Shown: positions 1 through 64,000 of the stretch, in pieces
Position numbering within the stretch: the first letter of the stretch is position 1
How the letters are laid out: every line of letters begins with the position of its first letter
Assembly (NCBI GenBank): GCA_944323775.1
Contig: CALUTT010000028.1
Location: 35,119-99,118, forward strand
DNA from: an uncultured Bacteroidales bacterium
GTDB taxonomy: Bacteria > Bacteroidota > Bacteroidia > Bacteroidales > UBA932
DNA: 64,000 nt
Direction: 5' to 3'
The notes under the pieces: model-generated
The model's input: only the letters and a program-made list of their open reading frames with translations
Told to the model about the DNA's origin: nothing
Database searches by the model: none
Position numbers and translations under genes: made by a program

Positions 1-1
1 C

Positions 2-928
2 AACCCCCACGCCGTCGAGTTCGACGGTGACAAGACTGTGAGAGTGGACACGCCCTCAGCCGGGGAGTTTGCCGAAATATATTGCGATTATGGCTACGGA
101 GAGGCTCTGGCACGCGATCCGTTCTCGCTGAGCTATGTCGTGCAGCTCGCTCCTGGCCTCCGGCTGCTGTGTCTGGACGCATGCAGGTACGAGGACAACA
201 GTTTTGAGCAGAACACCTGCATAACATCAGGACGTCTGAAGGCGCAGACCGTGAACTTCATCAAGGAGCAGGCGAAGGCTGCGCGTCAGTCCGGAGACAG
301 AATGATCGCCATGATGCATCACGGAGTAGTGCATCACTGGAAGCTGCAGGAAGCAGTCATGGACGAGTACCTGGTGAAGCACTGGAAGCGGATAGCCCGG
401 CTTTTCGGAAGGGAAGGAATAGATGTGGTGTTCACGGGACATTTCCATTCCCAGGACATTTCCTCGAAGGGCAAGGTGACTGATGTCGAGACAGGTTCTC
501 TGGTGTCGTATCCTGCTCCTATACGGTTCGTCTCCATATCCGGGGACAATATGGAGATAAGCACCGGACTGCTTTCAGGCTCCGGGCTCGTTTTCCCTAG
601 CGGCAACAGTTTCGAGGAGGAGATGCTTGAGTATGCTGACGGGGCGATGAGGAGCGTGGTTGACGCCATGATTCCCGAAAAGGTCGACCCTCAGGTCAAG
701 GAACGCTGCTGCGCCATTCTTGCCAAGGCATATGTCGCGCATCTCAAGGGGGACGAGAAGCCTTCGGATGAAGACCTTGAAGAACTGAAGGCTGCCTCGA
801 AGGAGTTGCGAGGGGAGTCTTTCATCTATTCGGTCGTACTCAATCTGGTTGGGAAGAGCTTCTGGACGGATCTCGAACCCTCAGACTGGGACACGGTCAT
901 TACTCTCCGCCCTGCCGCCGGCAGATAG
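2..928 (+). CDS. Calcineurin-like metallophosphoesterase, C-terminal part
   Basis: The reading frame is open from base 2, so the gene starts before the window; the GTG at 38 is not taken as a start because the frame continues upstream. The visible 308 codons carry the second half of a calcineurin-like fold: MMHHGVVHHW (metal-ligand His region) and VVFTGHFHSQD, the GHxH metal motif. The last ~110 residues are a helical tail that is probably specific to the subfamily. The protein should be a metal-dependent phosphoesterase; the substrate cannot be told. The N-terminal D-x-H and GD motifs lie outside the window. The end lies 10 bp from the convergent Nudix gene. Confidence 0.8.
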   Translation, partial: NPHAVEFDGDKTVRVDTPSAGEFAEIYCDYGYGEALARDPFSLSYVVQLAPGLRLLCLDACRYEDNSFEQNTCITSGRLKAQTVNFIKEQAKAARQSGDRMIAMMHHGVVHHWKLQEAVMDEYLVKHWKRIARLFGREGIDVVFTGHFHSQDISSKGKVTDVETGSLVSYPAPIRFVSISGDNMEISTGLLSGSGLVFPSGNSFEEEMLEYADGAMRSVVDAMIPEKVDPQVKERCCAILAKAYVAHLKGDEKPSDEDLEELKAASKELRGESFIYSVVLNLVGKSFWTDLEPSDWDTVITLRPAAGR

Positions 929-937
929 CCAGCGGCT

Positions 938-1345
938 TCAGGCCTGTCCGGAAAGTGCGCAGCGTATGCTCCGGAGTATCCCGCTGTCAGCCGGAAGCCA
1001 TTTTACAGAGTCGAGTTCGCTTGCGGCAAGCCACCTGGAAGACTCATGTTCCAGCAGCCTGAGGCCGGCGGAAGCTATGCTGCACCAGTAGAAGTGAAGC
1101 GTGACATGGAAGGCCGGGTAGTCCCACCCGACAGTCCCGATAAGGTCGCCGATGACTATTTCGGCATCGAGTTCCTCTCTTATCTCCCTGTGCAGGGCCT
1201 GTTGCGGGGTTTCTCCGGCTTCTATTTTTCCGCCGGGGAATTCCCACCAGTCCTTGAATTCTCCGTAGCCGCGCTGGGTGGCGAATATGCTGTCCCCGCG
1301 TCTGATGACGGCGGCGACGACTTCAATGTTTTTCCTTTCCTGCAT
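938..1345 (-). CDS. Nudix hydrolase (MutT-like)
   Basis: A 135-residue single-domain Nudix protein. The Nudix box is complete: GGKIEAGETPQQALHREI followed by REELDAEI, matching GX5EX7REUXEEXGU apart from Ala for the late Gly. The start of the domain (VVAAVIRRGDSIFATQRG) and the WWEFPGGK lead-in are typical of MutT/NudG-type (8-oxo)dNTP pyrophosphatases, which hydrolyse nucleoside triphosphates to the monophosphate plus pyrophosphate, for example to clean the nucleotide pool. It is convergent with the phosphoesterase gene and stands alone. Substrate specificity is inferred from family resemblance only. Confidence 0.88.
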   Translation of the reverse strand: MQERKNIEVVAAVIRRGDSIFATQRGYGEFKDWWEFPGGKIEAGETPQQALHREIREELDAEIVIGDLIGTVGWDYPAFHVTLHFYWCSIASAGLRLLEHESSRWLAASELDSVKWLPADSGILRSIRCALSGQA

Positions 1346-1491
1346 TTTATATTGAATAAGCCTGCAAATTTATTGTAATTTCGGGACAAACTGCCGGTCC
1401 ATGTCTGGGATGAGAAGAATATTTGTTATCTGTGCTGCCGGTCTTTATTGCCAGCTCACCGGCCAGGCGGGAGCATGCGGCATTGGAATTG

Positions 1492-1520
1492 AAAAAGGCC
1501 GTCCGGAAATCGGGCGGCCT
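1492..1520 (-). terminator. Rho-independent terminator of the 1544-2695 lipoprotein gene
   Basis: Inverted repeat AGGCCG (1496-1501) / CGGCCT (1515-1520), extended inward by further pairs. Read on the minus strand it is followed by a T run (1492-1496), directly downstream of the lipoprotein stop. Confidence 0.75.
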
Positions 1521-1543
1521 TTGCATATGAAATCCTTTTCAGA

Positions 1544-2695
1544 CTAGAAACCGAGCACGGTCCTTACTGAATACTGCCAGAATTTGTTGTATGCCCAGCA
1601 GTATACGAACGATGCATTGTCAAACATTATCGCCCATGTCTTGGTGTCTGAGCATATGCTTGATGTCCAGAACTGGTCCTGGTTGTAGTCTACGGCATAT
1701 TCCACTTTCTGGTCGTCCGCAACCTTTGCCATAGTCTCGTTCAGTGCATCGTTGATGCGGCCCTTGTTAGACCATGAGAAGTTGCCGTACGTGTCGGCGA
1801 GGAACGAGTCGCTGTCGTTGAGAATGATCCCGCCGAGTCCCCTGAGAGCATCGAACCACTGTCCTACAGAAGGCAGGTACCAGCCGGTTGAATTGGCCGG
1901 AGCGGGTACGATCGTCTCGAAATCAGAAACTGCCTGGAATACTCCGTATGCCGTAGGATCGGCGTTGAGATCTTCCGTGCGCTCGTTGAAGATAGCCTGA
2001 GTGTAGGCATATCCGTTGACGTCAGCGTTAAGGGTCGCATATGTCTCCTTCTCCTTGCCTTCTATTTCCTCGTCGGTGTCGCAGAGCTTGTTGAATCCTA
2101 TCTCTGACTCGTCGCGGGTCCATGAACCGTTGAAGTAGTACCAGTAATAGTAGTTGTATAGTCCGTTCGTCGCGGTTGCGAGAACAAGACCGTGGGGCTC
2201 AATGCCTTTTTCCTGGAGAGCGGCTTTCTCGGCTTCGCCCATCCTTTCCACGTCAGTTGTGAACACCAGGCCGATAACCTGGGCGCTCTTTACTTCATCC
2301 TCTGCGGTTTCCTTGTCAAGCAGGGATCCGTCGGCAAGATAGAAGTCGCCGACTGCTGCATCTGCGGCAAGTTTGTTTCCGCTGTAGACAGTTACGGGTA
2401 CAGCTGCCTCGACGCCGTTCACTGTTACAGTAATGTTCGCTGTTCCTGGTGCGACAGCAGTCACGATTCCGCTTGCATCAACGGTCGCCACTTCTTCGTT
2501 GTCGATTGTCCATTCAGGAGTGCCATAAGCGGCGTTTTCAGGAAGAACCGTGAGTTCAAGCTGCTGCGTACCGGTCTTTGTGAGTTCGACCTTCTCGGGA
2601 GTGACGCTCACAGACTCGATGCTGATCTCAGGAGTCTTTGAACAGGCTGCCGCAAGCACAAGCAGGGCAGCGGAACAAAATGTTAAGGTTTTCAT
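1544..2695 (-). CDS. Lipoprotein with Big_2 and FISUMP-like domains
   Basis: A 383-residue secreted lipoprotein. MKTLTFCSAALLVLAAAC is a type II signal peptide with lipobox LAAAC, so the mature N-terminus is Cys18. Residues ~27-100 form a bacterial Ig-like (Big_2) domain: VSVTPEKVELTKTG, then VATVDASGIVTAVAPGTANI. The C-terminal ~260 residues look like the fib_succ_major/DUF1566-like fold seen in Bacteroidetes surface proteins (GWYLPSVGQWFDALRG; FWTSSICSDTKTWAIMFD; ending YSVRTVLGF). It is probably displayed on the outer membrane, with a structural or adhesive role; no enzymatic motif is seen. It has its own terminator and no close operon partner. Confidence 0.8.
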   Translation of the reverse strand: MKTLTFCSAALLVLAAACSKTPEISIESVSVTPEKVELTKTGTQQLELTVLPENAAYGTPEWTIDNEEVATVDASGIVTAVAPGTANITVTVNGVEAAVPVTVYSGNKLAADAAVGDFYLADGSLLDKETAEDEVKSAQVIGLVFTTDVERMGEAEKAALQEKGIEPHGLVLATATNGLYNYYYWYYFNGSWTRDESEIGFNKLCDTDEEIEGKEKETYATLNADVNGYAYTQAIFNERTEDLNADPTAYGVFQAVSDFETIVPAPANSTGWYLPSVGQWFDALRGLGGIILNDSDSFLADTYGNFSWSNKGRINDALNETMAKVADDQKVEYAVDYNQDQFWTSSICSDTKTWAIMFDNASFVYCWAYNKFWQYSVRTVLGF

Positions 2696-2869
2696 GATGA
2701 TAATATTGTTTTGATTGGGAAAAAATACAGACCGGTTGTCCCGAGCCGTGTGACGGCGGAGGCGGGACTGCAGTTTCAGTATGTTACGGACAGAAAGAAT
2801 CTTCCGGTCCAGGCAATAACACTTCTAACATCTTGATGGCAATATAGTGAAATAAAAATAAAAAAACAA

Positions 2870-2891
2870 CCCTCTGATGCTGCTCAGAGGG
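2870..2891 (-). terminator. Rho-independent terminator of the 2942-3790 gene
   Basis: CCCTCTGA (2870-2877) pairs with TCAGAGGG (2884-2891) around a 6-nt loop. On the minus strand the stem is followed by a T-rich run (from GTTGTTTTTTT), about 50 bp beyond the stop. Confidence 0.85.
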
Positions 2892-2941
2892 CTGTAGGAG
2901 GCGGAAGTGATTGACGGACAGAAACAAAAAAATGAAAAAAA

Positions 2942-3790
2942 TCAGTCGCGGTATTTCAGCTCCCTGATTTCGAGCCGTATCGGCGTGCCGTTCCTTTCAG
3001 TGATCCTTTCTGTCCAGTTGCCTTCCTTGTCGACTTTGAATGTATAGCGCAGCGATGTTTCTCCTCTGTTGCCGGTGAGGTGCTGTTCAGAGCGGAAACC
3101 GTTTTCGTCGTATGTGGTGCTTATGTCCATTCTTCCCAGAAGCACGCTCTCTGTGTAGGCATTGATCACGCGGCCGGTCGAGTCATAGACGTTTCGGAAT
3201 TCGCTCAGGACTTTTTCCCCGTCCGCTGAGTACATCCTGTTGGAGATGTTGCGTCCCTTGCTGTCATATGCAAGTATGCGGTAGCCTCTGTCGGTCTTTC
3301 CGGACAGATTCAGAGTGACCTTGACGCTGTCTTTGCCGAAATATCGGTATTCTTCGCGTTTGCGCAGGCTGTCGAGTCCGTCTCTGACTGTCAGCGAATG
3401 CAGACGTCCGTTCCGGTATGTGTATGTGGTCGTTTCTGTGACATCTCCTGATGCCGAAACTGCTTTTTCTGACTTCAGCAGTCCGTTTTTGCCATATGTG
3501 AAAGTTTCGCTGCCGGTTGGTTCGTTGCGTGAGTTGTACCGCCTGAGCAGAGTCTTCCGTCCGAGTTCGTCAAACTCTATATATATATTGTCAAGTGAAG
3601 GCTCGATCCGAGAGGCGACGTATCCGTTTGAGGTAGAGTCGAGGCTGTACACGGTATTTCTCATTGAAGAGATGTTGCCCTTGAGTTCATACTGCACCAT
3701 GTCGGGCTCGGATGCCGGTGTCCATGGCCTGCATGATGAGAAGGCCAAAAGGAGGGCACAAGGGAAGAGTATTTTATCAATTTTAAGCAT
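2942..3790 (-). CDS. Lipoprotein with YD/RHS-like short repeats
   Basis: A 282-residue predicted lipoprotein: a hydrophobic N-terminus ending LLAFSSC gives a lipobox with Cys20. The mature part is made of short beta-rich units in which an aromatic alternates with G-R/G-K turns (IEFDELGRKTLLRRYNS, FTYGKNGLLKSEKA, AYDSKGRNISNRMYS, VYDSTGRVINAYTE). This pattern resembles YD/RHS-type or WG-like repeats of periplasmic Bacteroidetes proteins. No catalytic residue is recognisable and the function is unknown. The gene is divergent from the BACON lipoprotein at 3950, with a ~160-bp AT-rich intergenic region, and ends in its own terminator. Confidence 0.72.
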   Translation of the reverse strand: MLKIDKILFPCALLLAFSSCRPWTPASEPDMVQYELKGNISSMRNTVYSLDSTSNGYVASRIEPSLDNIYIEFDELGRKTLLRRYNSRNEPTGSETFTYGKNGLLKSEKAVSASGDVTETTTYTYRNGRLHSLTVRDGLDSLRKREEYRYFGKDSVKVTLNLSGKTDRGYRILAYDSKGRNISNRMYSADGEKVLSEFRNVYDSTGRVINAYTESVLLGRMDISTTYDENGFRSEQHLTGNRGETSLRYTFKVDKEGNWTERITERNGTPIRLEIRELKYRD

Positions 3791-3949
3791 ATCTTCAAAT
3801 GTAGTAATTTTTTCTGTTCATGCAACACGTTGCGCGCCAAATTCTTATAATTTTTCGACAAAATAAAAATAATTAAATAAAAAATTTTATTTTATCTTTT
3901 TTTTACTTAACTTGCGGGCAGTTGTGTATTATTTTAATCCTTATTCAAA

Positions 3950-5557
3950 ATGAAAAAAGCAATTCTCCTATTCGTGGCTGCATCCTTCCTGTTGGCCGGA
4001 TGCAAGAAGACCATCGAAACACAGCCTGATCCCGTGATCAATCTTCCGGGAATCACTGACAACAAGCTTGCTTTCACTTCAGAAGGCGGCTCCCAGACAA
4101 TCGAGTACACTGTCAGCAATCCTGTAGAGGGTGCTAAAATGACAGCTGAAGCCGATCAGGACTGGATTACCAACATCAATTCCGAGACTGACGGAGTAGT
4201 GAGCTTCGATGTCCAGGCAAACACGAACGCTGAAAGCAGAACGGCTGTCATCAGACTTGTGTATGAGTATGGTGACGCGTCGGTTTCAGCTGAGGTCAGC
4301 GCAACCCAGGAGGGTTACGACGCTTCCTTCTCATTCGAGGTCCCCGCTGAAGCTGTAACAGCTACTTCCATCAGAGTCCTCTCCAGCTGTCTGAACCCTT
4401 CTCTCCGCTGGTATGCTGATCTTGCGGTTACTGATGAAATCGGAGAAACATTTGCCGAGGATTACAGGACCAGTTTCCTTGAGTTGGTTGCTTTCTACGA
4501 GGTCCTTGGCCTGACGCTGGATGACATGCTGTATACAGCTGACTATAAGGATGATTATACATACTCCGGACTTAACCAGCTTACGTCTTACACTCCGATT
4601 GCATTCGGAATGGATCTCGAAGGCAATTATACAACCAGCATGGAGTTCGGCGAAGCGGTATCAACTACCGAGATGCAGCTCGTTGACCTCGACTTCGATA
4701 TCAAGACTAACCCTGGAACCAACTTTGTGACGCTTGACATCACTCCTTCCGATCCGGATGCTTTTTATTTTGCAACCGTTATCGATGATTCTTTCTATGA
4801 GGCAGGCTACAGCGACGAAGAGATCATGACCGAGATATGTGAAAACTACGGTTCATATCTTGAGACTTATGCTCTGCAGGGTAACGTTACTGAATACAAG
4901 GTGACCGGAATGTCTCCCGAGACTCACTACTATGCAGTCGCATTCGGTGTTGACCTTAGCGGATACACCTACAATTCCGAGATGACTAAAGTTGAGTTCA
5001 GCACGATTGCCAGCCAGCCTACTGACGCTTTTGCCGAAGGTAGCATTGACAACTATTGGGACAGTGAGGATATCGTTGCCTACAATCCTGACTATGCGAA
5101 GTATGTGGGAGAAAAGCCTCTCTTCGCTGCATTCGATATCACCTACAATGAGACCGCTGCAGGTGCATACGCAATACTTTGGAATGGTGATGTTGCAGCC
5201 GAGTATCCTGAAAGTGAGATCTATAGCAGCACTCTTTCTCAGGGTGACTACTTCGTCAAGGGATCTCCTGCAAATATCTTCTACATGAACTATAACGAGA
5301 CTGTTACCGCATGCGTGATTGCCGTTGACGAGAGTGGCAACTATGGCGACATGTCAATGAAAGTCATTACTCTTACTGAGGATGGCGTATCATCTGACTA
5401 TGCACTCTTCGACGAGTACTTCAACAGCCTTATGGGTGCAAGCTCTGTATCTGCCAAGACCTTCAGCACGACAATCAATGTTCCTGAACGTCCTGCAATG
5501 GAGTTCTCCAAGGCTTCTGAGTCGGTAAAGGCTTTCAAGGGCGTGACCCTCAAGTAA
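3950..5557 (+). CDS. BACON-domain surface lipoprotein
   Basis: A 535-residue lipoprotein: MKKAILLFVAASFLLAGC is a clear signal peptide with lipobox LAGC. Residues ~40-120 form a BACON-type beta domain (LAFTSEGGSQTIEYTV, DQDWITNI, then AEVSATQEG). The rest appears to be several fibronectin-III-like units, with repeated MSPETHYYAVAFGVDLSG-type strands. BACON domains in Bacteroidetes are linked to carbohydrate or mucin binding, so a glycan-binding surface role is an inference. The architecture and C-terminal half resemble the lipoprotein at 24307-25728, so the two are probably paralogues. Transcribed alone; an inverted repeat at 5581-5611 follows the stop. Confidence 0.8.
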   Translation: MKKAILLFVAASFLLAGCKKTIETQPDPVINLPGITDNKLAFTSEGGSQTIEYTVSNPVEGAKMTAEADQDWITNINSETDGVVSFDVQANTNAESRTAVIRLVYEYGDASVSAEVSATQEGYDASFSFEVPAEAVTATSIRVLSSCLNPSLRWYADLAVTDEIGETFAEDYRTSFLELVAFYEVLGLTLDDMLYTADYKDDYTYSGLNQLTSYTPIAFGMDLEGNYTTSMEFGEAVSTTEMQLVDLDFDIKTNPGTNFVTLDITPSDPDAFYFATVIDDSFYEAGYSDEEIMTEICENYGSYLETYALQGNVTEYKVTGMSPETHYYAVAFGVDLSGYTYNSEMTKVEFSTIASQPTDAFAEGSIDNYWDSEDIVAYNPDYAKYVGEKPLFAAFDITYNETAAGAYAILWNGDVAAEYPESEIYSSTLSQGDYFVKGSPANIFYMNYNETVTACVIAVDESGNYGDMSMKVITLTEDGVSSDYALFDEYFNSLMGASSVSAKTFSTTINVPERPAMEFSKASESVKAFKGVTLK

Positions 5558-5580
5558 GATAAGGGAAATCTCCGAGTAAT

Positions 5581-5613
5581 ATGAGGCGGTTCCATTAAGG
5601 GGCCGCCTCATTT
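5581..5613 (+). terminator. Likely terminator after the BACON lipoprotein
   Basis: ATGAGGCGG (5581-5589) / CCGCCTCAT (5603-5611) is a 9-bp GC-rich stem 24 bp past the stop. The T run after it is short (TTTGTTG), so termination may be modest. Confidence 0.65.
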
Positions 5614-5704
5614 GTTGCAATGGATATCCGGCCAGCTGAGCCGGCGCAACAGAATACGTCTGACTTTTTTCCGTACTGATGCTCGTGCTTAGCAAAAAAA
5701 ACAC

Positions 5705-5712
5705 TATGTTTG
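5705..5712 (+). promoter_or_regulatory. Bacteroidetes -7 box for the GH43-like gene
   Basis: TATGTTTG matches TAnnTTTG exactly, 42 bp upstream of the ATG at 5755. No good -33 TTTG lies at the right spacing. Confidence 0.45.
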
Positions 5713-5754
5713 TATGTTGCTGACCGCAGATAACCAACAAAACATAACATCATC

Positions 5755-7920
5755 ATGAAAGTCAAATCCATGCTCTATCTGTGCGGCGTGCTTGCCGCCG
5801 CGGCATCTGCCGTGGCCTTGCCGCAGCCTGCATCGGCAAAGGTCCCCGGGAACGCGGACAGCCAGAAATTCATGCAGACAATCACCGACGCTCCGCTTAC
5901 GTTCTGCAACCCTATCGAACTTGTCGTAGGTTCCGAGAGGGCAAGGCGCGGCGGAGAACCCGTTGTCCTGATATTTCAGGACGAGTACTACCTGTTCGTG
6001 ACCGGCAGCAGAGGATACTGGTGCTCTGAGAACTTCCGCGACTGGACCTATATAGACGCACCTACATTCCCCGGAGGGGTAGTCTCCGTGGTCGAGCGCA
6101 AGGGCGTGCTCTATGCCTGCTCCATGAACTCCTACAACGTCTTTTCATGCAAGGACCCCAAATCCGGCAAGTGGGAGCAGTGCGGGACATTCAGCAGTGA
6201 CCGTTACGGGGATGCCAACATGTTCGTCGACGATGACGACCGTCTGTACATGGTGTACGGCTGGTCTCAGCTGATGCCGTTCAGGATTGTCGAGCTTGAC
6301 CCGAAGACATTCAAGGAAATAGGGGAGACCAAGGTCCTGTTCTTCAGCGACTACAAGAACCACGGCTTCGAGCGCCGCAGAAATGACGACGTAATATTCT
6401 CCATTTTCGCAAACAACTACCGTCCGTACTACGACGAGGAGTATCCTTGGATCGAGGGTCCCTGGATCACAAAGCACAACGGCAAGTACTACCTCCAGTA
6501 TGCGGCGATAGGCCTCGAGTTCCTCTCATATTCCCATGGAGTGTACGTGGCTGACAACATAATGGGCCCCTACGTATATTCCGAGCACAATCCTCTGACC
6601 TTCAAGACTACGGGCTTCGCACCCGGAGCTGGACACGGCAGCACTTTCCATGACAAGAACGGCCAGCTGTGGACGATCTGCATGATCCCTGCCTTCTACA
6701 GCGGCAACGGCGGCGCTGAACTCGCGCTGTATCCTACCGCAGTGGATGAGGACGGAGTCATGCATTCCAACACGGCTTTCGGCGACTATCCACAGTTCTA
6801 TCCCGGAGTGGTCCAGGATGCCGTTGACAACAATTTCACAGGATGGATGCTGCTCTCCAAGGACAAGAGGGTGGAAGTGTCGTCTACTTTTGAGGACAAC
6901 GTCGCCTCTAATGCCGTGGACGAGAATTTCATGACCAACTGGATAGCCCAGACCGGCGATGCAGGGGAGTTCATGACCGTCGACCTCGGCACCGAGTGTG
7001 AGATCAACGCCATCCAGGTCAACTTCGACCGTGCCGGTGCTTCCGTACAGGTCGGACGCGGGGCGCCGCGCCCTGCAGACGGAGTGGCCGAGCTCAAGCG
7101 CTACCAGTGCTACACGGTGGACGTATCCTCTGACAACGAGAACTGGACCACTGTCATCGACAAGAGCCAGAATACCCAGGACCGTCGCCATGACTACACC
7201 GAACTGACCGAGCCCGTGAAGGCAAGGTATGTAAGGGTTACCAACGTGTTCACTCATGACGATGCCAAGTTCGGAATCAAGGACCTGAGGGTGTTCGGCA
7301 ACGCGGATGCGGCAAAGTTCACCGAGGTGACTGACTTCAAGGCCGTGCGCAGCATCGAGGACCGCCGTGATGCCGACCTGCTGTGGACGCCTGTCCCCGG
7401 AGCGGACGGATATGTAGTGCGCTACGGCATCGAGCCGGACAAGCTCTACAACAACTATATGGTCTACGGAGACAACAAGCTCTCGATAGGCAGCCTGAAC
7501 ACCGGTTCTGAATACTACTACGAGATAACTGCCTTCGACAGCGGAACCGACAGCTACAAGCCCGTAAGCGAGGCCGTGAACGGTACCGGAGCCGAGATTG
7601 AACTGACCAAGGAACGCTCCGGCGGCGGATGGGGCGGCGGTGCCAACACCACCCGTCTGATGACCTACCAGGGTGTTGACAAATATGTGTTCGACAACAT
7701 AGATCCGGGCACATACACTCTGCGCCACTCCTACGGTCCTGTGCTGTGGAGCGGTGAACTTACCGAAGACCAGCTCATCGGCTCCTCCGACAAGCCCACG
7801 GTGACGGCATTCCTCACCTGGCTCGGAACCGGAGTGGAAGTCCGCGGCAAGATGGAGATGAAGGTAGTGCCGGGCAAGGAGCACGGCAAGATTGTGGTAA
7901 CGATGACTTACGACAAGTAG
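5755..7920 (+). CDS. Secreted GH43-like glycosidase with discoidin and FN3 domains
   Basis: A 721-residue protein with a Sec signal peptide (LAAAASAVALPQPASA). Residues ~45-345 look like a five-bladed beta-propeller of the GH43 type: RGGEPVVLIFQDEYYLF in blade 1, a DANMFVDDDDRLYMVYG blade, and PWIEGPWITKHNGKYYLQYA with the expected acid Glu in EGP. The site where most GH43 enzymes have the base Asp (ADP) reads GEP here. Residues ~360-510 form an F5/8 type C (discoidin/CBM32-like) domain ending YVRVTNVFTHDDAKFGIKDLRVFG. Residues ~515-610 form an FN3-like domain. A Gly-rich linker (SGGGWGGGAN) leads to a C-terminal beta domain. It probably acts on plant or host glycans at the cell surface or in the periplasm. 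Monocistronic, with a strong terminator. Confidence 0.82.
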   Translation: MKVKSMLYLCGVLAAAASAVALPQPASAKVPGNADSQKFMQTITDAPLTFCNPIELVVGSERARRGGEPVVLIFQDEYYLFVTGSRGYWCSENFRDWTYIDAPTFPGGVVSVVERKGVLYACSMNSYNVFSCKDPKSGKWEQCGTFSSDRYGDANMFVDDDDRLYMVYGWSQLMPFRIVELDPKTFKEIGETKVLFFSDYKNHGFERRRNDDVIFSIFANNYRPYYDEEYPWIEGPWITKHNGKYYLQYAAIGLEFLSYSHGVYVADNIMGPYVYSEHNPLTFKTTGFAPGAGHGSTFHDKNGQLWTICMIPAFYSGNGGAELALYPTAVDEDGVMHSNTAFGDYPQFYPGVVQDAVDNNFTGWMLLSKDKRVEVSSTFEDNVASNAVDENFMTNWIAQTGDAGEFMTVDLGTECEINAIQVNFDRAGASVQVGRGAPRPADGVAELKRYQCYTVDVSSDNENWTTVIDKSQNTQDRRHDYTELTEPVKARYVRVTNVFTHDDAKFGIKDLRVFGNADAAKFTEVTDFKAVRSIEDRRDADLLWTPVPGADGYVVRYGIEPDKLYNNYMVYGDNKLSIGSLNTGSEYYYEITAFDSGTDSYKPVSEAVNGTGAEIELTKERSGGGWGGGANTTRLMTYQGVDKYVFDNIDPGTYTLRHSYGPVLWSGELTEDQLIGSSDKPTVTAFLTWLGTGVEVRGKMEMKVVPGKEHGKIVVTMTYDK

Positions 7921-7962
7921 CCTCCAGATGCGGTCAGCAGATATCCGCTGATGATTCAAGTT

Positions 7963-7991
7963 ACCCTCCGAGTCTCATCGGAGGGTTTTTT
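7963..7991 (+). terminator. Rho-independent terminator after the GH43-like gene
   Basis: ACCCTCCG (7963-7970) / CGGAGGGT (7979-7986) followed by T6. The stop codon of the convergent membrane-protein gene lies inside the loop (7975-7977). Confidence 0.88.
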
Positions 7992-8841
7992 CGTCCCGTC
8001 CAGGGTTCATGGCGGCATCCCGCGCCTCGTCCCTGTCCATCCTTTCCTGTATCCTTGAGCTTGCTGTCTCGACCCGGCCGAGGGCCTGCCGTACCATCTT
8101 CCTGTGAAAAGAGCGGAGCTGTTTCTTGTGGGCGCAGAGTTTCTCGGTGCATTCCCTGCAGGTCAGGGCCAGGTGGGTCTCCTCGTGGAAGCGCTCGGGG
8201 TGAGTGCGGAACGTTATCTCCCATTTGGCGAACAGGCCAAGAGCAAGTGCAACCAGGCTCCATGTCGCAAATGAGGGTATGAAGATGAGCGGGGTGAACA
8301 TCATCAGGTAGTCCCAGTTGTAGATGCGGCAGGTCCCGCAGCACTTGTTCTTAAGGAACCAGGTTTCGAAAGGGCAGAAGAACAGAATGCAGACCATATC
8401 GCACACTCCGTAGAAGAGCGAGACCAGAAGGAGCGCACCGCGGTCAATCACATGCGTGAAATACAGTGCGGCTATCGCTCCGTTGAGCGCAGTCCAAGCC
8501 AGGGCTATCGCGAGCAGGCTCCTGCGGTAGTCCGGTGCGGGTGCAGGGGCGGGCGAGGGCTTGTAATTCCTGCCGAAGACCTTCTGGCAGCCCATGCTCT
8601 CGTTCCTGTCGGGAAAGAAGCGCAGCGTCATCTCGGATGCGAATATGATCCATACAGTAGCCATGACCCAAGGTCTGGCAACACCTCCGGACAGAGATCC
8701 CTCTGAGGACGGATCAAGTCTGTCGAAGGCATATGACGCAGCCGCCGCAAGGAAGAGGCAGCTCCTGAAGATCAGCTTGCAGTAGTGTATGGCTGAGGTC
8801 CTGGATATCTTGACGGTCCCGATCTTCATGCTTGTATTCAC
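7975..8841 (-). CDS. Polytopic membrane protein of unknown function
   Basis: A 288-residue protein with hydrophobic segments around residues 20-38, 55-72, 108-128, 135-155 and 180-205, so about five membrane spans. Between spans lies a conserved-looking cysteine cluster, NKCCGTCRIYNWDYLMMF, and a second set, LTCRECTEKLCAHKK, follows in the cytoplasmic tail. The tail is basic and helical. I recognise no named family; the Cys groups could bind metal or an Fe-S cluster, which is inference. It is the last gene of the minus-strand unit that begins with the Hdr-like genes: its ATG overlaps the stop of the deformylase gene by 4 bp (8838-8841), which indicates translational coupling. Confidence 0.7.
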   Translation of the reverse strand: MNTSMKIGTVKISRTSAIHYCKLIFRSCLFLAAAASYAFDRLDPSSEGSLSGGVARPWVMATVWIIFASEMTLRFFPDRNESMGCQKVFGRNYKPSPAPAPAPDYRRSLLAIALAWTALNGAIAALYFTHVIDRGALLLVSLFYGVCDMVCILFFCPFETWFLKNKCCGTCRIYNWDYLMMFTPLIFIPSFATWSLVALALGLFAKWEITFRTHPERFHEETHLALTCRECTEKLCAHKKQLRSFHRKMVRQALGRVETASSRIQERMDRDEARDAAMNPGRDEKTLR

Positions 8842-9506
8842 TTTGTCTGCGGCTGTGCGCCTTCCTGTCCGGCCTCATCGGCGGAAGAGGGAATCAGGCG
8901 GTCGGTGTAGAGTATGCCCTCGAGATGGTCTGTCTCGTGCTGGAAAATCACTGCCGTGTAGCCTTCGACGGTGTCGCGGACCTGCTGCAATGTCTGCGGG
9001 TCCGTGTAGCTGACCACAACCTGCATGGAGCGTTCCACTTCGCCCCTGCGGTCCGGGACGGAGAGGCAGCCTTCAGGGCCGGTCTGCTTCTCGTCGGACA
9101 TGGACTCTATGCGGATGTTGGGATAGACCTCGAAGGGATGCCCGGGCTTGTCGTAGCGCATCACGGCAATCACTCTGCGGTTGATTCCGACCTGCGGCGC
9201 TGCAATTCCCACTCCGTCCTGGGAGGGGTCCGTGACGGTTGCGACCATTTTGTCGGCAAGTATCCTGTATGTTTCGGACCTGATCTCGCCTGCGGGAAGG
9301 TCCGTGCTCGGAGTCCTGAGCACAACCGAGTCTGCGGGGTCGGTGACCAGCAGTACACGCATCGTGGAGCCGCTTCCTTCGATGAGCGCCTTCTCGGCGG
9401 AGGAAAGGCGTGATGCTCCGCGAGTCGCGCCGCATCCGGACGAAACAACGGCGGCAGTCGCAAGGAGTGCCGCCGGAAGTATCAGATGTCTTGAAATATC
9501 GTGCAT
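8838..9506 (-). CDS. Peptide deformylase-like lipoprotein
   Basis: All three peptide deformylase motifs are intact: GVGIAAPQVG (motif 1), EGCLSVP (motif 2, metal-ligand Cys) and FQHETDHLEGILY (motif 3, HExxH). The fold should be a metal-dependent formyl-Met deformylase. Oddly, the protein starts with a lipoprotein signal peptide (LLATAAVVSSGC), which would place it in the periplasm or outer membrane, away from nascent chains. I start at the ATG at 9506 (MHDISRHLIL) rather than at 9545, because this puts the signal peptide at the N-terminus. It lies 35 bp after the alpha/beta hydrolase gene and overlaps the next gene by 4 bp. It may be a secreted hydrolase that attacks formylated or other blocked peptides, and it need not be the housekeeping enzyme. 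Confidence 0.85.
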   Translation of the reverse strand: MHDISRHLILPAALLATAAVVSSGCGATRGASRLSSAEKALIEGSGSTMRVLLVTDPADSVVLRTPSTDLPAGEIRSETYRILADKMVATVTDPSQDGVGIAAPQVGINRRVIAVMRYDKPGHPFEVYPNIRIESMSDEKQTGPEGCLSVPDRRGEVERSMQVVVSYTDPQTLQQVRDTVEGYTAVIFQHETDHLEGILYTDRLIPSSADEAGQEGAQPQTK

Positions 9507-9541
9507 GAAAGTAAAGTTACGAAAAAAAGAATTATAGTATC

Positions 9542-10516
9542 TCATTCCCCGACATACTTCCCGGTGAACTCCCGTATCCTTTGGGCGTACTCTTCGGGAT
9601 CTTCGCGGCAGGCGAGTGCATGGGCGACGCCTGGCAGGGTCCAGAGCTGCGAAGGTGCAGTGCAGGCATCGTGGAGAGGGTAGACCATCCAGGTGGGGAC
9701 GAAGGTGTCGGCCTCTCCGTGGATGAACATCATGGGGAGGGTGTTCTTCCTGACCTGTTCAAGCGGGGATGCCTGCCTGAAGCTCCAGCCGTATTCGATG
9801 CGGCATAGCAGGTCGGCGAGATCCAGCATAGGGAAGGCCGGAAGAGAAAAGCGCTGCCTGAGCTCGTTCTTGAACTCGTCCCAGACGCTCGTGTAGCCGC
9901 AGTCCTCGATGAAGCACCTGACATATGGCTGGAGCTGCGGCCTTGAGGGCAGCTCTCCTGCGACACACATGGTCGTGGCGGCGCCCATTGAGATCCCGTG
10001 CACGATTATCCTTGTGTTCTCTCCGAAAATCCTTACCGCCTCTTCCATCCATTTCAGAACGTCCAGCCTGTCTTTCCAGCCCATGCGTATTGCCTTGCCT
10101 CCGCTCAGACCGTGTGCGTAAAGGTCGGGCAGGAGGACGTTGTAGCCCATGCGGCTGTAGATATGCGCAACCATCATCATCCCAAGGGCGTTGTCGGTAT
10201 ATCCGTGCACGAGTACGGCTGTCTTGCCGCTTCCTTCCGCTGAGGGAATCAGCAGGGCGTGCAGGCGTGTGCCGTCGTCTGAGTCCATGTAGAGGTCCTG
10301 AATGGCTCCGGAGGTTCTCAGAGAGTCGTACCAAGCGAAAGTCTGCGGGTAGTTCTCTGCCATGCGTTCCTGCGAAGCGGCTATGTCGCGGCTGTATGTC
10401 TGGAGCGCCGAAGGCTTGAGGGCGATGTTAAGCAGCATCTGCGCCCCGCCCAGCGCTATGACGAGCAGCGCCGCTAGCACTGCAAGGCTGCGTCTTGCTG
10501 TCTTTGCAATATTCAT
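9542..10516 (-). CDS. Membrane-anchored alpha/beta hydrolase
   Basis: A 324-residue serine hydrolase. An N-terminal hydrophobic segment (LAVLAALLVIALGGAQML) acts as a signal anchor. The alpha/beta hydrolase core has the oxyanion region VLVHGYTDN, the nucleophile elbow HGISMGA (G-x-S-x-G), the acid in HGEADTFVP and the catalytic His in PGVAHALA. The family (BAAT/esterase-like Bacteroidetes hydrolases) has many substrates and none can be assigned. The start at 10516 (MNIAKTARR) is chosen because its ATG overlaps the TGA of the Hdr-like gene (ATGA, 10513-10516); a longer frame upstream only overlaps that gene. It is co-transcribed with the redox genes. Confidence 0.85.
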   Translation of the reverse strand: MNIAKTARRSLAVLAALLVIALGGAQMLLNIALKPSALQTYSRDIAASQERMAENYPQTFAWYDSLRTSGAIQDLYMDSDDGTRLHALLIPSAEGSGKTAVLVHGYTDNALGMMMVAHIYSRMGYNVLLPDLYAHGLSGGKAIRMGWKDRLDVLKWMEEAVRIFGENTRIIVHGISMGAATTMCVAGELPSRPQLQPYVRCFIEDCGYTSVWDEFKNELRQRFSLPAFPMLDLADLLCRIEYGWSFRQASPLEQVRKNTLPMMFIHGEADTFVPTWMVYPLHDACTAPSQLWTLPGVAHALACREDPEEYAQRIREFTGKYVGE

Positions 10517-12333
10517 GATGTGCGGGTTTGTGTCCTGGTGTTCCTGTCGACGGTTTCCGCGATGTCTTCGACCTTCCTGTCTGCATAGCGGCGGAAGGTG
10601 TCCAGACACAGCGGGCAGGCGGTGACTATCACGTCGGGAGACGCCACGGTCAGGTTGTCGAGGGCGTTCTGCGTGATGACCCTGCGCTTGTCGAAGCCGA
10701 GCGTAAGGCTGCCGACACTGCCGCCGCAGCAAATGCTTTCCCGGCGGTTCTTCTCAGCCTCGACCAGGCTGCCGACCTTTCGGAGCACATTGCGCGGCTG
10801 CTCGTATATCCCGCATCCGCGTCCGAGCTCGCACGGATCGTGGTAGACGAATGTCCTGTCCTCTGCTCCGAGAGCGAGCCTCCCGGAGGAAACCAGTCCT
10901 TCGATGAACTCGGTATGATGGACTATCCTGATTCCGTCGAGCCTGTATTTCTCCTTGAAGATCCTGTAGCAGATAGGGCAGGTGAGCAGCAGGGTGTCAG
11001 CTCCGGAGCTCAGGATGATCTCCGTGTTCTTCTTCATCATCTGACGTGCCTGGTCGATGCGTCCTGCCATCCACATCGGACGTCCGCAGCAGATGCCGCC
11101 GTCCTTGTCCATCAGTTCATAATCGATCCCTGCCTTGCGCAGCAGCGATTCCATGGCCTTTTTGATCGAGGGGGTGAGAGCGGTCATGCATCCGGCGTAA
11201 TAGAGCACCTTGCCGCGGCTGTCCACAGTGAGAGGGGATGTGTCGATGGAGGTGTAGTCCGGATTGATGCCGTAACGGCGGACGGACCTCTGGGCTATGC
11301 GCAGCCGGTCGCCTTCGACTCCGACAGGGCACACTGCGGTGCACTTGCCGCACAGCAGGCATTTGTCGCTGATCTCTTCGATGCGTTTCTCGTTGCCTCT
11401 GCGTATCTGGCGGTTAAGGTAGACCGTCGTGTCGCGGGTGTTGGCCTTCTGGACGCTCATCGGGCACGCGTCGATGCACAGTCCGCAGCCCGGACACGAA
11501 TATACCTGGGTCTTGGCAAGTCCCTTGCGGGCATTGCGTATCTTGATTCCGGCGTTGCGCAGCGGAATCAGAAGTATCTCGGAGGGTATGTGCATGTAGC
11601 GCGTGAACGGCAGGACGACGAAGAATATGCCGAGCGCGCATGAATATGCCCACCACCAGGGGAGTACGCTTGCCTGGTCACCGAGCAGGGGTGTCAGCAG
11701 GTGGTTGATCGACCTGGTGAGGAAAGAGCCTCCGCTGATGTTGGCAGTGAAGCTCTCGGCAAGCAGCCTGAGTGGGAAGATCGCCCACAGCGAGTAAAGC
11801 CCCACCATGTCGAGCAGGCTCGGCCTGGTAGTGCGTCTCATCCCGAACAGCCTGGAACGCAGGCGCTTGATCATGGCCAGGGCGATTCCGCTCAGGACCA
11901 CGAGCAGGAAAAAGTCCATCAGGAAGAACAGCACCTCTCCCTTCATCGTGTGCTCGTCCTCCGCCACGAAGTAGCGGAAGAAGATGGGGTAGTAGAACAG
12001 CTTCACCCTGTGCGGAGTGTAGAGCAGCACCTCTATGTGCCCGACGACTATCAGCATGAACCATCCGAAGGCGATGCTTGAGTGCATGTAGCCCAGGAGC
12101 TTGTTGCGCTTCCATATCTTCACGTGCAGCAGGCAGTCGCAGAAGATGTCCCTGACGTTCTTGAGCATTGTCTTCGGGGTGACGAGCGACACGAGGAAGC
12201 GCTTCCTGTCCGCGCCCGGGAGCTGGAAGAATATCCTGCCCAGGGCGAACACGCAGTACGTGAGTACGAACGCCATTCCTATCATGAACGGCAGAACGAA
12301 GTTGTTGTATCCTGACGGAAATCTTTCTACCAC
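10513..12333 (-). CDS. Membrane HdrD-like iron-sulfur oxidoreductase
   Basis: A 606-residue fusion of a membrane cytochrome-type module with an HdrD-like soluble module. Residues ~1-250 carry about five hydrophobic segments (VLPFMIGMAFVLTYCVFALG; SIAFGWFMLIVVGHIEVLL; FLMDFFLLVVLSGIAL). Then come two [4Fe-4S] sites, CPGCGLCIDACP and CLLCGKCTAVCP, followed by two CCG domains: CCGRPMWMAG with CPICYRIF, and CCGGSVGSLTLG with CPLCLDTF. HdrD binds a non-cubane [4Fe-4S] cluster that reduces disulfides in methanogens; related bacterial proteins pass electrons between quinones and soluble carriers. Here it is probably the membrane end of the Hdr-like complex encoded upstream. It is separated by 1 bp from the HdrC-like gene. 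Confidence 0.85.
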   Translation of the reverse strand: MVERFPSGYNNFVLPFMIGMAFVLTYCVFALGRIFFQLPGADRKRFLVSLVTPKTMLKNVRDIFCDCLLHVKIWKRNKLLGYMHSSIAFGWFMLIVVGHIEVLLYTPHRVKLFYYPIFFRYFVAEDEHTMKGEVLFFLMDFFLLVVLSGIALAMIKRLRSRLFGMRRTTRPSLLDMVGLYSLWAIFPLRLLAESFTANISGGSFLTRSINHLLTPLLGDQASVLPWWWAYSCALGIFFVVLPFTRYMHIPSEILLIPLRNAGIKIRNARKGLAKTQVYSCPGCGLCIDACPMSVQKANTRDTTVYLNRQIRRGNEKRIEEISDKCLLCGKCTAVCPVGVEGDRLRIAQRSVRRYGINPDYTSIDTSPLTVDSRGKVLYYAGCMTALTPSIKKAMESLLRKAGIDYELMDKDGGICCGRPMWMAGRIDQARQMMKKNTEIILSSGADTLLLTCPICYRIFKEKYRLDGIRIVHHTEFIEGLVSSGRLALGAEDRTFVYHDPCELGRGCGIYEQPRNVLRKVGSLVEAEKNRRESICCGGSVGSLTLGFDKRRVITQNALDNLTVASPDVIVTACPLCLDTFRRYADRKVEDIAETVDRNTRTQTRTS

Positions 12334-12334
12334 C

Positions 12335-12667
12335 TCAGTCTTCCTTATAGAGTTTGCAAATTGAGAGTATCAGATGTCTCGTATTGATTCCGCGAGGGCA
12401 GACTATGGAGCATTTCCCGCAGAGCATGCAGCAACGCAGCATGTTGACTGCCTCCTTCTGCTTGCCGCGCTGGAGGCAGTGGAGAACCTTTCTCAGGCTC
12501 ATGCCGCTGAACGTCCCGGCGGGACAGGTGGCGCTGCAGGAGCCGCAGGCCATGCACTTCCACGCGTCAGGCTCGAGTTCATGCAGTTTGTCGAACAGGG
12601 TGAAGTCCACCTTGTCCATGTCGATTGTCGAGCTCGGGGAGAGTTTGAATCCGAAGATGTTGTCCAT
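12335..12667 (-). CDS. HdrC-like di-cluster ferredoxin subunit
   Basis: A 110-residue protein with two [4Fe-4S] motifs, CMACGSCSATCPAG and CCMLCGKCSIVCPRG, separated by a short helix (SLRKVLHCLQRGKQ). Size and layout match HdrC, the ferredoxin subunit that carries electrons from HdrA to the CCG subunit. It lies 9 bp after the HdrA-like gene and 1 bp before the membrane subunit, which suggests that it links those two proteins. The second HdrC-like gene in the unit (14829-15527) is a different, longer type. Confidence 0.85.
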   Translation of the reverse strand: MDNIFGFKLSPSSTIDMDKVDFTLFDKLHELEPDAWKCMACGSCSATCPAGTFSGMSLRKVLHCLQRGKQKEAVNMLRCCMLCGKCSIVCPRGINTRHLILSICKLYKED

Positions 12668-12676
12668 GTTGCTCCG

Positions 12677-13693
12677 CTATGATCTGTAAAGGAACGAGAC
12701 TATTTCGAGTGCGGCCGTGTCGGCCTCTGCGAGTGTTTCCGGAATGGTCTTGGGCCCGGTGCATGCCCCGGCATAGAAGATTCCCTCGAGAGGTGACTGG
12801 ACTACGGCGCTGACGTTGTTGCGGCTCTTGAAGAAGCCGTCCGTGTCTACCGGCAGCCTCAGCATCGATGCGAGGGATTCCGTGTCGCGGCCGCAGACCA
12901 TGCCTGACATCAGCACCAGCAGGTCGAGCTTGACCTTGACCGGCTTGCCGGCCAGGGTGTCCTCGGCCTTAACCACGACCCTTCCGTCGATGTCCTCGCT
13001 GACTTCGGAGACTCTTCCCCTGATGAAGCGTATGCCATAGTCCCTCTGGGCGGAGATGTAGAAGTCCTCGAACTTCTTCCCGAACATCCTCAGGTCCATG
13101 TAGAAGCAGTATACAGCGGCATCGGGGAACTTCTTCTTCATCTCGATGGCCTGCTTGACAGCAGTGATGCAGCAGACCTTTGAACATTGGGAGTTGCGCG
13201 CCTTTTCGTCACGCGAGCCGACGCAGTGGACGAAGCCCATCGCCCTGATTTCGCCGCCGTCGACCCTCTTGTCGCTGCCGGTGTTGAACCAGTGCTCGAG
13301 ATCTCCGTTGGTTATGACCCGGTCATAGACTCCGTAACCGTATTCTTCCTTTTTCGCAGCGTCGAAGAGAGAGAATCCCGTCGTGAAGAGCACGGCCCTC
13401 GCGATTACTGAGATTCCGTTGGAGAGCATGATGTTGTAGCCGTCGCGCAGCCTGTTCATGAAGGAAATCTCGGTCTCGAGGAATATGTTGGCCTCGGCGG
13501 TGTCCCTGATAAGGCCGGAGACCACCTCGCCTGCAGGGGTCATGTCCGGGAACAGGCAGTGCCACTGGGCGACGTGCCCTCCGAGGCGGTCCTGCTTTTC
13601 GACTATTATGGGCCTGTAGCCCAGCCTGAGGAGCCGCTTTGCGGCCTCAAGTCCGGCGATACCTCCGCCCACTATGACTATGTTCTGTTTCAT
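12677..13693 (-). CDS. HdrA-like FAD oxidoreductase
   Basis: A 338-residue flavoprotein. The N-terminal dinucleotide fold is IVGGGIAGLEAAKRL with VEKQDRLGGHVAQW, the HdrA/QmoA signature. The HdrA-specific cluster region is present: HCVGSRDEKARNSQCSKVCC. A C-terminal FAD-site segment, GIFYAGACTGPKTIPETLAEA, is also typical. The protein is shorter than methanogen HdrA and lacks its extra ferredoxin domains, so it is closer in size to QmoA-type proteins. In relatives this subunit takes electrons from a partner and may bifurcate them; no Flox or Mvh partner gene is seen here, so the donor is unknown. Confidence 0.85.
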   Translation of the reverse strand: MKQNIVIVGGGIAGLEAAKRLLRLGYRPIIVEKQDRLGGHVAQWHCLFPDMTPAGEVVSGLIRDTAEANIFLETEISFMNRLRDGYNIMLSNGISVIARAVLFTTGFSLFDAAKKEEYGYGVYDRVITNGDLEHWFNTGSDKRVDGGEIRAMGFVHCVGSRDEKARNSQCSKVCCITAVKQAIEMKKKFPDAAVYCFYMDLRMFGKKFEDFYISAQRDYGIRFIRGRVSEVSEDIDGRVVVKAEDTLAGKPVKVKLDLLVLMSGMVCGRDTESLASMLRLPVDTDGFFKSRNNVSAVVQSPLEGIFYAGACTGPKTIPETLAEADTAALEIVSFLYRS

Positions 13694-13712
13694 CGTGTCG
13701 GTCTTTTGGCTT

Positions 13713-14783
13713 TCAGCAGCATCTCAGTACTCCCGGGAGTTCCGGCTTCATGAGTTCCTTCCGGTCGACTCCCTTGTATTTGTCTTCAGGCCTGTAGGGT
13801 ATGCCTATCTTGTCTAGAAGGGGTTCCACGGCGACCTGGTGCAGCTGCAGCCCGAGGTCCCACGGATCGTAGCCCAGGACCAGCCCCGCTACTTCCTCGT
13901 ATGTGAAGACGGGTATGCCGTACCCGTTGTCGCCATAGGTCTTGCCCTCGGTCTCGGCTATCACGTACTGCCACCTGTCCAGGAAGTAAGGGCAGCCCGG
14001 GCAGTTGGTTATTATCATGTCGGGGTGGTACGGCTCCATTGACTCGAAGTTCTTGTAGGTGTTGGAGAGCGAGTACCCGCGGTTCGCCTTGACGTGATAC
14101 TGCCTGAACCCGTAGCCGCAGCAGTGACGGCGTTCGGGATAGTCCACGACGCTTCCTCCCCAGGCCTCCACCATGCCGCAGAGGACGTAGGGATATTCGG
14201 CCCCGCCGACTCCCTTGGACGGGAACATCTTTGAGTAGTGGCATCCGATATGCTCGACTACCTTGAGAGGTTCCCCGGTCCTGGCGTTTACCAGCCTGTA
14301 GCGCGCTTTCTCGGCTATCAGGTTGCGGTACTTGTATATCAGGTCGCTTGCGTGGGCGACGTATTTCGGCTTCTTGAACTCGCGGCGGCAGGCCTTCCAG
14401 AGGAGCTCGCGTATGCGGGTCTCGAGCTCGGGGAACTCGTTCCAGGTCTCGAGTATCTCAATGTAGTTGCCGAACGAGGTGATGCATGAGGCGACGTAGT
14501 TTTCGTAGCCGGCCTCGGTCATCAGCGAGAACTGTCTTGCGACTATGGTCATCACAGTCTCCTGCGGGATGGTGTCGCAGTGGTAGGCGATACCGCCGCA
14601 TGTGGTGTGGCTGGGTGTCTCGTAGAAGTCTCTTCCGAGCACTCCGCGGCATATCTCCAGGAACATCCTTTCAGCCCCCGGGAAGAAGTTCTGCCTGATG
14701 CAGCTCCTGACATAGAACCAGTGGTCGTCAGGTATTTCCTTCTGGTAGTCGGCCCAGATTTTCTGTTTGCCCTGATATATCAT
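13713..14783 (-). CDS. HdrB-like CCG-domain subunit
   Basis: A 356-residue protein with two Cys-rich sites: TTCGGIAYHCD in the first half and ERRHCCGYGFRQYH with TNCPGCPYFLDRW in the second, plus HIGCHYSKMFP. These match the CCG (DUF224) layout of HdrB, which ligates a non-cubane [4Fe-4S] cluster at the disulfide-reducing site. The first half is less canonical than the second, so one cluster site may be degenerate. It sits between an HdrC-like gene (45 bp upstream) and the HdrA-like gene (19 bp downstream) in the same transcript. The substrate is unknown; Bacteroidetes make no coenzyme M or B. Confidence 0.82.
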   Translation of the reverse strand: MIYQGKQKIWADYQKEIPDDHWFYVRSCIRQNFFPGAERMFLEICRGVLGRDFYETPSHTTCGGIAYHCDTIPQETVMTIVARQFSLMTEAGYENYVASCITSFGNYIEILETWNEFPELETRIRELLWKACRREFKKPKYVAHASDLIYKYRNLIAEKARYRLVNARTGEPLKVVEHIGCHYSKMFPSKGVGGAEYPYVLCGMVEAWGGSVVDYPERRHCCGYGFRQYHVKANRGYSLSNTYKNFESMEPYHPDMIITNCPGCPYFLDRWQYVIAETEGKTYGDNGYGIPVFTYEEVAGLVLGYDPWDLGLQLHQVAVEPLLDKIGIPYRPEDKYKGVDRKELMKPELPGVLRCC

Positions 14784-14828
14784 ATTGTCTCCATGTGTGT
14801 GTTCCGTTGTTGTCTTGCGCCCTGGAAG

Positions 14829-15527
14829 CTACTCTTCGTTAAGGTGTCCGGGCGAGTTCTTCTCGAATGCGACCCTTGCGTATTCGTCGATGTCGAGCCC
14901 CATCTCCTCGGCCTTGATCCTGGAGTATCTCTCGACAGTCTCTATCCTTTCTGTGCCTCCCGTTACGTCGAAGATGCTCTTCAGCTCGTCGAGGGATTCC
15001 TGCGGGATCTTCCTGAGTACTCCCGGCCCTTCTCCCTGGTAGTTGGCCCCGAGCCTCTGCAGGCTGTCCCTGAGGTGCTCCGTGTGCCATTTCCATACAG
15101 GGCCTGACTCGACGTGGTCCTCCCAGCGGAAAGTGTCGGGATAGATGCAGTATCCGTACTTGAGGATGTTGCCGGTGAGCATGCGGGTCAGAGGCAGCAG
15201 CTGGCGGCCCTTCTCCGAGCAGGTGAAGTACCCGAGCCTGGCCGAGAGGTTCCTCAGCGCCATTATTACAAGTCCCGGGCCGTTCTTGCGCGGACACCTG
15301 GTCACGCATGACATGCACTCTCCGCAATACCAGATGGTGTCGCTTTTCAGCAGCGCCTCTATCTCGTCCTCGTTCTTGCTCTGGACAGTGTCAACGATCT
15401 TGCGTGGATCGTAGCGGTAGAATTCTGCCGCCGGACATATTGCAGTGCATGTGCCGCAGTTGATGCAGGTCTTCAGACCCTCCTTCACACGGTAGTCCTT
15501 GATAAGTTCGTCGTAGAGTTTGCCCAT
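14829..15527 (-). CDS. HdrC-like ferredoxin subunit (first gene of the Hdr-like unit)
   Basis: A 232-residue protein with two [4Fe-4S] sites: CINCGTCTAICPAAEF and CGECMSCVTRCPRKNGP. A ~150-residue helical tail follows, rich in Trp, Tyr and acidic residues (WKWHTEHLRDSLQRLG), longer than in ordinary HdrC. It is the promoter-proximal gene of the unit and is divergent from the L-galactose operon; the ~137-bp gap between them holds a weak minus-strand -7 box (TATATTTA, 15581-15588). It probably shuttles electrons to the HdrB-like subunit encoded next. Confidence 0.82.
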   Translation of the reverse strand: MGKLYDELIKDYRVKEGLKTCINCGTCTAICPAAEFYRYDPRKIVDTVQSKNEDEIEALLKSDTIWYCGECMSCVTRCPRKNGPGLVIMALRNLSARLGYFTCSEKGRQLLPLTRMLTGNILKYGYCIYPDTFRWEDHVESGPVWKWHTEHLRDSLQRLGANYQGEGPGVLRKIPQESLDELKSIFDVTGGTERIETVERYSRIKAEEMGLDIDEYARVAFEKNSPGHLNEE

Positions 15528-15580
15528 AATGCGGATAATCTGTTTGTTTTTGCCGTACCCTGTGTGCCGGCACGGCGCCG

Positions 15581-15622
15581 TAAATATAGGCTTTTATTTT
15601 CAGACAAAAATAATTAGATTTG
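15581..15622. promoter_or_regulatory. Divergent promoter region: Hdr-like unit and L-galactose operon
   Basis: TAGATTTG at 15615-15622 is an exact plus-strand TAnnTTTG box 43 bp before the aldo-keto reductase ATG. TATATTTA (minus, 15581-15588) matches 7 of 8 for the Hdr-like unit. A -33 TTTG at good spacing is missing for both. Confidence 0.45.
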
Positions 15623-15664
15623 TAAAATTGAAGCCACAAGAACAACACTAAAACACTTTAGCAT

Positions 15665-16597
15665 ATGAAATACAATGACTTGGGCAAGACGGGACTCAAG
15701 GTCCCCGTGCTGAGTTTCGGTGCGTCCTCGCTCGGAGGAGTCTTCCACTCTATCAAGGAGCAGGAGGCCCTGAAGGCTGTCTTCACCGCCGTGGAGAACG
15801 GGCTGAACTTCATTGATGTCTCTCCCTATTACGGCCACTACAAGGCCGAGACTGTGCTGGGAAAGGCTCTTGAGAAGCTTCCGAGAGAGTCCTTCATCCT
15901 TTCGACCAAGGTCGGCAGGTACGGGAAGGACGGGGTAAACACCTGGGACTACTCCGGCCGCAGGGCGCAGGAAAGCGTCCAGGAAAGCATGGAGAGGCTT
16001 CACGTAGACCACATCGACCTCATCAATGTCCATGACATAGAGTTCGCTGACCTGCACCAGGTGGTGGGCGAGACCCTCCCGGCTCTGGTAGAACTCAGGG
16101 ACAAGGGAATTGTGGGGCACGTTGGCATCACTGATCTCCAGCTCGAGAACCTCAAGTGGGTGATAGAGAATACGGAGCCCGGAGTTGTCGAGACGGTGCT
16201 GAACTTCTGCCACTATACCCTCAATGACGACAAGCTGGCCGATTTCCTCGGCTTCTTCAAGGATCGCGGCATAGGGGTAATCAACGCTTCACCCTTCTCG
16301 ATGGGGCTTCTCACCATGAGGGGTGCACCTGACTGGCATCCTGCACCCGCTGCCCTCAAGGAGGCCTGCCGCAAGGCCGCCGAATTCTGCTCGCGCCAGG
16401 GATATCCCATAGAAAAGCTCGCACTGCAGTTCGCGGTCAGCAATCCCGATATCCAGACGACCCTGTTCAGCTCCGCCAACCCTGACTCTGTGCTGAAGAA
16501 CATACGCTACATCGAAGAGCCGATCGACTGGGACCTCGTCGCCAAGGTCAGGGAGATCATCGGTGACCAGCAGAGGGTGAGCTGGGCCAACACTTGA
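15665..16597 (+). CDS. Aldo-keto reductase, probable L-galactose dehydrogenase
   Basis: A 310-residue AKR. The N-terminal GKTGLKVPVLSFGASSLGG, the catalytic Asp/Tyr region FIDVSPYYGHYKAE, the Lys in ILSTKVGRYG and the His in DLINVHDIEF are all in place. The subfamily (D-threo-aldose/L-galactose/L-fucose dehydrogenases) oxidises the free sugar to the lactone with NAD(P)+. The neighbours decide the substrate: lactonase, FucP-type transporter and Zn-dehydrogenase follow in the order known for the Bacteroides vulgatus L-galactose pathway. It would therefore convert L-galactose to L-galactono-1,5-lactone. L-fucose is the alternative substrate. First gene of a six-gene plus-strand operon. Confidence 0.85.
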   Translation: MKYNDLGKTGLKVPVLSFGASSLGGVFHSIKEQEALKAVFTAVENGLNFIDVSPYYGHYKAETVLGKALEKLPRESFILSTKVGRYGKDGVNTWDYSGRRAQESVQESMERLHVDHIDLINVHDIEFADLHQVVGETLPALVELRDKGIVGHVGITDLQLENLKWVIENTEPGVVETVLNFCHYTLNDDKLADFLGFFKDRGIGVINASPFSMGLLTMRGAPDWHPAPAALKEACRKAAEFCSRQGYPIEKLALQFAVSNPDIQTTLFSSANPDSVLKNIRYIEEPIDWDLVAKVREIIGDQQRVSWANT

Positions 16598-16609
16598 TCT
16601 GAAGCAGCT

Positions 16610-17533
16610 ATGGGAATGACTATTATCGATGCACACTCGCATCTGTGGCTCCGCCAGGACACCGTGGTGGACGGCTATGAGATCAGAACGCTTGAGAACG
16701 GCCGGTCCCTGTTCATGGGTGAGGTCCGCCAGATGCTTCCGCCGTTCATGATTGACGGCCGCAACAGCGCGGAAGTATTCCTTTCGAACATGGACTACGC
16801 CGGGGTCGGTGCCGCCGTGGTGACCCAGGAGTTCATCGACGGCATCCAGAACGATTATCTGCTGGAGGTAAAGAAAAAGTATCCGGACAGGTTCTTCGTA
16901 TGCGGGATGTGCGAATTCCGCAGGGACGGTTTCTATGCCCAGGCCGAAGACCTGATAGAGAAAGGCTTCCGCGGGATAAAGATCCCTGCCCAGAGGCTGC
17001 TGATGAAAGACAGGCGTGTACGCCTCGATTCGGACGAGATGATGCGCATGTTCCGTCTCATGGAGAAGAACGGTGTAATACTTTCGGTCGATCTTGCCGA
17101 CGGCGACACCCAGGTCGGAGAAATGGAGGAGATAATTGCGGAATGCCCCGGCCTCAAGATAGCGATCGGCCACTTCGGGATGGTCACGACAAAAGGGTGG
17201 AAGAGCCAGATACTTCTGGCGAGGAACCGCAACGTCATGATCGAGTCCGGAGGAATCACGTGGCTTTTCAATGACGAGTTCTACCCTTTCAAGGGAGCCG
17301 TCAGGGCAATAAGGGAGGCTGCGGACCTGGTCGGAATCGAGAAGCTCATGTGGGGCTCGGACTATCCCAGGACCATCACTGCCATCACATACCGGATGTC
17401 ATACGACTTCGTCCTGAAGTCGCCGGAACTCACTGACCGGGAGAAAGAACTGTTCCTCGGCCTGAACGCCAGGGACTTTTACGGATTCGGACCGCTGCCG
17501 GATCTTCCGTACATCAAAAACATGTCAGAATGA
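16610..17533 (+). CDS. Amidohydrolase-family lactonase (probable L-galactono-lactonase)
   Basis: A 307-residue amidohydrolase-fold protein. The N-terminal metal site IIDAHSHLW (HxH), the mid-protein IAIGHFGM and the late acid in KLMWGSDYPRT mark the cog3618/amidohydrolase-2 group, which includes sugar lactonases such as L-fucono-lactonase. In this operon it should hydrolyse L-galactono-lactone to L-galactonate. It lies 12 bp after the dehydrogenase gene, and its TGA overlaps the ATG of the transporter gene (ATGA at 17530-17533). Start at 16610; the ATG at 16616 is also possible. Confidence 0.8.
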   Translation: MGMTIIDAHSHLWLRQDTVVDGYEIRTLENGRSLFMGEVRQMLPPFMIDGRNSAEVFLSNMDYAGVGAAVVTQEFIDGIQNDYLLEVKKKYPDRFFVCGMCEFRRDGFYAQAEDLIEKGFRGIKIPAQRLLMKDRRVRLDSDEMMRMFRLMEKNGVILSVDLADGDTQVGEMEEIIAECPGLKIAIGHFGMVTTKGWKSQILLARNRNVMIESGGITWLFNDEFYPFKGAVRAIREAADLVGIEKLMWGSDYPRTITAITYRMSYDFVLKSPELTDREKELFLGLNARDFYGFGPLPDLPYIKNMSE

Positions 17534-18780
17534 AAAACCACAAGTACCTTGTTCCGCTGGCCCTTGTCTTCAGCCTCTTTTTCCTGTGGGCTATAAGCAG
17601 CAACCTGCTTCCCACGATGATCAGGCAGCTGATGAAGACTTGCGAGCTCAACGCCTTCGAGGCTTCGTTCACGGAGTCCGCATACTGGCTGGCGTATTTC
17701 ATCTTCCCGATTCCGATCGCGATGTTCATGAAACGCTTCAGCTACAAGGCGGGCATTATAGTCGGGCTGCTCCTTGCGGCTGCCGGAGGACTGCTGTTCT
17801 TCCCTGCATCGCTGCTCAAGGAATACTGGGCATACCTGACCATATTCTTCATAATCGCCACGGGAATGTGTTTCCTCGAGACGGCCGCGAACCCTTATGT
17901 CACGGCTCTCGGTTCGCATGAAACTGCTCCGAGGCGCCTGAATCTCGCGCAGTCGTTCAACGGTCTTGGCGCGTTCGTCTCTGCCATGTTCCTCAGCAAG
18001 CTCGTGCTGACAGGCTACAACTACACACGCGAGACACTTCCTGACGACTATCCGGGAGGATGGGACGGCTACATCCAGATGGAAACCGATGCCATGAGGC
18101 TGCCTTATCTGATACTCGCAGGCGTGCTGATAGTGATAGCCCTGGTGTTCGTGTTCTCGAAGATGCCCAGGATCAGCGACGAGGCCGAAGGGGTGAAGAA
18201 GAATTCCTCCCTTATCAATTTCAAGGTCCTGCGCAGATCCCACCTCAAATGGGGAGTCGTGGCCCAGTTCTTCTACAACGGAGGGCAGACAGCAATAAAC
18301 AGCCTGTTCCTGGTCTACTGCTGTACCTGTGTCGGGCTGTCCGAAGACAAGGCCACTACTTTCTTCGGCCTGTACATGCTCGCCTTCTTCGTCGGCAGGT
18401 GGGTGGGGACACTGTTTATGGTGCGCTTCAAGCCGCACAACATGCTTCTGGTGTATTCTCTGGCAAACATCCTGCTCTGCGCGGTCATCGCCGTGTTCGG
18501 AGGTATGGCAGGTCTTTACGCGATGCTCGCCGTGTCGTTCTTCATGTCGATAATGTATCCGACACAGTTCTCCCTTGCGCTCAAGGGCCTGGGTGAGGAT
18601 ACCAAGAGCGGCGCCGCCTTCCTGGTGATGGCCATCATCGGCAATGCCTGTATCCCTCAGCTGACAGCCTATTTCCTGAACCACAACAGGGAGGTCTATC
18701 ATCTTGCCTATGTCATTCCTCTGATATGTTTCTTCTTTACCGCTTACTACGGCTGGAAGGGGCATGTCGTTAAAGATTAA
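17530..18780 (+). CDS. FucP-family sugar:H+ symporter
   Basis: A 416-residue major facilitator with about 12 membrane spans. It carries the FucP-family motifs ETAANPYVTALG and LNLAQSFNGLGAF, and begins with the typical FLWAISSNLLPTMI segment. FucP of E. coli takes up L-fucose and also L-galactose with a proton; the operon makes L-galactose (or L-fucose) uptake likely here. Coupled to the lactonase gene by a 4-bp overlap and followed 6 bp later by the Zn-dehydrogenase gene. Confidence 0.88.
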   Translation: MKNHKYLVPLALVFSLFFLWAISSNLLPTMIRQLMKTCELNAFEASFTESAYWLAYFIFPIPIAMFMKRFSYKAGIIVGLLLAAAGGLLFFPASLLKEYWAYLTIFFIIATGMCFLETAANPYVTALGSHETAPRRLNLAQSFNGLGAFVSAMFLSKLVLTGYNYTRETLPDDYPGGWDGYIQMETDAMRLPYLILAGVLIVIALVFVFSKMPRISDEAEGVKKNSSLINFKVLRRSHLKWGVVAQFFYNGGQTAINSLFLVYCCTCVGLSEDKATTFFGLYMLAFFVGRWVGTLFMVRFKPHNMLLVYSLANILLCAVIAVFGGMAGLYAMLAVSFFMSIMYPTQFSLALKGLGEDTKSGAAFLVMAIIGNACIPQLTAYFLNHNREVYHLAYVIPLICFFFTAYYGWKGHVVKD

Positions 18781-18786
18781 GTAGAT

Positions 18787-19809
18787 ATGAAAATAAAAGC
18801 ACTGCAAATAGCCGGCACCGGGGCCGTCAGTATGACGGAAGTCGAGAAGCCGGTACCCGGGGCGGGGGAGATACTGCTCCGGATAAGGTATGTAGGATTC
18901 TGCGGGTCCGACCTGAACACCTACATGGGGCGCAACCCGATGGTGAAGATGCCCGTGATTCCGGGACATGAGGTCGGCGCCGTGATTGAGCACGCAGCCG
19001 AAGGCGTCCCCTCTGAATTCACCGAGGGGATGAACGTCACCGTGAATCCGTACACCAGCTGCGGGAAATGCGCGTCGTGCCGAAACGGCCGTCCGAACGC
19101 CTGTGAACATAACGAGACACTTGGCGTGCAGCGGAACGGTTCCATGCAGGAATATCTCGTCCTGCCATGGAACAAAGTGATTCCGGCGCAGGACCTCTCA
19201 TTGAAGGAATGCGCCCTGATAGAGCCCATGAGCGTAGGCTTCCACGCCGTTTCCAGAGGCCAGGTCACCGACATAGACACTGTGGTCGTCATCGGATGCG
19301 GCATGGTAGGGCTCGGTGCGGTGATCAGGGCGAGTCTGCGTGGAGCCGAGGTTGTCGCCGTGGATATCGATGACGAAAAGCTTGAGATCGCCCGCCGGCT
19401 CGGGGCAAGGCACACCGTCAATTCAAGGAAGGAAGACACCGTGCAGCGGGTCAGGGAAATTACCGGCGGATATATGGCGGACGTGGTCATCGAGGCTGTC
19501 GGAAGTCCTGCGACGTACGTGACGGCGGTAGATGCCGTGTCATTCACCGGCAGGGTGGTGTGCATCGGCTATGCCAAGAGCGAGGTGTCTTTCCAGACCA
19601 AGTACTTCGTCCAGAAGGAACTCGACATCCGCGGGTCGAGAAATGCGCTGCCCGAGGACTTCCGTGCCGTGATCCGCTATCTGCGGAATTCGGACTGCCC
19701 GACGGACCGGCTGATTTCCGGCATAGTCCGTCCCGAGGAGGCCGGAGAGGCTCTCAGGGGCTGGTCGGAAAATCCCGGCAAGGTATTCAGGATATTGGTT
19801 GAATTCTAA
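18787..19809 (+). CDS. Zinc-dependent dehydrogenase, probable L-galactonate 5-dehydrogenase
   Basis: A 340-residue medium-chain dehydrogenase. Catalytic zinc ligands are seen in YVGFCGSD and PGHEVGAV; the structural zinc site is CGKCASCRNGRPNAC; the nucleotide fold is VVVIGCGMVGLGA with Asp in VAVDIDDEK favouring NAD+. E. coli LgoD (YjjN) and the Bacteroides vulgatus homologue oxidise L-galactonate to D-tagaturonate. The next two genes act on exactly that product, so this assignment fits. Other sugar-acid or polyol substrates cannot be excluded by sequence alone. Confidence 0.82.
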   Translation: MKIKALQIAGTGAVSMTEVEKPVPGAGEILLRIRYVGFCGSDLNTYMGRNPMVKMPVIPGHEVGAVIEHAAEGVPSEFTEGMNVTVNPYTSCGKCASCRNGRPNACEHNETLGVQRNGSMQEYLVLPWNKVIPAQDLSLKECALIEPMSVGFHAVSRGQVTDIDTVVVIGCGMVGLGAVIRASLRGAEVVAVDIDDEKLEIARRLGARHTVNSRKEDTVQRVREITGGYMADVVIEAVGSPATYVTAVDAVSFTGRVVCIGYAKSEVSFQTKYFVQKELDIRGSRNALPEDFRAVIRYLRNSDCPTDRLISGIVRPEEAGEALRGWSENPGKVFRILVEF

Positions 19810-19819
19810 TAGTAGCAGC

Positions 19820-21268
19820 ATGAAACCTCTTGACAGCCGCACCGCGGCAAAGACAGTGCGTCCCGAGCGAATAATACAGTTCGGAGAAGGCAATTTCCTC
19901 AGGGCATTCGCCGACTGGATCATTTCAAACATGGACGAGAAGACGGACTTCAACAGCAGCGTCGTTGTCGTCCAGCCTATCGAGAAGGGAATGGTGGATG
20001 CCCTGAATGCACAGGACTGCCTCTATCACGTGAACCTTCAGGGACTCGAGAACGGACAGCCGGTGAACTCATACAGGCTGATCGACGTTATCAGCAGGGC
20101 TCTGAATCCGTATCGTGACTTCCGCTCGTTCATCGCCCTGGCCGAACAGCCGCAGATGCGCTTCGTGATATCGAACACCACCGAGGCTGGAATAGCATTC
20201 GACCCGTCCTGCAGGCTTGACGACGAACCGGCGAGCTCGTATCCGGGCAAGCTGACGCAGCTGCTCTACCACAGGTTCAGGTACTTCAACGGTGACAGGA
20301 GCAAGGGGCTGATAATATTCCCTTGCGAGCTGATATTCCTGAACGGACACCGGCTGAAGGAGACTATCGGCCAGTACATTGATCTGTGGAATCTCGGGGA
20401 CGGGTTCAGGGAGTGGTTCGAGACTTCCTGCGGCGTCTATGCTACTCTGGTAGACCGTATAGTCCCGGGCTTTCCCCGCAAGGACATCGACAGCATCAAG
20501 GCTGAACTCGGCTATGACGACAACATGGTCGTGCGCGGGGAGGCTTTTCACCTCTGGGTAATCGAGGCCCCGCAGTCGGTCGCAAAGGAATTCCCGGCTG
20601 ACAAAGCCGGATTGAACGTGCTTTTCGTCCCTTCCGAGAAACCATACCATGAACGCAAGGTGACTCTGCTGAACGGTCCGCACACAGTGCTCGCGCCGGT
20701 GGCCTTCCTGTCGGGAATCGACATCGTAAGGGACGCCTGTCAGGATTCCGATATCGGCAGGTATGTGCACCGCGTGATGTACGGCGAGCTGATGCAGACC
20801 CTGAATCTTCCTGAAGAGGAGCTTGTCCGGTTTGCAGACAGTGTGATGGAGAGGTTCAACAACCCCTTTGTCGACCATCAGGTCACTTCCATTATGCTTA
20901 ATTCGTTCCCGAAGTATGCAACACGCGACCTTCCGGGGCTAAAGACTTATCTTGCACGCAGGGGCTGCCTTCCTGAAGGTCTTGTGCTCGGCCTCGCGGC
21001 GATTATTGTATACTACCGTGGCGGAAAACGCTCCGACGGTACTGACATCGTTCCTGAAGATGCTCCGGAGACTCTGCAGCTCCTATCCGGACTCTGGGAC
21101 AAGGGCTCTGTTCCCGAACTTGTAAAGACTGTTCTGGGCTACACCCCGGTTTGGAACGAAGACCTGAACGGGATCCCAGGGCTCGCCGGCCGTGTCGAAT
21201 ACTACATAGAGAGCATACTCGGGCACGGAATGAGGGAGACCGTAAGGCGTCTGCTTGCCGGCATATAA
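19820..21268 (+). CDS. uxaB: Tagaturonate reductase
   Basis: A 482-residue long-chain mannitol-dehydrogenase-family protein: RIIQFGEGNFLRAFADWI is the NAD-binding start, with the catalytic-domain segment TLLNGPHTVLAPVAFLSG and FNNPFVDHQVTSI as in UxaB. It reduces D-tagaturonate to D-altronate with NADH in uronate breakdown. The ATG at 19820 (MKPLDSRTAAKT) is chosen over the in-frame TTG at 19799, which lies inside the upstream gene. It lies 10 bp after the Zn-dehydrogenase gene and 12 bp before uxaA. Confidence 0.9.
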   Translation: MKPLDSRTAAKTVRPERIIQFGEGNFLRAFADWIISNMDEKTDFNSSVVVVQPIEKGMVDALNAQDCLYHVNLQGLENGQPVNSYRLIDVISRALNPYRDFRSFIALAEQPQMRFVISNTTEAGIAFDPSCRLDDEPASSYPGKLTQLLYHRFRYFNGDRSKGLIIFPCELIFLNGHRLKETIGQYIDLWNLGDGFREWFETSCGVYATLVDRIVPGFPRKDIDSIKAELGYDDNMVVRGEAFHLWVIEAPQSVAKEFPADKAGLNVLFVPSEKPYHERKVTLLNGPHTVLAPVAFLSGIDIVRDACQDSDIGRYVHRVMYGELMQTLNLPEEELVRFADSVMERFNNPFVDHQVTSIMLNSFPKYATRDLPGLKTYLARRGCLPEGLVLGLAAIIVYYRGGKRSDGTDIVPEDAPETLQLLSGLWDKGSVPELVKTVLGYTPVWNEDLNGIPGLAGRVEYYIESILGHGMRETVRRLLAGI

Positions 21269-21280
21269 TTCCCGGAAGAG

Positions 21281-22768
21281 ATGGCTGACTACATACAGAT
21301 CAATCCTTCCGACAATGTGGCCGTCGCGCTTCGAGACCTTCCTGCAGGAGTGCGGGTGCGGTCTATGCAGGGCGACGTCACTGTGCTGGAGGCCATTCCC
21401 CAAGGGCACAAGGTGGCTCTCAAGGACTTCCGTGCCGGGGAGAACGTCGTCAAGTACGGATTTCCTATAGGGCACACGGCATGCGCCGTAAATGCAGGGT
21501 GCCTGCTGGACGAGAGGAACGTGAAGACCAATCTCTCGGGGCTGGACACGTATTCATATACGCCCGACTTTTCAGCGCCTGAATTCGCCGACGAGGGCAG
21601 AACCTTCATGGGCTACCGCAGACGCGGAGTCGGAGTCGGAGTCCGCAACGAGATATGGATAATACCGACGGTCGGCTGTGTCAATGGCATAGCTGAGGAA
21701 CTGTCCCGTATGCTCAGGCAGGAGACAGGCTGCCGCGGGGTGGACAACATAGCTGCCTATACCCACAACTACGGCTGTTCCCAGCTTGGAGACGACCACG
21801 AGAATACCCGCAGGATACTGCGCGACATGGTGCGGCATCCCAATGCCGGAGGTGTGCTTGTCGTAGGACTCGGCTGCGAGAACAACCAGCCGGAGGCATT
21901 CATGGAGTCGCTCGGGGATTATGACAGGACGAGGGTGAAGTGTCTTGTCTGCCAGAAGTCGGGGGACGAGATAGGGGATGGGATGACGATGCTGCGGGAA
22001 CTCTATGCTGCGGCAAGCCGTGACAGACGGGAGGCTGTCCCCTTGTCTGAACTCAGGGTCGGCCTGAAATGCGGAGGCTCTGACGGGCTCTCCGGCATAA
22101 CTGCCAACCCTCTGCTCGGAATGTTCTCCGATTATCTTGTTGCCCAGGGCGGAACGACGGTCCTGACCGAAGTGCCGGAGATGTTCGGCGCCGAGACTAT
22201 CCTGATGCAGAGATGCCGGACCGAGAAGGTCTTCAACGATATGGTGTCAATGATAAACGGGTTCAAGAAATACTTTCTGGACAACGGACAGCCGGTCTAT
22301 GAGAACCCCTCGCCAGGCAACAAGGCTGGCGGCATCTCTACCCTGGAAGAAAAGTCCCTGGGATGTACGCAGAAATCCGGAACCTCAGAGGTTGTCGACG
22401 TCCTCGGATACGGGGAGCGTCTCAGACTCCGTGGCCTGAATCTGCTCTCGGCTCCTGGCAACGACCTTGTGGCGAGTACAGCTCTCGCTGCCTCCGGATG
22501 CCACCTTGTGCTCTTTACAACAGGCAGGGGGACTCCGTTCGGGACCTTCGTGCCCACGCTCAAGATATCGACGAACACCGCCCTTTACGACAAGAAGCGC
22601 AGATGGATGGATTTCGATGCCGGAACCGTTGCGGAGGGCGAACCGCTTGCCGAGCTGTGCCGCAGCTTTACCGAGAGAGTCATCTCTGTTGCCAGCGGCA
22701 CAAGGGCGAGGAATGAGGAGAACGGCTACGCCGAGATAGCCATACTCAAGACGGGGGTGACGCTGTAA
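21281..22768 (+). CDS. uxaA: Altronate dehydratase
   Basis: A 495-residue UxaA: an N-terminal SAF domain (residues ~1-90, ending in the KVALKDFRAGENVVKYG strand pair and IGHTACAVNAG) and the large UxaA catalytic domain (NEIWIIPTVGCVNGIA, NYGCSQLGDDHENTRR, LKCGGSDGLSGITANP). It dehydrates D-altronate to 2-keto-3-deoxy-D-gluconate, which KdgK and KDPG aldolase (not in this window) would take on. Last gene of the operon; the ATG follows a purine-rich GGAAGAG. Confidence 0.92.
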   Translation: MADYIQINPSDNVAVALRDLPAGVRVRSMQGDVTVLEAIPQGHKVALKDFRAGENVVKYGFPIGHTACAVNAGCLLDERNVKTNLSGLDTYSYTPDFSAPEFADEGRTFMGYRRRGVGVGVRNEIWIIPTVGCVNGIAEELSRMLRQETGCRGVDNIAAYTHNYGCSQLGDDHENTRRILRDMVRHPNAGGVLVVGLGCENNQPEAFMESLGDYDRTRVKCLVCQKSGDEIGDGMTMLRELYAAASRDRREAVPLSELRVGLKCGGSDGLSGITANPLLGMFSDYLVAQGGTTVLTEVPEMFGAETILMQRCRTEKVFNDMVSMINGFKKYFLDNGQPVYENPSPGNKAGGISTLEEKSLGCTQKSGTSEVVDVLGYGERLRLRGLNLLSAPGNDLVASTALAASGCHLVLFTTGRGTPFGTFVPTLKISTNTALYDKKRRWMDFDAGTVAEGEPLAELCRSFTERVISVASGTRARNEENGYAEIAILKTGVTL

Positions 22769-22824
22769 TGTCGTTGCGCCCTAATAGTATCTAAAAAATA
22801 TTAGGTATAAAAAAGAAATTTGTA

Positions 22825-22832
22825 TATCTTTG
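22825..22832 (+). promoter_or_regulatory. -7 box of the HxlR gene
   Basis: TATCTTTG matches TAnnTTTG. It lies between the possible upstream start at 22820 and the ATG at 22868, so it decides the start at 22868. Confidence 0.5.
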
Positions 22833-22867
22833 CACATCGGACTGATTGTCCCGGTGTGTTGAATTGT

Positions 22868-23266
22868 ATGAAAAGATCCACGATTGAAGATGTCATGTTC
22901 CCCGGATGTCCGGTGCGCAATATCTTGTCCCGTATCTGCGACAGGTGGTCTCTGCTTGTATTTTATCTAATAGAAAGATCGGAGAGGGGCAGCCTGCGCT
23001 TTTCGGAACTCAGACAGCATATGCCGGACATTTCGCCGAAGATGCTCTCGACGACTCTGCGCACGCTTGAGGAGGACGGATACATTTCCCGTACTGTCTT
23101 TCCGGAAGTGCCGCCTCGCGTCGAGTATGCGCTTACGGAGCGGGCCGAAAGTCTGAAACCGGTTCTTGACTCGATGCTCGAATGGGGAGCCCGCAATATG
23201 GATGCAATAATGAGAGACCGCAAGAATGCACACGCACCGGCAGTTCCGGACAATGGTTCAAATTGA
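22868..23266 (+). CDS. HxlR-family winged-helix regulator
   Basis: A 132-residue single-domain regulator. The core CDRWSLLVFYLIERS, RFSELRQHMPDISPKMLSTTLRTLEEDGYISR and PRVEYALTERAESLKPVL is the classical HxlR winged helix. The family often senses quinones, aldehydes or redox state through a conserved Cys near the N-terminus; here it is in FPGCPVRNIL, present. It precedes the flavodoxin/ferredoxin gene at 23363 by 96 bp and probably controls it and itself. Confidence 0.9.
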   Translation: MKRSTIEDVMFPGCPVRNILSRICDRWSLLVFYLIERSERGSLRFSELRQHMPDISPKMLSTTLRTLEEDGYISRTVFPEVPPRVEYALTERAESLKPVLDSMLEWGARNMDAIMRDRKNAHAPAVPDNGSN

Positions 23267-23362
23267 TTGAAACAATATGAAAGCAGTGCAACTGGACCGC
23301 TATTCGACAAGGAAAGCGGCAAGGTTGTAATCAGAATACGGCAATAAATAGACTGTGGCAAT

Positions 23363-24121
23363 ATGATACGTGAGATAATCTTCAGCCCCACGGGCGGTAC
23401 GGAACGTGTGGCGCACATTATTGTTTCTGAACTTGGAGGAGAGTCCGGGCAGGTGGATCTGACTGACCGGCATATGGATTTCGGCGGAATATGTCTGAAC
23501 AGGGAGGACCTCGCTGTGATTGCTGTCCCGTCGTACGGCGGCAGAGTGCCGGCCATTGCCGCGGAACGTATCAGCAGGCTTCAGGGAAACGGTGTCGTTG
23601 CCGTCATAGCATGTGTATACGGCAACCGTGCCTATGATGATACTCTTGTCGAGCTTGAAGATCTGGCGAGGGGTGCAGGATTCCGTGTCATTGCAGCCGT
23701 TGCGGCCGTGGCAGAGCACTCGATCGCGCATCGCTATGCTGCGGGACGCCCCGACGCGCGGGACAGGGACAGACTGGTATCATTCGCCTCGCAGATAAGA
23801 CGCAAGATCGGAGACGAAGATTTCAGTGAACCTGCGGTTCCAGGGAATCATCCGTTCCGCAAGGCCGGGCGTGCCGGAATAATACCGAAACCAACGGGTG
23901 CATGCGTCAAATGTGGCCTCTGTGCCGCAAAATGCCCTTCAGGTGCGATTGACCCTGATGACCCGTCAAAGGTAGATTCCAAGGCATGCATATCATGCAT
24001 GCGCTGCATCTCCGTCTGTCCCCATGGAGCCAGAAAGGCAAGCCCTCTGATGATTGCCCTGGCGGACAGAATGCTTCGGAAGCCGTGCTCTGAGAGAAAA
24101 GAGTGCGAACTGTATATCTAG
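23363..24121 (+). CDS. EFR1-type flavodoxin-ferredoxin protein
   Basis: A 252-residue redox protein. Residues ~1-150 form a flavodoxin fold (IIFSPTGGTERVAHII binds the FMN phosphate; VPSYGGRVPAIAAERI; YGNRAYDDTLVEL). Residues ~175-235 form a two-[4Fe-4S] ferredoxin domain: CVKCGLCAAKCPSGAI and CISCMRCISVCPHGAR. Such EFR1-type proteins are putative electron carriers; their partners are mostly unknown. It is paired with the HxlR gene upstream, which suggests induction by a redox or electrophile signal. Its stop overlaps an AraC remnant on the other strand. Confidence 0.85.
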   Translation: MIREIIFSPTGGTERVAHIIVSELGGESGQVDLTDRHMDFGGICLNREDLAVIAVPSYGGRVPAIAAERISRLQGNGVVAVIACVYGNRAYDDTLVELEDLARGAGFRVIAAVAAVAEHSIAHRYAAGRPDARDRDRLVSFASQIRRKIGDEDFSEPAVPGNHPFRKAGRAGIIPKPTGACVKCGLCAAKCPSGAIDPDDPSKVDSKACISCMRCISVCPHGARKASPLMIALADRMLRKPCSERKECELYI

Positions 24122-24222
24122 ACGGAATTGAAAGAGTCTATCCTGTATTTCCTCGGGGAGACACCAGTCATTCGTCTGAAGTATTTCCCGAATACGGACT
24201 GTGACAATAAGTTCTCGACTCT
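24118..24222 (-). pseudogene. Remnant of an AraC-family regulator (C-terminal end)
   Basis: A short minus-strand frame reads SQSVFGKYFRRMTGVSPRKYR and then a stop. This is the last helix-turn-helix segment of an AraC regulator (compare SSFGKFFRNKSGISPQQYR in the AraC protein at 35852). It is closed upstream by a TAA at 24223-24225, and no other AraC sequence is visible upstream in any frame that I checked. It is a relic about 34 codons long. Confidence 0.6.
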
Positions 24223-24251
24223 TTAGCTGAGAGTGCATGAAAGGAAAAAAG

Positions 24252-24281
24252 ACAGGGAGCGCCGGAAATGACGCTCCCTGT
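24252..24281 (-). terminator. Terminator of the 24307-25728 lipoprotein gene
   Basis: ACAGGGAGCG (24252-24261) / CGCTCCCTGT (24272-24281), a 10-bp stem followed on the minus strand by CTTTTTTCC, 26 bp beyond the stop. Confidence 0.88.
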
Positions 24282-24306
24282 GTTGTCTGTATTGAAGTTT
24301 TTCCGC

Positions 24307-25728
24307 CTACTTGACTGAGTTCAGGAATTCGCGGGCAGACTCAAGCGTAACGGGACGGATGACCTTCTGGCCCCTCTTGGCAGGAACGCTGGCAGGTGAC
24401 ACTGCAGATGTAGCGGTCCCCGTTGTCGTGAACTGGGTCACTGTCATCTCTCCGTATCCGAGAGATCCGTTTCCGTTCATGGGGAAGCCGAGTGCGACAT
24501 AGTCGGTTCCCGGCTCGAACCCTGTCCAGATGTAGTCGTCATCGGCGAACATCGTGTAGCCGTAGACTGCGGCGTAATCCCTGACATAGTCTTCAGGCTT
24601 GTCATAACCATCTATGCCGGCACCGATCTCGAGAAGGGTGTTGTAGTCTTCAAGAGAAGAAATCATCTGGTAGTATGCACGGGTGTTTTCTCCCATGGTG
24701 TACTTGATGGTGGCCTGGGTGTCCCCGATACCGGATACCTCGATAGTCAGAGGAGAGGGAAGAGGAAGGGACTCGTCGGCAAATCCTGATGTGAATGAGA
24801 AGCTGCCGTATGAAACGGGCATGAGTGAAGAGTCGAATCCGACAACGCCCATGATGTAGTCATAGTTTTCGTATCCGTTCAGTGCTACGGTCATGTTCGT
24901 TCCGGCCTCGGTGTAGGGAACCATGCCGTACATCGCATACATCTCCAGCAGCTCGTCGATGCTCATTCCGAGGTCCTGAAGCACAGACTTGGAGACTACG
25001 AGCAATCCTGAGTATGCCTGGCTGTCATCGTAAACGGTTGACGTGAGGTCCATTGCGACAAGGTCGTATGCGTCTACGGTGAATCCGGCGCTTGCAGCCA
25101 TGATCTGCGAGGTGACAGTCTCGGACTCGACGCCTGACTCAGAGACGCCCTTTGCAAGCACGAAGTACGGTCCGATCGTGTCGCGTGCGACGCTCACGGT
25201 GTTGTCCGCACCGTCGACTGCAAGAGTCTGGATGTCCTTGAGCGAGCCGTCGGCGAATGCGGCCTTGAGGTCTTCAAGTGACTCCTGGACAGCGGAGGTG
25301 ACTGCATACTTGACTTCAGTAATTGCCTCGGACGGAGTGAACGTGATGTCGAAGCAGCCTTTGTTGCCGGCATAGCTGAGATTCATCCCCAGGGAAACGT
25401 CCTCCAGGTCAACCACGATGTTGGAGGTCTCGGAATCGAGGTATCCGCTTCCCGTTGCCCTTACACTGACTGTGTAGGTCCCGGCAGACATCCCGGTGAA
25501 TGTGACTTCACATTCTTCGACGATTGTCTCTGAGTCAGCTTCCTGGGTGCTGCACAGGTAGCTCTCGGCGCCTTCGACCGGCTGCCATGAAATGGTGAAC
25601 CAGTCAGGCCCTGCCCCGGACAAGGTCAACTGGGGACTTGCCAGCTGGGGCTGTCCTTTCTTGCAGGACGCCAGCGGCAACAAAGCAAACACAGCAAGTA
25701 CTGCTGTCAGGATTGCCATTTTTTTCAT
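24307..25728 (-). CDS. Surface lipoprotein with FN3-like repeats
   Basis: A 473-residue lipoprotein (signal ending LLPLASC). The mature part starts with an FN3-like domain (SPQLTLSGAGPDWFTISWQPVEGAESY) and continues with further beta domains, including GFEPGTDYVALGFPMNGNG, close in style to the MSPETHYYAVAFGVDLSG unit of the BACON lipoprotein at 3950. It ends in a basic segment, KRGQKVIRPVTLESAREF. It is very acidic and probably surface-exposed, with no enzymatic motif. The two proteins are probably members of one family with different N-terminal domains. Confidence 0.75.
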   Translation of the reverse strand: MKKMAILTAVLAVFALLPLASCKKGQPQLASPQLTLSGAGPDWFTISWQPVEGAESYLCSTQEADSETIVEECEVTFTGMSAGTYTVSVRATGSGYLDSETSNIVVDLEDVSLGMNLSYAGNKGCFDITFTPSEAITEVKYAVTSAVQESLEDLKAAFADGSLKDIQTLAVDGADNTVSVARDTIGPYFVLAKGVSESGVESETVTSQIMAASAGFTVDAYDLVAMDLTSTVYDDSQAYSGLLVVSKSVLQDLGMSIDELLEMYAMYGMVPYTEAGTNMTVALNGYENYDYIMGVVGFDSSLMPVSYGSFSFTSGFADESLPLPSPLTIEVSGIGDTQATIKYTMGENTRAYYQMISSLEDYNTLLEIGAGIDGYDKPEDYVRDYAAVYGYTMFADDDYIWTGFEPGTDYVALGFPMNGNGSLGYGEMTVTQFTTTGTATSAVSPASVPAKRGQKVIRPVTLESAREFLNSVK

Positions 25729-26032
25729 ACACTACTTGATTTTGAAGTTAATACTGGGTGCAAATATACAAAAAAATGTATAATATGCTGTACATTAGTA
25801 TATTGATTGTCCTTATAGTTTGTTATCATCGAGTGCCGTAAAAGGACGTAAAGTTATGTTTTCCTAAGCGCGGGATATGTGTTGGATAACAGTTTTTGAT
25901 ATTTCGGCCCGAAAATCTGAATGATTTTAAGATTGCATAGTCCTGCGGTTCATGTCGTATGTGCATGGGGCCCGCAATGAGGCGTTTAAAAAAAATCGTT
26001 TATTTTTGCGCCCTGAAATTTATGAATTGAAG
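25729..26032. other. Divergent intergenic region with two -7 boxes
   Basis: A ~300-bp AT-rich gap between the lipoprotein gene and the YeiH gene. It holds a minus -7 box TATATTTG (25761-25768) and a plus -7 box TATTTTTG (26001-26008). I see no RNA gene or repeat in between. Confidence 0.5.
26001..26008 (+). promoter_or_regulatory. -7 box of the YeiH-family gene
   Basis: TATTTTTG, exact TAnnTTTG, 25 bp upstream of the ATG at 26033; this excludes the longer in-frame start at 25952. Confidence 0.5.
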
Positions 26033-27061
26033 ATGAAACAGTCTGTTGAGAGAAGCGGAATGCTTCACGGCGCACTCCTGGTTGTACTTTTTTCGTGCGC
26101 GGCGACCTGTATCGGTGCGATGAGCTGGGTACAGGCGATTTCTTTCAGTCCTCTGGTCGTGGGCATCATAATAGGCATGGTTTACGCCAACACTCTCCGT
26201 TCCGGCCTGCCCGGAAGCTGGAATCCCGGAATTTCTTTCTGCTCAAAGCGTATTCTCAGGATCGGAATCGTGCTGTACGGTTTCCGTCTGAGTTTTCAGG
26301 ATGTGGCAGCAGTCGGTCTTCCCGCAGTGGCCGTCGATGCCATTGTCGTTGCCGGCACAATAGGTCTGGGGCTTGCCGTAGGCAAGTTGCTGAAGATGGA
26401 CAGGGAAACGGCTCTTCTCACCTCCTGCGGAAGCGCTATCTGCGGTGCGGCGGCGGTAATGGGCGTCGACGGCGCAATCCGTCCGCAGCCGTACAAGACT
26501 GCGGTGGCCGTCTCTACGGTGGTGATTTTCGGTACGGTGGCGATGTTTCTCTACCCGGTTGTTTTCCGCTCGGGTGTGCTTGACGTGAATGCCCCGCAGA
26601 TGGGAATGATTTCCGGTGCGACTATCCATGAGGTGGCCCATGTCGTCGGCGCGGGCAATGCCATAGGGCCTGAGGCCAGCAACATAGCGATTATCGTCAA
26701 GATGATACGCGTTATGATGCTCGTGCCCGTGCTTCTGGTGATTGCCTTCCTCTATGCCGGCAAGGCGGCGGAAAAGGGCGGCGGAAAGGGCAAGATCGCA
26801 GTTCCGTGGTTTGCCGTTCTGTTCCTTGTCGTTATCGGGTTCAATTCTCTGGACCTGCTTCCGGAGGGAGTGGTGTCGTTCATCAATTCTGCGGATACTT
26901 TCCTTCTGACGATGGCAATGACCGCTCTTGGTATGGACACGACCTTCGACCAGTTCAAGAAGGCCGGGCTCAAGCCGTTCCTGCTTGCGTTCGTGCTGTT
27001 CGTCTGGCTCATGGCGGCCGGATATTTGCTTGTCAGGTACCTTGTGCCTGTGCTGGCATAA
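26033..27061 (+). CDS. YeiH/UPF0324-family membrane transporter
   Basis: A 342-residue protein with about 10 membrane spans, belonging to the UPF0324 (putative sulfate exporter) family. Family marks include GIVLYGFRLSFQDV, LLTSCGSAICGAAAVMG, SGATIHEVAHVVGAG and ALGMDTTFDQFKKAG. Transport of sulfate or sulfite-like anions is suggested in databases, but the true substrate is not settled. The start at 26033 (MKQSVERSG) is picked because the promoter lies at 26001-26008. It stands alone, with the next gene under its own promoter. Confidence 0.85.
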   Translation: MKQSVERSGMLHGALLVVLFSCAATCIGAMSWVQAISFSPLVVGIIIGMVYANTLRSGLPGSWNPGISFCSKRILRIGIVLYGFRLSFQDVAAVGLPAVAVDAIVVAGTIGLGLAVGKLLKMDRETALLTSCGSAICGAAAVMGVDGAIRPQPYKTAVAVSTVVIFGTVAMFLYPVVFRSGVLDVNAPQMGMISGATIHEVAHVVGAGNAIGPEASNIAIIVKMIRVMMLVPVLLVIAFLYAGKAAEKGGGKGKIAVPWFAVLFLVVIGFNSLDLLPEGVVSFINSADTFLLTMAMTALGMDTTFDQFKKAGLKPFLLAFVLFVWLMAAGYLLVRYLVPVLA

Positions 27062-27066
27062 CTGAT

Positions 27067-27097
27067 TTTGCCGATTTGAGGCTATTTGATATTTTTG
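27067..27097 (+). promoter_or_regulatory. Promoter of the DUF5050-like lipoprotein gene
   Basis: TTTG (27067-27070), 19-nt spacer, TATTTTTG (27090-27097): a full -33/-7 match to the Bacteroidetes consensus. Transcription should begin near 27103, which favours the ATG at 27120. Confidence 0.7.
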
Positions 27098-27119
27098 CAA
27101 CCCGAAAATGCTGAATGTT

Positions 27120-28163
27120 ATGAAAACGAGTCAGATTGTTGTACTTTTCGCCGCTGCGGCGTTGCTGGCCGGCTGCGGCAAGAACCAGAATCCCGGTTCT
27201 CCCGACATTGTCTGCGGCGAGTACACCAGGATATGCAACATGGTCCCCTGTGTGGGCTGTGCGTCCGAGGACGGGGATGCCTTCTACTACTCCGTATTGG
27301 AGGGAGACTACCTTGCTCTTGTCAGGCAGAACAAGTCCACGGGGGTCAAGATGGTACTTGACAGGATACCGCGCCCTTCCGATTCGCGCACGGATTTCTC
27401 GTTCCAGTATATCATGGCCGACGGGAACTATGTATATTATATGCCCTTTGATGTCAGCGACTCTGACAACAGGACTTACAAGATCTGGAGGATAGGTAAG
27501 GACGGCTCCGGGAAGACCATGCTGTCCGGCCCTGACGATGTGCTGCTGGAGTATTATATTCTCGGCGACAGCATATATTACAGATACCTGTTCGGCAGCA
27601 GCGGGGTGTGGTCATGCGGACTTGACGGCAGCGGGGCGTCCCACCTGCTTGACAAGGAGATGAACTATCCGATCCTTTATTCAGGACGCTACTACTACAC
27701 TTCTTACACTGACTATCCTGTGATAAAGCTCGTCTCATGTCTGGAAGACGGCTCCGACGAGAAGCCGCTGATGGAGTGCGAAGGCAATTTCTGTTTCGCC
27801 ATCGGCGACAACGGCAAAGTGTACGTCGCCGCGCCGGGCCAGGAAGGATGGGAGATTCTCTCGATGAATACAGACGGAAGCGCCCTTCAGACTCTTGCTG
27901 CCGGGCTGCCAGGTGTCACTTACATCAATTCCCTTGGGGGAGATGTCTTCTTTTCATGCTATCAGGGAAGCAGCTCCCTTTCAGCCGGCCTTTACAGGCT
28001 TTCCGGCTCCGGCCTCAAGTGTCTTGTCAGCGCAAAGGTGATGAGTTTCTGCCTTCTCGACTCAGGACGCATCATCTACATGAATGCCGACGACACTTCA
28101 TGCGGAAGGCTCGGTGCATCGTACATGACAGACATCGAGGGCAGTTTCAACGACAAGCTTTAG
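27120..28163 (+). CDS. DUF5050-like beta-propeller lipoprotein
   Basis: A 347-residue lipoprotein (MKTSQIVVLFAAAALLAGC, lipobox LAGC). The mature part is a series of beta units with the pattern GNYVYYMPF / YKIWRIGKDGSGKTML / DSIYYRYLFGSSGVWSCGLDGSGASHLL / WEILSMNTDGSALQTL. This is the TolB/DUF5050-type propeller repeat, in which each blade displays a value followed by a D-G-S turn. No catalytic residues are seen; it is a likely outer-membrane or periplasmic binding protein. The ATG at 27108 is only ~5 nt from the predicted transcription start, so 27120 is preferred. Confidence 0.75.
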   Translation: MKTSQIVVLFAAAALLAGCGKNQNPGSPDIVCGEYTRICNMVPCVGCASEDGDAFYYSVLEGDYLALVRQNKSTGVKMVLDRIPRPSDSRTDFSFQYIMADGNYVYYMPFDVSDSDNRTYKIWRIGKDGSGKTMLSGPDDVLLEYYILGDSIYYRYLFGSSGVWSCGLDGSGASHLLDKEMNYPILYSGRYYYTSYTDYPVIKLVSCLEDGSDEKPLMECEGNFCFAIGDNGKVYVAAPGQEGWEILSMNTDGSALQTLAAGLPGVTYINSLGGDVFFSCYQGSSSLSAGLYRLSGSGLKCLVSAKVMSFCLLDSGRIIYMNADDTSCGRLGASYMTDIEGSFNDKL

Positions 28164-28196
28164 GCGGGCGGCGGACAGCCGTCTTGCGGCAGTGCA

Positions 28197-28242
28197 GGGT
28201 GCAGATCGAGCTTTCGCGAGATTTGCGCCCTTGCCGTTTTTT
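28197..28242 (+). terminator. Likely terminator of the DUF5050-like lipoprotein gene
   Basis: GGGTGCAGATC (28197-28207) pairs with GATTTGCGCCC (28220-28230, with wobble pairs), followed by TTGCCG and T6 (28237-28242). Confidence 0.65.
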
Positions 28243-28313
28243 GTCACATAGCCGAGTTTTGGATAAAGACGTTTGCCTTACGGAAATATTATAGTGCCTA
28301 ACAAAATACTGTC

Positions 28314-28400
28314 AAAAAAAAGTCTCCACGGAGTACGCGGAGACATAGGAATAAAATCCTTCGGCATATAGCCTTATTGTGGTAAGATGTAGAACTTACG
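28314..28400 (-). ncRNA. tracrRNA of the type II-C CRISPR system
   Basis: Minus-strand RNA of about 87 nt that guides Cas9 together with the crRNA. From its 5' end: an anti-repeat (28394-28377) that pairs with the first 19 nt of the repeat, as nine pairs (GATGTAGAA side), a 2x2 U-U internal loop, then seven pairs (TTGTGGT side). The linker AAUAA follows, then a nexus hairpin GGC-UAUAU-GCC (28373-28363), a second hairpin AGGA-UUUUAU-UCCU (28360-28347), and a terminator stem GUCUCC/GGAGAC (28344-28322) followed by U8 (28321-28314). The promoter lies directly upstream (28404-28435). This order is the standard tracrRNA plan. It also fixes the crRNA strand: the array must be read on the plus strand. 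Confidence 0.93.
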
Positions 28401-28403
28401 CTA

Positions 28404-28435
28404 CAAATATAGCCGTTTTTTGCCTGATTATCAAA
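28404..28435 (-). promoter_or_regulatory. tracrRNA promoter
   Basis: Read on the minus strand: TTTG (28435-28432), 20-nt spacer, TATATTTG (28411-28404). Both boxes match the Bacteroidetes consensus exactly, and transcription should start near 28398. Confidence 0.85.
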
Positions 28436-28452
28436 TAGTTTTCATAAATTTA
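28419..28452 (+). promoter_or_regulatory. Possible cas9 promoter, overlapping the tracrRNA promoter
   Basis: TTTG (28419-28422), 22-nt spacer, TAAATTTA (28445-28452, 7 of 8 to TAnnTTTG), 16 bp before the cas9 ATG. The spacing is slightly long. If real, it shares DNA with the divergent tracrRNA promoter. Confidence 0.35.
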
Positions 28453-28468
28453 CAAAAATTGTATTTTT

Positions 28469-31400
28469 ATGGAGAAAGTCTTAGGTCTGGATTTGGGAAC
28501 AAATTCCATCGGATGGGCTATTGTCCGTCATAATGATGACAAGTCATACTCATTACTTGATAAAGGCGTCAATATCTTTCAAGATGGTGTTGCTTATGAT
28601 AAAGGCGGAGAAAAGCCTGCAGTACAGGAAAGGACTGCGGCAAGAGCGTCCAGACGGCATTACAACAGGCGGAGACTGAGAAAAATTCAATTGTTGAGAA
28701 TCTTGGTTGAACAGAAATTATGCCCGTATATCTCAACGGAAGATCTTGACGAGTGGAAACTCCATAAGAAATATCCGCTGTCCGATGACTTCATTGCGTG
28801 GCAGAGAACAGATGAAAGTGCTGGGAAAAACCCTTATTTCGACAGATATCGTTGTCTGACGGAAGTCCTGGATATGAATAATCGTTCCGACCGTTACTGT
28901 CTTGGAAGAGCATTGTACCATATCGCGCAGAGAAGGGGTTTCCTCAGCAATAGAAAGGAATCCACAAAAGAATCCGACGGTGCTGTAAAGGCTGGAATTC
29001 AGGATATCACTGATGATATCAGAAAGGCCGGATGCGAATATCTCGGAGAGTATTTCTTTAAAATCTACGGAAGCCGGCAGAAGATTAGAAACAGATATAC
29101 TTCGCGTACGGACCATTATAAGAAAGAATTTGATGCAATTTGTAATAAACAGGCATTGGAGGATACACTAAGGATGCAGCTTGAAAAAGCCATCTTCTTC
29201 CAGCGGCCCTTAAAATCCCAGAAAGGCCTTGTAGGAAAATGTACATTTGAAAAAAGCAAGTCAAGATGTCCCGTATCGCATCCGCGTTTCGAAGAATTCA
29301 GGATGTTGGCTTTTATCAATAATATTCGTGTGAAAGACAATATTGACAATACCATACGCTCTCTTGATAACGTCGAAACCGAAAAGATAATTCCCTTGTT
29401 CTACAGGAAGAGTAAACCGCAGTTTAATTTTGAGGATATCGCCAAGACGATAGCAGGAAAAGGAAATTATACCGATGGTGAAGATAACGCAGACAAACGA
29501 TATTCATTTAATTTTAAAATGTATACGTCTGTGCAGGGTTCTCCTGTGACGGCAGGCCTCAAGACAGTATTCGGAGAAAATTGGGAAGACGCAATTTTCA
29601 GCAGGTATTTGCATTCACATGGCAAGACCAAAGACCAGGTCATCAATGATGTTTGGCACGTATTGTTTTCATTTGACAATGATGAAATGCTTTATTCCTG
29701 GGGCGTCAGAAATCTCGGGCTTTCGGATAAGGAAGCGGACGCTTTCTGTAAGATGACTATTCCTCAGGGCTACGCCTCATTAAGTCTGTGTGCAATCAAC
29801 AAAATCATGCCATATCTTCGGTCGGGTTGCAGGTACGATGAGGCGGTGATAATGGCTAACCTGGCGTCCGTTACAGGATATGCCAAAGACAGCCTGGAAT
29901 TGAATAGAATAAAGGAAAACGTCTCAATAATAATCGAAGACCATTCAAGGAATCCTCTGGAAAACAGCAAAAGTATTCAGAATGTCGTTGAAGACTATCT
30001 GAGAGGATGCTGTAACGTCGATGCCGCTCATTTGGCACGGCTCTACCATCCGTCAATGTTGGAACTGTACCCTCATGCGTCTGCAGAAAACGGCATATAC
30101 AAATTAGGCTCTCCAAGAATATCCTCTATCAGGAACCCTATGGCCATGCGCTCTCTTTTCCGTCTGCGGAAATTGCTGAATTTGCTGTTGCAGTCTAAGA
30201 AAATCGACGACAGGACAATTGTCCAGATAGAATTTGCAAGGGGGCTGAATGACAGTAATATGCGAAAAGCCATAGAACGCTATCAGAGGGAGCAGAAAAG
30301 AAAGCGTGATGATGCCATGACCAAGATTCAGGAACACTTCGGGAAACAATATGAACCGTCTGAGGCGGAGATCCTGAAGTATCTATTATGGGTAGAGCAG
30401 GATCATAGATGCCCTTATACCGGCAATGAGATTGGGATTGAGGATTTTATCGGGCCGAATCCAAAATATGACATAGAACATACGATTCCACGCTCCCTTG
30501 GTGGTGACAGTTCGCAGATGAATCTGACATTGTGCGAAAGCCGGTTCAATAGGGAGACAAAACGGACGACATTGCCTGCCATGCTGCCAAATCATGACAA
30601 AATAATGGCCGTCATCGAATCTTTCGGATGGGATAAAGAAATCGGACAGCTCCGGAAGCAGATAGAGAAAACCAAAACATATTCTTCGACAAAAGAGGAA
30701 AAAGACCGGAAGATACAGTACAGGCACTATCTTAAAATGCGGCTCGGTTATCTGGAAGGGAAGTTGAAAAGGTTTACGATGACTGAAGTACCTGAAGGGT
30801 TTTCGAACAGACAGGGAATTGATATAGGGATTATCGGACGCTATGCAAGATTGTATTTGAAATCTGTTTTCCAAAATGTCTACACGGTCAAAGGCGCTAC
30901 TACGGCAGAGTTCCGGAAAATGTGGGGACTGCAGGAAGAGTACTCGAAAAAGGAAAGGGATAGCTATGTCAATCATTGTATCGATGCGATAACCATAGCT
31001 TGTATAGGAAAATATGAATATCAGGAATGGGCCAGATACAGGAGGGACGAAGACGAATACTTTTTCTCAAGAGGTCCTAAACCCGTATTTCCGAAGCCAT
31101 GGCCCACTTTTACATCTGATGTTAAAACAGTGGCAGATTCACTTCTTGTGCCTCATTATACGGCGTCAAACCTGCCCAAACACACTAAAAAGAAGCTTAG
31201 GGTAAGAGGCCGTATCCAGCGTGACAAAGAAGGGAATCCAATTTACATGCAAGGGGACACTGCAAGATGTTCTCTTCACCAGACAACATTCTACGGAGCT
31301 ATTAAGAAAGATGACGAAATCAGATATGTCGTCAGAAAGTCGCTGGATTCATTGGATCCAGCGGACATTGATAAAATTGTGGATGATGCGGTAAGAGAAA

Positions 31401-32080
31401 AGGTCAGGAATGCAATTAAAGATAAAAGTTTCAAAGAAGCCATATCGGGAACGATATGGATGAATGAGGAACTTGGCATTCCAATTAAGAAAGTCAGACT
31501 GTATGTTAAAGACAAACCAATGCAACTGAAACTTCATCGTGACAAATCGGAGAAAGCGTATAAAAGATATGTCAATGTGATGAACGATTCAAATTACTGC
31601 ATGGCAATATATGAAGGTGTCAATGATCGTGGAAGGGTAGTGCGGTCCTATTTGGTCGTGAATAATCTGGATGCCGCAAAATTCTATAACGGCAAGACTG
31701 CCAAGGACAGTATTGTCCCATTATCTGACGACAACGACTTGCCTCTGAAATGCGTTCTGAAAACAGGTACTATGATACTTTTCTATGAAAAGTCGCCTAA
31801 AGAGCTGTACGATTGCTCAGAAGAAGAATTGTCAAAGAGATTGTATAAAGTGATTGGGCTTTCAGCAGGAAGTGACGGATATCCGTATGGCTCAATATTA
31901 TGTAGATTCCATTTGGAGGCAAGAAAATCATCAGAAATAAAGGCTAAGAACGGAGTCTGGAAAATAGGAGAAGATTATCGCCCGGTAATAAAAGTGCTGC
32001 ACACTCAAATCAAGGCATACGTTGAGGGTGAAGATTTTGAAATTTCCTTGGATGGTCATGTAACATTCAAACATTTGTAA
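28469..32080 (+). CDS. cas9: Cas9, type II-C RNA-guided endonuclease
   Basis: A 1203-residue Cas9. RuvC-I GLDLGTNSIGWA carries Asp8; the Arg-rich bridge helix follows (RASRRHYNRRRLRKIQLLR, ~60-77). A long alpha-helical recognition lobe includes YHIAQRRGFLSNRKE (~150) and spans to ~575. RuvC-II is VQIEFARGLND with Glu588. The HNH domain has CPYTGNEIG, YDIEHTIPRS with His671, and SRFNRETK with Asn694. RuvC-III is VNHCIDAITIA with His836 and Asp839. The remaining ~350 residues are the WED/PAM-interacting part. All catalytic residues are present, so it should cut both strands. It is mid-sized for type II-C, shorter than the ~1400-residue Cas9s common in Bacteroidetes. Followed by cas1 after 3 bp; no csn2 or cas4. 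The gene looks AT-richer than its neighbours. Confidence 0.97.
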   Translation: MEKVLGLDLGTNSIGWAIVRHNDDKSYSLLDKGVNIFQDGVAYDKGGEKPAVQERTAARASRRHYNRRRLRKIQLLRILVEQKLCPYISTEDLDEWKLHKKYPLSDDFIAWQRTDESAGKNPYFDRYRCLTEVLDMNNRSDRYCLGRALYHIAQRRGFLSNRKESTKESDGAVKAGIQDITDDIRKAGCEYLGEYFFKIYGSRQKIRNRYTSRTDHYKKEFDAICNKQALEDTLRMQLEKAIFFQRPLKSQKGLVGKCTFEKSKSRCPVSHPRFEEFRMLAFINNIRVKDNIDNTIRSLDNVETEKIIPLFYRKSKPQFNFEDIAKTIAGKGNYTDGEDNADKRYSFNFKMYTSVQGSPVTAGLKTVFGENWEDAIFSRYLHSHGKTKDQVINDVWHVLFSFDNDEMLYSWGVRNLGLSDKEADAFCKMTIPQGYASLSLCAINKIMPYLRSGCRYDEAVIMANLASVTGYAKDSLELNRIKENVSIIIEDHSRNPLENSKSIQNVVEDYLRGCCNVDAAHLARLYHPSMLELYPHASAENGIYKLGSPRISSIRNPMAMRSLFRLRKLLNLLLQSKKIDDRTIVQIEFARGLNDSNMRKAIERYQREQKRKRDDAMTKIQEHFGKQYEPSEAEILKYLLWVEQDHRCPYTGNEIGIEDFIGPNPKYDIEHTIPRSLGGDSSQMNLTLCESRFNRETKRTTLPAMLPNHDKIMAVIESFGWDKEIGQLRKQIEKTKTYSSTKEEKDRKIQYRHYLKMRLGYLEGKLKRFTMTEVPEGFSNRQGIDIGIIGRYARLYLKSVFQNVYTVKGATTAEFRKMWGLQEEYSKKERDSYVNHCIDAITIACIGKYEYQEWARYRRDEDEYFFSRGPKPVFPKPWPTFTSDVKTVADSLLVPHYTASNLPKHTKKKLRVRGRIQRDKEGNPIYMQGDTARCSLHQTTFYGAIKKDDEIRYVVRKSLDSLDPADIDKIVDDAVREKVRNAIKDKSFKEAISGTIWMNEELGIPIKKVRLYVKDKPMQLKLHRDKSEKAYKRYVNVMNDSNYCMAIYEGVNDRGRVVRSYLVVNNLDAAKFYNGKTAKDSIVPLSDDNDLPLKCVLKTGTMILFYEKSPKELYDCSEEELSKRLYKVIGLSAGSDGYPYGSILCRFHLEARKSSEIKAKNGVWKIGEDYRPVIKVLHTQIKAYVEGEDFEISLDGHVTFKHL

Positions 32081-32083
32081 ATT

Positions 32084-32971
32084 ATGATAAAGAGAACGCT
32101 GGCATTCACGAATCCATACCACCTGCGTCTGAAAAACCGGCAGATGATCATATCGGTTAAAGGAGATTCCGAACCATATGCTAGCGTCCCGGTTGAAGAC
32201 ATCGGTTTCGTCATTTTGGAGAATCAGGAGATAAGCATTTCTCTCCCTTTGCTTAATGCATTGACGGATAATAATGTAGTGGTTATAGTATGCTCTGATA
32301 AATTCATGCCCAATGCCATGTTCATGAATCTGAGCGCCAATTCGACCCAGGGTGAAAGTTTTAGAGCGCAACTGTCGGCGGCTGAACCTTTGAAGAAGAA
32401 TCTGTGGAAGCAGATTGTAGAGGCAAAAATCAGGAATCAGGCCGCTTTACTAAGCAAACTTGGGAAAGATGGAGATGCATTAAAGCCTTATTATCAAAAC
32501 GTGAAGAGCGGTGATTCTGGCAATAGTGAGGGAACTGCAGCCAGGTTATATTGGAGTGAACTTTTTGACAGAAGCTTCCAACGCTCCAGAGAAGGCTCTT
32601 GCCCAAATGAGTTGCTGAATTATGGCTATACAATACTACGTGCCGCCGTTGCAAGAGCACTGGCCGGGTCAGGGCTGTTGCCGTCAATAGGGATATTCCA
32701 CAGGAACAGATATAATCCGTTCCCTCTGGCCGATGATATTATGGAGCCATATAGGCCATTCGTGGACGAGATAGTCTTCTCCCTATATGCGAATGGGGAA
32801 AATTGTTTAAACAAGTATTCGAAATCTGAGATATTGAAACTGCTGTATGCCGATACATTTTTTGAGAATGTCACCAGACCGTTGGATATAGGGCTTTCTA
32901 TGACTACGGCCTCACTTGTCAAATGCTATAACGGCATGCAGAAGAAAATACTGTATCCGATGTTAAGGTAA
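32084..32971 (+). CDS. cas1: Cas1 integrase, type II
   Basis: A 295-residue Cas1. The metal-binding acidic/His triad is visible: Glu149 (GNSEGTAARLYW), His206 (GIFHRNRYNPFPLADD) and Glu221 (EPYRPFVDEIVF). The N-terminal beta domain (RLKNRQMIISV, FVILENQEISISLPLLNAL) is of the type II kind. With Cas2 it inserts new spacers at the leader end of the array. Begins 3 bp after cas9 and overlaps cas2 by 1 bp (TAATG), so the three genes form one transcript. Confidence 0.97.
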   Translation: MIKRTLAFTNPYHLRLKNRQMIISVKGDSEPYASVPVEDIGFVILENQEISISLPLLNALTDNNVVVIVCSDKFMPNAMFMNLSANSTQGESFRAQLSAAEPLKKNLWKQIVEAKIRNQAALLSKLGKDGDALKPYYQNVKSGDSGNSEGTAARLYWSELFDRSFQRSREGSCPNELLNYGYTILRAAVARALAGSGLLPSIGIFHRNRYNPFPLADDIMEPYRPFVDEIVFSLYANGENCLNKYSKSEILKLLYADTFFENVTRPLDIGLSMTTASLVKCYNGMQKKILYPMLR

Positions 32972-33312
32972 TGTCAGAAAACCGTATCAATGCATATCAT
33001 GTTATGTGGCTTTTTGTATTTTTTGATTTGCCTGTCATGACTAAAAAGGATAGAAAGGCGGCGACTCAGTTCAGAAAGGCACTGGAAAAAGATGGCTTCT
33101 CAATGATGCAGTTTTCGGTATATGTCAGACATTGCCCATCGAAGGAAAATATGGATGTGCATATTAAACGCGTACAACTTGCAATTCCGGACACCGGACT
33201 GGTTAGCGTTTTGTCCGTGACCGACAAGCAGTTTAGTAACATAAGGAACTTTTATGGGAAGGTAGATAAAAAAGTTCAGTTTGCTGTTGTCCAACAACTG
33301 GAATTATTTTAG
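32971..33312 (+). CDS. cas2: Cas2
   Basis: A 113-residue Cas2 of the type II-C kind: VMWLFVFFDLPVMTKKDRKAATQFRKAL is the first beta strand with the family Asp, followed by FSMMQFSVYVRHC and VSVLSVTDKQF. Acts as the dimeric core of the Cas1-Cas2 integrase. Starts by a 1-bp overlap with the cas1 stop. 108 bp separate its stop from the first repeat. Confidence 0.96.
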   Translation: MSENRINAYHVMWLFVFFDLPVMTKKDRKAATQFRKALEKDGFSMMQFSVYVRHCPSKENMDVHIKRVQLAIPDTGLVSVLSVTDKQFSNIRNFYGKVDKKVQFAVVQQLELF

Positions 33313-33420
33313 TATCTTGCAAAAACGCATCAATCACCACTTCCTTGGTATGCGGCGCATAAGTTTTACTTGGAATCTAAGTATATAACTAGCGTTAAAT
33401 CAGGCATTAAACAGGCTAAG
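33313..33420 (+). promoter_or_regulatory. CRISPR leader
   Basis: A 108-bp AT-rich gap between cas2 and repeat 1, on the side where repeats are identical. No clear TAnnTTTG box is seen, so the array may be read through from the cas genes or from promoters that I cannot identify. Confidence 0.6.
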
Positions 33421-33902
33421 GTTGTGGTTTGATGTAGAAGATGAATAAAGTACAACGTGTTGCTATTCCAGAGAAGAGGTATCCAGTTGTGGTTTGATGT
33501 AGAAGATGAATAAAGTACAACTGTTATGGAAATGAATGAAGACCTACGACGTTGTGGTTTGATGTAGAAGATGAATAAAGTACAACCGCGGGGCTCTTGC
33601 CCGTCTTGCCTTGACGGTTGTGGTTTGATGTAGAAGATGAATAAAGTACAACAGATTCTATTTGTTAGAATCACTATATGCGTTGTGGTTTGATGTAGAA
33701 GATGAATAAAGTACAACCATCAATTCAGCATTATGGGAAAACTGACAGTTGTGGTTTGATGTAGAAGATGAATGAAGTACAACTTCAAAGTGTTTATAAG
33801 ATGGCTCGTCTGTGTTGTGGTTTGATGTAGAAGATGAATGAAGTACAACCGGGTATCTATGGCAGCGCAAAAGGAAAGGTTGTGGTTTGATGTGATGTAG
33901 AA
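33421..33902 (+). CRISPR. Type II-C CRISPR array, 7 full repeats plus a rearranged terminal repeat
   Basis: The 36-bp repeat starts GTTGTGGTTTGATG and ends AAGTACAAC, with terminal complementarity GTTGT/ACAAC. Repeats start at 33421, 33486, 33551, 33617, 33682, 33748 and 33814; the seven spacers are 29 or 30 bp. Repeats 6 and 7 share one change (AATAAAG to AATGAAG), and the eighth copy at 33879 keeps 15 nt, then repeats GATGTAGAA and loses the rest. Degeneration at the far end shows that the cas2 side is the leader end. The first 19 nt of the repeat pair with the tracrRNA, so crRNAs are read on the plus strand as spacer followed by repeat 5' part. Confidence 0.98.
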
Positions 33903-34106
33903 TGTTTCGGCTTGATTGATTGGCTTTATTCAACTACGTCTCCGTATATTTATGAACATCGCACCACTAGGATTGTGATTGACTATTGTACTTTCTAGAA
34001 CCATATTGATATGGATTGTTGTAGTTCATTCTTTGCTGCTTATGTGCCAGTACTCTCTGAGCAGTGAAATATGGAGTGATGTCATCCACATGGTTGTAAT
34101 TATTTA

Positions 34107-34673
34107 TTATTTGTGACCAGTCGTCTTCATCATTTCAGCCGAACGCTTTTCCCATTCGTCTTTGGTAATCAGGGAGAAGTGCTCTGTTCGGACATCGCCC
34201 AAGGGAGAGATCTTTCCCTCTTCCGTGTGGTGAAACCGGAAACCGCACTTGTCCATCACTCTGCGGGATCTGATGTTTCCGTCATAATATCCGCACCATA
34301 CTCTATCTATGTCAAGAGCGTTGAAGCACCGTGCCAGAAGGCATCTGACCGCTTCCGGAACGAGGCCTCGTCCCCAGTAGGGAACGCCGATCCAGTATCC
34401 TATCTCGGCATCATTTTCCTTCATTTCCGCACTGTGCACTCCGTTGCCGAACATAATGCCGGCGCTGCCGACAGGCTCATCTGTTTCTTTCAGGACCAAG
34501 GCATAAGTCTCGGGAGCTGAAAGAATATTTCTTATCACTTCTCTGCTGTTCCCGACAGACGTATGAGGAGGCCAGCCTGCAATAGGCCCGACCGCCGGGT
34601 CCCGTGCATACTTGTATAGCGATTCCGCATCTTCTTCTGTCCATGCTCTGAGTATCAGCCTGTCTGTCTCCAT
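34107..34673 (-). CDS. GNAT-family N-acetyltransferase (RimJ/RimL type)
   Basis: A 188-residue acetyltransferase of the RimJ/L group: METDRLILRAWTEEDAESLYKY at the start, the GYWIGVPYWGRGLVPEAV acetyl-CoA loop (with RG as the reduced Q/RxxGxG/A motif) and a C-terminal VMDKCGFRFHH strand. It moves an acetyl group from acetyl-CoA to an amine; ribosomal-protein N-termini, antibiotics and small amines are all substrates in this family. It lies alone, 205 bp from the CRISPR array and divergent from the Fur-family gene. Confidence 0.85.
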   Translation of the reverse strand: METDRLILRAWTEEDAESLYKYARDPAVGPIAGWPPHTSVGNSREVIRNILSAPETYALVLKETDEPVGSAGIMFGNGVHSAEMKENDAEIGYWIGVPYWGRGLVPEAVRCLLARCFNALDIDRVWCGYYDGNIRSRRVMDKCGFRFHHTEEGKISPLGDVRTEHFSLITKDEWEKRSAEMMKTTGHK

Positions 34674-34820
34674 TGATCTTTATTCCTGAAATGTATCTGC
34701 AATATTCCGACGTTTCCGTAAATGTACAAAAAATCTTGCATCGAACCGGAGAGTCCAGATAATGTGCATTGCGATTATGGTTATTGTGATTCGTGAAACA
34801 ATTATTATTGGGTGTTTAAT

Positions 34821-34852
34821 TGCAAATTATTTGCATTTGCGAATAATTTGCA
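34821..34852. promoter_or_regulatory. Twin palindromic operators of the Fur-family gene
   Basis: TGCAAATTATTTGCA (34821-34835) is a perfect 7-1-7 palindrome. TGCGAATAATTTGCA (34838-34852) is the same motif with one half-site change. Their centres are 17 bp apart and they cover the -33 box and the spacer. The 7-1-7 form is that of Fur/PerR/Zur operators, so autoregulation is likely. Confidence 0.75.
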
Positions 34853-34861
34853 TTAAGTTTG
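34830..34861 (+). promoter_or_regulatory. Promoter of the Fur-family gene
   Basis: TTTG (34830-34833), 20-nt spacer, TAAGTTTG (34854-34861): full consensus. Transcription should begin near 34867, which rules out a start at 34859. Confidence 0.8.
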
Positions 34862-34870
34862 CCGCAGATA

Positions 34871-35296
34871 ATGAAAGACATGATGGACAGTAAGGAATTT
34901 GAAATAATCAAGGAGGCAGGACTGAAGCTGACTCCGCAGCGCAGGAAGGTGTATGAGGCGATGCTCCAGCTCAGGCATGCCACAGTCGAAGACATCATAA
35001 GCCTCGTGCAGTCGTGGGACAGGGATGTGACGGTGTCGACTGTCTACCGCATCCTTGACAGTTTCTGCTCGGCCGGCATACTGTCTTTCATGTACCATCC
35101 GGATACAGGCAAGTGTTACTATGACATTACTGTCTCCGAACACCACCACCTCTTCGACGGGAACACTGTCGAGGATTACTCCGACCCAGAACTCTCGCGC
35201 ATGATCCGTGAATACCTCGTGCGCAAGGACTTGAAGCCGGAACAGATAGGGAAGATTCAGGTACAGGTAACCCTGAAAAATAATGTCAAACTTTAA
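34871..35296 (+). CDS. Fur-family metal or peroxide-type regulator
   Basis: A 141-residue Fur-family protein: winged helix GLKLTPQRRKVYEAM and VTVSTVYRILDSFCSAGIL, then the dimer domain with SEHHHLFDGNTVEDYS. The His cluster that binds the regulatory metal is present, but the CxxC pairs that hold the structural zinc in Fur, Zur and PerR are absent. It ends in VQVTLKNNVKL. Start ATG at 34871; 34880 and 34883 are alternatives. The twin palindromes upstream suggest autoregulation, and the QueD-like gene 14 bp downstream is in the same operon. Whether it senses iron, zinc or peroxide cannot be decided from sequence. Confidence 0.87.
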   Translation: MKDMMDSKEFEIIKEAGLKLTPQRRKVYEAMLQLRHATVEDIISLVQSWDRDVTVSTVYRILDSFCSAGILSFMYHPDTGKCYYDITVSEHHHLFDGNTVEDYSDPELSRMIREYLVRKDLKPEQIGKIQVQVTLKNNVKL

Positions 35297-35310
35297 AAAC
35301 CGCTTTTGTC

Positions 35311-35880
35311 ATGAGAAGCATAACAACATTCGATCTGCAGTATGCACACCGTTTCTACGGTTTTCAAGGAGAGGCCCAGTATCTTCACGGTCACACGGGA
35401 AAGCTGACCATCGAGGTGGAGGATACCGTCAACGAGGGCGTGAACATGGTCTACCCCTGCAATGAGATCCAGAAGGTGGCCTGGGATGTACTACGGAATT
35501 TCGACCATGCCCTTGTGCTGCGCGAGGACGACCCGCTGCTGCCGGCAGTGCTGGACGTCTATGAGAAGCAGGGCATACGCAACGGCCATCCCCAGAACAA
35601 GATGAAGGGTCCCGCCTTCAGGACTGAACTCGCCACGGCGTATCCTGACGCCAGGCTGGTCGTTACGAAGGAGACGATGACAGTCGAGGGAATGATCAAG
35701 ATTGTCTACGACCTGCTCAAGGACAAGCTGAATATCGCAAGAATCACATTCACGAGCGGTGTCAACGCCGCGTCGGCTGAGTTTCCGGCAAGGAAAGAGA
35801 TTGACCGCTGCCCGCTGTGCGGAGTCGCGCTGGACGCGGAGGGTGTATGTCCTAAGTGCGGGTACCGCAGGCAGAAGTGA
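35311..35880 (+). CDS. QueD/PTPS-like protein with C-terminal zinc ribbon
   Basis: A 189-residue T-fold protein of the 6-carboxytetrahydropterin synthase (QueD)/PTPS family. The zinc ligands are His13 (YAHRFYGF), His26 and His28 (LHGHTGKL); FDHALVL and a late Glu region follow. In QueD the catalytic Cys lies four residues before HGH (CxxxHGH); here that place is Ala (AQYLHGH), so ordinary QueD chemistry is doubtful. The tail is a zinc ribbon, CPLCGV...CPKCGYR, not part of normal QueD. It is in one operon with a Fur-family regulator, which hints at a metal-regulated variant. Its 3' end overlaps the convergent AraC gene by 29 bp. Confidence 0.8.
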   Translation: MRSITTFDLQYAHRFYGFQGEAQYLHGHTGKLTIEVEDTVNEGVNMVYPCNEIQKVAWDVLRNFDHALVLREDDPLLPAVLDVYEKQGIRNGHPQNKMKGPAFRTELATAYPDARLVVTKETMTVEGMIKIVYDLLKDKLNIARITFTSGVNAASAEFPARKEIDRCPLCGVALDAEGVCPKCGYRRQK

Positions 35881-36790
35881 AGCCGGGAGCCTGTTGTCCG
35901 GGGCTTTCTGTCCGGTACTGCTGAGGCGAAATTCCGGATTTGTTCCTGAAGAATTTGCCGAATGAGGACTGGTCGCAGAAATGCAGCTCCGCGGCAATGG
36001 CCTGGACGGTCTTGTCCGTCAGGGCGAGCAGACGGCAGGCCTCGGCGTAAAGCAGGCCGCTGATAAAGTATCCGGCGGTTTTCCCGGTCACCTGGCGTAT
36101 TACCCGGGACAGGTAGGTTGCGGATATGCACAGCTGCCTGGCATAGAATTCAATACAGTGTTCTTCGCGGTAGTGTGCGATCAGTTCGGAGATGAACCGG
36201 TGGAACAGAGACTCGGCATGGCTGACTGCAGCAGGCAGTGCGGCCATGCTGTTTTCTATGCACTCGAGCAGCTGCAGCAGGAAAGTGTGCATCTGGTGAC
36301 TGATTATTGCCTCCTGGTATGCGCACGGACGGGTCGTCGAGGCGGATATTTGCCGCATCGAGGCACTTATGTCTTCGGCTTGCGTCTCGGAGAGTTTTAC
36401 AACAGGCAGGGCCGCGCTGCAGAAGAACAGCGAATATGACCGGTATGGCGTGAAGGTCGAGAGCATGTGCTCGAAAAGGCTGCGCTCGCACATGAGGTCC
36501 ATTGCGGCGAAGTCCGGAGTCTGTCCGGTGACTGATACGAGCATGCTTGGCGAAATGAGCAGCATGTCTCCGCGACCTATGGTATGCGTGGCGCAGTTTA
36601 TCGAGAACGTGGCCGCGCCGGACGAAACCAGAATGAATGAGAAAATGTCAGCAAAGGCCGGAGGAATTGTGTCTATATTTACCAGGCTGTTGTCCATCCG
36701 GAAACATGCGATGCTGTCTTTATAGACCTCCTTTACATGGTGATATGCGACCAGATCGCTGAGTCTTATTATCTTTTCGTCCGTTTTCAT
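35852..36790 (-). CDS. AraC-family transcription regulator
   Basis: A 312-residue regulator: an N-terminal cupin-like sensor domain (FSFILVSSGAATFSI, IGRGDMLLISPSM) and two C-terminal helix-turn-helix units (FYARQLCISATYLSRVIRQVTGKTAGYFI; AIAAELHFCDQSSFGKFFRNKSGISPQQYR). The -7 box TACCTTTG on the minus strand (36800-36807) makes the ATG at 36790 (MKTDEKIIRL) the start, with a very short leader. It is divergent from the CocE-type hydrolase gene, ~120 bp away, which it probably controls. The 3' end overlaps the QueD-like gene. Confidence 0.88.
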   Translation of the reverse strand: MKTDEKIIRLSDLVAYHHVKEVYKDSIACFRMDNSLVNIDTIPPAFADIFSFILVSSGAATFSINCATHTIGRGDMLLISPSMLVSVTGQTPDFAAMDLMCERSLFEHMLSTFTPYRSYSLFFCSAALPVVKLSETQAEDISASMRQISASTTRPCAYQEAIISHQMHTFLLQLLECIENSMAALPAAVSHAESLFHRFISELIAHYREEHCIEFYARQLCISATYLSRVIRQVTGKTAGYFISGLLYAEACRLLALTDKTVQAIAAELHFCDQSSFGKFFRNKSGISPQQYRTESPGQQAPGFTSACGTRT

Positions 36791-36910
36791 TTCTGCCTGC
36801 AAAGGTAGCATTTGTTCCGTAATTGACCAATCATGGTCTCTGTTTCAACATCGTGGAACGGAATTGATTTGCGACCTTTGCAGTCCGGAAAATTCTAAAT
36901 GATTTGGAAT

Positions 36911-38806
36911 ATGAAAAGAATGTGGATTTGTTCAGGCATGATGCTGCTTCTGGCCGCCTGCGGGCAGAACGCCTCTGAGCAGCAGCGGCAGATCGTGCTT
37001 CATGACTCGGAAGGCAACGAGATCAGCGTGCCGGCGCGAAAGGCGCTGGGCGTAAGTGCCGACAGGGTTCGTTATCCAGGATTCAGGCAGGAGACCCTTG
37101 TTCTCAAGGAGGGGAGTGTCCGCAGGGAAGGGGCCAGGCCTCTGAGCTGCGACATACTTCTTGAACGCGACGTTCCGATCAAATTGCGTGACAGCGTGAC
37201 TGTGTATGCTGACGTGTTCCGTCCCGTGGACGGAGGCAAGCGCCCGGCGATTCTTGCGTGGAGCCCTTACGGAAAAGAGATCGGAGGACAGATGCTGGAT
37301 GACGTGCCTGCGCGCGCCGGCGTGCCCCTGGACGCGACCTCGGGGCTTGAAAAGTTCGAAGGTCCCGATCCGGCATACTGGGTTGCGCACGGGTATGCCG
37401 TCGTGAACGTGGACAAGCGCGGCGCCTACATGTCGGAGGGCGACCTGCTGTACTGGGGGCATGAGGATGCCTTGGACGGGTGCGACGTGATAGAATGGAT
37501 CGCCTCCCGCGACTGGTGCAACGGCAAGGTCGGGATGTCCGGCAATTCATGGCTCACGGTGTCGCAGTGGTTCATTGCGGCGGAAAGGCCCGAACATCTT
37601 GCTGCAATCGCCCCCTGGGAGGGGTTCTGCGACCATTACAGGGAGTCTGGCACCCGCGGAGGGATTCCTGCGCCCGAGTTCCCCGAGATGATTGCGGAGA
37701 CCTTCTCCTCCGCCCACGGGATGCTTGAGGACCAGCCTCGAATGATAGTGGAGAAGCCCTTCATGTGCGACTACTGGGAGGACAAGGCCGCCAAGGTCGA
37801 GAATATCGAGATTCCTGCCTACGTGGTTGCCAGCTATACTAACTCCGTACACACGCACGGAACGTTTGCCGGGTACCGCCGCATGGCCTCGAAGGAGAAG
37901 TGGCTGCGAGTACACGACACGCAGGAGTGGTATGACTACTACACTCCTGAGAATGTGGAGGATCTGCGCAAGTTCTTCGACCACTACCTGAAAGGTGTCG
38001 ACAACGGCTGGGAGAACACTCCGAGGGTGCGCCTGTCTGTTCTCAACCCCGGCGGCGAAGACATAGTCGGCAGGGAAGAGGAGGAATTCCCGCTCGCCCG
38101 CACCGTCTACCACAGGATGTACCTGTCGGCGGCTGACAGCCTTCTTCTGATGGACACGCTGCCTGCACAGGAGGATTCCAGCGTGTATGATTCCGGCGCG
38201 GAGAACAGCCAGGTCATCTTCCGCTACCGTATGGCCGAGCCGACAGAGATTACCGGATACATGAAGCTGCATCTTTGGGTATCGGCGCTTGACAATGACG
38301 ACATGGACCTGGCAGTGCGTGTGGAGAAGCTCTCCAGAGACGGGGAGCCCCTTCCTGACGCCACCGGCAGCCTGATTGCGGCGACCGGCCGCCTAAGGGT
38401 TTCGATGAGGCAGCTGGACAGCGCAAGAAGCACTGAGGCCGAGCCATACTACACCTTCACTACCGAGCAGAAACTCGAGCCGGGCGAGATCGTGCCTGTC
38501 GAGATAGAGATATGGCCAATGGGACTGATGTTCGGCAAGGATGAGATACTCCAGCTGACGGTCGGGGCATACAAGCCCGAGAATGCCGCAATTCCCTTCG
38601 GTTCCGCAAGGATATCAGTACCGGAAGAGGGTTTCACCTTCATGCCGGGAGAGCAGGTCGGTATGATCACCGTCGGCGGAAACGAGACTGAATGCGCCGA
38701 CCCTGCCGAGGTCGTAGCATCGCCCGCGACGCACAATGCCGGAAGGCACTGCATCTACACAGGCGGGAAGTATGACAGCTATCTGTACGTGCCTGTGATT
38801 CCTTAA
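36911..38806 (+). CDS. CocE/NonD-type hydrolase lipoprotein
   Basis: A 631-residue secreted hydrolase; signal peptide with lipobox LLAAC. The X-Pro dipeptidyl-peptidase S15/CocE catalytic domain has GKVGMSGNSWLTVSQWF (GxSxxS, nucleophile Ser), the acid region in VVASYTNSVHTHGT and WLRVHDTQEWYDYY for the His. A C-terminal jelly-roll domain (ITGYMKLHLWVSALDNDDMDLAVRVE; EIVPVEIEIWPMG) is the X-PDP C domain. The family cleaves esters or X-Pro peptides; substrate unknown. Start at ATG 36911 (MKRMWICSG). The AraC gene is divergent, and the next gene, PgeF, is convergent with a 1-bp gap. Confidence 0.88.
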   Translation: MKRMWICSGMMLLLAACGQNASEQQRQIVLHDSEGNEISVPARKALGVSADRVRYPGFRQETLVLKEGSVRREGARPLSCDILLERDVPIKLRDSVTVYADVFRPVDGGKRPAILAWSPYGKEIGGQMLDDVPARAGVPLDATSGLEKFEGPDPAYWVAHGYAVVNVDKRGAYMSEGDLLYWGHEDALDGCDVIEWIASRDWCNGKVGMSGNSWLTVSQWFIAAERPEHLAAIAPWEGFCDHYRESGTRGGIPAPEFPEMIAETFSSAHGMLEDQPRMIVEKPFMCDYWEDKAAKVENIEIPAYVVASYTNSVHTHGTFAGYRRMASKEKWLRVHDTQEWYDYYTPENVEDLRKFFDHYLKGVDNGWENTPRVRLSVLNPGGEDIVGREEEEFPLARTVYHRMYLSAADSLLLMDTLPAQEDSSVYDSGAENSQVIFRYRMAEPTEITGYMKLHLWVSALDNDDMDLAVRVEKLSRDGEPLPDATGSLIAATGRLRVSMRQLDSARSTEAEPYYTFTTEQKLEPGEIVPVEIEIWPMGLMFGKDEILQLTVGAYKPENAAIPFGSARISVPEEGFTFMPGEQVGMITVGGNETECADPAEVVASPATHNAGRHCIYTGGKYDSYLYVPVIP

Positions 38807-38807
38807 C

Positions 38808-39503
38808 TTATTGAATTCCCGGCTGCCCGGACAGCATGACCGCATTGATGTTGCGGCCGCAGCGGGAGCCTTCTCTGCGGGCTGAATAGAACCTGAGATC
38901 CTTATAGGTGTCTATCTCCGACATCTGGATTTCCGAGGCGTTCAGCCCGCTTTCCATGAGTGTAATGCGTACGCATTCCTTCAGGTCGATATGGTGGCCT
39001 CCGGCCATGGAGCCTTCCTTTCTCGCTCCCCGGAAATTCCATATCCTGTCCATCGGGAACCCTGCCGCGCTGAATATACCGACGAGTTCCTCGCCGACCT
39101 GGAAGCTGTCGAACCCTATCCCTGGCCCTATTGCGGCACGGATGTCCCGCGGGGAGCTGCCGAAGAGTCTGGCCATCTCTTCGACGGCTCTTGACGCTAT
39201 CCTGTCTGCAGTGCCTCTCCAGCCGCTGTGTACAGCCCCGACAGCTCTTGCAACGGGGTCATACAGCAATACCGGAATGCAGTCGGCGGTTCTTACGCCT
39301 ACTGATACACCTTCCAGTCCGGTTACAAGGGCGTCCACTCCCTGCAGGCTGTCCCTGCTGATGGTGGGGTCCGCTATGCATGCGACCCGGGACGAGTGGG
39401 TCTGATGCGGCTGTATGACCGGGAAGGGGAGAGGGCAGTCCCGCCCGAAGGTGAAGCCTGCGGCCCCCTTGCCAAGAGTATATTCCAAAATATTGTCTAC
39501 CAT
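38808..39503 (-). CDS. pgeF: PgeF/YfiH-family purine nucleoside phosphorylase (Cu-oxidase_4)
   Basis: A 231-residue protein of the YfiH/LACC1 family. Metal ligands are visible in PHQTHSSRVACI, VRTADCIPVLLYDP and AVHSGWRGTADRI; FRFYSARREG lies at the C-terminus. The family includes enzymes acting on purine nucleosides, and PgeF, an amidase that removes L-Ser from mis-made UDP-MurNAc peptides. The -7 box at 39525-39532 (minus TATCTTTG) places the start at ATG 39503 (MVDNILEYTL), since a start at 39527 would lie inside the promoter. Confidence 0.87.
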   Translation of the reverse strand: MVDNILEYTLGKGAAGFTFGRDCPLPFPVIQPHQTHSSRVACIADPTISRDSLQGVDALVTGLEGVSVGVRTADCIPVLLYDPVARAVGAVHSGWRGTADRIASRAVEEMARLFGSSPRDIRAAIGPGIGFDSFQVGEELVGIFSAAGFPMDRIWNFRGARKEGSMAGGHHIDLKECVRITLMESGLNASEIQMSEIDTYKDLRFYSARREGSRCGRNINAVMLSGQPGIQ

Positions 39504-39524
39504 GAGTTCCGGTTTGTTCTTGGG

Positions 39525-39532
39525 CAAAGATA
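39525..39532 (-). promoter_or_regulatory. -7 box of the PgeF gene
   Basis: TATCTTTG on the minus strand, exact TAnnTTTG, 22 bp from the chosen ATG. Confidence 0.5.
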
Positions 39533-39688
39533 GGAAGAAAAGTAAGGAAAATATGCCATGGCCTGTGCCGTGAGTGCGATGGGGATTTGCACAGTGAAAG
39601 AAACCGTAAAATGTGAAATTTGGCCATTAAATGATGTCTAAAATGTGAAATCAACACCTGCCTGCAGCTGGGATTATGTGAAAAAGAC

Positions 39689-39696
39689 TATCTTTG
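39689..39696 (+). promoter_or_regulatory. -7 box of the AAA_14/DUF4143 gene
   Basis: TATCTTTG, exact TAnnTTTG; it supports a start at 39721 (or 39703) over the earlier TTG frame start. Confidence 0.5.
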
Positions 39697-39720
39697 CAAT
39701 TGATGCCAAAGATTTTAGAT

Positions 39721-41061
39721 ATGGACAAACTGCTTAGAAGAAAAGTCGACAGCTATTTGAAGGCCTGGAAGAATAATCCGGACAGAAAACCGTTAATTGT
39801 TAAGGGTGCCCGTCAGGTTGGAAAGACCCGCTCGATTGAATGGTTTGCCAGCCAGAATTACAAAAGCGTTATTCAAATTAATTTTGTCGAGCAGCCTAAG
39901 TATAAGAACATTTTTGAGGACGGTTTTGAAGTTGACGCCATTCTCAAAAACATATCGTTGCTCAATCCTGAATTGAAGTTTATATCAGGTGAGACACTTT
40001 TCTTCTTTGATGAACTGCAGGCATGTCCAAGTTGTGCAACCTCTTTGAAGTTCTTCAAACTGGATGGACGGTATGATGTTATCTGTTCCGGTTCAATGAT
40101 GGGAATAAATTATCAGGAGATAGAATCGAACAGCGTTGGCTATAAGGAGGATTACGAAATGTATTCTATGGATTTCGAAGAGTTCCTTTGGGCCAGGGGA
40201 TATGCAGAGGACTTTATAGAGGAACTTTACGGATACATGTCGGAAGTCAAGCCTCTTGCCAAATTGCAGATGGATGTACTTTTTGACCTTTTCCGGGATT
40301 ACGCCACTATCGGAGGGATGCCGGAGGTTGTTAATACATATATCAGGAATAAAAACTTTAGCGGGACACTGGGCATACAGAAACAGTTGCTCAAAGACTA
40401 TGAGGAGGATATTACCAAATATGTGGAAGGATTGGACAAAGCAAAGGTAAAAGCTGTCTATAATCATATTTCCACCTTCTTGGCAAAAGAAAACAAACGC
40501 TTCCAAATCACCAAGATAGCAAGGAATGCAAGAAACAGAAATTATATCGGGTGTATAGAATGGCTTGCCGATGCCGGTGTGGTAAATGTATGCTATTGTC
40601 TGAATCGGCCGGAACTTCCACTTAAGGGAAATTATGATTCCGGACTTTATAAGATTTATTATAAAGACACGGGTCTTCTCATTGCGTCTCTTGATGAAGA
40701 AGCCCAGGAAGATTTAAGAGCCAATAAGAATCTTGGCACATATAAAGGAGCCATATACGAGAATATAGTAGGAGACATGCTTGTAAAACAAGGATATGAC
40801 CTTTATTATTACAGAAGTGACAAACCTTCTATTGAAATGGACTTCTTCGTGAGAGATACCGATTCACTTGTTCCGATAGAGGTTAAAGCCAAAGACGGCG
40901 CATCTGCGTCATTGAATAATTTGCTGAAAGATGACAGATATCCCGATGTAAAATATGGAATAAAGCTGGGTTATAGGAATATAGGTTTCAATGGCAAGTT
41001 CTACACATTCCCATACTTTCTGACTTTCCTTTTGAAGAGGTTCCTGTCGGAGAAGAGATGA
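39721..41061 (+). CDS. AAA_14/DUF4143 ATPase
   Basis: A 446-residue ATPase. The AAA_14 domain has Walker A VKGARQVGKTRSI and Walker B TLFFFDELQAC, and a DUF4143 domain forms the C-terminal half (AIYENIVGDMLVKQGYDLYYYRSDKPSIEMDFFV, a PD-(D/E)XK-like core ending PIEVKAKDG). The last motif, D...E-x-K, suggests a nuclease fold, as known for DUF4143. Such proteins are widespread in Bacteroidetes and archaea, often in variable regions; their role is unclear. Codon use and base content appear AT-richer than in the PgeF gene beside it. Start at 39721 (MDKLLRRKV). Confidence 0.85.
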   Translation: MDKLLRRKVDSYLKAWKNNPDRKPLIVKGARQVGKTRSIEWFASQNYKSVIQINFVEQPKYKNIFEDGFEVDAILKNISLLNPELKFISGETLFFFDELQACPSCATSLKFFKLDGRYDVICSGSMMGINYQEIESNSVGYKEDYEMYSMDFEEFLWARGYAEDFIEELYGYMSEVKPLAKLQMDVLFDLFRDYATIGGMPEVVNTYIRNKNFSGTLGIQKQLLKDYEEDITKYVEGLDKAKVKAVYNHISTFLAKENKRFQITKIARNARNRNYIGCIEWLADAGVVNVCYCLNRPELPLKGNYDSGLYKIYYKDTGLLIASLDEEAQEDLRANKNLGTYKGAIYENIVGDMLVKQGYDLYYYRSDKPSIEMDFFVRDTDSLVPIEVKAKDGASASLNNLLKDDRYPDVKYGIKLGYRNIGFNGKFYTFPYFLTFLLKRFLSEKR

Positions 41062-41180
41062 CAAGCATATCTCTGCCGGCTTTGCTCCGATCTGGAGGTA
41101 TTATGTCGGTGCGCCCAAGTGATATTGCACAGTTCCATAAGCACTGGGGGTCCGGGGTATGGAATTACATCTGCTGATTG

Positions 41181-41188
41181 TATATTTG
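41181..41188 (+). promoter_or_regulatory. -7 box of the exonuclease gene
   Basis: TATATTTG, exact TAnnTTTG, 46 bp upstream of the ATG at 41235. Confidence 0.5.
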
Positions 41189-41234
41189 CACCGTGTAATC
41201 TCATTATACGTTGATAAACCAGGGAACAGGGGAT

Positions 41235-41741
41235 ATGGAGAAATCAGAGATGAATTTTGCTGCGATTGACTTCGAAACGGCCAACGAGTGCCCCAGCAGT
41301 GTGTGCAGCGTCGGAGTGGTGATAGTAAGGGATGGCACGATGGCAGACAGGTTCTACTCTCTGATCAACCCCGAGCCTGGGTACTACAAATGGTTCTGCT
41401 GCCGCGTACACGGCCTGACCGAAGAAGACACCTGCAATGCACCGGTGTTCCCTGAAGTGTGGAGCCGGATTGCACCGAAGATAGAGGGCCTGCCTCTGGT
41501 GGCACACAATGCCCGCTTTGACGAAGGCTGCCTGAAGGCTGCGTTCCGGACTTATCAGATGGATTATCCGGGGTACACTTTCTATGATACCTTGGCGGCG
41601 TCTCGGTCCTACTTCGGCCATTCATTGGCGAATCATCAGCTGCAGACCGTTGCAGCCGCATGTGGCTATGACCTGACCCGACACCACCATGCCCTGGCGG
41701 ATGCCAAGGCCTGTGCCGTGATTGCGATGCGGATTCTGTAG
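41235..41741 (+). CDS. DEDDh 3'-5' exonuclease (DnaQ-like)
   Basis: A 168-residue single-domain exonuclease. The DEDDh signature is complete: FAAIDFETANE (Asp/Glu), LVAHNARFDEGCL (Asp) and HHHALADAKACAVIA (His and last Asp). This fits a proofreading-like 3'-5' exonuclease that works on DNA or RNA; many small DnaQ proteins outside the polymerase holoenzyme serve in repair or RNA turnover. The start at ATG 41235 (MEKSEMNFAAID) is favoured over the TTG at 41211. Transcribed alone from the box at 41181. Confidence 0.88.
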   Translation: MEKSEMNFAAIDFETANECPSSVCSVGVVIVRDGTMADRFYSLINPEPGYYKWFCCRVHGLTEEDTCNAPVFPEVWSRIAPKIEGLPLVAHNARFDEGCLKAAFRTYQMDYPGYTFYDTLAASRSYFGHSLANHQLQTVAAACGYDLTRHHHALADAKACAVIAMRIL

Positions 41742-41839
41742 GCATAGGCATGTCCGCAAAGTGTGAGTTGGACTGCTGGCTTAGAGTAATGGTTTCTGTT
41801 TCTGAAACTTAATTGTATCTTCATTCTTTTTATTCAAGT

Positions 41840-42400
41840 ATGGAAACTGAAATCTATAATAAGAAGGAAATCATTATATCTGAAATATTGATACCGTCAT
41901 TAAATAGATTATATCAGATAGATTTCGACAATATTAAATTTGGTGTATCTGAACGTAACATATGTGCCAGATTAGCCCATCACATGGAGAACATTATGCA
42001 TGAGTATGATGTAATGAATAGTGAAAATCTATTCTCAAATTATTATGCTGACGTAGAGTATAATCGCATGGGAAATGGAGATCATAAATATTATGAAAAC
42101 AGAGAACACCAACAGCAGTATATGGTAAGCGATCTCCTTATACATAATAGGGGCCAGGAAAGAAATCTCCTGGCGGTTGAGCTGAAGCGTAAAGGTAACA
42201 AGCAAAATACACGAAAAGACCAAGAGCGATTGCGGTCAATGGTGTCCCTAAGTACACTGAATTCACCGAGCAGATGTGTGCATAATACATTGGTAGGCGC
42301 TTTCATAGAATACTCTCCTGATAGTATTAAGATTGATATTTATACTAATGGAGGATGCAAAGTAAAAGTCGATAATATTTATCTCAGGATAAAACGCTAA
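41840..42400 (+). CDS. Hypothetical protein with a possible PD-(D/E)XK nuclease fold
   Basis: A 186-residue protein from an AT-rich gene. No named family is recognised. A restriction-enzyme-like core is visible: an Asp in MVSDLLIHNRG followed by LLAVELKRKGNKQNTRKDQE, that is D...E-x-K on adjacent strands, then helix and a strand VGAFIEYSPDSIKI. The first half is helical (RNICARLAHHMENIMHEYD). Alone on the plus strand, convergent with the DUF2075 nuclease-helicase gene ~100 bp away. It may belong to a defence or repair function; this is inference from fold-like motifs and neighbours. Confidence 0.6.
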   Translation: METEIYNKKEIIISEILIPSLNRLYQIDFDNIKFGVSERNICARLAHHMENIMHEYDVMNSENLFSNYYADVEYNRMGNGDHKYYENREHQQQYMVSDLLIHNRGQERNLLAVELKRKGNKQNTRKDQERLRSMVSLSTLNSPSRCVHNTLVGAFIEYSPDSIKIDIYTNGGCKVKVDNIYLRIKR

Positions 42401-42505
42401 TGGTTCTGAAGCCGCAAAAAATCTAATTATCAATCGACATCGATTTGAGGGCAGAGCAAAGGAATCGGGGAATGATAGACCGGGCACAGAAAAAGAGCCA
42501 GAGTA

Positions 42506-44644
42506 TTATATCTCCTCCAGCCCCAGTGATCTGAGGTATTCGTAGGTGCCGTCATAAAATTCAGGAAGCCGTGTCGCATCTTCCGGGAATCCGCCGACGG
42601 TTTTGTTGGGGTTGCCCCGCGGAACACAGATGACCATGCCTATGCGGGCGCGTGTCAGGAGGACGCGGTAGGCATTCAGCATGTATTTCCTTCGCTCAAT
42701 GCTGCTTTCCGTCCCGCCCGTTTCTTCACGCCACTGTGTCCGGCCGTTGAAGTTATAGTATCTCCACCGTCCGTTCTCGCATCTCATGTCGGCATCCCAG
42801 AGGACGCAGGTGTAATCCAGTTCAAGCCCCTGGACCTGAATCTCGGTTGCGGCATCTTCGAGAAAGTTGGATGAGCGGATGTCATTCTTATCCTCCAGAA
42901 ACCAGTGGACGGCATTTTCATCGCCTTGTTCGAGAACATCGACGGCGAGCGGCTTGAATCGAGCGGCGGCCTTCGTAACCAGCACGCCAGAGCGCTGCGA
43001 ACCTCTGGTATTCTTGCGCAGCCATGCCCGTGCTTTGTCCATATCTCTTGTCAGCACAATAGGATACCGCTCCTTTATCTTGCTGTACCATGTAGAAGCG
43101 TCAGGATTGAAGGAGAGCAGGGAATGGACGAAGGCAGAGAGACTCTCGGCTCTGAACGAACGCAGACTGACTCCAAGATGAAGATCCGGCGAGAACGTGA
43201 CGTTGTGATTATGGGCCAAAAGCTCATTTACCCGGCCTTCGGCGTATTCTTCCTCGGTCAGCTTGTCTGATATGTATATCTTCCAATGCGTGAATTTCTC
43301 GTTGAGCGCCTTGATCCATTCTGAAATGCCGGCCTCTCCGGTGTTGATTTCCTGACCGCCGCCGACCAGACATACGATCGTCGCCCAGTCTTCCCTCTGA
43401 TCCAAAGACCATATCAGGAATGCAGCCTCCGAATAGGGGAAATTCGGCACCTTGAGTTTGTTTCCATACGTACCGCCCCGTTTGAGGTAGTCAGCGAGCC
43501 TTTTATGCGTCCATGAACGCTGGGCTTCGTCGAAGATTGCCACATGCTCCACCTCTCCGTAACCGGACTTTGCCATCTTCATCGCTTTCTGCGGATCAAT
43601 CTCGAGGACTCCGTTCTCGACCGGGTTCTTGATTTTGGCCAGCATGTTGTTGCGGTAGCGGTGAATCATCTGTATGAACTTGACGACTTCCCTTCGAGAA
43701 TCTGACATGTTCTTCTGCTCGCCACGGTCTCTGCATTTCCTGTGGTTGTCTATGGCTAGAGCCTCGGTAAGCACTGCGACCAAGGGCCCGTTGCCGGATA
43801 GGTAGACCGCACCCTCATCCTCGACCAGCTTATCGCCATTCTGATAGGATTGTTTGACGGCTACGTCCAGTCCGACCAGCGTCTTTCCCGCTCCGGGTAC
43901 ACCCGTAACAAAGCAGATGCTCTTTTCGCCCTTTTCACGACTGGTCTTGATTACATCGAGGATATACGCAATCGTGCGGTCGGTCGATACCTTGTCGGCT
44001 TCGTGGCGGGTAATGTCCTCTACCGAATGATTCTCATAGAGCCTTTTGGCCGCTTCGATGATTGTCGGTGTGGGTGAATAAGGGCTGATGATCCAGTCGG
44101 CTCCCAAGCTTGGATCCGGGACTGTTGCGCCGGCATGTGCCAGGACTTTGCTGATGAGTTTTTGCAATCCGTTGGCTCCGGTCACCAGAGGGTTGTATAT
44201 CGAATCATCGTATACCGAGGGGATGAATTCGCTTGAACTGGATTGGAATCGGGTAGGCACGAGAATCGGGACAATGGTCCTGTTCTGGCTCAGCAAGTGG
44301 AAATTTTTCAGGTCGAGGGCATAATCCAGTACCTGTTCTATATTGGATTGAAGCATCTCCCGCTCTCCGACCTTGAACTCCAGGCAGAAAATCAGCCCGC
44401 GAAGCAGCAGAACGACATCGATGCGTTTCCCGAGCCGCGGAATATCGTATTCGAAAATGACCTGTCCATCTTCATCTTTCCAAGGTTTCAGGACCTCCTG
44501 CATGATGAGAATCTCCCCGGCCCACGCTTCATTGGTCGTGGTAAGTGCAGCTCCGTGATAATTGTTCACGAAATGTCCCAACAGCGTCTCGGGGGACAAC
44601 TGCAGGAACTCTCGGATTGTGGAATTATACAGACAGCGCGCCAT
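42506..44644 (-). CDS. DUF2075 helicase-like protein with N-terminal nuclease-like domain
   Basis: A 712-residue protein. Residues ~60-120 hold a PD-(D/E)XK-like core (IPRLGKRIDVVLLLRGLIFCLEFKVG). Residues ~230-620 form a DUF2075/Schlafen-type SF1 helicase: Walker A FVTGVPGAGKTLVG, Walker B HVAIFDEAQRSWTH, motif III-like CLVGGGQEI, and a C-terminal LTRARIGMVICVPRG (motif VI). DUF2075 proteins are often found in mobile or defence islands; direct activity is unknown. The promoter has -7 box TAACTTTG (minus, 44667-44674). The neighbour at 41840 is a candidate nuclease, but it is on the other strand. Confidence 0.85.
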   Translation of the reverse strand: MARCLYNSTIREFLQLSPETLLGHFVNNYHGAALTTTNEAWAGEILIMQEVLKPWKDEDGQVIFEYDIPRLGKRIDVVLLLRGLIFCLEFKVGEREMLQSNIEQVLDYALDLKNFHLLSQNRTIVPILVPTRFQSSSSEFIPSVYDDSIYNPLVTGANGLQKLISKVLAHAGATVPDPSLGADWIISPYSPTPTIIEAAKRLYENHSVEDITRHEADKVSTDRTIAYILDVIKTSREKGEKSICFVTGVPGAGKTLVGLDVAVKQSYQNGDKLVEDEGAVYLSGNGPLVAVLTEALAIDNHRKCRDRGEQKNMSDSRREVVKFIQMIHRYRNNMLAKIKNPVENGVLEIDPQKAMKMAKSGYGEVEHVAIFDEAQRSWTHKRLADYLKRGGTYGNKLKVPNFPYSEAAFLIWSLDQREDWATIVCLVGGGQEINTGEAGISEWIKALNEKFTHWKIYISDKLTEEEYAEGRVNELLAHNHNVTFSPDLHLGVSLRSFRAESLSAFVHSLLSFNPDASTWYSKIKERYPIVLTRDMDKARAWLRKNTRGSQRSGVLVTKAAARFKPLAVDVLEQGDENAVHWFLEDKNDIRSSNFLEDAATEIQVQGLELDYTCVLWDADMRCENGRWRYYNFNGRTQWREETGGTESSIERRKYMLNAYRVLLTRARIGMVICVPRGNPNKTVGGFPEDATRLPEFYDGTYEYLRSLGLEEI

Positions 44645-44666
44645 GGGGGTAAACTATGCAGTGGAG

Positions 44667-44674
44667 CAAAGTTA
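44667..44674 (-). promoter_or_regulatory. -7 box of the DUF2075 gene
   Basis: TAACTTTG on the minus strand, exact TAnnTTTG, 22 bp from the start codon. Confidence 0.5.
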
Positions 44675-44738
44675 AGATATTATTAAATATGCCAGCTTGG
44701 CAATTCGCTATAAAAGCGTTAATTGTTAAATTTGTGTC

Positions 44739-46073
44739 ATGAAATTCCTCAGGAAACATATTGTCCATATCTGTGCCGTTCTCGCCCTGGTTGCGGTCGG
44801 GGGTTATGAAGGCTACTGGATCGCCCACATGTATGCCGCTGAGACGGCATCTGTCAAGTCTTCAATAAGTTCATCACTGACCCTCGCTGAAGTAGATGTC
44901 GTGCTTGACGGGATCAACAGGCAGCTGGAGCGGCAGGATACAGTGTTCCTGACCTCGCTGCACCCCTCCGTGGAGTCGAAAATAGTGTCCATGTCGGTAG
45001 GGAGTGTAAAACTGTACAAACTTGACGATCCCGGGCTCTCGGCCTCCGGCGGGACTGAGCTGCACGACGTGGAAAAGGTGCAGGAAGCGCTGCGAAGCAG
45101 TCTCAAGGAGGCCGGGCTCGACATCGACTGCCGCCTTGTCTATGAGCAGAAGGCGGACAGCACCGGCCAGGTCTCCGGCGTGGAGGCTCCTCAGGGCGGA
45201 CGCACGGGCGACAAGGTAATACTGACTGTACCGTCCAGCGTGACGAAAGGAGGGCAATATCAGGTACTATGCTCTTCATTTCCGAGGTATATTGCGCAGA
45301 GGATGGCCGGCATCACTGCCATTTCAGCCGGTATACTCCTGATAATCGCCCTGTCATTCATGATGCTTGACCTGGCAGACAGGAAACGGCGCCGTCTGGA
45401 CGAGATGAAAAACGACTTCACACGGAACATCACTCACGAACTGAAGACGCCGCTTGCCGTTGCCTATGCGGCAAACGATGCGCTGCTGGAATGCGGTCTG
45501 GGCGAAGATCCCTCAAAGAGAGAGAAATACCTTCAGATAATAAAGTCCCAGCTGGACACGCTGGGCGGCATGGTAGAGACAATGCTTTCCACGACTGCGG
45601 AGCGCCGGAGCGGGGTGGTGCTGGACTGCGCGAGGACGCTTCTCAGGCCCATGCTCGAGGAAGCTGCTTCCCAGACGAGGCTCAAGGCCGGAAAGGAGTG
45701 CGAAATCTCGGTATCCGTGACGCCCGACAGCCTGGAGGCCGACATTGACAGGCGCCTGATGTTCAGCGTGGTTATGACGATACTTGACAACGCAGTGAAG
45801 TATTCCTATGACAGCGTGAAGATTGCGCTGGAGGCACATGCCAGCGCAGGAAAGACCCTTATCTCGATTACCGACAACGGCATAGGGATCGCCCCTTCCG
45901 ACCAGAAGCATGTTTTCGATAAATTCTTCAGGGCCCCGACCGGCGACCGGCATGACGTCAAGGGGTATGGGCTTGGGCTTTTCTTTGCCAGGAACATAGT
46001 GGAAAGGCATGGCGGGAAGATATCTGTCGAGAGCAGACCGGGCAAAGGCAGTTCGTTCGTAATAACTTTGTGA
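44739..46073 (+). CDS. Sensor histidine kinase
   Basis: A 444-residue membrane kinase. Two spans (about residues 9-28 and 190-212) bracket a ~160-residue periplasmic sensor domain. The HisKA box FTRNITHELKTPLAVAY carries the phospho-acceptor His (~232). The catalytic HATPase region shows the N box TILDNAVKYS, G1 ITDNGIGIAP, F box FDKFFRAP and G2 GYGLGLFFARNIV. The stop is 1 bp before the response-regulator ATG, so the two are one unit. It faces, convergently, the TonB-receptor-like/GLPGLI gene pair, which may be its target. Confidence 0.93.
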   Translation: MKFLRKHIVHICAVLALVAVGGYEGYWIAHMYAAETASVKSSISSSLTLAEVDVVLDGINRQLERQDTVFLTSLHPSVESKIVSMSVGSVKLYKLDDPGLSASGGTELHDVEKVQEALRSSLKEAGLDIDCRLVYEQKADSTGQVSGVEAPQGGRTGDKVILTVPSSVTKGGQYQVLCSSFPRYIAQRMAGITAISAGILLIIALSFMMLDLADRKRRRLDEMKNDFTRNITHELKTPLAVAYAANDALLECGLGEDPSKREKYLQIIKSQLDTLGGMVETMLSTTAERRSGVVLDCARTLLRPMLEEAASQTRLKAGKECEISVSVTPDSLEADIDRRLMFSVVMTILDNAVKYSYDSVKIALEAHASAGKTLISITDNGIGIAPSDQKHVFDKFFRAPTGDRHDVKGYGLGLFFARNIVERHGGKISVESRPGKGSSFVITL

Positions 46074-46074
46074 G

Positions 46075-46767
46075 ATGAAAAAGATTTCTGTCCTGCTTGT
46101 CGAAGATGAGCCCACGCTGGCGATGATTGTCAAGGATGCCCTCGAGGCTGAGAACTTCACGGTTGCTGTCGCAGAGGACGGGGCTTCCGGGTTGGAAATG
46201 TTCCTCCGGGATGCTCCGGACATCGTGGTCTCCGATGTAATGATGCCGAAGATGTCCGGATTCGATATGGTCCGGCAGATCCGCCGGAGCGGCTCACGTG
46301 TCCCTGTCCTGTTCCTGACGGCCAGGACTTCCGTCGACGACGTAGTCAGAGGGTTCGAGGCCGGAGGCAATGACTATCTTAAAAAGCCTTTCGGCATGAA
46401 GGAGCTGGTCGTAAGGGTGATGGCTCTTCTCGGAAGGATAGGGACGGAAGGGGAGAGCGGAGCCGGAACCGAGTATACGATAGGAAAATACCTTTTCGTG
46501 CCGGAAAGACGTCTTCTGACTTACCTGCCCGACGGAAAAAGCGAGGAACTCCCGAACCGTGAGAGCGAAATCCTCGAACGGCTGTGTGCCGGCGGAAACA
46601 GACTCGTCCCTGCAAAGGAGATACTCCTTGGCTTGTGGGGGGATGATGACTTCTTCAGCACCCGCAGCTTCCAGGTCCTCGTCTCCAGGCTGAGGCACAG
46701 GCTCTCCAAAGATCCTTCAGTCAGCATAATGAACATCCGTGGAGAGGGCTACAGGCTTGTGTTCTGA
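46075..46767 (+). CDS. OmpR-family response regulator
   Basis: A 230-residue regulator. The receiver domain has the acidic pair VEDEP, the phospho-acceptor in IVVSDVMMPKMSGF, the Thr in FLTARTS and Lys in DYLKKPFG. The C-terminal winged helix (LPNRESEILERLCAG; FFSTRSFQVLVSRLRHRLSKDPSVSI; NIRGEGYRLVF) is of the OmpR/PhoB type. It pairs with the kinase directly upstream. It ends 4 bp from the convergent outer-membrane gene. Confidence 0.93.
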   Translation: MKKISVLLVEDEPTLAMIVKDALEAENFTVAVAEDGASGLEMFLRDAPDIVVSDVMMPKMSGFDMVRQIRRSGSRVPVLFLTARTSVDDVVRGFEAGGNDYLKKPFGMKELVVRVMALLGRIGTEGESGAGTEYTIGKYLFVPERRLLTYLPDGKSEELPNRESEILERLCAGGNRLVPAKEILLGLWGDDDFFSTRSFQVLVSRLRHRLSKDPSVSIMNIRGEGYRLVF

Positions 46768-46771
46768 CAAT

Positions 46772-49273
46772 CTAGAAGTCGATACTGAATTTGAGCATTA
46801 TCTCCCTTGGCCTGAGGTATGTCAGCGTGTAGGAGAGCAGATCCGCCGATACCGTCATGCGCCTGTACTGCGATGTCCCGACCAGATTGTTTGCAAGAAG
46901 CGAAACCTCCCATCTGTCCGTCCTGTAGCTCAGTGAAAGGTCGCAGAAGTAGTTCAGGCCGAACCCCCTGTCGCTGCTGTGGTACAGTTCGTTCTCGACG
47001 GAAATGACCCATCCTGTTGCCGGGATGAAGTTCAGGTCAAGGAAATGGGACCAGTCGGCGATTTGTTCCGCGCCGCTGCGGCTGCTTACGCCGACCTCTG
47101 ATTTTCCTTCCAGGTTCCACCAGCTGAACGGCCTCGTGGAGTAGTCCAGAGACACCGTGAAGGCATTGAGCCTTGCATTCATCACAAGGCCTGACATGAG
47201 ATAGGAGTAGCCGGCGGAATGGTACGAGCCCCCGAGCCCGATACGCGTCCTGCACCAGAAGAAGGACTTGGCCAGCCTGCCGCTGACGGTATATGTGTCG
47301 GAGTCATAGGTCTTGTCCGTGGCTTTCTGCAGCTGGGTGCCGGCATTCATCGTGCTCTCATAGAGCATGTTGTCCGATGATCTTATGTACGCCGGCCTCA
47401 GGTTGAAGAATATGCCGCTGACTGGATTCCGGTAGGTGTACCCGGCAGTTATCAGGTCGGAGAACTGCTCTCCAGTCCTGCCTGTGCCGACATACATTGT
47501 CCTGTAGGAGGTGTATACGGGAGTGTCCAGTATCCTTGTCCCGGCATACGGCGCTGCAGAGCGGCTGTAAATCAGCGAGAGTTCGGATTTCGGCGATGCC
47601 TTCCAGTTCCATGACAGAGAAGGTTCGACCCATGTCCGGCTTCCGGTTTCCCCTCCATAGGTCTGGATAGCATAGCTTGTCTTCACGGAGCCGGTGATCC
47701 TGTGGCTGCCGAATGTCATCTGCAGTGACGGCTCCCAGTACGGCTGCGAAATCCGCCATTCCGTTCCGTTGATGTCCTGCTGCCGGTAGTCGAAACCTAT
47801 GGTGTTCTTGAAATAGAGCTTGCGTATCTTCAGGCTGAAGCTGGCATTGTTCCTCGTCGAGAACGTGTTGATGTCAAGAAGGCTGGTGATGCCGTCTATA
47901 GTCAGCAGCCGGCCCGGCAGATGTGTGTCACCGGTAGAGGAGTTCACCTGCCACACGTCTCCTCTGGCGGTGGTGTGCGAGATGCTGAGGTCTTCAGAAA
48001 GCACCCTCTTGTAAGGCTGTACCATAAGGTCGGTCGGCTGGCCGTTGCAGATGATCTTGCCGGAACCGGAGTTCCAGTCCGCATATGCCTTGGTGCTGCT
48101 TCTGAGATATGTCCGGTCCGAGTTGTGCGTGAAGCACAATTCCCCCTTGGGCTCGTGCGGCGGGCCTGTCATGTCATAGTCCTCCGTGATCACTGGCGTG
48201 CCGTCTATGGTCAGGTACGTGGTCGCGGACCCGCTGCGCAGTCTCGCGGCATCGTGGAATCCGCTCAGCTGCAGCCTTAGGTCCGAGTCTTTGCCTGTTT
48301 TCCAGAGCATGTTCGCCGCAAGCAGATGGCCCGCGTTGAACGAGTATCTCCGCCTGTCGAAATCCGGCCCCGTGGCCTCGGGCATGCTGATGATGCCGTT
48401 TTCCGCGTGATAGCCTCCGAGATCGGAGATATCCTTGACTTCTTCGCCTATGTCGTTGCCGGTATTGTCGTTCTTGTACATCGCCAGGGTCTGGAATGCC
48501 TTGCCGAAGCGCATGCCCATTATCCTGTTGTCATATGTCAGCCCCTCGCCGGAGGCGGCATATCCGGCCCCGAGATCCGCAAGCCCTGACCATACGGCCT
48601 TTGCGTCATCCTTCAGGACTATGTTCAGTGCCGCCTGGTCGCTGAAGCTGACTCCCCGCAGAGACTTCACCTGCTGGTGGTTCTCGAGGACTTGGACGTC
48701 CTTGACCTTGTCAGCCTGGATATTCCCGCTCGCCAATGCATACTGTCCGCCCATCAGGTCAAGCCCCTCTATGTAGAACTTGTTTATGGCCTTCCCCTGA
48801 TATTCTATGGCCCCGTTGGATTTGACCTGCAGCCCGGGCATCTTGCTTATCACGTCGGCGATTGTGCGGTCCTGCGCCTCTTTGAAGCCTGCGACCGAGT
48901 ATGTCAGCGTGTCACCCCTCTCGGTGATGTTCTCCGCCGTGACAGCGACCTCCCTGAGGGAGAATACCTGCTCTTCGAGCACCACTGTCACGGGGGAGGA
49001 GAACTGTTCCAGGCTGAGCGTCGCGGAGTCGAAGCCCAGGAACGTTACGTTCACATGGTCAGTCTCCCGCGAGACTTCGAATCTGAAATGCCCGTCCTTG
49101 TCCGTGACGGTGTATTCAGATGGCGTACCCTCTTTCGAGCAGGCGATGACGTTTGCCCCGAACAGGGGCTTGCCTTCCTTGTCGCACACCTTACCGGAGA
49201 GCGTGACCTGCGCTGCTGCAGGGAGGGAAAACAGGAAGACAAGGGTGAGTGTTATGAATACTGGCAGACGCAT
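46772..49273 (-). CDS. TonB-receptor-like outer-membrane beta-barrel protein
   Basis: An 833-residue outer-membrane protein. Signal peptide (LFSLPAAAQ), a carboxypeptidase-regulatory-like Ig domain (VTLSGKVCDKEGKPLFGANVIAC), a plug-like domain (DRTIADVISKMPGLQVKSNGAIEYQGKAI, IQADKVKDVQVLENHQQV), then a large barrel of the OMP_b-brl_3 type ending LKFSIDF with a terminal aromatic. Such receptors import or export unknown ligands. It lies 6 bp after the GLPGLI gene in one transcript; this pairing is common in Bacteroidetes. Confidence 0.87.
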   Translation of the reverse strand: MRLPVFITLTLVFLFSLPAAAQVTLSGKVCDKEGKPLFGANVIACSKEGTPSEYTVTDKDGHFRFEVSRETDHVNVTFLGFDSATLSLEQFSSPVTVVLEEQVFSLREVAVTAENITERGDTLTYSVAGFKEAQDRTIADVISKMPGLQVKSNGAIEYQGKAINKFYIEGLDLMGGQYALASGNIQADKVKDVQVLENHQQVKSLRGVSFSDQAALNIVLKDDAKAVWSGLADLGAGYAASGEGLTYDNRIMGMRFGKAFQTLAMYKNDNTGNDIGEEVKDISDLGGYHAENGIISMPEATGPDFDRRRYSFNAGHLLAANMLWKTGKDSDLRLQLSGFHDAARLRSGSATTYLTIDGTPVITEDYDMTGPPHEPKGELCFTHNSDRTYLRSSTKAYADWNSGSGKIICNGQPTDLMVQPYKRVLSEDLSISHTTARGDVWQVNSSTGDTHLPGRLLTIDGITSLLDINTFSTRNNASFSLKIRKLYFKNTIGFDYRQQDINGTEWRISQPYWEPSLQMTFGSHRITGSVKTSYAIQTYGGETGSRTWVEPSLSWNWKASPKSELSLIYSRSAAPYAGTRILDTPVYTSYRTMYVGTGRTGEQFSDLITAGYTYRNPVSGIFFNLRPAYIRSSDNMLYESTMNAGTQLQKATDKTYDSDTYTVSGRLAKSFFWCRTRIGLGGSYHSAGYSYLMSGLVMNARLNAFTVSLDYSTRPFSWWNLEGKSEVGVSSRSGAEQIADWSHFLDLNFIPATGWVISVENELYHSSDRGFGLNYFCDLSLSYRTDRWEVSLLANNLVGTSQYRRMTVSADLLSYTLTYLRPREIMLKFSIDF

Positions 49274-49279
49274 GGCGAA

Positions 49280-50098
49280 TCATTCAAGGTCCAGATAGTT
49301 TTCCCGCTTGGAAGTCTTTTCGTGCGAGATGTCGTTGCCGTTTTCATCCAGTATCCTGCTTGCGCTTCCGAACAGGTTCTGAACTGCCTCGCCGTATGTC
49401 AGGTCTTCGTTTGACTTGCGCAACTTCAGGTACTGTTTCCTGGTGCACTTGATGGCTTGCTTCTCCCCGTACAGCCCGATGGCCGGTTCTTCACCGAGCG
49501 TTTCCATGCCGACGGCCGTGAAGTGGAAGATCCCTTCGGAGTCGGAGGCCTCAAGAATGAGGCCGGGCAGCCCGCCAAGCACATAAGGGCCGTAGGGCAA
49601 CGGGATTTCGGTAGCATACCACACAGTCCATGACCTGCCGTAGACTTTGGCCCTTGCCTCGTGGCATTCATAGCCGCAGACTGTCCTGACGCTGTCGGCA
49701 AGTTCCCAGTCCATTTCCGGCAATGGCTCCTGATACATCATAACGTCGCCGAAGCCGGTCGTGTTTATGTATGTGTACTCGCCGGGGTGCGGCGCTCCCG
49801 AAAGGATTTCAAGGCTTTTGCCACCGGGATATTTTGTCTTGATCTGCCGGACGGCGTCAAGTATCGCCGCGAGGTCGTCTGTGTTCTGGAGTGACTCGAT
49901 GGCTTCGTTGCGCATCCTGTAGTTGGGGCTGTAGAATACCGCAGTCGTGCTCCCGATGTCAAGGCACCATCTGGTGGTCTCGCGGGCATTGTCCTGGAGG
50001 GCGTCACAGTCATATGTTATGCGCCAGGCCGCTCCCTGCTGCGCACTCATGCACAGGGAGAGCATCAGGAGTGGAAGTGTGGAAATAATCCGTTTCAT
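49280..50098 (-). CDS. GLPGLI-family secreted protein
   Basis: A 272-residue protein with a signal peptide (MKRIISTLPLLMLSLCMSAQ) and the family motif VLGGLPGLILEAS, with WTVWYATEIPLPYGP just before it. GLPGLI proteins (TIGR01200) are Bacteroidetes-specific, of unknown function, and usually sit next to a TonB-receptor-like gene, as here (6 bp to the 46772-49273 gene). The start at ATG 50098 puts the signal peptide at the N-terminus; the in-frame ATG at 50155 adds a non-signal segment. Confidence 0.9.
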   Translation of the reverse strand: MKRIISTLPLLMLSLCMSAQQGAAWRITYDCDALQDNARETTRWCLDIGSTTAVFYSPNYRMRNEAIESLQNTDDLAAILDAVRQIKTKYPGGKSLEILSGAPHPGEYTYINTTGFGDVMMYQEPLPEMDWELADSVRTVCGYECHEARAKVYGRSWTVWYATEIPLPYGPYVLGGLPGLILEASDSEGIFHFTAVGMETLGEEPAIGLYGEKQAIKCTRKQYLKLRKSNEDLTYGEAVQNLFGSASRILDENGNDISHEKTSKRENYLDLE

Positions 50099-50196
50099 AT
50101 CCGTTGTTTTTTTACTGCTGCAAATTTGTGAAATCAAATCTGCAAACATGGTCAACGGGCAGTCAACTAGTCTTAACTAGTGTTAACGGAGGGAGG

Positions 50197-52929
50197 TTAA
50201 GAATGACTTTTTAATATCTCCAGCAATGAATTTTCAACCGTTTCCTGATTCACTGTATCTGTTGTGGAAATGCGAAGCAGGTGAAGTCCTAACTTTGTGA
50301 ATATATTATTTTTCAACTCATCACGTGATTGTTGGGCGTCATTCCCCTTATGGAAATGCCATCCGTCCACTTCTATGGCACAGATCGGACGTTTGGTCAA
50401 GGAGTTATAGAGCAGGAAATCCACATGTGAAAATGGATTTTCCGCAAATGCTTTTTCCCTATCTTCCAGTTGATTCCAGGCAGCAACAAGTCTGGACAGA
50501 GGATAATGACAAAGTACTCCCGTATTGGGCAAGTGCAGTTCGCTAATTGAACTAATCAAAACATTGTATATCAGATTTTCTGATAGATGTTCGGAGACTG
50601 TCGGATGAGCAGCTTCATAGACCAGTCTTTCAAGCGTATATTGCCGGTAGAGCAGGTCAAACACAGAGTGGAGTTTGCTGGACCTCACTTCATAATTGTT
50701 GTACTGGATATAACTGATCAGCTGGCCGAGATTTGAATCCTGAGGCATTTCGTTTCCGCTCGTTACCAGACAGAATCTGGTCTTGGCACGAGAAATGGCG
50801 ACATTAAGCAAATTGGCATCATCTGAAAAACCAGTAGGGGAGTTGTCCACCATGCTCATAATGATGGTGTCACATTCCCGCCCTTGATATTTATGTACCG
50901 TGCTGGCGATATCTTTTCCCACCGTTTTGTTAATTGCTTCTGCTTGTGTCCGGTAGGGAGTAATGATGCCAATACTTTCAGATTCCTGGTATCGAGGCAA
51001 TATCTCTTGCGTAATGACATCGATCTCCCTCTGGTTGAAATGTCCTCTTGCATGATTGCCGGGCACCGTTTGAATTACTTGCAATACATCTTTTTCTCCT
51101 TTGTCTGCAGTCATTGCAATCAGTTCGCCATTGTAGAAACGCCGGTTACAGAATTCTATTATCTTCGGATGGCAGCGATAATGTTCTCTAAGCAATGTTA
51201 CCGGGGCATCCTGAAACACTTCAACGCACGATTGCAGGAAGCTATGAGTTGCTGCATTGTATCGGTCATCCACTTGATATGCGGTCTGAATAGCCTTCAA
51301 CGCCAATTCTTCTTCTCGGCTTATTACATTGGGTAACTGTTTGTCATCACCGACGATCACTGCATTCATGGCGCATGACAAAGCCAGAGCTCCAGTCTTA
51401 ATGTCCACCTGCGATGCCTCATCCATAATCACATAGTCAAATACCATGTCCTTACTGATACAGTTCTTGGCCGAATAGGTGGTGCTGAGCACTACAGGAT
51501 ATTCTTTGTGAAAATCTTCCGTCCTGGATTTGATATCCTTGACAGTAAATTTTTTCCTTTGCCCTGTATTGAAACGTTTAGCTATCTTGTCCTTCAATAG
51601 TTGCAGAGAAGCGGAGCGAAGCTTTTTCACATTCTGCTGAATATCTATGCTTTGGAGCTTCGTGGCAATCGATTCCAACTCTTTTTCGATTTCGGTTTTC
51701 CGGGCAAAGTAGTATGCGGATTCCAAACGTTTTATTACGCTAGATGTTTTTCCGCTTAAAAATGTCAACATCCTGGATCCAGATGAGAAGGCCCATTGCA
51801 GTCTGAACATCAATCCCGGTCTGCGATGTCTCTTCTCTACCTTCATCTGATAGCTGTTGAGCAATTTCATGAGTTTCGATGGTGGCATGACGTCAAGCCA
51901 GTCACATTGTTCATGGCCGCCTTCCCTTATATCGTAGTACTCGGATTCTGTCATCAGGGCATTGTATTCCGCCTCAAGTCTGGCCTGTCGGAGTTGTCCG
52001 TCAAATCCTTCGGAAACTGCTTGCAACGAGTCTTTTGCAAGGTTTACAGTATCTGCCCCGTCATCGATTGCCCAGTCGGTCATATCAGGATATTCAGGCT
52101 GGTTGGCGATGAAATATTCCTTGTTACGGGCGTTGCCGAGTCTGGCGACCAGGAAGCCAAGTCCTTCTCCGCTAAGTTTTTCGGCTACATTTTCTACAGC
52201 TGAGTTGTTGTTTGACACGACCAATACCGTTTTTCCTTTCATGAGCAGATTGGCGATGATGTTCAGTATCGTCTGTGTCTTGCCGGTACCCGGAGGCCCT
52301 TGAATAATGCTAGCCTGATGTGTCAGTGCTGCTTCTACGGCAGCTTTTTGGCTGGCATTGCATCCAAACGGATAATATACTTGCTCTGGCATGGGGTAAA
52401 CAGTCAGCTTTGTCTTGTCTCCCAGGTATTGAGCCAAAGGTACATTGTCGCGCTTTAAATCCACAAGTTCATATTGTCTTGACAAGAGACTTTCATCATT
52501 ATCGTCTCCAATCAGACCAGTCTCGTCAGCAAGTTTGCGAAGATAATCCCATGTTGACCCACCATTTTTGTCAATTGGAGTACGGGTAATATAGACCTCT
52601 CTTCCCTCCAGATTCTCATAATAACCATTGTAATAGGTTACTCGATAAAAAGTGTAGCGGCTGTCTGTAAAACGCAGCAGTTCAGCAACATTGTCAATAT
52701 GCCTATTATTGATATAAAGCCCTTTTTCTCCCAAATCTATTGCATCGGGATGCGTCAGGTAAAGCAAGCGTGACGGATTGTAATAGAATACGCGGGGTGA
52801 CGACAAGAACCTGACGGCCCAGAGTCCGTTCTGGCTCATACTGATAGAGGAGACATGGTCGGTGACAAACATTCGCCTGTCACCGTGTTTCTCCAAATCG
52901 ACTATCATGCACCGTTTTGCGTCCAGCAT
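50197..52929 (-). CDS. SF1 (Upf1/Dna2-like) helicase with C-terminal nuclease domain
   Basis: A ~910-residue helicase. Walker A is IIQGPPGTGKTQTILNI, with VVSNNNSAVENVAEKL (motif Ia), VIMDEASQVDIKTGAL (II), VIVGDDKQLPNV (III), LREHYRCHPKIIEFCN (IV) and NVAISRAKTRFCLV (VI). The C-terminal ~100 residues carry a DUF559/Vsr-like nuclease core, FSHVDFLLYN then ICAIEVDGWHFHK. The ATG at 52929 (MLDAKRCMIV) is chosen because it overlaps the ATPase stop as TAATG; a longer frame upstream would only overlap that gene. Helicase-nuclease fusions of this type are common in defence islands. Co-transcribed with the ATPase gene. Confidence 0.88.
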   Translation of the reverse strand: MLDAKRCMIVDLEKHGDRRMFVTDHVSSISMSQNGLWAVRFLSSPRVFYYNPSRLLYLTHPDAIDLGEKGLYINNRHIDNVAELLRFTDSRYTFYRVTYYNGYYENLEGREVYITRTPIDKNGGSTWDYLRKLADETGLIGDDNDESLLSRQYELVDLKRDNVPLAQYLGDKTKLTVYPMPEQVYYPFGCNASQKAAVEAALTHQASIIQGPPGTGKTQTILNIIANLLMKGKTVLVVSNNNSAVENVAEKLSGEGLGFLVARLGNARNKEYFIANQPEYPDMTDWAIDDGADTVNLAKDSLQAVSEGFDGQLRQARLEAEYNALMTESEYYDIREGGHEQCDWLDVMPPSKLMKLLNSYQMKVEKRHRRPGLMFRLQWAFSSGSRMLTFLSGKTSSVIKRLESAYYFARKTEIEKELESIATKLQSIDIQQNVKKLRSASLQLLKDKIAKRFNTGQRKKFTVKDIKSRTEDFHKEYPVVLSTTYSAKNCISKDMVFDYVIMDEASQVDIKTGALALSCAMNAVIVGDDKQLPNVISREEELALKAIQTAYQVDDRYNAATHSFLQSCVEVFQDAPVTLLREHYRCHPKIIEFCNRRFYNGELIAMTADKGEKDVLQVIQTVPGNHARGHFNQREIDVITQEILPRYQESESIGIITPYRTQAEAINKTVGKDIASTVHKYQGRECDTIIMSMVDNSPTGFSDDANLLNVAISRAKTRFCLVTSGNEMPQDSNLGQLISYIQYNNYEVRSSKLHSVFDLLYRQYTLERLVYEAAHPTVSEHLSENLIYNVLISSISELHLPNTGVLCHYPLSRLVAAWNQLEDREKAFAENPFSHVDFLLYNSLTKRPICAIEVDGWHFHKGNDAQQSRDELKNNIFTKLGLHLLRISTTDTVNQETVENSLLEILKSHS

Positions 52930-54083
52930 TATATGCAGTTGAGTTTTTCTCCGTGTAGTTGGTTTATCCACATAGCAAACAACCGGTCAGTCACTGAGAA
53001 GACTTTGTTGATTTCAGTGATGAGGTCCTTTTCGAGCAGCTTTCTTGCAGCTGACTGGACTGAACTGGCAGAAGTGAGACTGTGACTCCTGATGAATTCT
53101 GCAGATGTTATATGTTTCGCCTCACCTTCCCTGGCTATTGCATATAGCAGTTCTTTCTGTTTTTCCGGAATATTTGAAAGTATTTCGCGAAAAATGGTAT
53201 CATTCGATGCTGTCATATTGCCTAAGGCTGTCTTTATTGTTTCAGATGTGCACTTCTCTCCTTCAGGAGTATTGGCGAATGATTCGTTGAATGTTTTCTG
53301 AATGTAGTATGTGTGTCCATGGAAGAGCGCATAGACTTTTTCCACATCCGATGCCGCAATCGTACGGCCGCGTTGTTCAAAGTTCCTGATAACGAAAGGT
53401 ATGTAAACTTCAGCCGGTATAGCCTCTAATTCGAGTATGTCAGCGCTCTGGTAGAACGGCCGGGCGGATGACAAGAACATCTCCTGCATCATATGACGCT
53501 CGCTGCCGGCAAAAATGAAATGGCAGTTGTCCAGACGCTGTACATGTGTCCGCATCAAAGCCTCGATATTCCTTTCGGGATATTTGGCAATTTGCTGGAA
53601 TTCATCTATTGCAAGAATGCATGGCCTGTCTGCCTTGGACAGGTAATGGAAGATTTCATCAAGAGTATATTCAGGTCGATCAATATCGCCCAGTTCGAGA
53701 TTGAATGTCGGGAGATTGGAGACTGGATCAAATCCGAATTTCCCGCTTATGGATTTGATTGTCTGTATGAAGAGGGTTGCCATCTTGCGGCTGCGTGGCA
53801 GCAGCGTCTCGAATATCTCATGTCCGAGCGAATATGTGAATTCCCGAAGACTGGACGTATGCAGAATATCCACAAAGAAAGTGTAGTATTCATTTTCGAT
53901 TTCAGGTTTGCCGTAGCAGAACTGAATCAGTCCGGTTTTCCCCATACGGCGGGGTGAAATGATAACCAGATTGTTTCCGTTGGTAACGGATTTGACAAGA
54001 CGCGCGGATTCGTTCTTCCTGTCGCAAAAATACTCCGGTGCGATTTTGCCGGTCACTATGAATGGATTAGAAATTATGGCCAT
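52929..54083 (-). CDS. Archaeal-type ATPase (ATPase_2/AAA-STAND)
   Basis: A 384-residue P-loop ATPase: Walker A LVIISPRRMGKTGLIQF, Walker B PCILAIDEFQQIAKYP, sensor FIFAGSERHMMQEMF, and a C-terminal winged-helix region (SSVQSAARKLLEKDLITEINKVFSVTDRLFAMWI). The ATPase_2 group is widespread in Bacteroidetes and archaea and is related to STAND proteins; the role is mostly unknown. The promoter at 54098-54129 makes ATG 54083 (MAIISNPFIV) likelier than ATG 54092, which would have no leader. The stop overlaps the helicase start (TAATG), so the two proteins are coupled. Confidence 0.85.
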   Translation of the reverse strand: MAIISNPFIVTGKIAPEYFCDRKNESARLVKSVTNGNNLVIISPRRMGKTGLIQFCYGKPEIENEYYTFFVDILHTSSLREFTYSLGHEIFETLLPRSRKMATLFIQTIKSISGKFGFDPVSNLPTFNLELGDIDRPEYTLDEIFHYLSKADRPCILAIDEFQQIAKYPERNIEALMRTHVQRLDNCHFIFAGSERHMMQEMFLSSARPFYQSADILELEAIPAEVYIPFVIRNFEQRGRTIAASDVEKVYALFHGHTYYIQKTFNESFANTPEGEKCTSETIKTALGNMTASNDTIFREILSNIPEKQKELLYAIAREGEAKHITSAEFIRSHSLTSASSVQSAARKLLEKDLITEINKVFSVTDRLFAMWINQLHGEKLNCI

Positions 54084-54097
54084 GGTTATCATTTTTA

Positions 54098-54135
54098 CAA
54101 AACTAATTATTTAATTCGAATTATGCAAATCGAAT
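54098..54135 (-). promoter_or_regulatory. Promoter and operator of the ATPase-helicase operon
   Basis: Read on the minus strand: TTTG (54129-54126), 20-nt spacer, TAGTTTTG (54105-54098), a full consensus match. An inverted repeat ATTCGA (54114-54119) / TCGAAT (54130-54135) surrounds the -33 box, a plausible repressor site. Confidence 0.65.
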
Positions 54136-54173
54136 AATTTTGTTCTGGGATGCAAAGACTCAGGGTTAGACAA

Positions 54174-54204
54174 AAAGCGTCCGGAGATTTTCTCCGGACG
54201 CTTT
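54174..54204 (-). terminator. Terminator of the RND efflux operon
   Basis: A 14-bp perfect stem (54174-54187 with 54191-54204) of the form AAAGCGTCCGGAGA / TCTCCGGACGCTTT, followed by T residues on the minus strand. Confidence 0.93.
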
Positions 54205-54234
54205 GTATGAAGGCTCCTGCCCTGCAGCACGGGA

Positions 54235-54984
54235 TCAGAACCACTCCTTGAACTCATGTGCTTTGGCTTTGCTTATGACTATGCGGTCTGGGACCGGGAC
54301 TTTGAGATTGACAATCAGCCTGCCGTTGAACCACAGGTGTACGTCCTCGATTGCATCCTTGGCTATCAGATACTGCCTGTTTGCCCTGAAGAACCGTCTC
54401 GGGTCAAGCTGTTCGGTCATTTCGTCGAGGGATTGCGGGAACGTGAACACCCTTTTCTTGTCATCCACGGCCTTTACTGATCCGTCATTGATGTAGAAAC
54501 AGAGAATGTGCTCTACGGAAAGAGGGATAAGCCTGTCTCCGGTATCGGGAATCAGGAAATGTGTCCTGTAGCTTTCGCTCCTTTTAAGCTCCTGCATAAG
54601 CCTGGTGAAGTCGTTCCCGGCAGGGGAGCCGGAGAGAGCGGAGAGCTTGTCAAGCGCCTGCCTCATGTCATCGTGGCTGATGGGCTTGAGCAGGTATGCT
54701 ATGCTGTTGACCTTGAATGCCCGCAGGGCGTACTCGTCGTATGCCGTCGTGAAGATTATCGGGCAGGTGATCTCGATATGGTCGAAGATCTCGAATGCCG
54801 ATCCGTCAGCAAGATGGATGTCCATGAACACCAGATCCGGCATGGGGTGGGTCTTCAGCCAGCTGACCGAGTCCGACACACTGTCTATCTCGCCTACAAT
54901 CTCCGTGCTCTCCGGCATTTCGGCAAGGACCGCCTTCAGATTGCGGGCAGCCGCATTTTCATCTTCTATGATAAGAACTTTCAT
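54235..54984 (-). CDS. LytTR-family response regulator
   Basis: A 249-residue regulator. Receiver domain: IIEDENAA, phospho-acceptor in LVFMDIHLADGSAF, FTTAYDEYAL, YLLKPISHDDM. The C-terminal LytTR DNA-binding domain reads ILCFYINDGSVKAV and LDPRRFFRANRQYLIAKDAIEDV. Start at ATG 54984 (MKVLIIEDEN); the upstream frame begins inside the kinase gene. It is the last gene of the efflux operon and overlaps or abuts the LytS-type kinase gene. It likely controls this operon, directly or with other promoters. Confidence 0.92.
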   Translation of the reverse strand: MKVLIIEDENAAARNLKAVLAEMPESTEIVGEIDSVSDSVSWLKTHPMPDLVFMDIHLADGSAFEIFDHIEITCPIIFTTAYDEYALRAFKVNSIAYLLKPISHDDMRQALDKLSALSGSPAGNDFTRLMQELKRSESYRTHFLIPDTGDRLIPLSVEHILCFYINDGSVKAVDDKKRVFTFPQSLDEMTEQLDPRRFFRANRQYLIAKDAIEDVHLWFNGRLIVNLKVPVPDRIVISKAKAHEFKEWF

Positions 54985-54985
54985 G

Positions 54986-56035
54986 TCATGCATCGATAAG
55001 TGGTATTGTAACCGTGAAGACCCCCAGTTCCGTCTTTATCACGATATCCTTATGGAACAGCAGCCTGAAACGTCTGGAGAGGTTGTCGAGACCAATCTTC
55101 AATCCGGTCTCACCGGACATCCTGGGCTGCATGGGATTGCTCACAGAGAGCGTGTCGCCATCTGTGCGTATGCTGATCTTCAGCGGCTTCCTGTTGCTTA
55201 TTTCATTGTGTTTTACGGCATTTTCCACCAGCATCTGCACTGACATGGGCGGCACTTTCTTATGCAGCGCTTCCGGGCTTATGTCAATGTCGAACTCCAG
55301 GTTGTCTTCATATCTCATCTTGAGCAGATAAGAGTACGAATTGACGAAGTCCATTTCTTCGGACAGGAAGACCGTGTGGGTGCTGTTGTCCTGCAGGGTA
55401 TAGCGCAGCACCTTTGACAGCTCCTGAAGGTATTGCTGGGCCTTGTCCTGGGATTCGCGGATCAGGGCGGAGAGCGTATTGAGCGAATTGAAAAGCATGT
55501 GGGGGTTGAGCTGGCTTTTCAGGGCTTCATACTGGTTTTCTATGTTCTCGGCTCTGAGCTGCTGGTTCTCGACCTGGATTCTGCCGCTTTTGCGGTTGAG
55601 ATACATCAGGTCGCTGCTCCCGGTCACCATGACGGAAACGAGGAAGTCCCTCAATGGATGCAGGTAGTGGTGCATGGTGGCATCGATTGCGGGAATACCC
55701 ATGTGGTGATGCACGTAGACGAAACCTTTGCCCATCAGACTGCTCGCAATCCAGGTAATGATGAAGGACAGCAGCACAGACTCCCAACGTATTTCTTTGG
55801 TCCCTCTTGCAAAGTGGAAAAGTCTTTCGTTGATGAAATAAAGTATCAGCAGTGAAACATAGGTGAAAAGTATTTCGACAACGACGTCAGTAAGGTTCAT
55901 CTCCCTGAAGAGAGTCACATCCCCGGATGTATCCGTCAGGGATATTATTTCCGGGAAATGCGTGATGAACGCCACCATTCTGGAGATGGAGTTGACGGTT
56001 ATCAAGTATTTTTTCGTCTCAGAGAGTTTCATCAT
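54986..56035 (-). CDS. LytS-type sensor histidine kinase
   Basis: A 349-residue kinase with four hydrophobic segments in the first ~140 residues (FTYVSLLILYFI; VLLSFIITWIASSLM), then the His_kinase domain: LKSQLNPHMLFNSLNTLSALI with the phospho-acceptor His in NPHMLFN, and an ATPase region with MLVENAVKHN. This type signals to LytTR regulators; the LytTR gene follows. It is 18 bp after the efflux adaptor gene. Confidence 0.9.
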   Translation of the reverse strand: MMKLSETKKYLITVNSISRMVAFITHFPEIISLTDTSGDVTLFREMNLTDVVVEILFTYVSLLILYFINERLFHFARGTKEIRWESVLLSFIITWIASSLMGKGFVYVHHHMGIPAIDATMHHYLHPLRDFLVSVMVTGSSDLMYLNRKSGRIQVENQQLRAENIENQYEALKSQLNPHMLFNSLNTLSALIRESQDKAQQYLQELSKVLRYTLQDNSTHTVFLSEEMDFVNSYSYLLKMRYEDNLEFDIDISPEALHKKVPPMSVQMLVENAVKHNEISNRKPLKISIRTDGDTLSVSNPMQPRMSGETGLKIGLDNLSRRFRLLFHKDIVIKTELGVFTVTIPLIDA

Positions 56036-56053
56036 GCCGCAAAATTAATGCTT

Positions 56054-56974
56054 TCACTGGGCTTTTGTAGCAGAAACATACATTCCGGGACGGAACTGCT
56101 CTGAAGGATTGTCTATCGTGAGATACAGGCTGATGGACCTGTTCGCCTCGTTGACCATCTGGTCTATCGACACGAGGGTTGCCTTGAAAGGCTTGTCACC
56201 CATTCCGTTGACGTAGAAGTCGAACCGGTCACCAGTCTTAAGGGCGGGGAGATCCTTTTCGTATGCCCTAAGCTGGAGCATGGGCGCAGACTTGTCTATT
56301 ATGTCGCAGACACGCTCTCCGGCATCGAAGTGCTGTCCCATATTCAGGTCGATGTTGGTGACATATCCGTTAATCGGGGCCTTGATGTCAAGATACTGGC
56401 GTATTCCGCTGTCCTTGATGCTCTGAGGGTCTATCCCGAGAATGGCGAGCCTCGCCTCGGATGCCTCCATCTTGCTTTTCATTGCGAGATAGTCAGCCTC
56501 GCTCTGCTGGAAGCGCTTCTGTGAGGCGGCTTCTTCCATTGAAAGCTTCTTCTGCCTTTCATACTCTTTCTGAAGGAAATCTGTCTGTGCCGCTGTCTCG
56601 AGATAGACCTGCTGCATCTCTATGAAATCCAGATTTTCCAGGGTGGCGATGACTGAACCTTTCGTGACGTATTTGCCCGGGAACAGATCTATGCTGTGCA
56701 GAATTCCTCCGATTGGAGAAGTGACCGTAACATGCCTGTCTGGCGAGAGGACGATGGTGCCGTTGAAGCTCGGGGGATTGGCGACCGCCGTCGCTGAGCT
56801 CACTCCGTCAATCTCGGTTTCGGTTTCAGTTTCAGTGCTGTCTGTCTCCGCTTCGGTGAGGATAGCTGCAGGCTCAGCTGTATTCTCGCCTGCATTCCTG
56901 CTGCAGGAGACTGCCGTCAGCAGAACCGCAGCGGAAAAATAAGGTATAAGTCGTGATATGCAAGTCTTTTTCAT
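56054..56974 (-). CDS. Efflux RND periplasmic adaptor (HlyD/CzcB-like)
   Basis: A 306-residue lipoprotein adaptor: signal LLTAVSC, a low-complexity acidic linker (TETETETE), the barrel-sandwich halves PSFNGTIVLSPDRHVTVTSPIGGIL and IKAPINGYVTNIDLNMGQ around a coiled-coil hairpin (LETAAQTDFLQKEYERQKKLSMEEAA). It links the inner-membrane RND pump to the outer-membrane channel. It lies ~48 bp after the pump gene and belongs to the heavy-metal (Czc/Cus) type by context; it has no Met-rich metal site that I can see. Confidence 0.88.
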   Translation of the reverse strand: MKKTCISRLIPYFSAAVLLTAVSCSRNAGENTAEPAAILTEAETDSTETETETEIDGVSSATAVANPPSFNGTIVLSPDRHVTVTSPIGGILHSIDLFPGKYVTKGSVIATLENLDFIEMQQVYLETAAQTDFLQKEYERQKKLSMEEAASQKRFQQSEADYLAMKSKMEASEARLAILGIDPQSIKDSGIRQYLDIKAPINGYVTNIDLNMGQHFDAGERVCDIIDKSAPMLQLRAYEKDLPALKTGDRFDFYVNGMGDKPFKATLVSIDQMVNEANRSISLYLTIDNPSEQFRPGMYVSATKAQ

Positions 56975-57022
56975 AACGTGTATTTTTTATACGGTTTTGT
57001 ATTTGTCATCTGATTCCCATGA

Positions 57023-60000
57023 TTACTCAGTCTGGTCTGTATACAGTTCAATCTCAAGTACCGAGACATTGTAGTCGTAGACTTCCTTTATGAAACTCTC
57101 CTTTATGCTCCATGCGGAGTCAAGACTCTGGACCAGAGCCGTGATGTCGGTGTCGCTCTCCTGGTATTTGCGCAGGACGCTTTCCTGGAGCGTCTCCGAC
57201 TCTTTCAGCGCCGCAGTCTGGTAATAGTCCAGAGTCTTCTTCTGCTGCGCAAGCTGGCTGTAAAGCTCGTCCACTCTGTTGTTGAGCTGCGTGATATTGT
57301 CCAGGGCCTGCCACTGCGCGATCTGGTAATCAGCCTTTGCCTGTCTTGCCTTGCTGTGCTGCGAGAATGAGAGAATGGGGATGGATATGCCAACGTTCCA
57401 CGAGTTGAGTCCGTATTCCGGGTAAATCTTCTGCCTGGTATATCCTACGAATATCTCGGGGAAATACCTGCTGCGCTCGACCTGCATCATGTTCTTCGCC
57501 TCCTGCACTCCCATGGAGAAATATTCCACCCTGCTTTGGGACAGGGGCATCCGGGCGAGAGCGAATTCGGCAGGCTCGAGAGAGGGACTGTCCGGTATTA
57601 TGCTTTCCTTCGAGTAGCACACCCAGGTGAATCTCTTTTCCGCCAGCTTGAGTTCTTCGCAGGCACGTATCCACCGTGTGTGTATGCCGGATGCGGTCGC
57701 AGATATCATGTTCTTTTCGGCAAGGTCGATGTCTCCCTGCTCATATCTGAGCTCTGCGCTTTCCCTGAGCTTCGCGGCAAGTTCCTCCTGGCTGTCGTAC
57801 AGGGCTTTCACCTGGTATGCGTACTGGTAGTAGTACCAGGCCCTCTTGACCTCGGCGATGATTTCCTTTTTCACCATTTCGCGGTAATGCTCGCTTTTCT
57901 CGATCTGGGTATTGACGAGTGCATTCTTGTAGAACAATGTCAGGGGGGATCCAAGCGACTGCTCTATCTCCATCTGGTTGTCGCCGTTGAATGTTCCGTT
58001 TATCTGCCCCCACGAATAGGTGACGGAGGTGTTGCCGCCTTCCCATACGCCGAGTTTCCCATCACGGCTGCGGCTGATCTGCGTGTCTGCTATCTGCAGG
58101 CGCGGATGGTTCTGCAAAGCTATTTCCAGCGCTTCGCCAAGGGAGACTTCCCTTGTCTGGCCTTCAGCCTCGGCAGGTGCACAGAGAAACAGCACAGGAA
58201 GAATCATTGCCGCTACGACTACCTTCTTCTGGCGGCGTTTTCTCTTGATCATGTTCATGCCCTTGTTGACAAGGTGGTAGAACACGGGGATTATTATCAG
58301 AGTCAGCACTGTCGAGACTATGAGGCCTCCGATGACGACGGTTGCAAGCGGCCTCTGGACTTCAGCTCCGGCTGTCTTGGAGATAGCCATGGGGACGAAT
58401 CCAAGAGATGCCACAAGTCCCGTCAGGAACACTGGCCTGAGCAGGTGCGGACATGCCGCAAGTATGATCTTGTCTGTACACATGGGGTAGCGCTTCTGCT
58501 TTTTGAGGTCGTTGAAATGGTTGATCATCAGGATTCCGTTCAGTACAGCAACTCCTGACAGAGCGATGAACCCGACTCCCGCCGATATGCTGAACGGCAT
58601 GCCGCGGAGCCACAGGGCGACTATTCCTCCTATCAGAGACAGCGGTACCGTAGAGAATACCACCAGAGAGTATGCGACGCTCTTGAATGCGAAGAACAGG
58701 AGCAGCAGTATCAGCACAAGAGCGATGGGGATCACCACGGAAAGTGTCTTTATCGCATTCTGGAGGTTTTCGAACTGCCCTCCGTACTCGAAGTAGTATC
58801 CGGGCTCGAGCTTTACGTTCTTGTCAAGGGATTCACGTATCTGCGAGACTACCTGCTGGATGTCCGCGTCACGGACGTTTACACCTATCGCTACGCGTCT
58901 TTTGGTGGCATCCCTGTTGATCTGCAGAGGGCCGTTGACGAGGTCGATGGATGCGACTTCGCTGACGGGGATCTGCATTCCCTCGCTGGTCCTCACGAAT
59001 AGCCTGTCTATGTTGAGATCGCTGACTTTGTTCTTGTCAAGTCTCACCACCAGGTCGAAGCGCCTTTCATTCTCAAAGACGACTCCGGCTGTCTCGCCGG
59101 CATATGCGGTGCGGATGATGGTGTTGAGTTCCTCGATGTCTATGCCGTACCTGGCAATCTTGCCGCGGTCATACCTGATGACCAGCTGGGGGAGTCCCAT
59201 AGCCTGCTCGACCAGGACGTCGGATGCTCCGGGAACCTGCTCGATATATTTTGCCGCTTCCTTGGCCTTGGCGTAGAGCTCGTCCATGTTCTCACCATAG
59301 AGCTTGATGGCGATGTCGGCCTTGGCTCCCGTCATGAGTTCATTGAACCTGAGCTGTATAGGCTGGCTGAAATTGAATTCGGCGCCCTTGACAGATTCGA
59401 GCGATTTTTTCATCTTCTCGACCAGCTCGGCCCTGCTTGAGGCGGAAGTCCACTCGCTGAACGGCTTCATGACTATCATCACGTCGGCGTCTTCTACCGC
59501 CATGGGGTCTGTCGGGACTTCGGCCGTACCGATCTTGGCAACCACATGCTTGATCTCGGGGAAGTCCTGCTTGAGTTTCTTTTCCGCTTCCAGAGACACC
59601 GCGATGCTCTTGCTCAGCGAGGTGCCTGCCGGGAGTGTCATCTGCATCGCGAAATCGCCCTCATCCAGCGTGGGGATGAATTCCGCCCCAAGCCTGGTGA
59701 ACAGGAACATTGACGCGACCAGCATCGCGAAGGCTGTGCCTAGCGTGGCCCAGGGACGTTTCAGACAGAAGGTGAGGGCTTTATGGTATCCTCGGTTCAG
59801 GAAACTGAAGAAGCGGTCTGCAAATGTCCTTTTGACGCTGATCTTCCTCTTGAGGCACAGGGACGCCATCATGGGCACGTACGTGAGAGAGAGTATCAGG
59901 GCCCCGATGATGCAGAATACAAGTGTCTTTGCCATGGGGGTGAAGTATTTTCCCTCTATGCCTGTCAGGGTGAGAATAGGGAAGAACACAATCAGGATGA

Positions 60001-61363
60001 TAAGAGAGGCGAAAGTGGCGCTTCTGGTCACTTTCCTTGCTCCGCCGATGACTTCGGCGTCCATTTCCAGGGCTGAAAGCTGCCTCCCGTCAAGTTCCCG
60101 TCCGTAGATATGCGCCAGAATCCCTTCAAGAATCACTATGGAGCCGTCGACTACGATGCCGAAATCTATGGCTCCTAGGCTCATAAGGTTGGCCGACACT
60201 CCGAAGAGCCTCATCATGATGAATGCGAAAAGCATCGCGAGAGGAATGACGGACGCGACGATGACTCCGGCCCTGATATTGCCGAGGAAGAGCATGAGCA
60301 CGACAAACACGATCAGGGCGCCTTCGATAAGGTTGCGTATCACCGTCGCTATGTTCCTGTTGACCAGTTCAGACCTGTTCAGGTACGGTTCGATGCTTAT
60401 GCCTTCCGGGAGCATCTTCTGGACCTCTTCCACTCTCCGCTCCAGTTCCTGGGTCACGACGTTGGCATTCGCACCCTTCAGCATCATCGCGATGCCTCCG
60501 ACGCACTCTCCTTCACCGTCCATGGTCATTGCTCCGAACCTTTTCGGGGAACCGTAGCGGACCTCGCCTATGTCGCTTATGCGGACGGGGATTCCGCCTC
60601 TGTTGGTGACGACGACCTGTTCGATGTCACTGAGGCTCTTGATCATTCCTTCCGAGCGGATGTAGTATGCCCTTGCATCTTTCTCGATATAGCTTCCTCC
60701 GGTGTTCTGGTTGTTTTTGCTCAGGGCAGTGAACACGTCTCCTATCGTGATATTCAGTGAGTAGAGGGCGGCGGGGTCGACTGCAACTTCATATTGTTTC
60801 AGATAACCTCCGAAACTGTTGATTTCCACGATTCCCGGTATTCCGGACAGGCGGCGCTTCACGATCCAGTCCTGTATGGTGCGCAGCTCCATGGCGTCGT
60901 AGCGGTCTTCGTATCCCGGGGCGACCTTCAGTACGTACTGGTATATCTCGCCGAGGCCAGTGGTGATAGGCATCAGTTCCGGAGTGCCCAGTTCAGGCGG
61001 TATTTCTCCGGCAACGGCCTGGATCTGCTCGTTTATCAGCTGTCTGGCGTCCAGTACGGGGACGCTTTCCTTGAATACGACCGTCACCAGGGACAGACCG
61101 AACCTTGATACGGAACGGATCTCCTCGACGTTCATGATATTCTTCATGCTCACTTCGATGGGCATGGTAATGAGCTGTTCGACTTCCTGTGGAGCCAGGG
61201 TAGGGGATACAGTTACTATCTGTACCTGGTTGTTCGTGATGTCAGGAACGGCGTCAATCGGCAGGGTAAGCATGGAGTATATGCCTCCCGCCAGCAGAAG
61301 CAGCGTCGCCAGCACGACGAACATTTTCTTCTTAACAGCGAAACTTACGATTTTGCTAAACAT
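57023..61363 (-). CDS. CusA/CzcA-type RND efflux pump fused to a TolC-like channel domain
   Basis: A 1446-residue protein. Residues ~1-1035 are a complete HME-type RND pump (LPIDAVPDITNNQVQI start; the DFGIVVDGSIVILE span typical of CzcA/CusA; SAGVGFIALSGVAVLNG; LIIIPVFYHLV). Residues ~1036-1060 look like an internal signal/anchor segment (KKVVVAAMILPVLFLCAPAEA), and ~1060-1446 is a TolC/CzcC-like outer-membrane-factor domain (VSLGEALEIALQNHPRLQIAD). Fusions like this are found in Bacteroidetes. A pump and a channel in one chain, separated by a signal-like stretch, would need cleavage or unusual topology. First gene of the efflux operon; metal specificity is unknown. Confidence 0.9.
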   Translation of the reverse strand: MFSKIVSFAVKKKMFVVLATLLLLAGGIYSMLTLPIDAVPDITNNQVQIVTVSPTLAPQEVEQLITMPIEVSMKNIMNVEEIRSVSRFGLSLVTVVFKESVPVLDARQLINEQIQAVAGEIPPELGTPELMPITTGLGEIYQYVLKVAPGYEDRYDAMELRTIQDWIVKRRLSGIPGIVEINSFGGYLKQYEVAVDPAALYSLNITIGDVFTALSKNNQNTGGSYIEKDARAYYIRSEGMIKSLSDIEQVVVTNRGGIPVRISDIGEVRYGSPKRFGAMTMDGEGECVGGIAMMLKGANANVVTQELERRVEEVQKMLPEGISIEPYLNRSELVNRNIATVIRNLIEGALIVFVVLMLFLGNIRAGVIVASVIPLAMLFAFIMMRLFGVSANLMSLGAIDFGIVVDGSIVILEGILAHIYGRELDGRQLSALEMDAEVIGGARKVTRSATFASLIILIVFFPILTLTGIEGKYFTPMAKTLVFCIIGALILSLTYVPMMASLCLKRKISVKRTFADRFFSFLNRGYHKALTFCLKRPWATLGTAFAMLVASMFLFTRLGAEFIPTLDEGDFAMQMTLPAGTSLSKSIAVSLEAEKKLKQDFPEIKHVVAKIGTAEVPTDPMAVEDADVMIVMKPFSEWTSASSRAELVEKMKKSLESVKGAEFNFSQPIQLRFNELMTGAKADIAIKLYGENMDELYAKAKEAAKYIEQVPGASDVLVEQAMGLPQLVIRYDRGKIARYGIDIEELNTIIRTAYAGETAGVVFENERRFDLVVRLDKNKVSDLNIDRLFVRTSEGMQIPVSEVASIDLVNGPLQINRDATKRRVAIGVNVRDADIQQVVSQIRESLDKNVKLEPGYYFEYGGQFENLQNAIKTLSVVIPIALVLILLLLFFAFKSVAYSLVVFSTVPLSLIGGIVALWLRGMPFSISAGVGFIALSGVAVLNGILMINHFNDLKKQKRYPMCTDKIILAACPHLLRPVFLTGLVASLGFVPMAISKTAGAEVQRPLATVVIGGLIVSTVLTLIIIPVFYHLVNKGMNMIKRKRRQKKVVVAAMILPVLFLCAPAEAEGQTREVSLGEALEIALQNHPRLQIADTQISRSRDGKLGVWEGGNTSVTYSWGQINGTFNGDNQMEIEQSLGSPLTLFYKNALVNTQIEKSEHYREMVKKEIIAEVKRAWYYYQYAYQVKALYDSQEELAAKLRESAELRYEQGDIDLAEKNMISATASGIHTRWIRACEELKLAEKRFTWVCYSKESIIPDSPSLEPAEFALARMPLSQSRVEYFSMGVQEAKNMMQVERSRYFPEIFVGYTRQKIYPEYGLNSWNVGISIPILSFSQHSKARQAKADYQIAQWQALDNITQLNNRVDELYSQLAQQKKTLDYYQTAALKESETLQESVLRKYQESDTDITALVQSLDSAWSIKESFIKEVYDYNVSVLEIELYTDQTE

Positions 61364-61400
61364 TTTACTGTCAGTTTATAGTATATGATATTTCAATCTA

Positions 61401-61408
61401 CAAAAATA
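61401..61408 (-). promoter_or_regulatory. -7 box of the RND efflux operon
   Basis: TATTTTTG on the minus strand, exact TAnnTTTG, 38 bp upstream of the pump ATG. Confidence 0.5.
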
Positions 61409-61549
61409 TCCACTGTTACGGCAGTGATGAAAGACCTCTGCCGCAAAACTGAAAAAATCAGGTCTGAACCTGCCATATGCGTGTCCGAAATCACTGTCGG
61501 CACCGCTGTCCTGTACCATGCTCCAGTCGCTTGTTACCAGTATCCCCAA

Positions 61550-62103
61550 GGATACGGCCCCGACAGCTACCTTTACCGGTACGCCAAAATATAACCCGGA
61601 TCTGCAGTGACTTCCTATCCTGATGAAGCGATATACGCGGCTGCCCAAGACAAGAAGCTTCCGTTCATCATTCCCGCCGGGTAGACGCCCGTTCCAGAAA
61701 GTTTTGCCCCACGCACCAATCCGGCCTATGCCCCTGCCATACCTGAAGGAGGTCAGTATTCATTCAGCAACATCGGTGCACTGGTGAAGTTCTCGGTAAG
61801 TGGCGTAGACGGCCTGAGCCGGGTGGTCCGGCGTGCTGAAAACGATGCTGCCGTGCTGGCATGACCTCACTGACTCTGGGCAACCTTCCTGACCTTCAGA
61901 CTTTGCTATGCGCTCAAGCTTCACTGACCTCGCTGGACATCCGTGGCGTGGGCGATAATCTTACGACTTTGAGATGTGGCGACCAGATGAGAGTGACGGG
62001 GACGTTGGCCCTTACGCTGACTCCGGCTCAAAAGGAAAAGTGGGACGAATCCTGGAGTAAGGATAACGGTAACGTGATACTGGATGTTCGGGAAAGAGAA
62101 TAA
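61550..62103 (+). pseudogene. Decayed surface protein gene (fimbrillin-like / LRR-like)
   Basis: Fragments in one direction but broken by stops and frame changes: ATFTGTPKYNPDLQ then stop; YPDEAIYAAAQDKKLPF then stop; GGQYSFSNIGALVKFSVSG, typical of fimbrillin-like Bacteroidetes surface proteins, then stop at 61861-61864; and a final frame with TSLTLGNLPDLQTLLCAQ, SLTSLDIRGVGDNLTTL of leucine-rich-repeat type, ending in a charged tail. I read this as one gene of a lost surface protein. No start, signal peptide or intact domain remains. Confidence 0.6.
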
Positions 62104-62578
62104 GAATCTTCCTGTAATATCTGCACCGGTGGCGGCTGTCAGGAGATGATGCCATCATACTCGTGTCCAGGGGTTCCTTGAAAGCATTATTACTGATATT
62201 CCGTATTTCAATCCATAATAGTATTTGATGAATCTGCAGGTTTCAGTGTCTTCATGGCAAGAGACCTGCAGATTTTTGATTGAAAGACTGATAAACCCTC
62301 GCTCTTGCCGATGGCCGGCATGCCTCTCCGGAGTCGTGCAACCATCCGGGTGATGTGGGAATCAGATGATGAGAATCATTATTGCGGTATGGCGTTCTGA
62401 TTCTGCCTTCATGCGGCTGGCACCGCTTGTTCCATATGGCATAGGGAGAGAATCATGGGGGAGCGCGAGACAATTTCGTTGTCTTTAGGAGTAGTAGTAT
62501 AGTCTCATCATCGGTCGGAATGCAAATTTGAGGATAGCTACTACCATGCAGATTATGGTAAAGTTGTACTGGATTTAA
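62104..62578. other. Non-coding stretch with a leftover terminator
   Basis: No gene is supported. A terminator-like hairpin is present (62232-62241 with 62264-62273, ATCTGCAGGT / ACCTGCAGAT, then T run to 62277), probably that of the decayed gene upstream. I see no tRNA or other RNA structure. Confidence 0.55.
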
Positions 62579-62586
62579 TATCTTTG
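62579..62586 (+). promoter_or_regulatory. -7 box before the dinD pseudogene
   Basis: TATCTTTG, exact TAnnTTTG, 22 bp upstream of the ATG at 62608. Confidence 0.45.
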
Positions 62587-62607
62587 TAGTATAATGATTT
62601 ATTTGCT

Positions 62608-63249
62608 ATGGACAAACAAAGTATAATACAATACAAGGAAGCATTTGATTCTATTGCTACTTATATTGAGAGCAATAACGGCAAGGAGCTTGTGGAGGTC
62701 TGGTTTGCCCGTGATTTGCAGAAGGTACTTGGATATGCTAGGTGGGAGAATTACCTGACGGCTATCAACAGAGCTGTATAATCTTGTAATAGTCAGAATA
62801 TCAATATAGATGATCATTTTCGTGAGGTCACGAAAATGATAAAACTTGCAAAGGGCGCGGAAAGGGAAATCAAGGATTACATGCTTACCCGATATGCATG
62901 TTATCTGATTGCCCAAAATGGTGACCCAAAAAAGGCGGAGATCGCTTTTGCCCAAAGTTATTTTGCCGTACAGTCCAGAAAAGCGGAATTGATTGAGGAA
63001 CGCATCAACTATATTGCGCGACTGGAGTCTCGCGATAGATTAAGGGCGTCCGAGAAACAGCTCTCACAGAATATTTATGAAAGGGGCGTAGATGACAAGG
63101 GGTTTGGCAGAATCCGCTCAAAGGGTGATTCCGTCCTGTTTGGAGGTCAAACAACGGAGGACATGAAGAGGCGTCTTGGAGTTAAGGGTAACAGGCCATT
63201 GGCGGACTTCCTTCCGACACTTTCCGATGCAACATCATATTCTAATTGA
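62608..63249 (+). pseudogene. dinD: dinD-like gene with an internal stop and a truncated end
   Basis: The frame starts MDKQSIIQYKEAFDSIATYI and contains VWFARDLQKVLGYARWENYL, the BRO-N-type start of DinD. A TAA at 62779-62781 (codon 58) interrupts it, and the same frame goes on with [65 protein letters not shown] and [18 protein letters not shown]. No frameshift is needed, so one base change would restore it. DinD is usually ~270-280 residues; here the last ~60 are missing, so the gene is cut at the 3' end too. Confidence 0.8.
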
Positions 63250-63687
63250 TTATCAATAGTTTACATCTTAAAAGGTAGACTACTCAAAAATTTACTTGTT
63301 TTTTTGCGAAAAATCGAAGATTTAACGTTTTTTTTCATCGCCCCTCTCCGAACAGAGGGGAAAAAGGTAAAAACCTTCCTTTTGCGCCCTGACTGACCTC
63401 GTCTGCAAAGATAGAGCAAGTCGGGGTTTATTTCGCCAAAATGGGATGTAAGATCGAGTATGGATTCACGGATATTTTCGTATTCCGAGTAAGGTATATT
63501 GTGCATGCTCGGAGTGGCCGAAGGGGACCGACCTTTACAACCAGATTGCTTACAAGATTTGCAGCCAAAAGAGAAAAATGGCTGAGTCCATTTTCATGGC
63601 GCAGCCATCTCTTTTCTTCCCTTATTTTGACTTTACTTTAATGAACGTATATATGAATACGGGGATATAGTAAAGTTGATGATTACA
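63250..63687. other. AT-rich non-coding stretch
   Basis: No gene is supported. Two short open frames (63261-63506 minus, 63441-63641 plus) show no domain or signal and overlap each other. A GC stem CCCCTCT / AGAGGGG near 63334-63353 has no T run on the correct side. Confidence 0.4.
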
Positions 63688-63797
63688 TGGAAAAGTGTAG
63701 ATTTTAAGCCTTAATTTTGATGGAAAAGTGTATGAAAGGAGCCTGATTCGTTGGAAAAAGTGTGACGAATTCGATTTATTCGCTTGAAAAAGTGTAG
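63688..63797 (+). repeat. Four direct repeats (TGGAAAAGTGTAG type)
   Basis: Copies start at 63688 (TGGAAAAGTGTAG), 63721 (TGGAAAAGTGTAT), 63751 (TTGGAAAAAGTGTGA) and 63783 (CTTGAAAAAGTGTAGA), about 31-33 bp apart, all in the same direction, ~100 bp before the HTH gene. They may be operators or the multi-copy end of an insertion element of the IS21 type; I cannot tell which. Confidence 0.7.
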
Positions 63798-63870
63798 AAC
63801 CACTTAAATACCATATCTTCTATTCTTGAATTTTTTACCTATAACACATCATTAAATAAGTGAAAGGTAA

Positions 63871-63878
63871 TACATTTG
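63871..63878 (+). promoter_or_regulatory. -7 box of the HTH gene
   Basis: TACATTTG, exact TAnnTTTG, 23 bp before the ATG at 63901. Confidence 0.5.
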
Positions 63879-63900
63879 CATATTATATGATATGTTGAAT

Positions 63901-64000
63901 ATGACAAAGAATACAATGGGCACCAAGTTGCCAAGAAAACTGGAGCAGAAGATGCAGATAGTGGGTGAGCAAATCAAACTGGCTAGACTGCGCAGGAATC
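63901..64000 (+). CDS. HTH regulator (HipB-like antitoxin), N-terminal part
   Basis: The frame begins MTKNTMGTKLPRKLEQKMQ and continues to KLARLRRN at the window edge. This resembles the start of XRE-type HipB-like antitoxins of Bacteroidetes, which pair with HipA kinases. Start at 63901, with 63892 an in-frame alternative. The promoter box and four direct repeats upstream suggest autoregulation. The HTH itself and any toxin gene lie outside the window. Confidence 0.6.
   Translation, partial: MTKNTMGTKLPRKLEQKMQIVGEQIKLARLRRN

What the first reader, a model, noticed from the sequence alone, without database searches (positions are those of the whole stretch)
28314..28411. tracrRNA gene with full promoter, anti-repeat, nexus and terminator
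In the gap before cas9 the plus strand carries TTGTGGT-AA-GATGTAGAA, which matches the repeat start TTGTGGT-TT-GATGTAGAA at 16 of 18 positions. Read on the minus strand it is an anti-repeat, directly followed by a GGC/GCC nexus hairpin, a second hairpin, and a GUCUCC/GGAGAC stem with U8. A perfect TTTG-N20-TATATTTG promoter ends a few bases before the predicted 5' end. This is a complete tracrRNA for a Cas9 that I cannot match to a characterised one.
Basis: partly seen in the sequence, partly recalled or inferred. Interest (0 to 1): 0.85.

Follow-up and report, generated by a model that had tools for sequence, protein, structure and literature searches.

The report
Ordinary type II-C tracrRNA gene
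Next to a gut bacterium's Cas9 gene sits the complete small-RNA gene that Cas9 needs to use its CRISPR guides; it is of a known kind, with one unusual detail: the RNA seems to start with a small hairpin that folds over its own guide-binding stretch.

Summary
The minus strand at 28435-28314 carries a TTTG-N20-TATATTTG promoter, an anti-repeat matching 16 of 18 repeat positions, a GGC/GCC nexus, a second hairpin and a 9-bp terminator stem with U8. A covariance model built from 34 relatives, with the window and its nearest relatives left out, finds it at 103 bits (E 2.5e-23). Anti-repeats change together with repeats in relatives (three compensated changes in L052, one in L062). (1) The tracrRNA 5' end has a conserved, probable hairpin (RUAAG/CUUAY) starting about 5 nt after the -7 box and folding over the anti-repeat. 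(2) Arrays of this clade keep the leader-side repeat intact and decay at the far end, the reverse of the polarity one paper states for II-C. (3) The array leader holds an inverted half-repeat, mostly 76-78 nt before the first repeat. All of this is sequence evidence; no RNA was measured.

The parts
28404..28435 (-). tracrRNA promoter, TTTG-N20-TATATTTG (Bacteroidota -33/-7 type; consensus recalled)
   Evidence: the -7 box sits at a near-constant distance in relatives
28382..28399 (-). probable 5' hairpin of the free tracrRNA: GUAAG (28399-28395) with CUUAC (28386-28382); loop UUCUACAU
   Evidence: supported across relatives, not significant on the window sequence alone
28377..28394 (-). anti-repeat; pairs with repeat nt 2-19 except a UU:UU internal loop
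   Evidence: co-changes with the repeat in L052 and L062
28363..28373 (-). nexus hairpin GGC-UAUAU-GCC
28347..28360 (-). second hairpin AGGA...UCCU
   Evidence: not in the consensus fold, whose alignment is gappy there
28314..28344 (-). intrinsic terminator: 9-bp stem GUCUCCGCG/CGUGGAGAC and U8
   Evidence: stem covaries in relatives
28469..32080 (+). cas9, 1203 aa; RuvC D8, E588, H836, D839; HNH H671, N694 (roles assigned from recalled motifs)
32084..32971 (+). cas1, type II (TIGR03639)
32971..33312 (+). cas2
33328..33343 (+). leader motif CATCAATCACCACTTC: imperfect inverted half-repeat ending 77 nt before the first repeat
33421..33905 (+). CRISPR array: seven 36-nt repeats (33421-33849), a decayed eighth from 33879, seven spacers of 29-30 nt

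Best explanation
This is the tracrRNA gene of a type II-C CRISPR-Cas9 system in a gut-type Bacteroidales genome. An RNA of about 85-90 nt starts near 28403-28397 on the minus strand and ends at the U8 terminator. Its anti-repeat pairs with nt 2-19 of each repeat in the pre-crRNA, leaving a UU:UU internal loop. The duplex, nexus and 3' hairpins are bound by Cas9, and host RNase III probably trims the duplex, giving dual-RNA-guided cleavage. Before pairing, the anti-repeat is probably held in a 5' hairpin (GUAAG/CUUAC) whose loop, UUCUACAU, is free to start pairing with the repeat's AUGUAGAA. Shown by sequence: the gene parts, their conservation and the repeat/anti-repeat co-change. Inferred: transcription, processing, Cas9 binding, the hairpin and its role.
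For: All parts present. Best anti-repeat in locus and genome. A model built from 34 relatives, without the window, L001-L003 or L043, scores the window at 103.1 bits, E 2.5e-23; in the genome it is the only match at E <= 0.001 among 150 scored of 348 candidates. It finds 13 of 15 other loci not used to build it at E <= 4e-4. L052's repeat and anti-repeat changed together at three pairs (a fourth became G:U), and its native duplex beats all 44 swapped tracrRNAs; L062 shows a T:A to A:T double change. Terminator stem pairs are standard in 40 to 45 of 45 rows per pair, with several pair types. Cas9, Cas1, Cas2 and array adjoin; catalytic residues intact and nearly invariant in 56 full-length proteins, window included. 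5' hairpin: of 49 loci with an RTAA arm and a typed partner, G:C 34, A:U 9, G:U 6, A:C 0; in one fixed register 290 of 348 cells form standard pairs, against 172 at most in 15 shifted registers.
Against: No RNA data. 0 of 7 spacers (19-20-nt 3' parts, exact matches only) were found in the viral collection, so no target or PAM is known. The last repeat is decayed. L061's own tracrRNA pairs with its repeat no better than most others (35 of 44 equal or better), L125's no better than 11 of 44. For the 5' hairpin: the window alone is not significant (0.107 of leader shuffles as good; 24 of 58 loci at or below 0.05); L005, L058, L060 and L062 lack it, and L059, L064, L112, L120 and L128 fold best some other way; the consensus fold used for the model does not contain it, nor does a consensus fold of 50 anchored rows or of the 33- and 34-nt length classes, though the 31- and 32-nt classes show it; the tree-based pair test has too few independent changes.
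Confidence: 0.95

Rival explanations
1. The element is a decayed or inverted stray repeat, or a dead tracrRNA, not a working gene.
For: The array is short and its last repeat is decayed; spacers have no exact hits in the viral collection.
Against: Promoter, nexus, hairpins and terminator are intact and recur in relatives, with co-change of repeat and anti-repeat. Cas9 catalytic residues are intact.
Confidence: 0.03
2. The RNA has a second job: it also guides Cas9 to an internal promoter to regulate cas genes, like the long tracrRNA form described in type II-A (recalled).
For: The tracrRNA and cas9 are divergent with a short shared promoter region.
Against: The long form needs a 5' extension with guide-like sequence (recalled). 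Here 9 nt lie between the -7 box and the anti-repeat, and most of those fit the hairpin. Starts further upstream were not searched for.
Confidence: 0.05
3. The GTAAG...CTTAC palindrome at the 5' end is a DNA operator or a start-site signal, not an RNA hairpin.
For: The arm sits at a near-constant distance (+5 in most loci) from the -7 box, and consensus folding recovers the hairpin in only some subsets.
Against: G:U combinations, which keep an RNA stem but break a DNA palindrome, occur in 6 of 49 loci, and A:C never. The spacing between arms varies, 8 to 11 nt and 24 in L110. Distant loci with different anti-repeats (L110, L111, L065) fold with longer leader arms matching their own anti-repeat. 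Leaders dealt at random among loci pair less well: 0 of 1000 deals reach the native count, though relatedness is not controlled.
Confidence: 0.25

Closest known systems
Neisseria meningitidis / Geobacillus type II-C tracrRNA and Cas9 (recalled)
   Same: Cas9 with cas1 and cas2, 36-nt repeats, anti-repeat followed by a short nexus-like stem and a terminator. The best solved-structure matches of the window's Cas9 are chains of 1082-1095 aa labelled only Cas9; that these are Geobacillus and Neisseria proteins is recalled.
   Different: The best-matching stretch to those chains is the HNH/RuvC region, about residues 530-910. The tracrRNA differs in sequence, and no promoter box of the host's type lies inside the repeats (0 of 50).
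Bacteroidota II-C systems of Riemerella anatipestifer (PMC5006608) and Prevotella intermedia (PMC5608340)
   Same: cas9-cas1-cas2, anti-repeat upstream of cas9, leader between cas2 and the first repeat (abstract and passages seen). In P. intermedia the tracrRNA was judged to run opposite to the cas operon, as here.
   Different: Those have 47-nt repeats; the P. intermedia one has another sequence. The P. intermedia authors could not strongly predict a promoter; here one is clear.
Type II-C array architecture as stated in PMC12080349
   Same: Subtype II-C gene set.
   Different: The paper states that II-C acquires spacers at the last repeat and that each repeat has its own promoter (passages seen). 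Here 28 of 40 arrays have an intact first and a mutated last repeat, 0 the reverse, by a rule applied at both ends.

Membership tests
tracrRNA of type II CRISPR-Cas | anti-repeat complementary to the CRISPR repeat, outside the array, near cas9 | tested here: met
   16 of 18 at 28394-28377, the only exact pattern site outside the array in the genome
tracrRNA of type II CRISPR-Cas | nexus and 3' hairpins followed by an intrinsic terminator | tested here: met
tracrRNA of type II CRISPR-Cas | co-evolution of anti-repeat with repeat | tested here: met
   compensated changes in L052 and L062; 40 of 45 repeats share TTGTGGTTTGATGTA and cannot tell; L061 does not fit
tracrRNA of type II CRISPR-Cas | transcribed small RNA, processed with crRNA by RNase III, bound by Cas9 | not testable with these tools
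   needs RNA-seq and biochemistry
type II-C CRISPR-Cas | no cas4 | tested here: met
   cas9-cas1-cas2 are followed directly by the array; Cas_Cas4 model: no match in the own genome (94.5% complete) while 8 of 14 control genomes match
type II-C CRISPR-Cas | no csn2 | tested here: inconclusive
   none between cas2 and the array; Csn2 model: no match in the own genome, but also none in the 14 control genomes, so absence elsewhere is not shown
type II-C CRISPR-Cas | Cas9 with HNH and split RuvC domains and catalytic residues | tested here: met
   TIGR01865, HNH_4, RuvC_III; D8, E588, H671, N694, H836, D839
type II-C CRISPR-Cas | Cas9 groups with II-C Cas9s in a tree with named II-A, II-B and II-C references | not tested
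   no named reference set was aligned; closest solved sequences only
II-C array architecture as stated in PMC12080349 | promoter inside each repeat and acquisition at the last repeat | tested here: not met
   0 of 50 repeats hold a TAnnTTTG box (other promoter types and junction-spanning boxes not tested); last repeat has 3 or more mismatches in 26 of 40 arrays, first repeat in 0 of 40; acquisition itself not observed
Rfam RNA families | match to a curated family | tested here: not met
   0 matches at gathering score in the window; two weak matches far below cut-off, E 0.16 and 0.75

The most novel reading that the evidence does not exclude
tracrRNAs of this Bacteroidia II-C clade begin with a conserved hairpin that locks the 3' half of the anti-repeat and displays its 5' half in the loop. 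The RNA would then be a self-sequestered, loop-first pairing partner, like plasmid antisense RNAs, which opens only on a crRNA repeat and so guards an RNA made in excess against misuse or decay.
Probability: 0.4. Interest if true: 0.55.

Novelty: new member of a known kind. Interest (0 to 1): 0.35.

Why it matters
The verified repeat and tracrRNA would give a guide-RNA design for a Cas9 clade of gut Bacteroidales that I could not match to a characterised Cas9 (literature only partly searchable here). Beyond that, the clade offers two testable departures from what is stated for type II-C: a tracrRNA that appears to hide its own anti-repeat, and arrays with II-A-like polarity and a leader motif at near-fixed distance. 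If confirmed, the second would limit a generalisation made for all of II-C.

Tried and rejected
Rfam gave nothing at gathering score and two weak matches. Cas9 relatives in viral contigs: no pattern match. Spacer targets: 0 of 7 spacers, so no PAM; spacers were not compared with the own genome or plasmids. Papers holding repeat or tracrRNA strings: 0, and 2 of unrelated subject by title. Papers with tracrRNA, anti-repeat, sequester and stem-loop: 1 listed, on E. coli interference, not read. Leader-motif papers: none with 4 of 5 terms; three listed and not read. Characterised Cas9 of Alistipes or Bacteroidales: 5 listed, none on it by title. Passages only were seen of PMC7606464, PMC10278012 and PMC11043407; their supplementary tables could not be read, so this tracrRNA type may be listed there. 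A promoter box inside the repeats was considered and not found.

A first polarity count defined the first repeat by a stricter rule than the last; one search repeated it with one rule at both ends and gave the same numbers (rule met by chance in 0 of 809 blocks inside cas9). Several of the 40 arrays are from close relatives, so they are not independent.

Dropped rows: of 67 loci examined, 58 entered the hairpin count. Dropped were L004, L063, L114, L116, L117 (no strict -7 box), L049 (duplicate), and L095, L115, L144 (no ATAAGGC). Arrays in reverse orientation (L065, L112, L114, L115, L117) were left out of the leader, polarity and duplex counts. For the model, 35 tracrRNAs that bear RTAAG, have a U-tract and are not the window's nearest relatives were listed, and 34 were used (L052 left out).

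Full report
What is there. The plus-strand gap before cas9 (28469-32080) carries, read on the minus strand, TTTG-N20-TATATTTG (28435-28404), a 5' leader of nine bases, an anti-repeat (28394-28377), a GGC/GCC nexus, an AGGA/TCCT hairpin and a 9-bp terminator stem with U8 ending at 28314. The fold of 28400-28316 is -27.5 kcal/mol, z -4.84, with 0 of 200 shuffles as good. Every element in the finding is present at its coordinates; the terminator stem is longer than stated.

More than chance. The anti-repeat is the best ungapped non-array match to the repeat complement in 22000-40000 (16 of 18; next 14 of 18). In the whole 1.7 Mb genome the only exact matches to the 18-mer with two free positions are this site and the seven repeats; four more sites have 3 mismatches, and the pattern read backwards has four hits. 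The promoter pattern alone is weak evidence: 4 matches against 0.27 expected. The strongest test is a held-out one. A covariance model built from 34 tracrRNAs, without the window, L001-L003 and L043, scores the window at 103.1 bits, E 2.5e-23; the next matches are array repeats at E above 1. In the own genome it is the only match at E <= 0.001, with 150 of 348 first-look candidates scored. Of 15 other loci not used to build it, 13 have a match at E <= 4e-4; L095 and L144 have none.

The system. Cas9 (1203 aa) matches TIGR01865 at 442 bits, Cas1 the type II model TIGR03639, Cas2 TIGR01573; PADLOC agrees. The array has seven 36-nt repeats and a decayed eighth. No Cas4 was found in the genome, with a working control; the Csn2 search had no positive control and shows nothing beyond the locus itself. 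Putative catalytic residues D8, E588, H671, N694, H836 and D839 are intact and among those nearly invariant in 56 full-length proteins, window included (roles assigned from recalled motifs). Related Cas9s at E <= 1e-100 occur in 16 of 398 genomes of the family and 13 of 393 of the order, and at E <= 1e-90 in 9 of 395 of the class, 33 of 200 of one other family and 2 of 40 of one other genus. The first three counts each include the window's own genome, and the sets overlap.

Co-evolution. Of 45 loci with both parts, 40 repeats share TTGTGGTTTGATGTA. L052's repeat differs (ATTGCGGTTTGGTGTAAAAC) and its tracrRNA carries three matching changes, while a fourth pair became G:U. Its native duplex (-26.7) is better than with any of 44 other tracrRNAs (mean -14.1). 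L062 has T8 to A with the partner A to T; 1 of 44 others pairs as well. L125 and L143 (G7 to A) pair with a U that also occurs in other relatives; 11 and 3 of 44 others pair as well. L061 does not fit (35 of 44). Across 46 distinct 3' parts the nexus is nearly constant and the terminator stem varies by compensatory changes, for example G-C 23, A-T 15, T-A 1 and G-T 1 at one pair, with 40 of 45 rows standard there.

Of 67 loci examined, 58 distinct tracrRNA genes with a strict -7 box were compared. In 44 of 58 there is RTAAG, mostly at the fifth base after the box, able to pair with CTTAY inside the anti-repeat: GTAAG with C 32, ATAAG with T 7, GTAAG with T 5. Nine loci have weaker 4-nt versions, four have no such arm by this rule, and L062 has no CTTAY. 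Allowing RTAA, pairs are G:C 34, A:U 9, G:U 6, A:C 0 of 49. In one fixed register (+5 to +10 against the anti-repeat) 290 of 348 cells are standard pairs; the 15 shifted registers give at most 172. With leaders dealt among loci the mean is 279.8 and 0 of 1000 deals reach 290; for the first pair 52 of 58 against a mean of 44.1, again 0 of 1000 (relatedness not controlled). Mean energy of the 5' part is -4.04 native against -1.61 with shuffled leaders. C-type anti-repeats have -4.36 with G-type leaders and -1.85 with A-type; T-type ones have -4.49 with A-type and -4.22 with G-type. Distant loci with changed anti-repeats (L110, L111, L065) fold with longer leader arms that fit their own sequence.

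Against the hairpin. The window by itself is not significant (0.107 of shuffles as good) and only 24 of 58 loci are at or below 0.05. L005, L058, L060 and L062 lack it, and L059, L064, L112, L120 and L128 fold best otherwise. The consensus fold of the model alignment does not contain it (the aligner did not line up the arms), nor does that of 50 anchored rows, where native and shuffled arms alike gave no structure. By length class it appears in the 31-nt (7 rows) and 32-nt (6 rows) classes but not in the 33-nt (15) and 34-nt (17) classes. On the Cas9 tree there are six independent pairs differing in the anti-repeat base; the leader follows in 2.7 on average and opposes in 0, too few for significance. 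I take it as a probable conserved element that keeps the free RNA folded and offers UUCUACAU in a loop to start pairing with the repeat. The UU of the internal loop, which does not pair with the repeat, is invariant in 58 of 58; Cas9 recognition could explain that without the hairpin.

The array side. In 40 arrays with both ends in view and at least four repeats, the first repeat is intact and the last mutated in 28, both intact in 11, both mutated in 1, and the reverse in 0. The same rule applied at both ends gives the same counts and no decayed unit before the first repeat; three or more mismatches occur in the last repeat of 26 and the first repeat of 0. In the window repeats 6 and 7 share one change absent from 1-5, and repeat 8 is decayed. 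This suggests acquisition at the leader end. PMC12080349 (passages seen) states for II-C that spacers are acquired at the last repeat and that each repeat has a promoter; here 0 of 50 repeats hold a TAnnTTTG box. Two Bacteroidota papers already place the leader between cas2 and the first repeat (PMC5006608, PMC5608340; passages seen).

The leader motif. Leaders hold a motif close to CATCAAACCACTTC, the complement of repeat nt 4-14 plus TTC. Counting only A[CT]TTC, its end lies 76-78 nt before the first repeat in 34 of 49 leaders; the next most frequent position, 28, has 5. L059's motif is a perfect complement, and L052's matches both changes of its repeat there, though about 20 nt nearer to the array; L004 and L061 do not follow their repeats. 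Leader:repeat pairing is no better than most shuffles in loci such as L046, L057, L063, L130 and L143, and in the window 6 of 200 shuffles do as well. The near-constant spacing, and AT-rich positions near -57, -34 and -19, favour a DNA-level role in spacer integration over an RNA hairpin with the first repeat. This is inference.

Verdict. As a tracrRNA it is a new member of a known kind, so the base interest is low; the 5' hairpin and the leader and polarity observations raise it somewhat.

Noticed in passing
window 33328-33343; L059, L052 and others (leaders): Array leaders of this clade hold an inverted half-repeat (about CATCAAACCACTTC) ending 76-78 nt before the first repeat in 34 of 49 leaders, with AT-rich positions phased between. 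It may be a docking site for spacer integration, or may pair with the first repeat in the leader RNA.
   Followed up: partly
window 33421-33905; 40 arrays of relatives: Arrays keep the leader-side repeat intact and decay at the far end (28 of 40, 0 the reverse), opposite to the polarity stated for type II-C in PMC12080349.
   Followed up: partly
window 28419-28452, + strand: A weaker promoter-like pair (TTTG-N22-TAAATTTA) facing cas9 overlaps the tracrRNA promoter, so the two genes may compete for polymerase; the TAAATTTA part is seen in the nearest relatives.
   Followed up: no
window 33879-33905: The last repeat contains a short internal duplication (GATGTGATGTAGAA), so the seventh spacer may no longer give a working crRNA.
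   Followed up: no
L065, L112, L114, L115, L117: In five more distant relatives the array found lies in the opposite orientation to cas9, and in L065 the anti-repeat looks longer.
   Followed up: no
window 27108-28163 and 25952-27061, + strand: Upstream neighbours: a protein with a DUF5050 domain and a YeiH-family putative sulfate exporter; nothing ties them to the CRISPR system.
   Followed up: no
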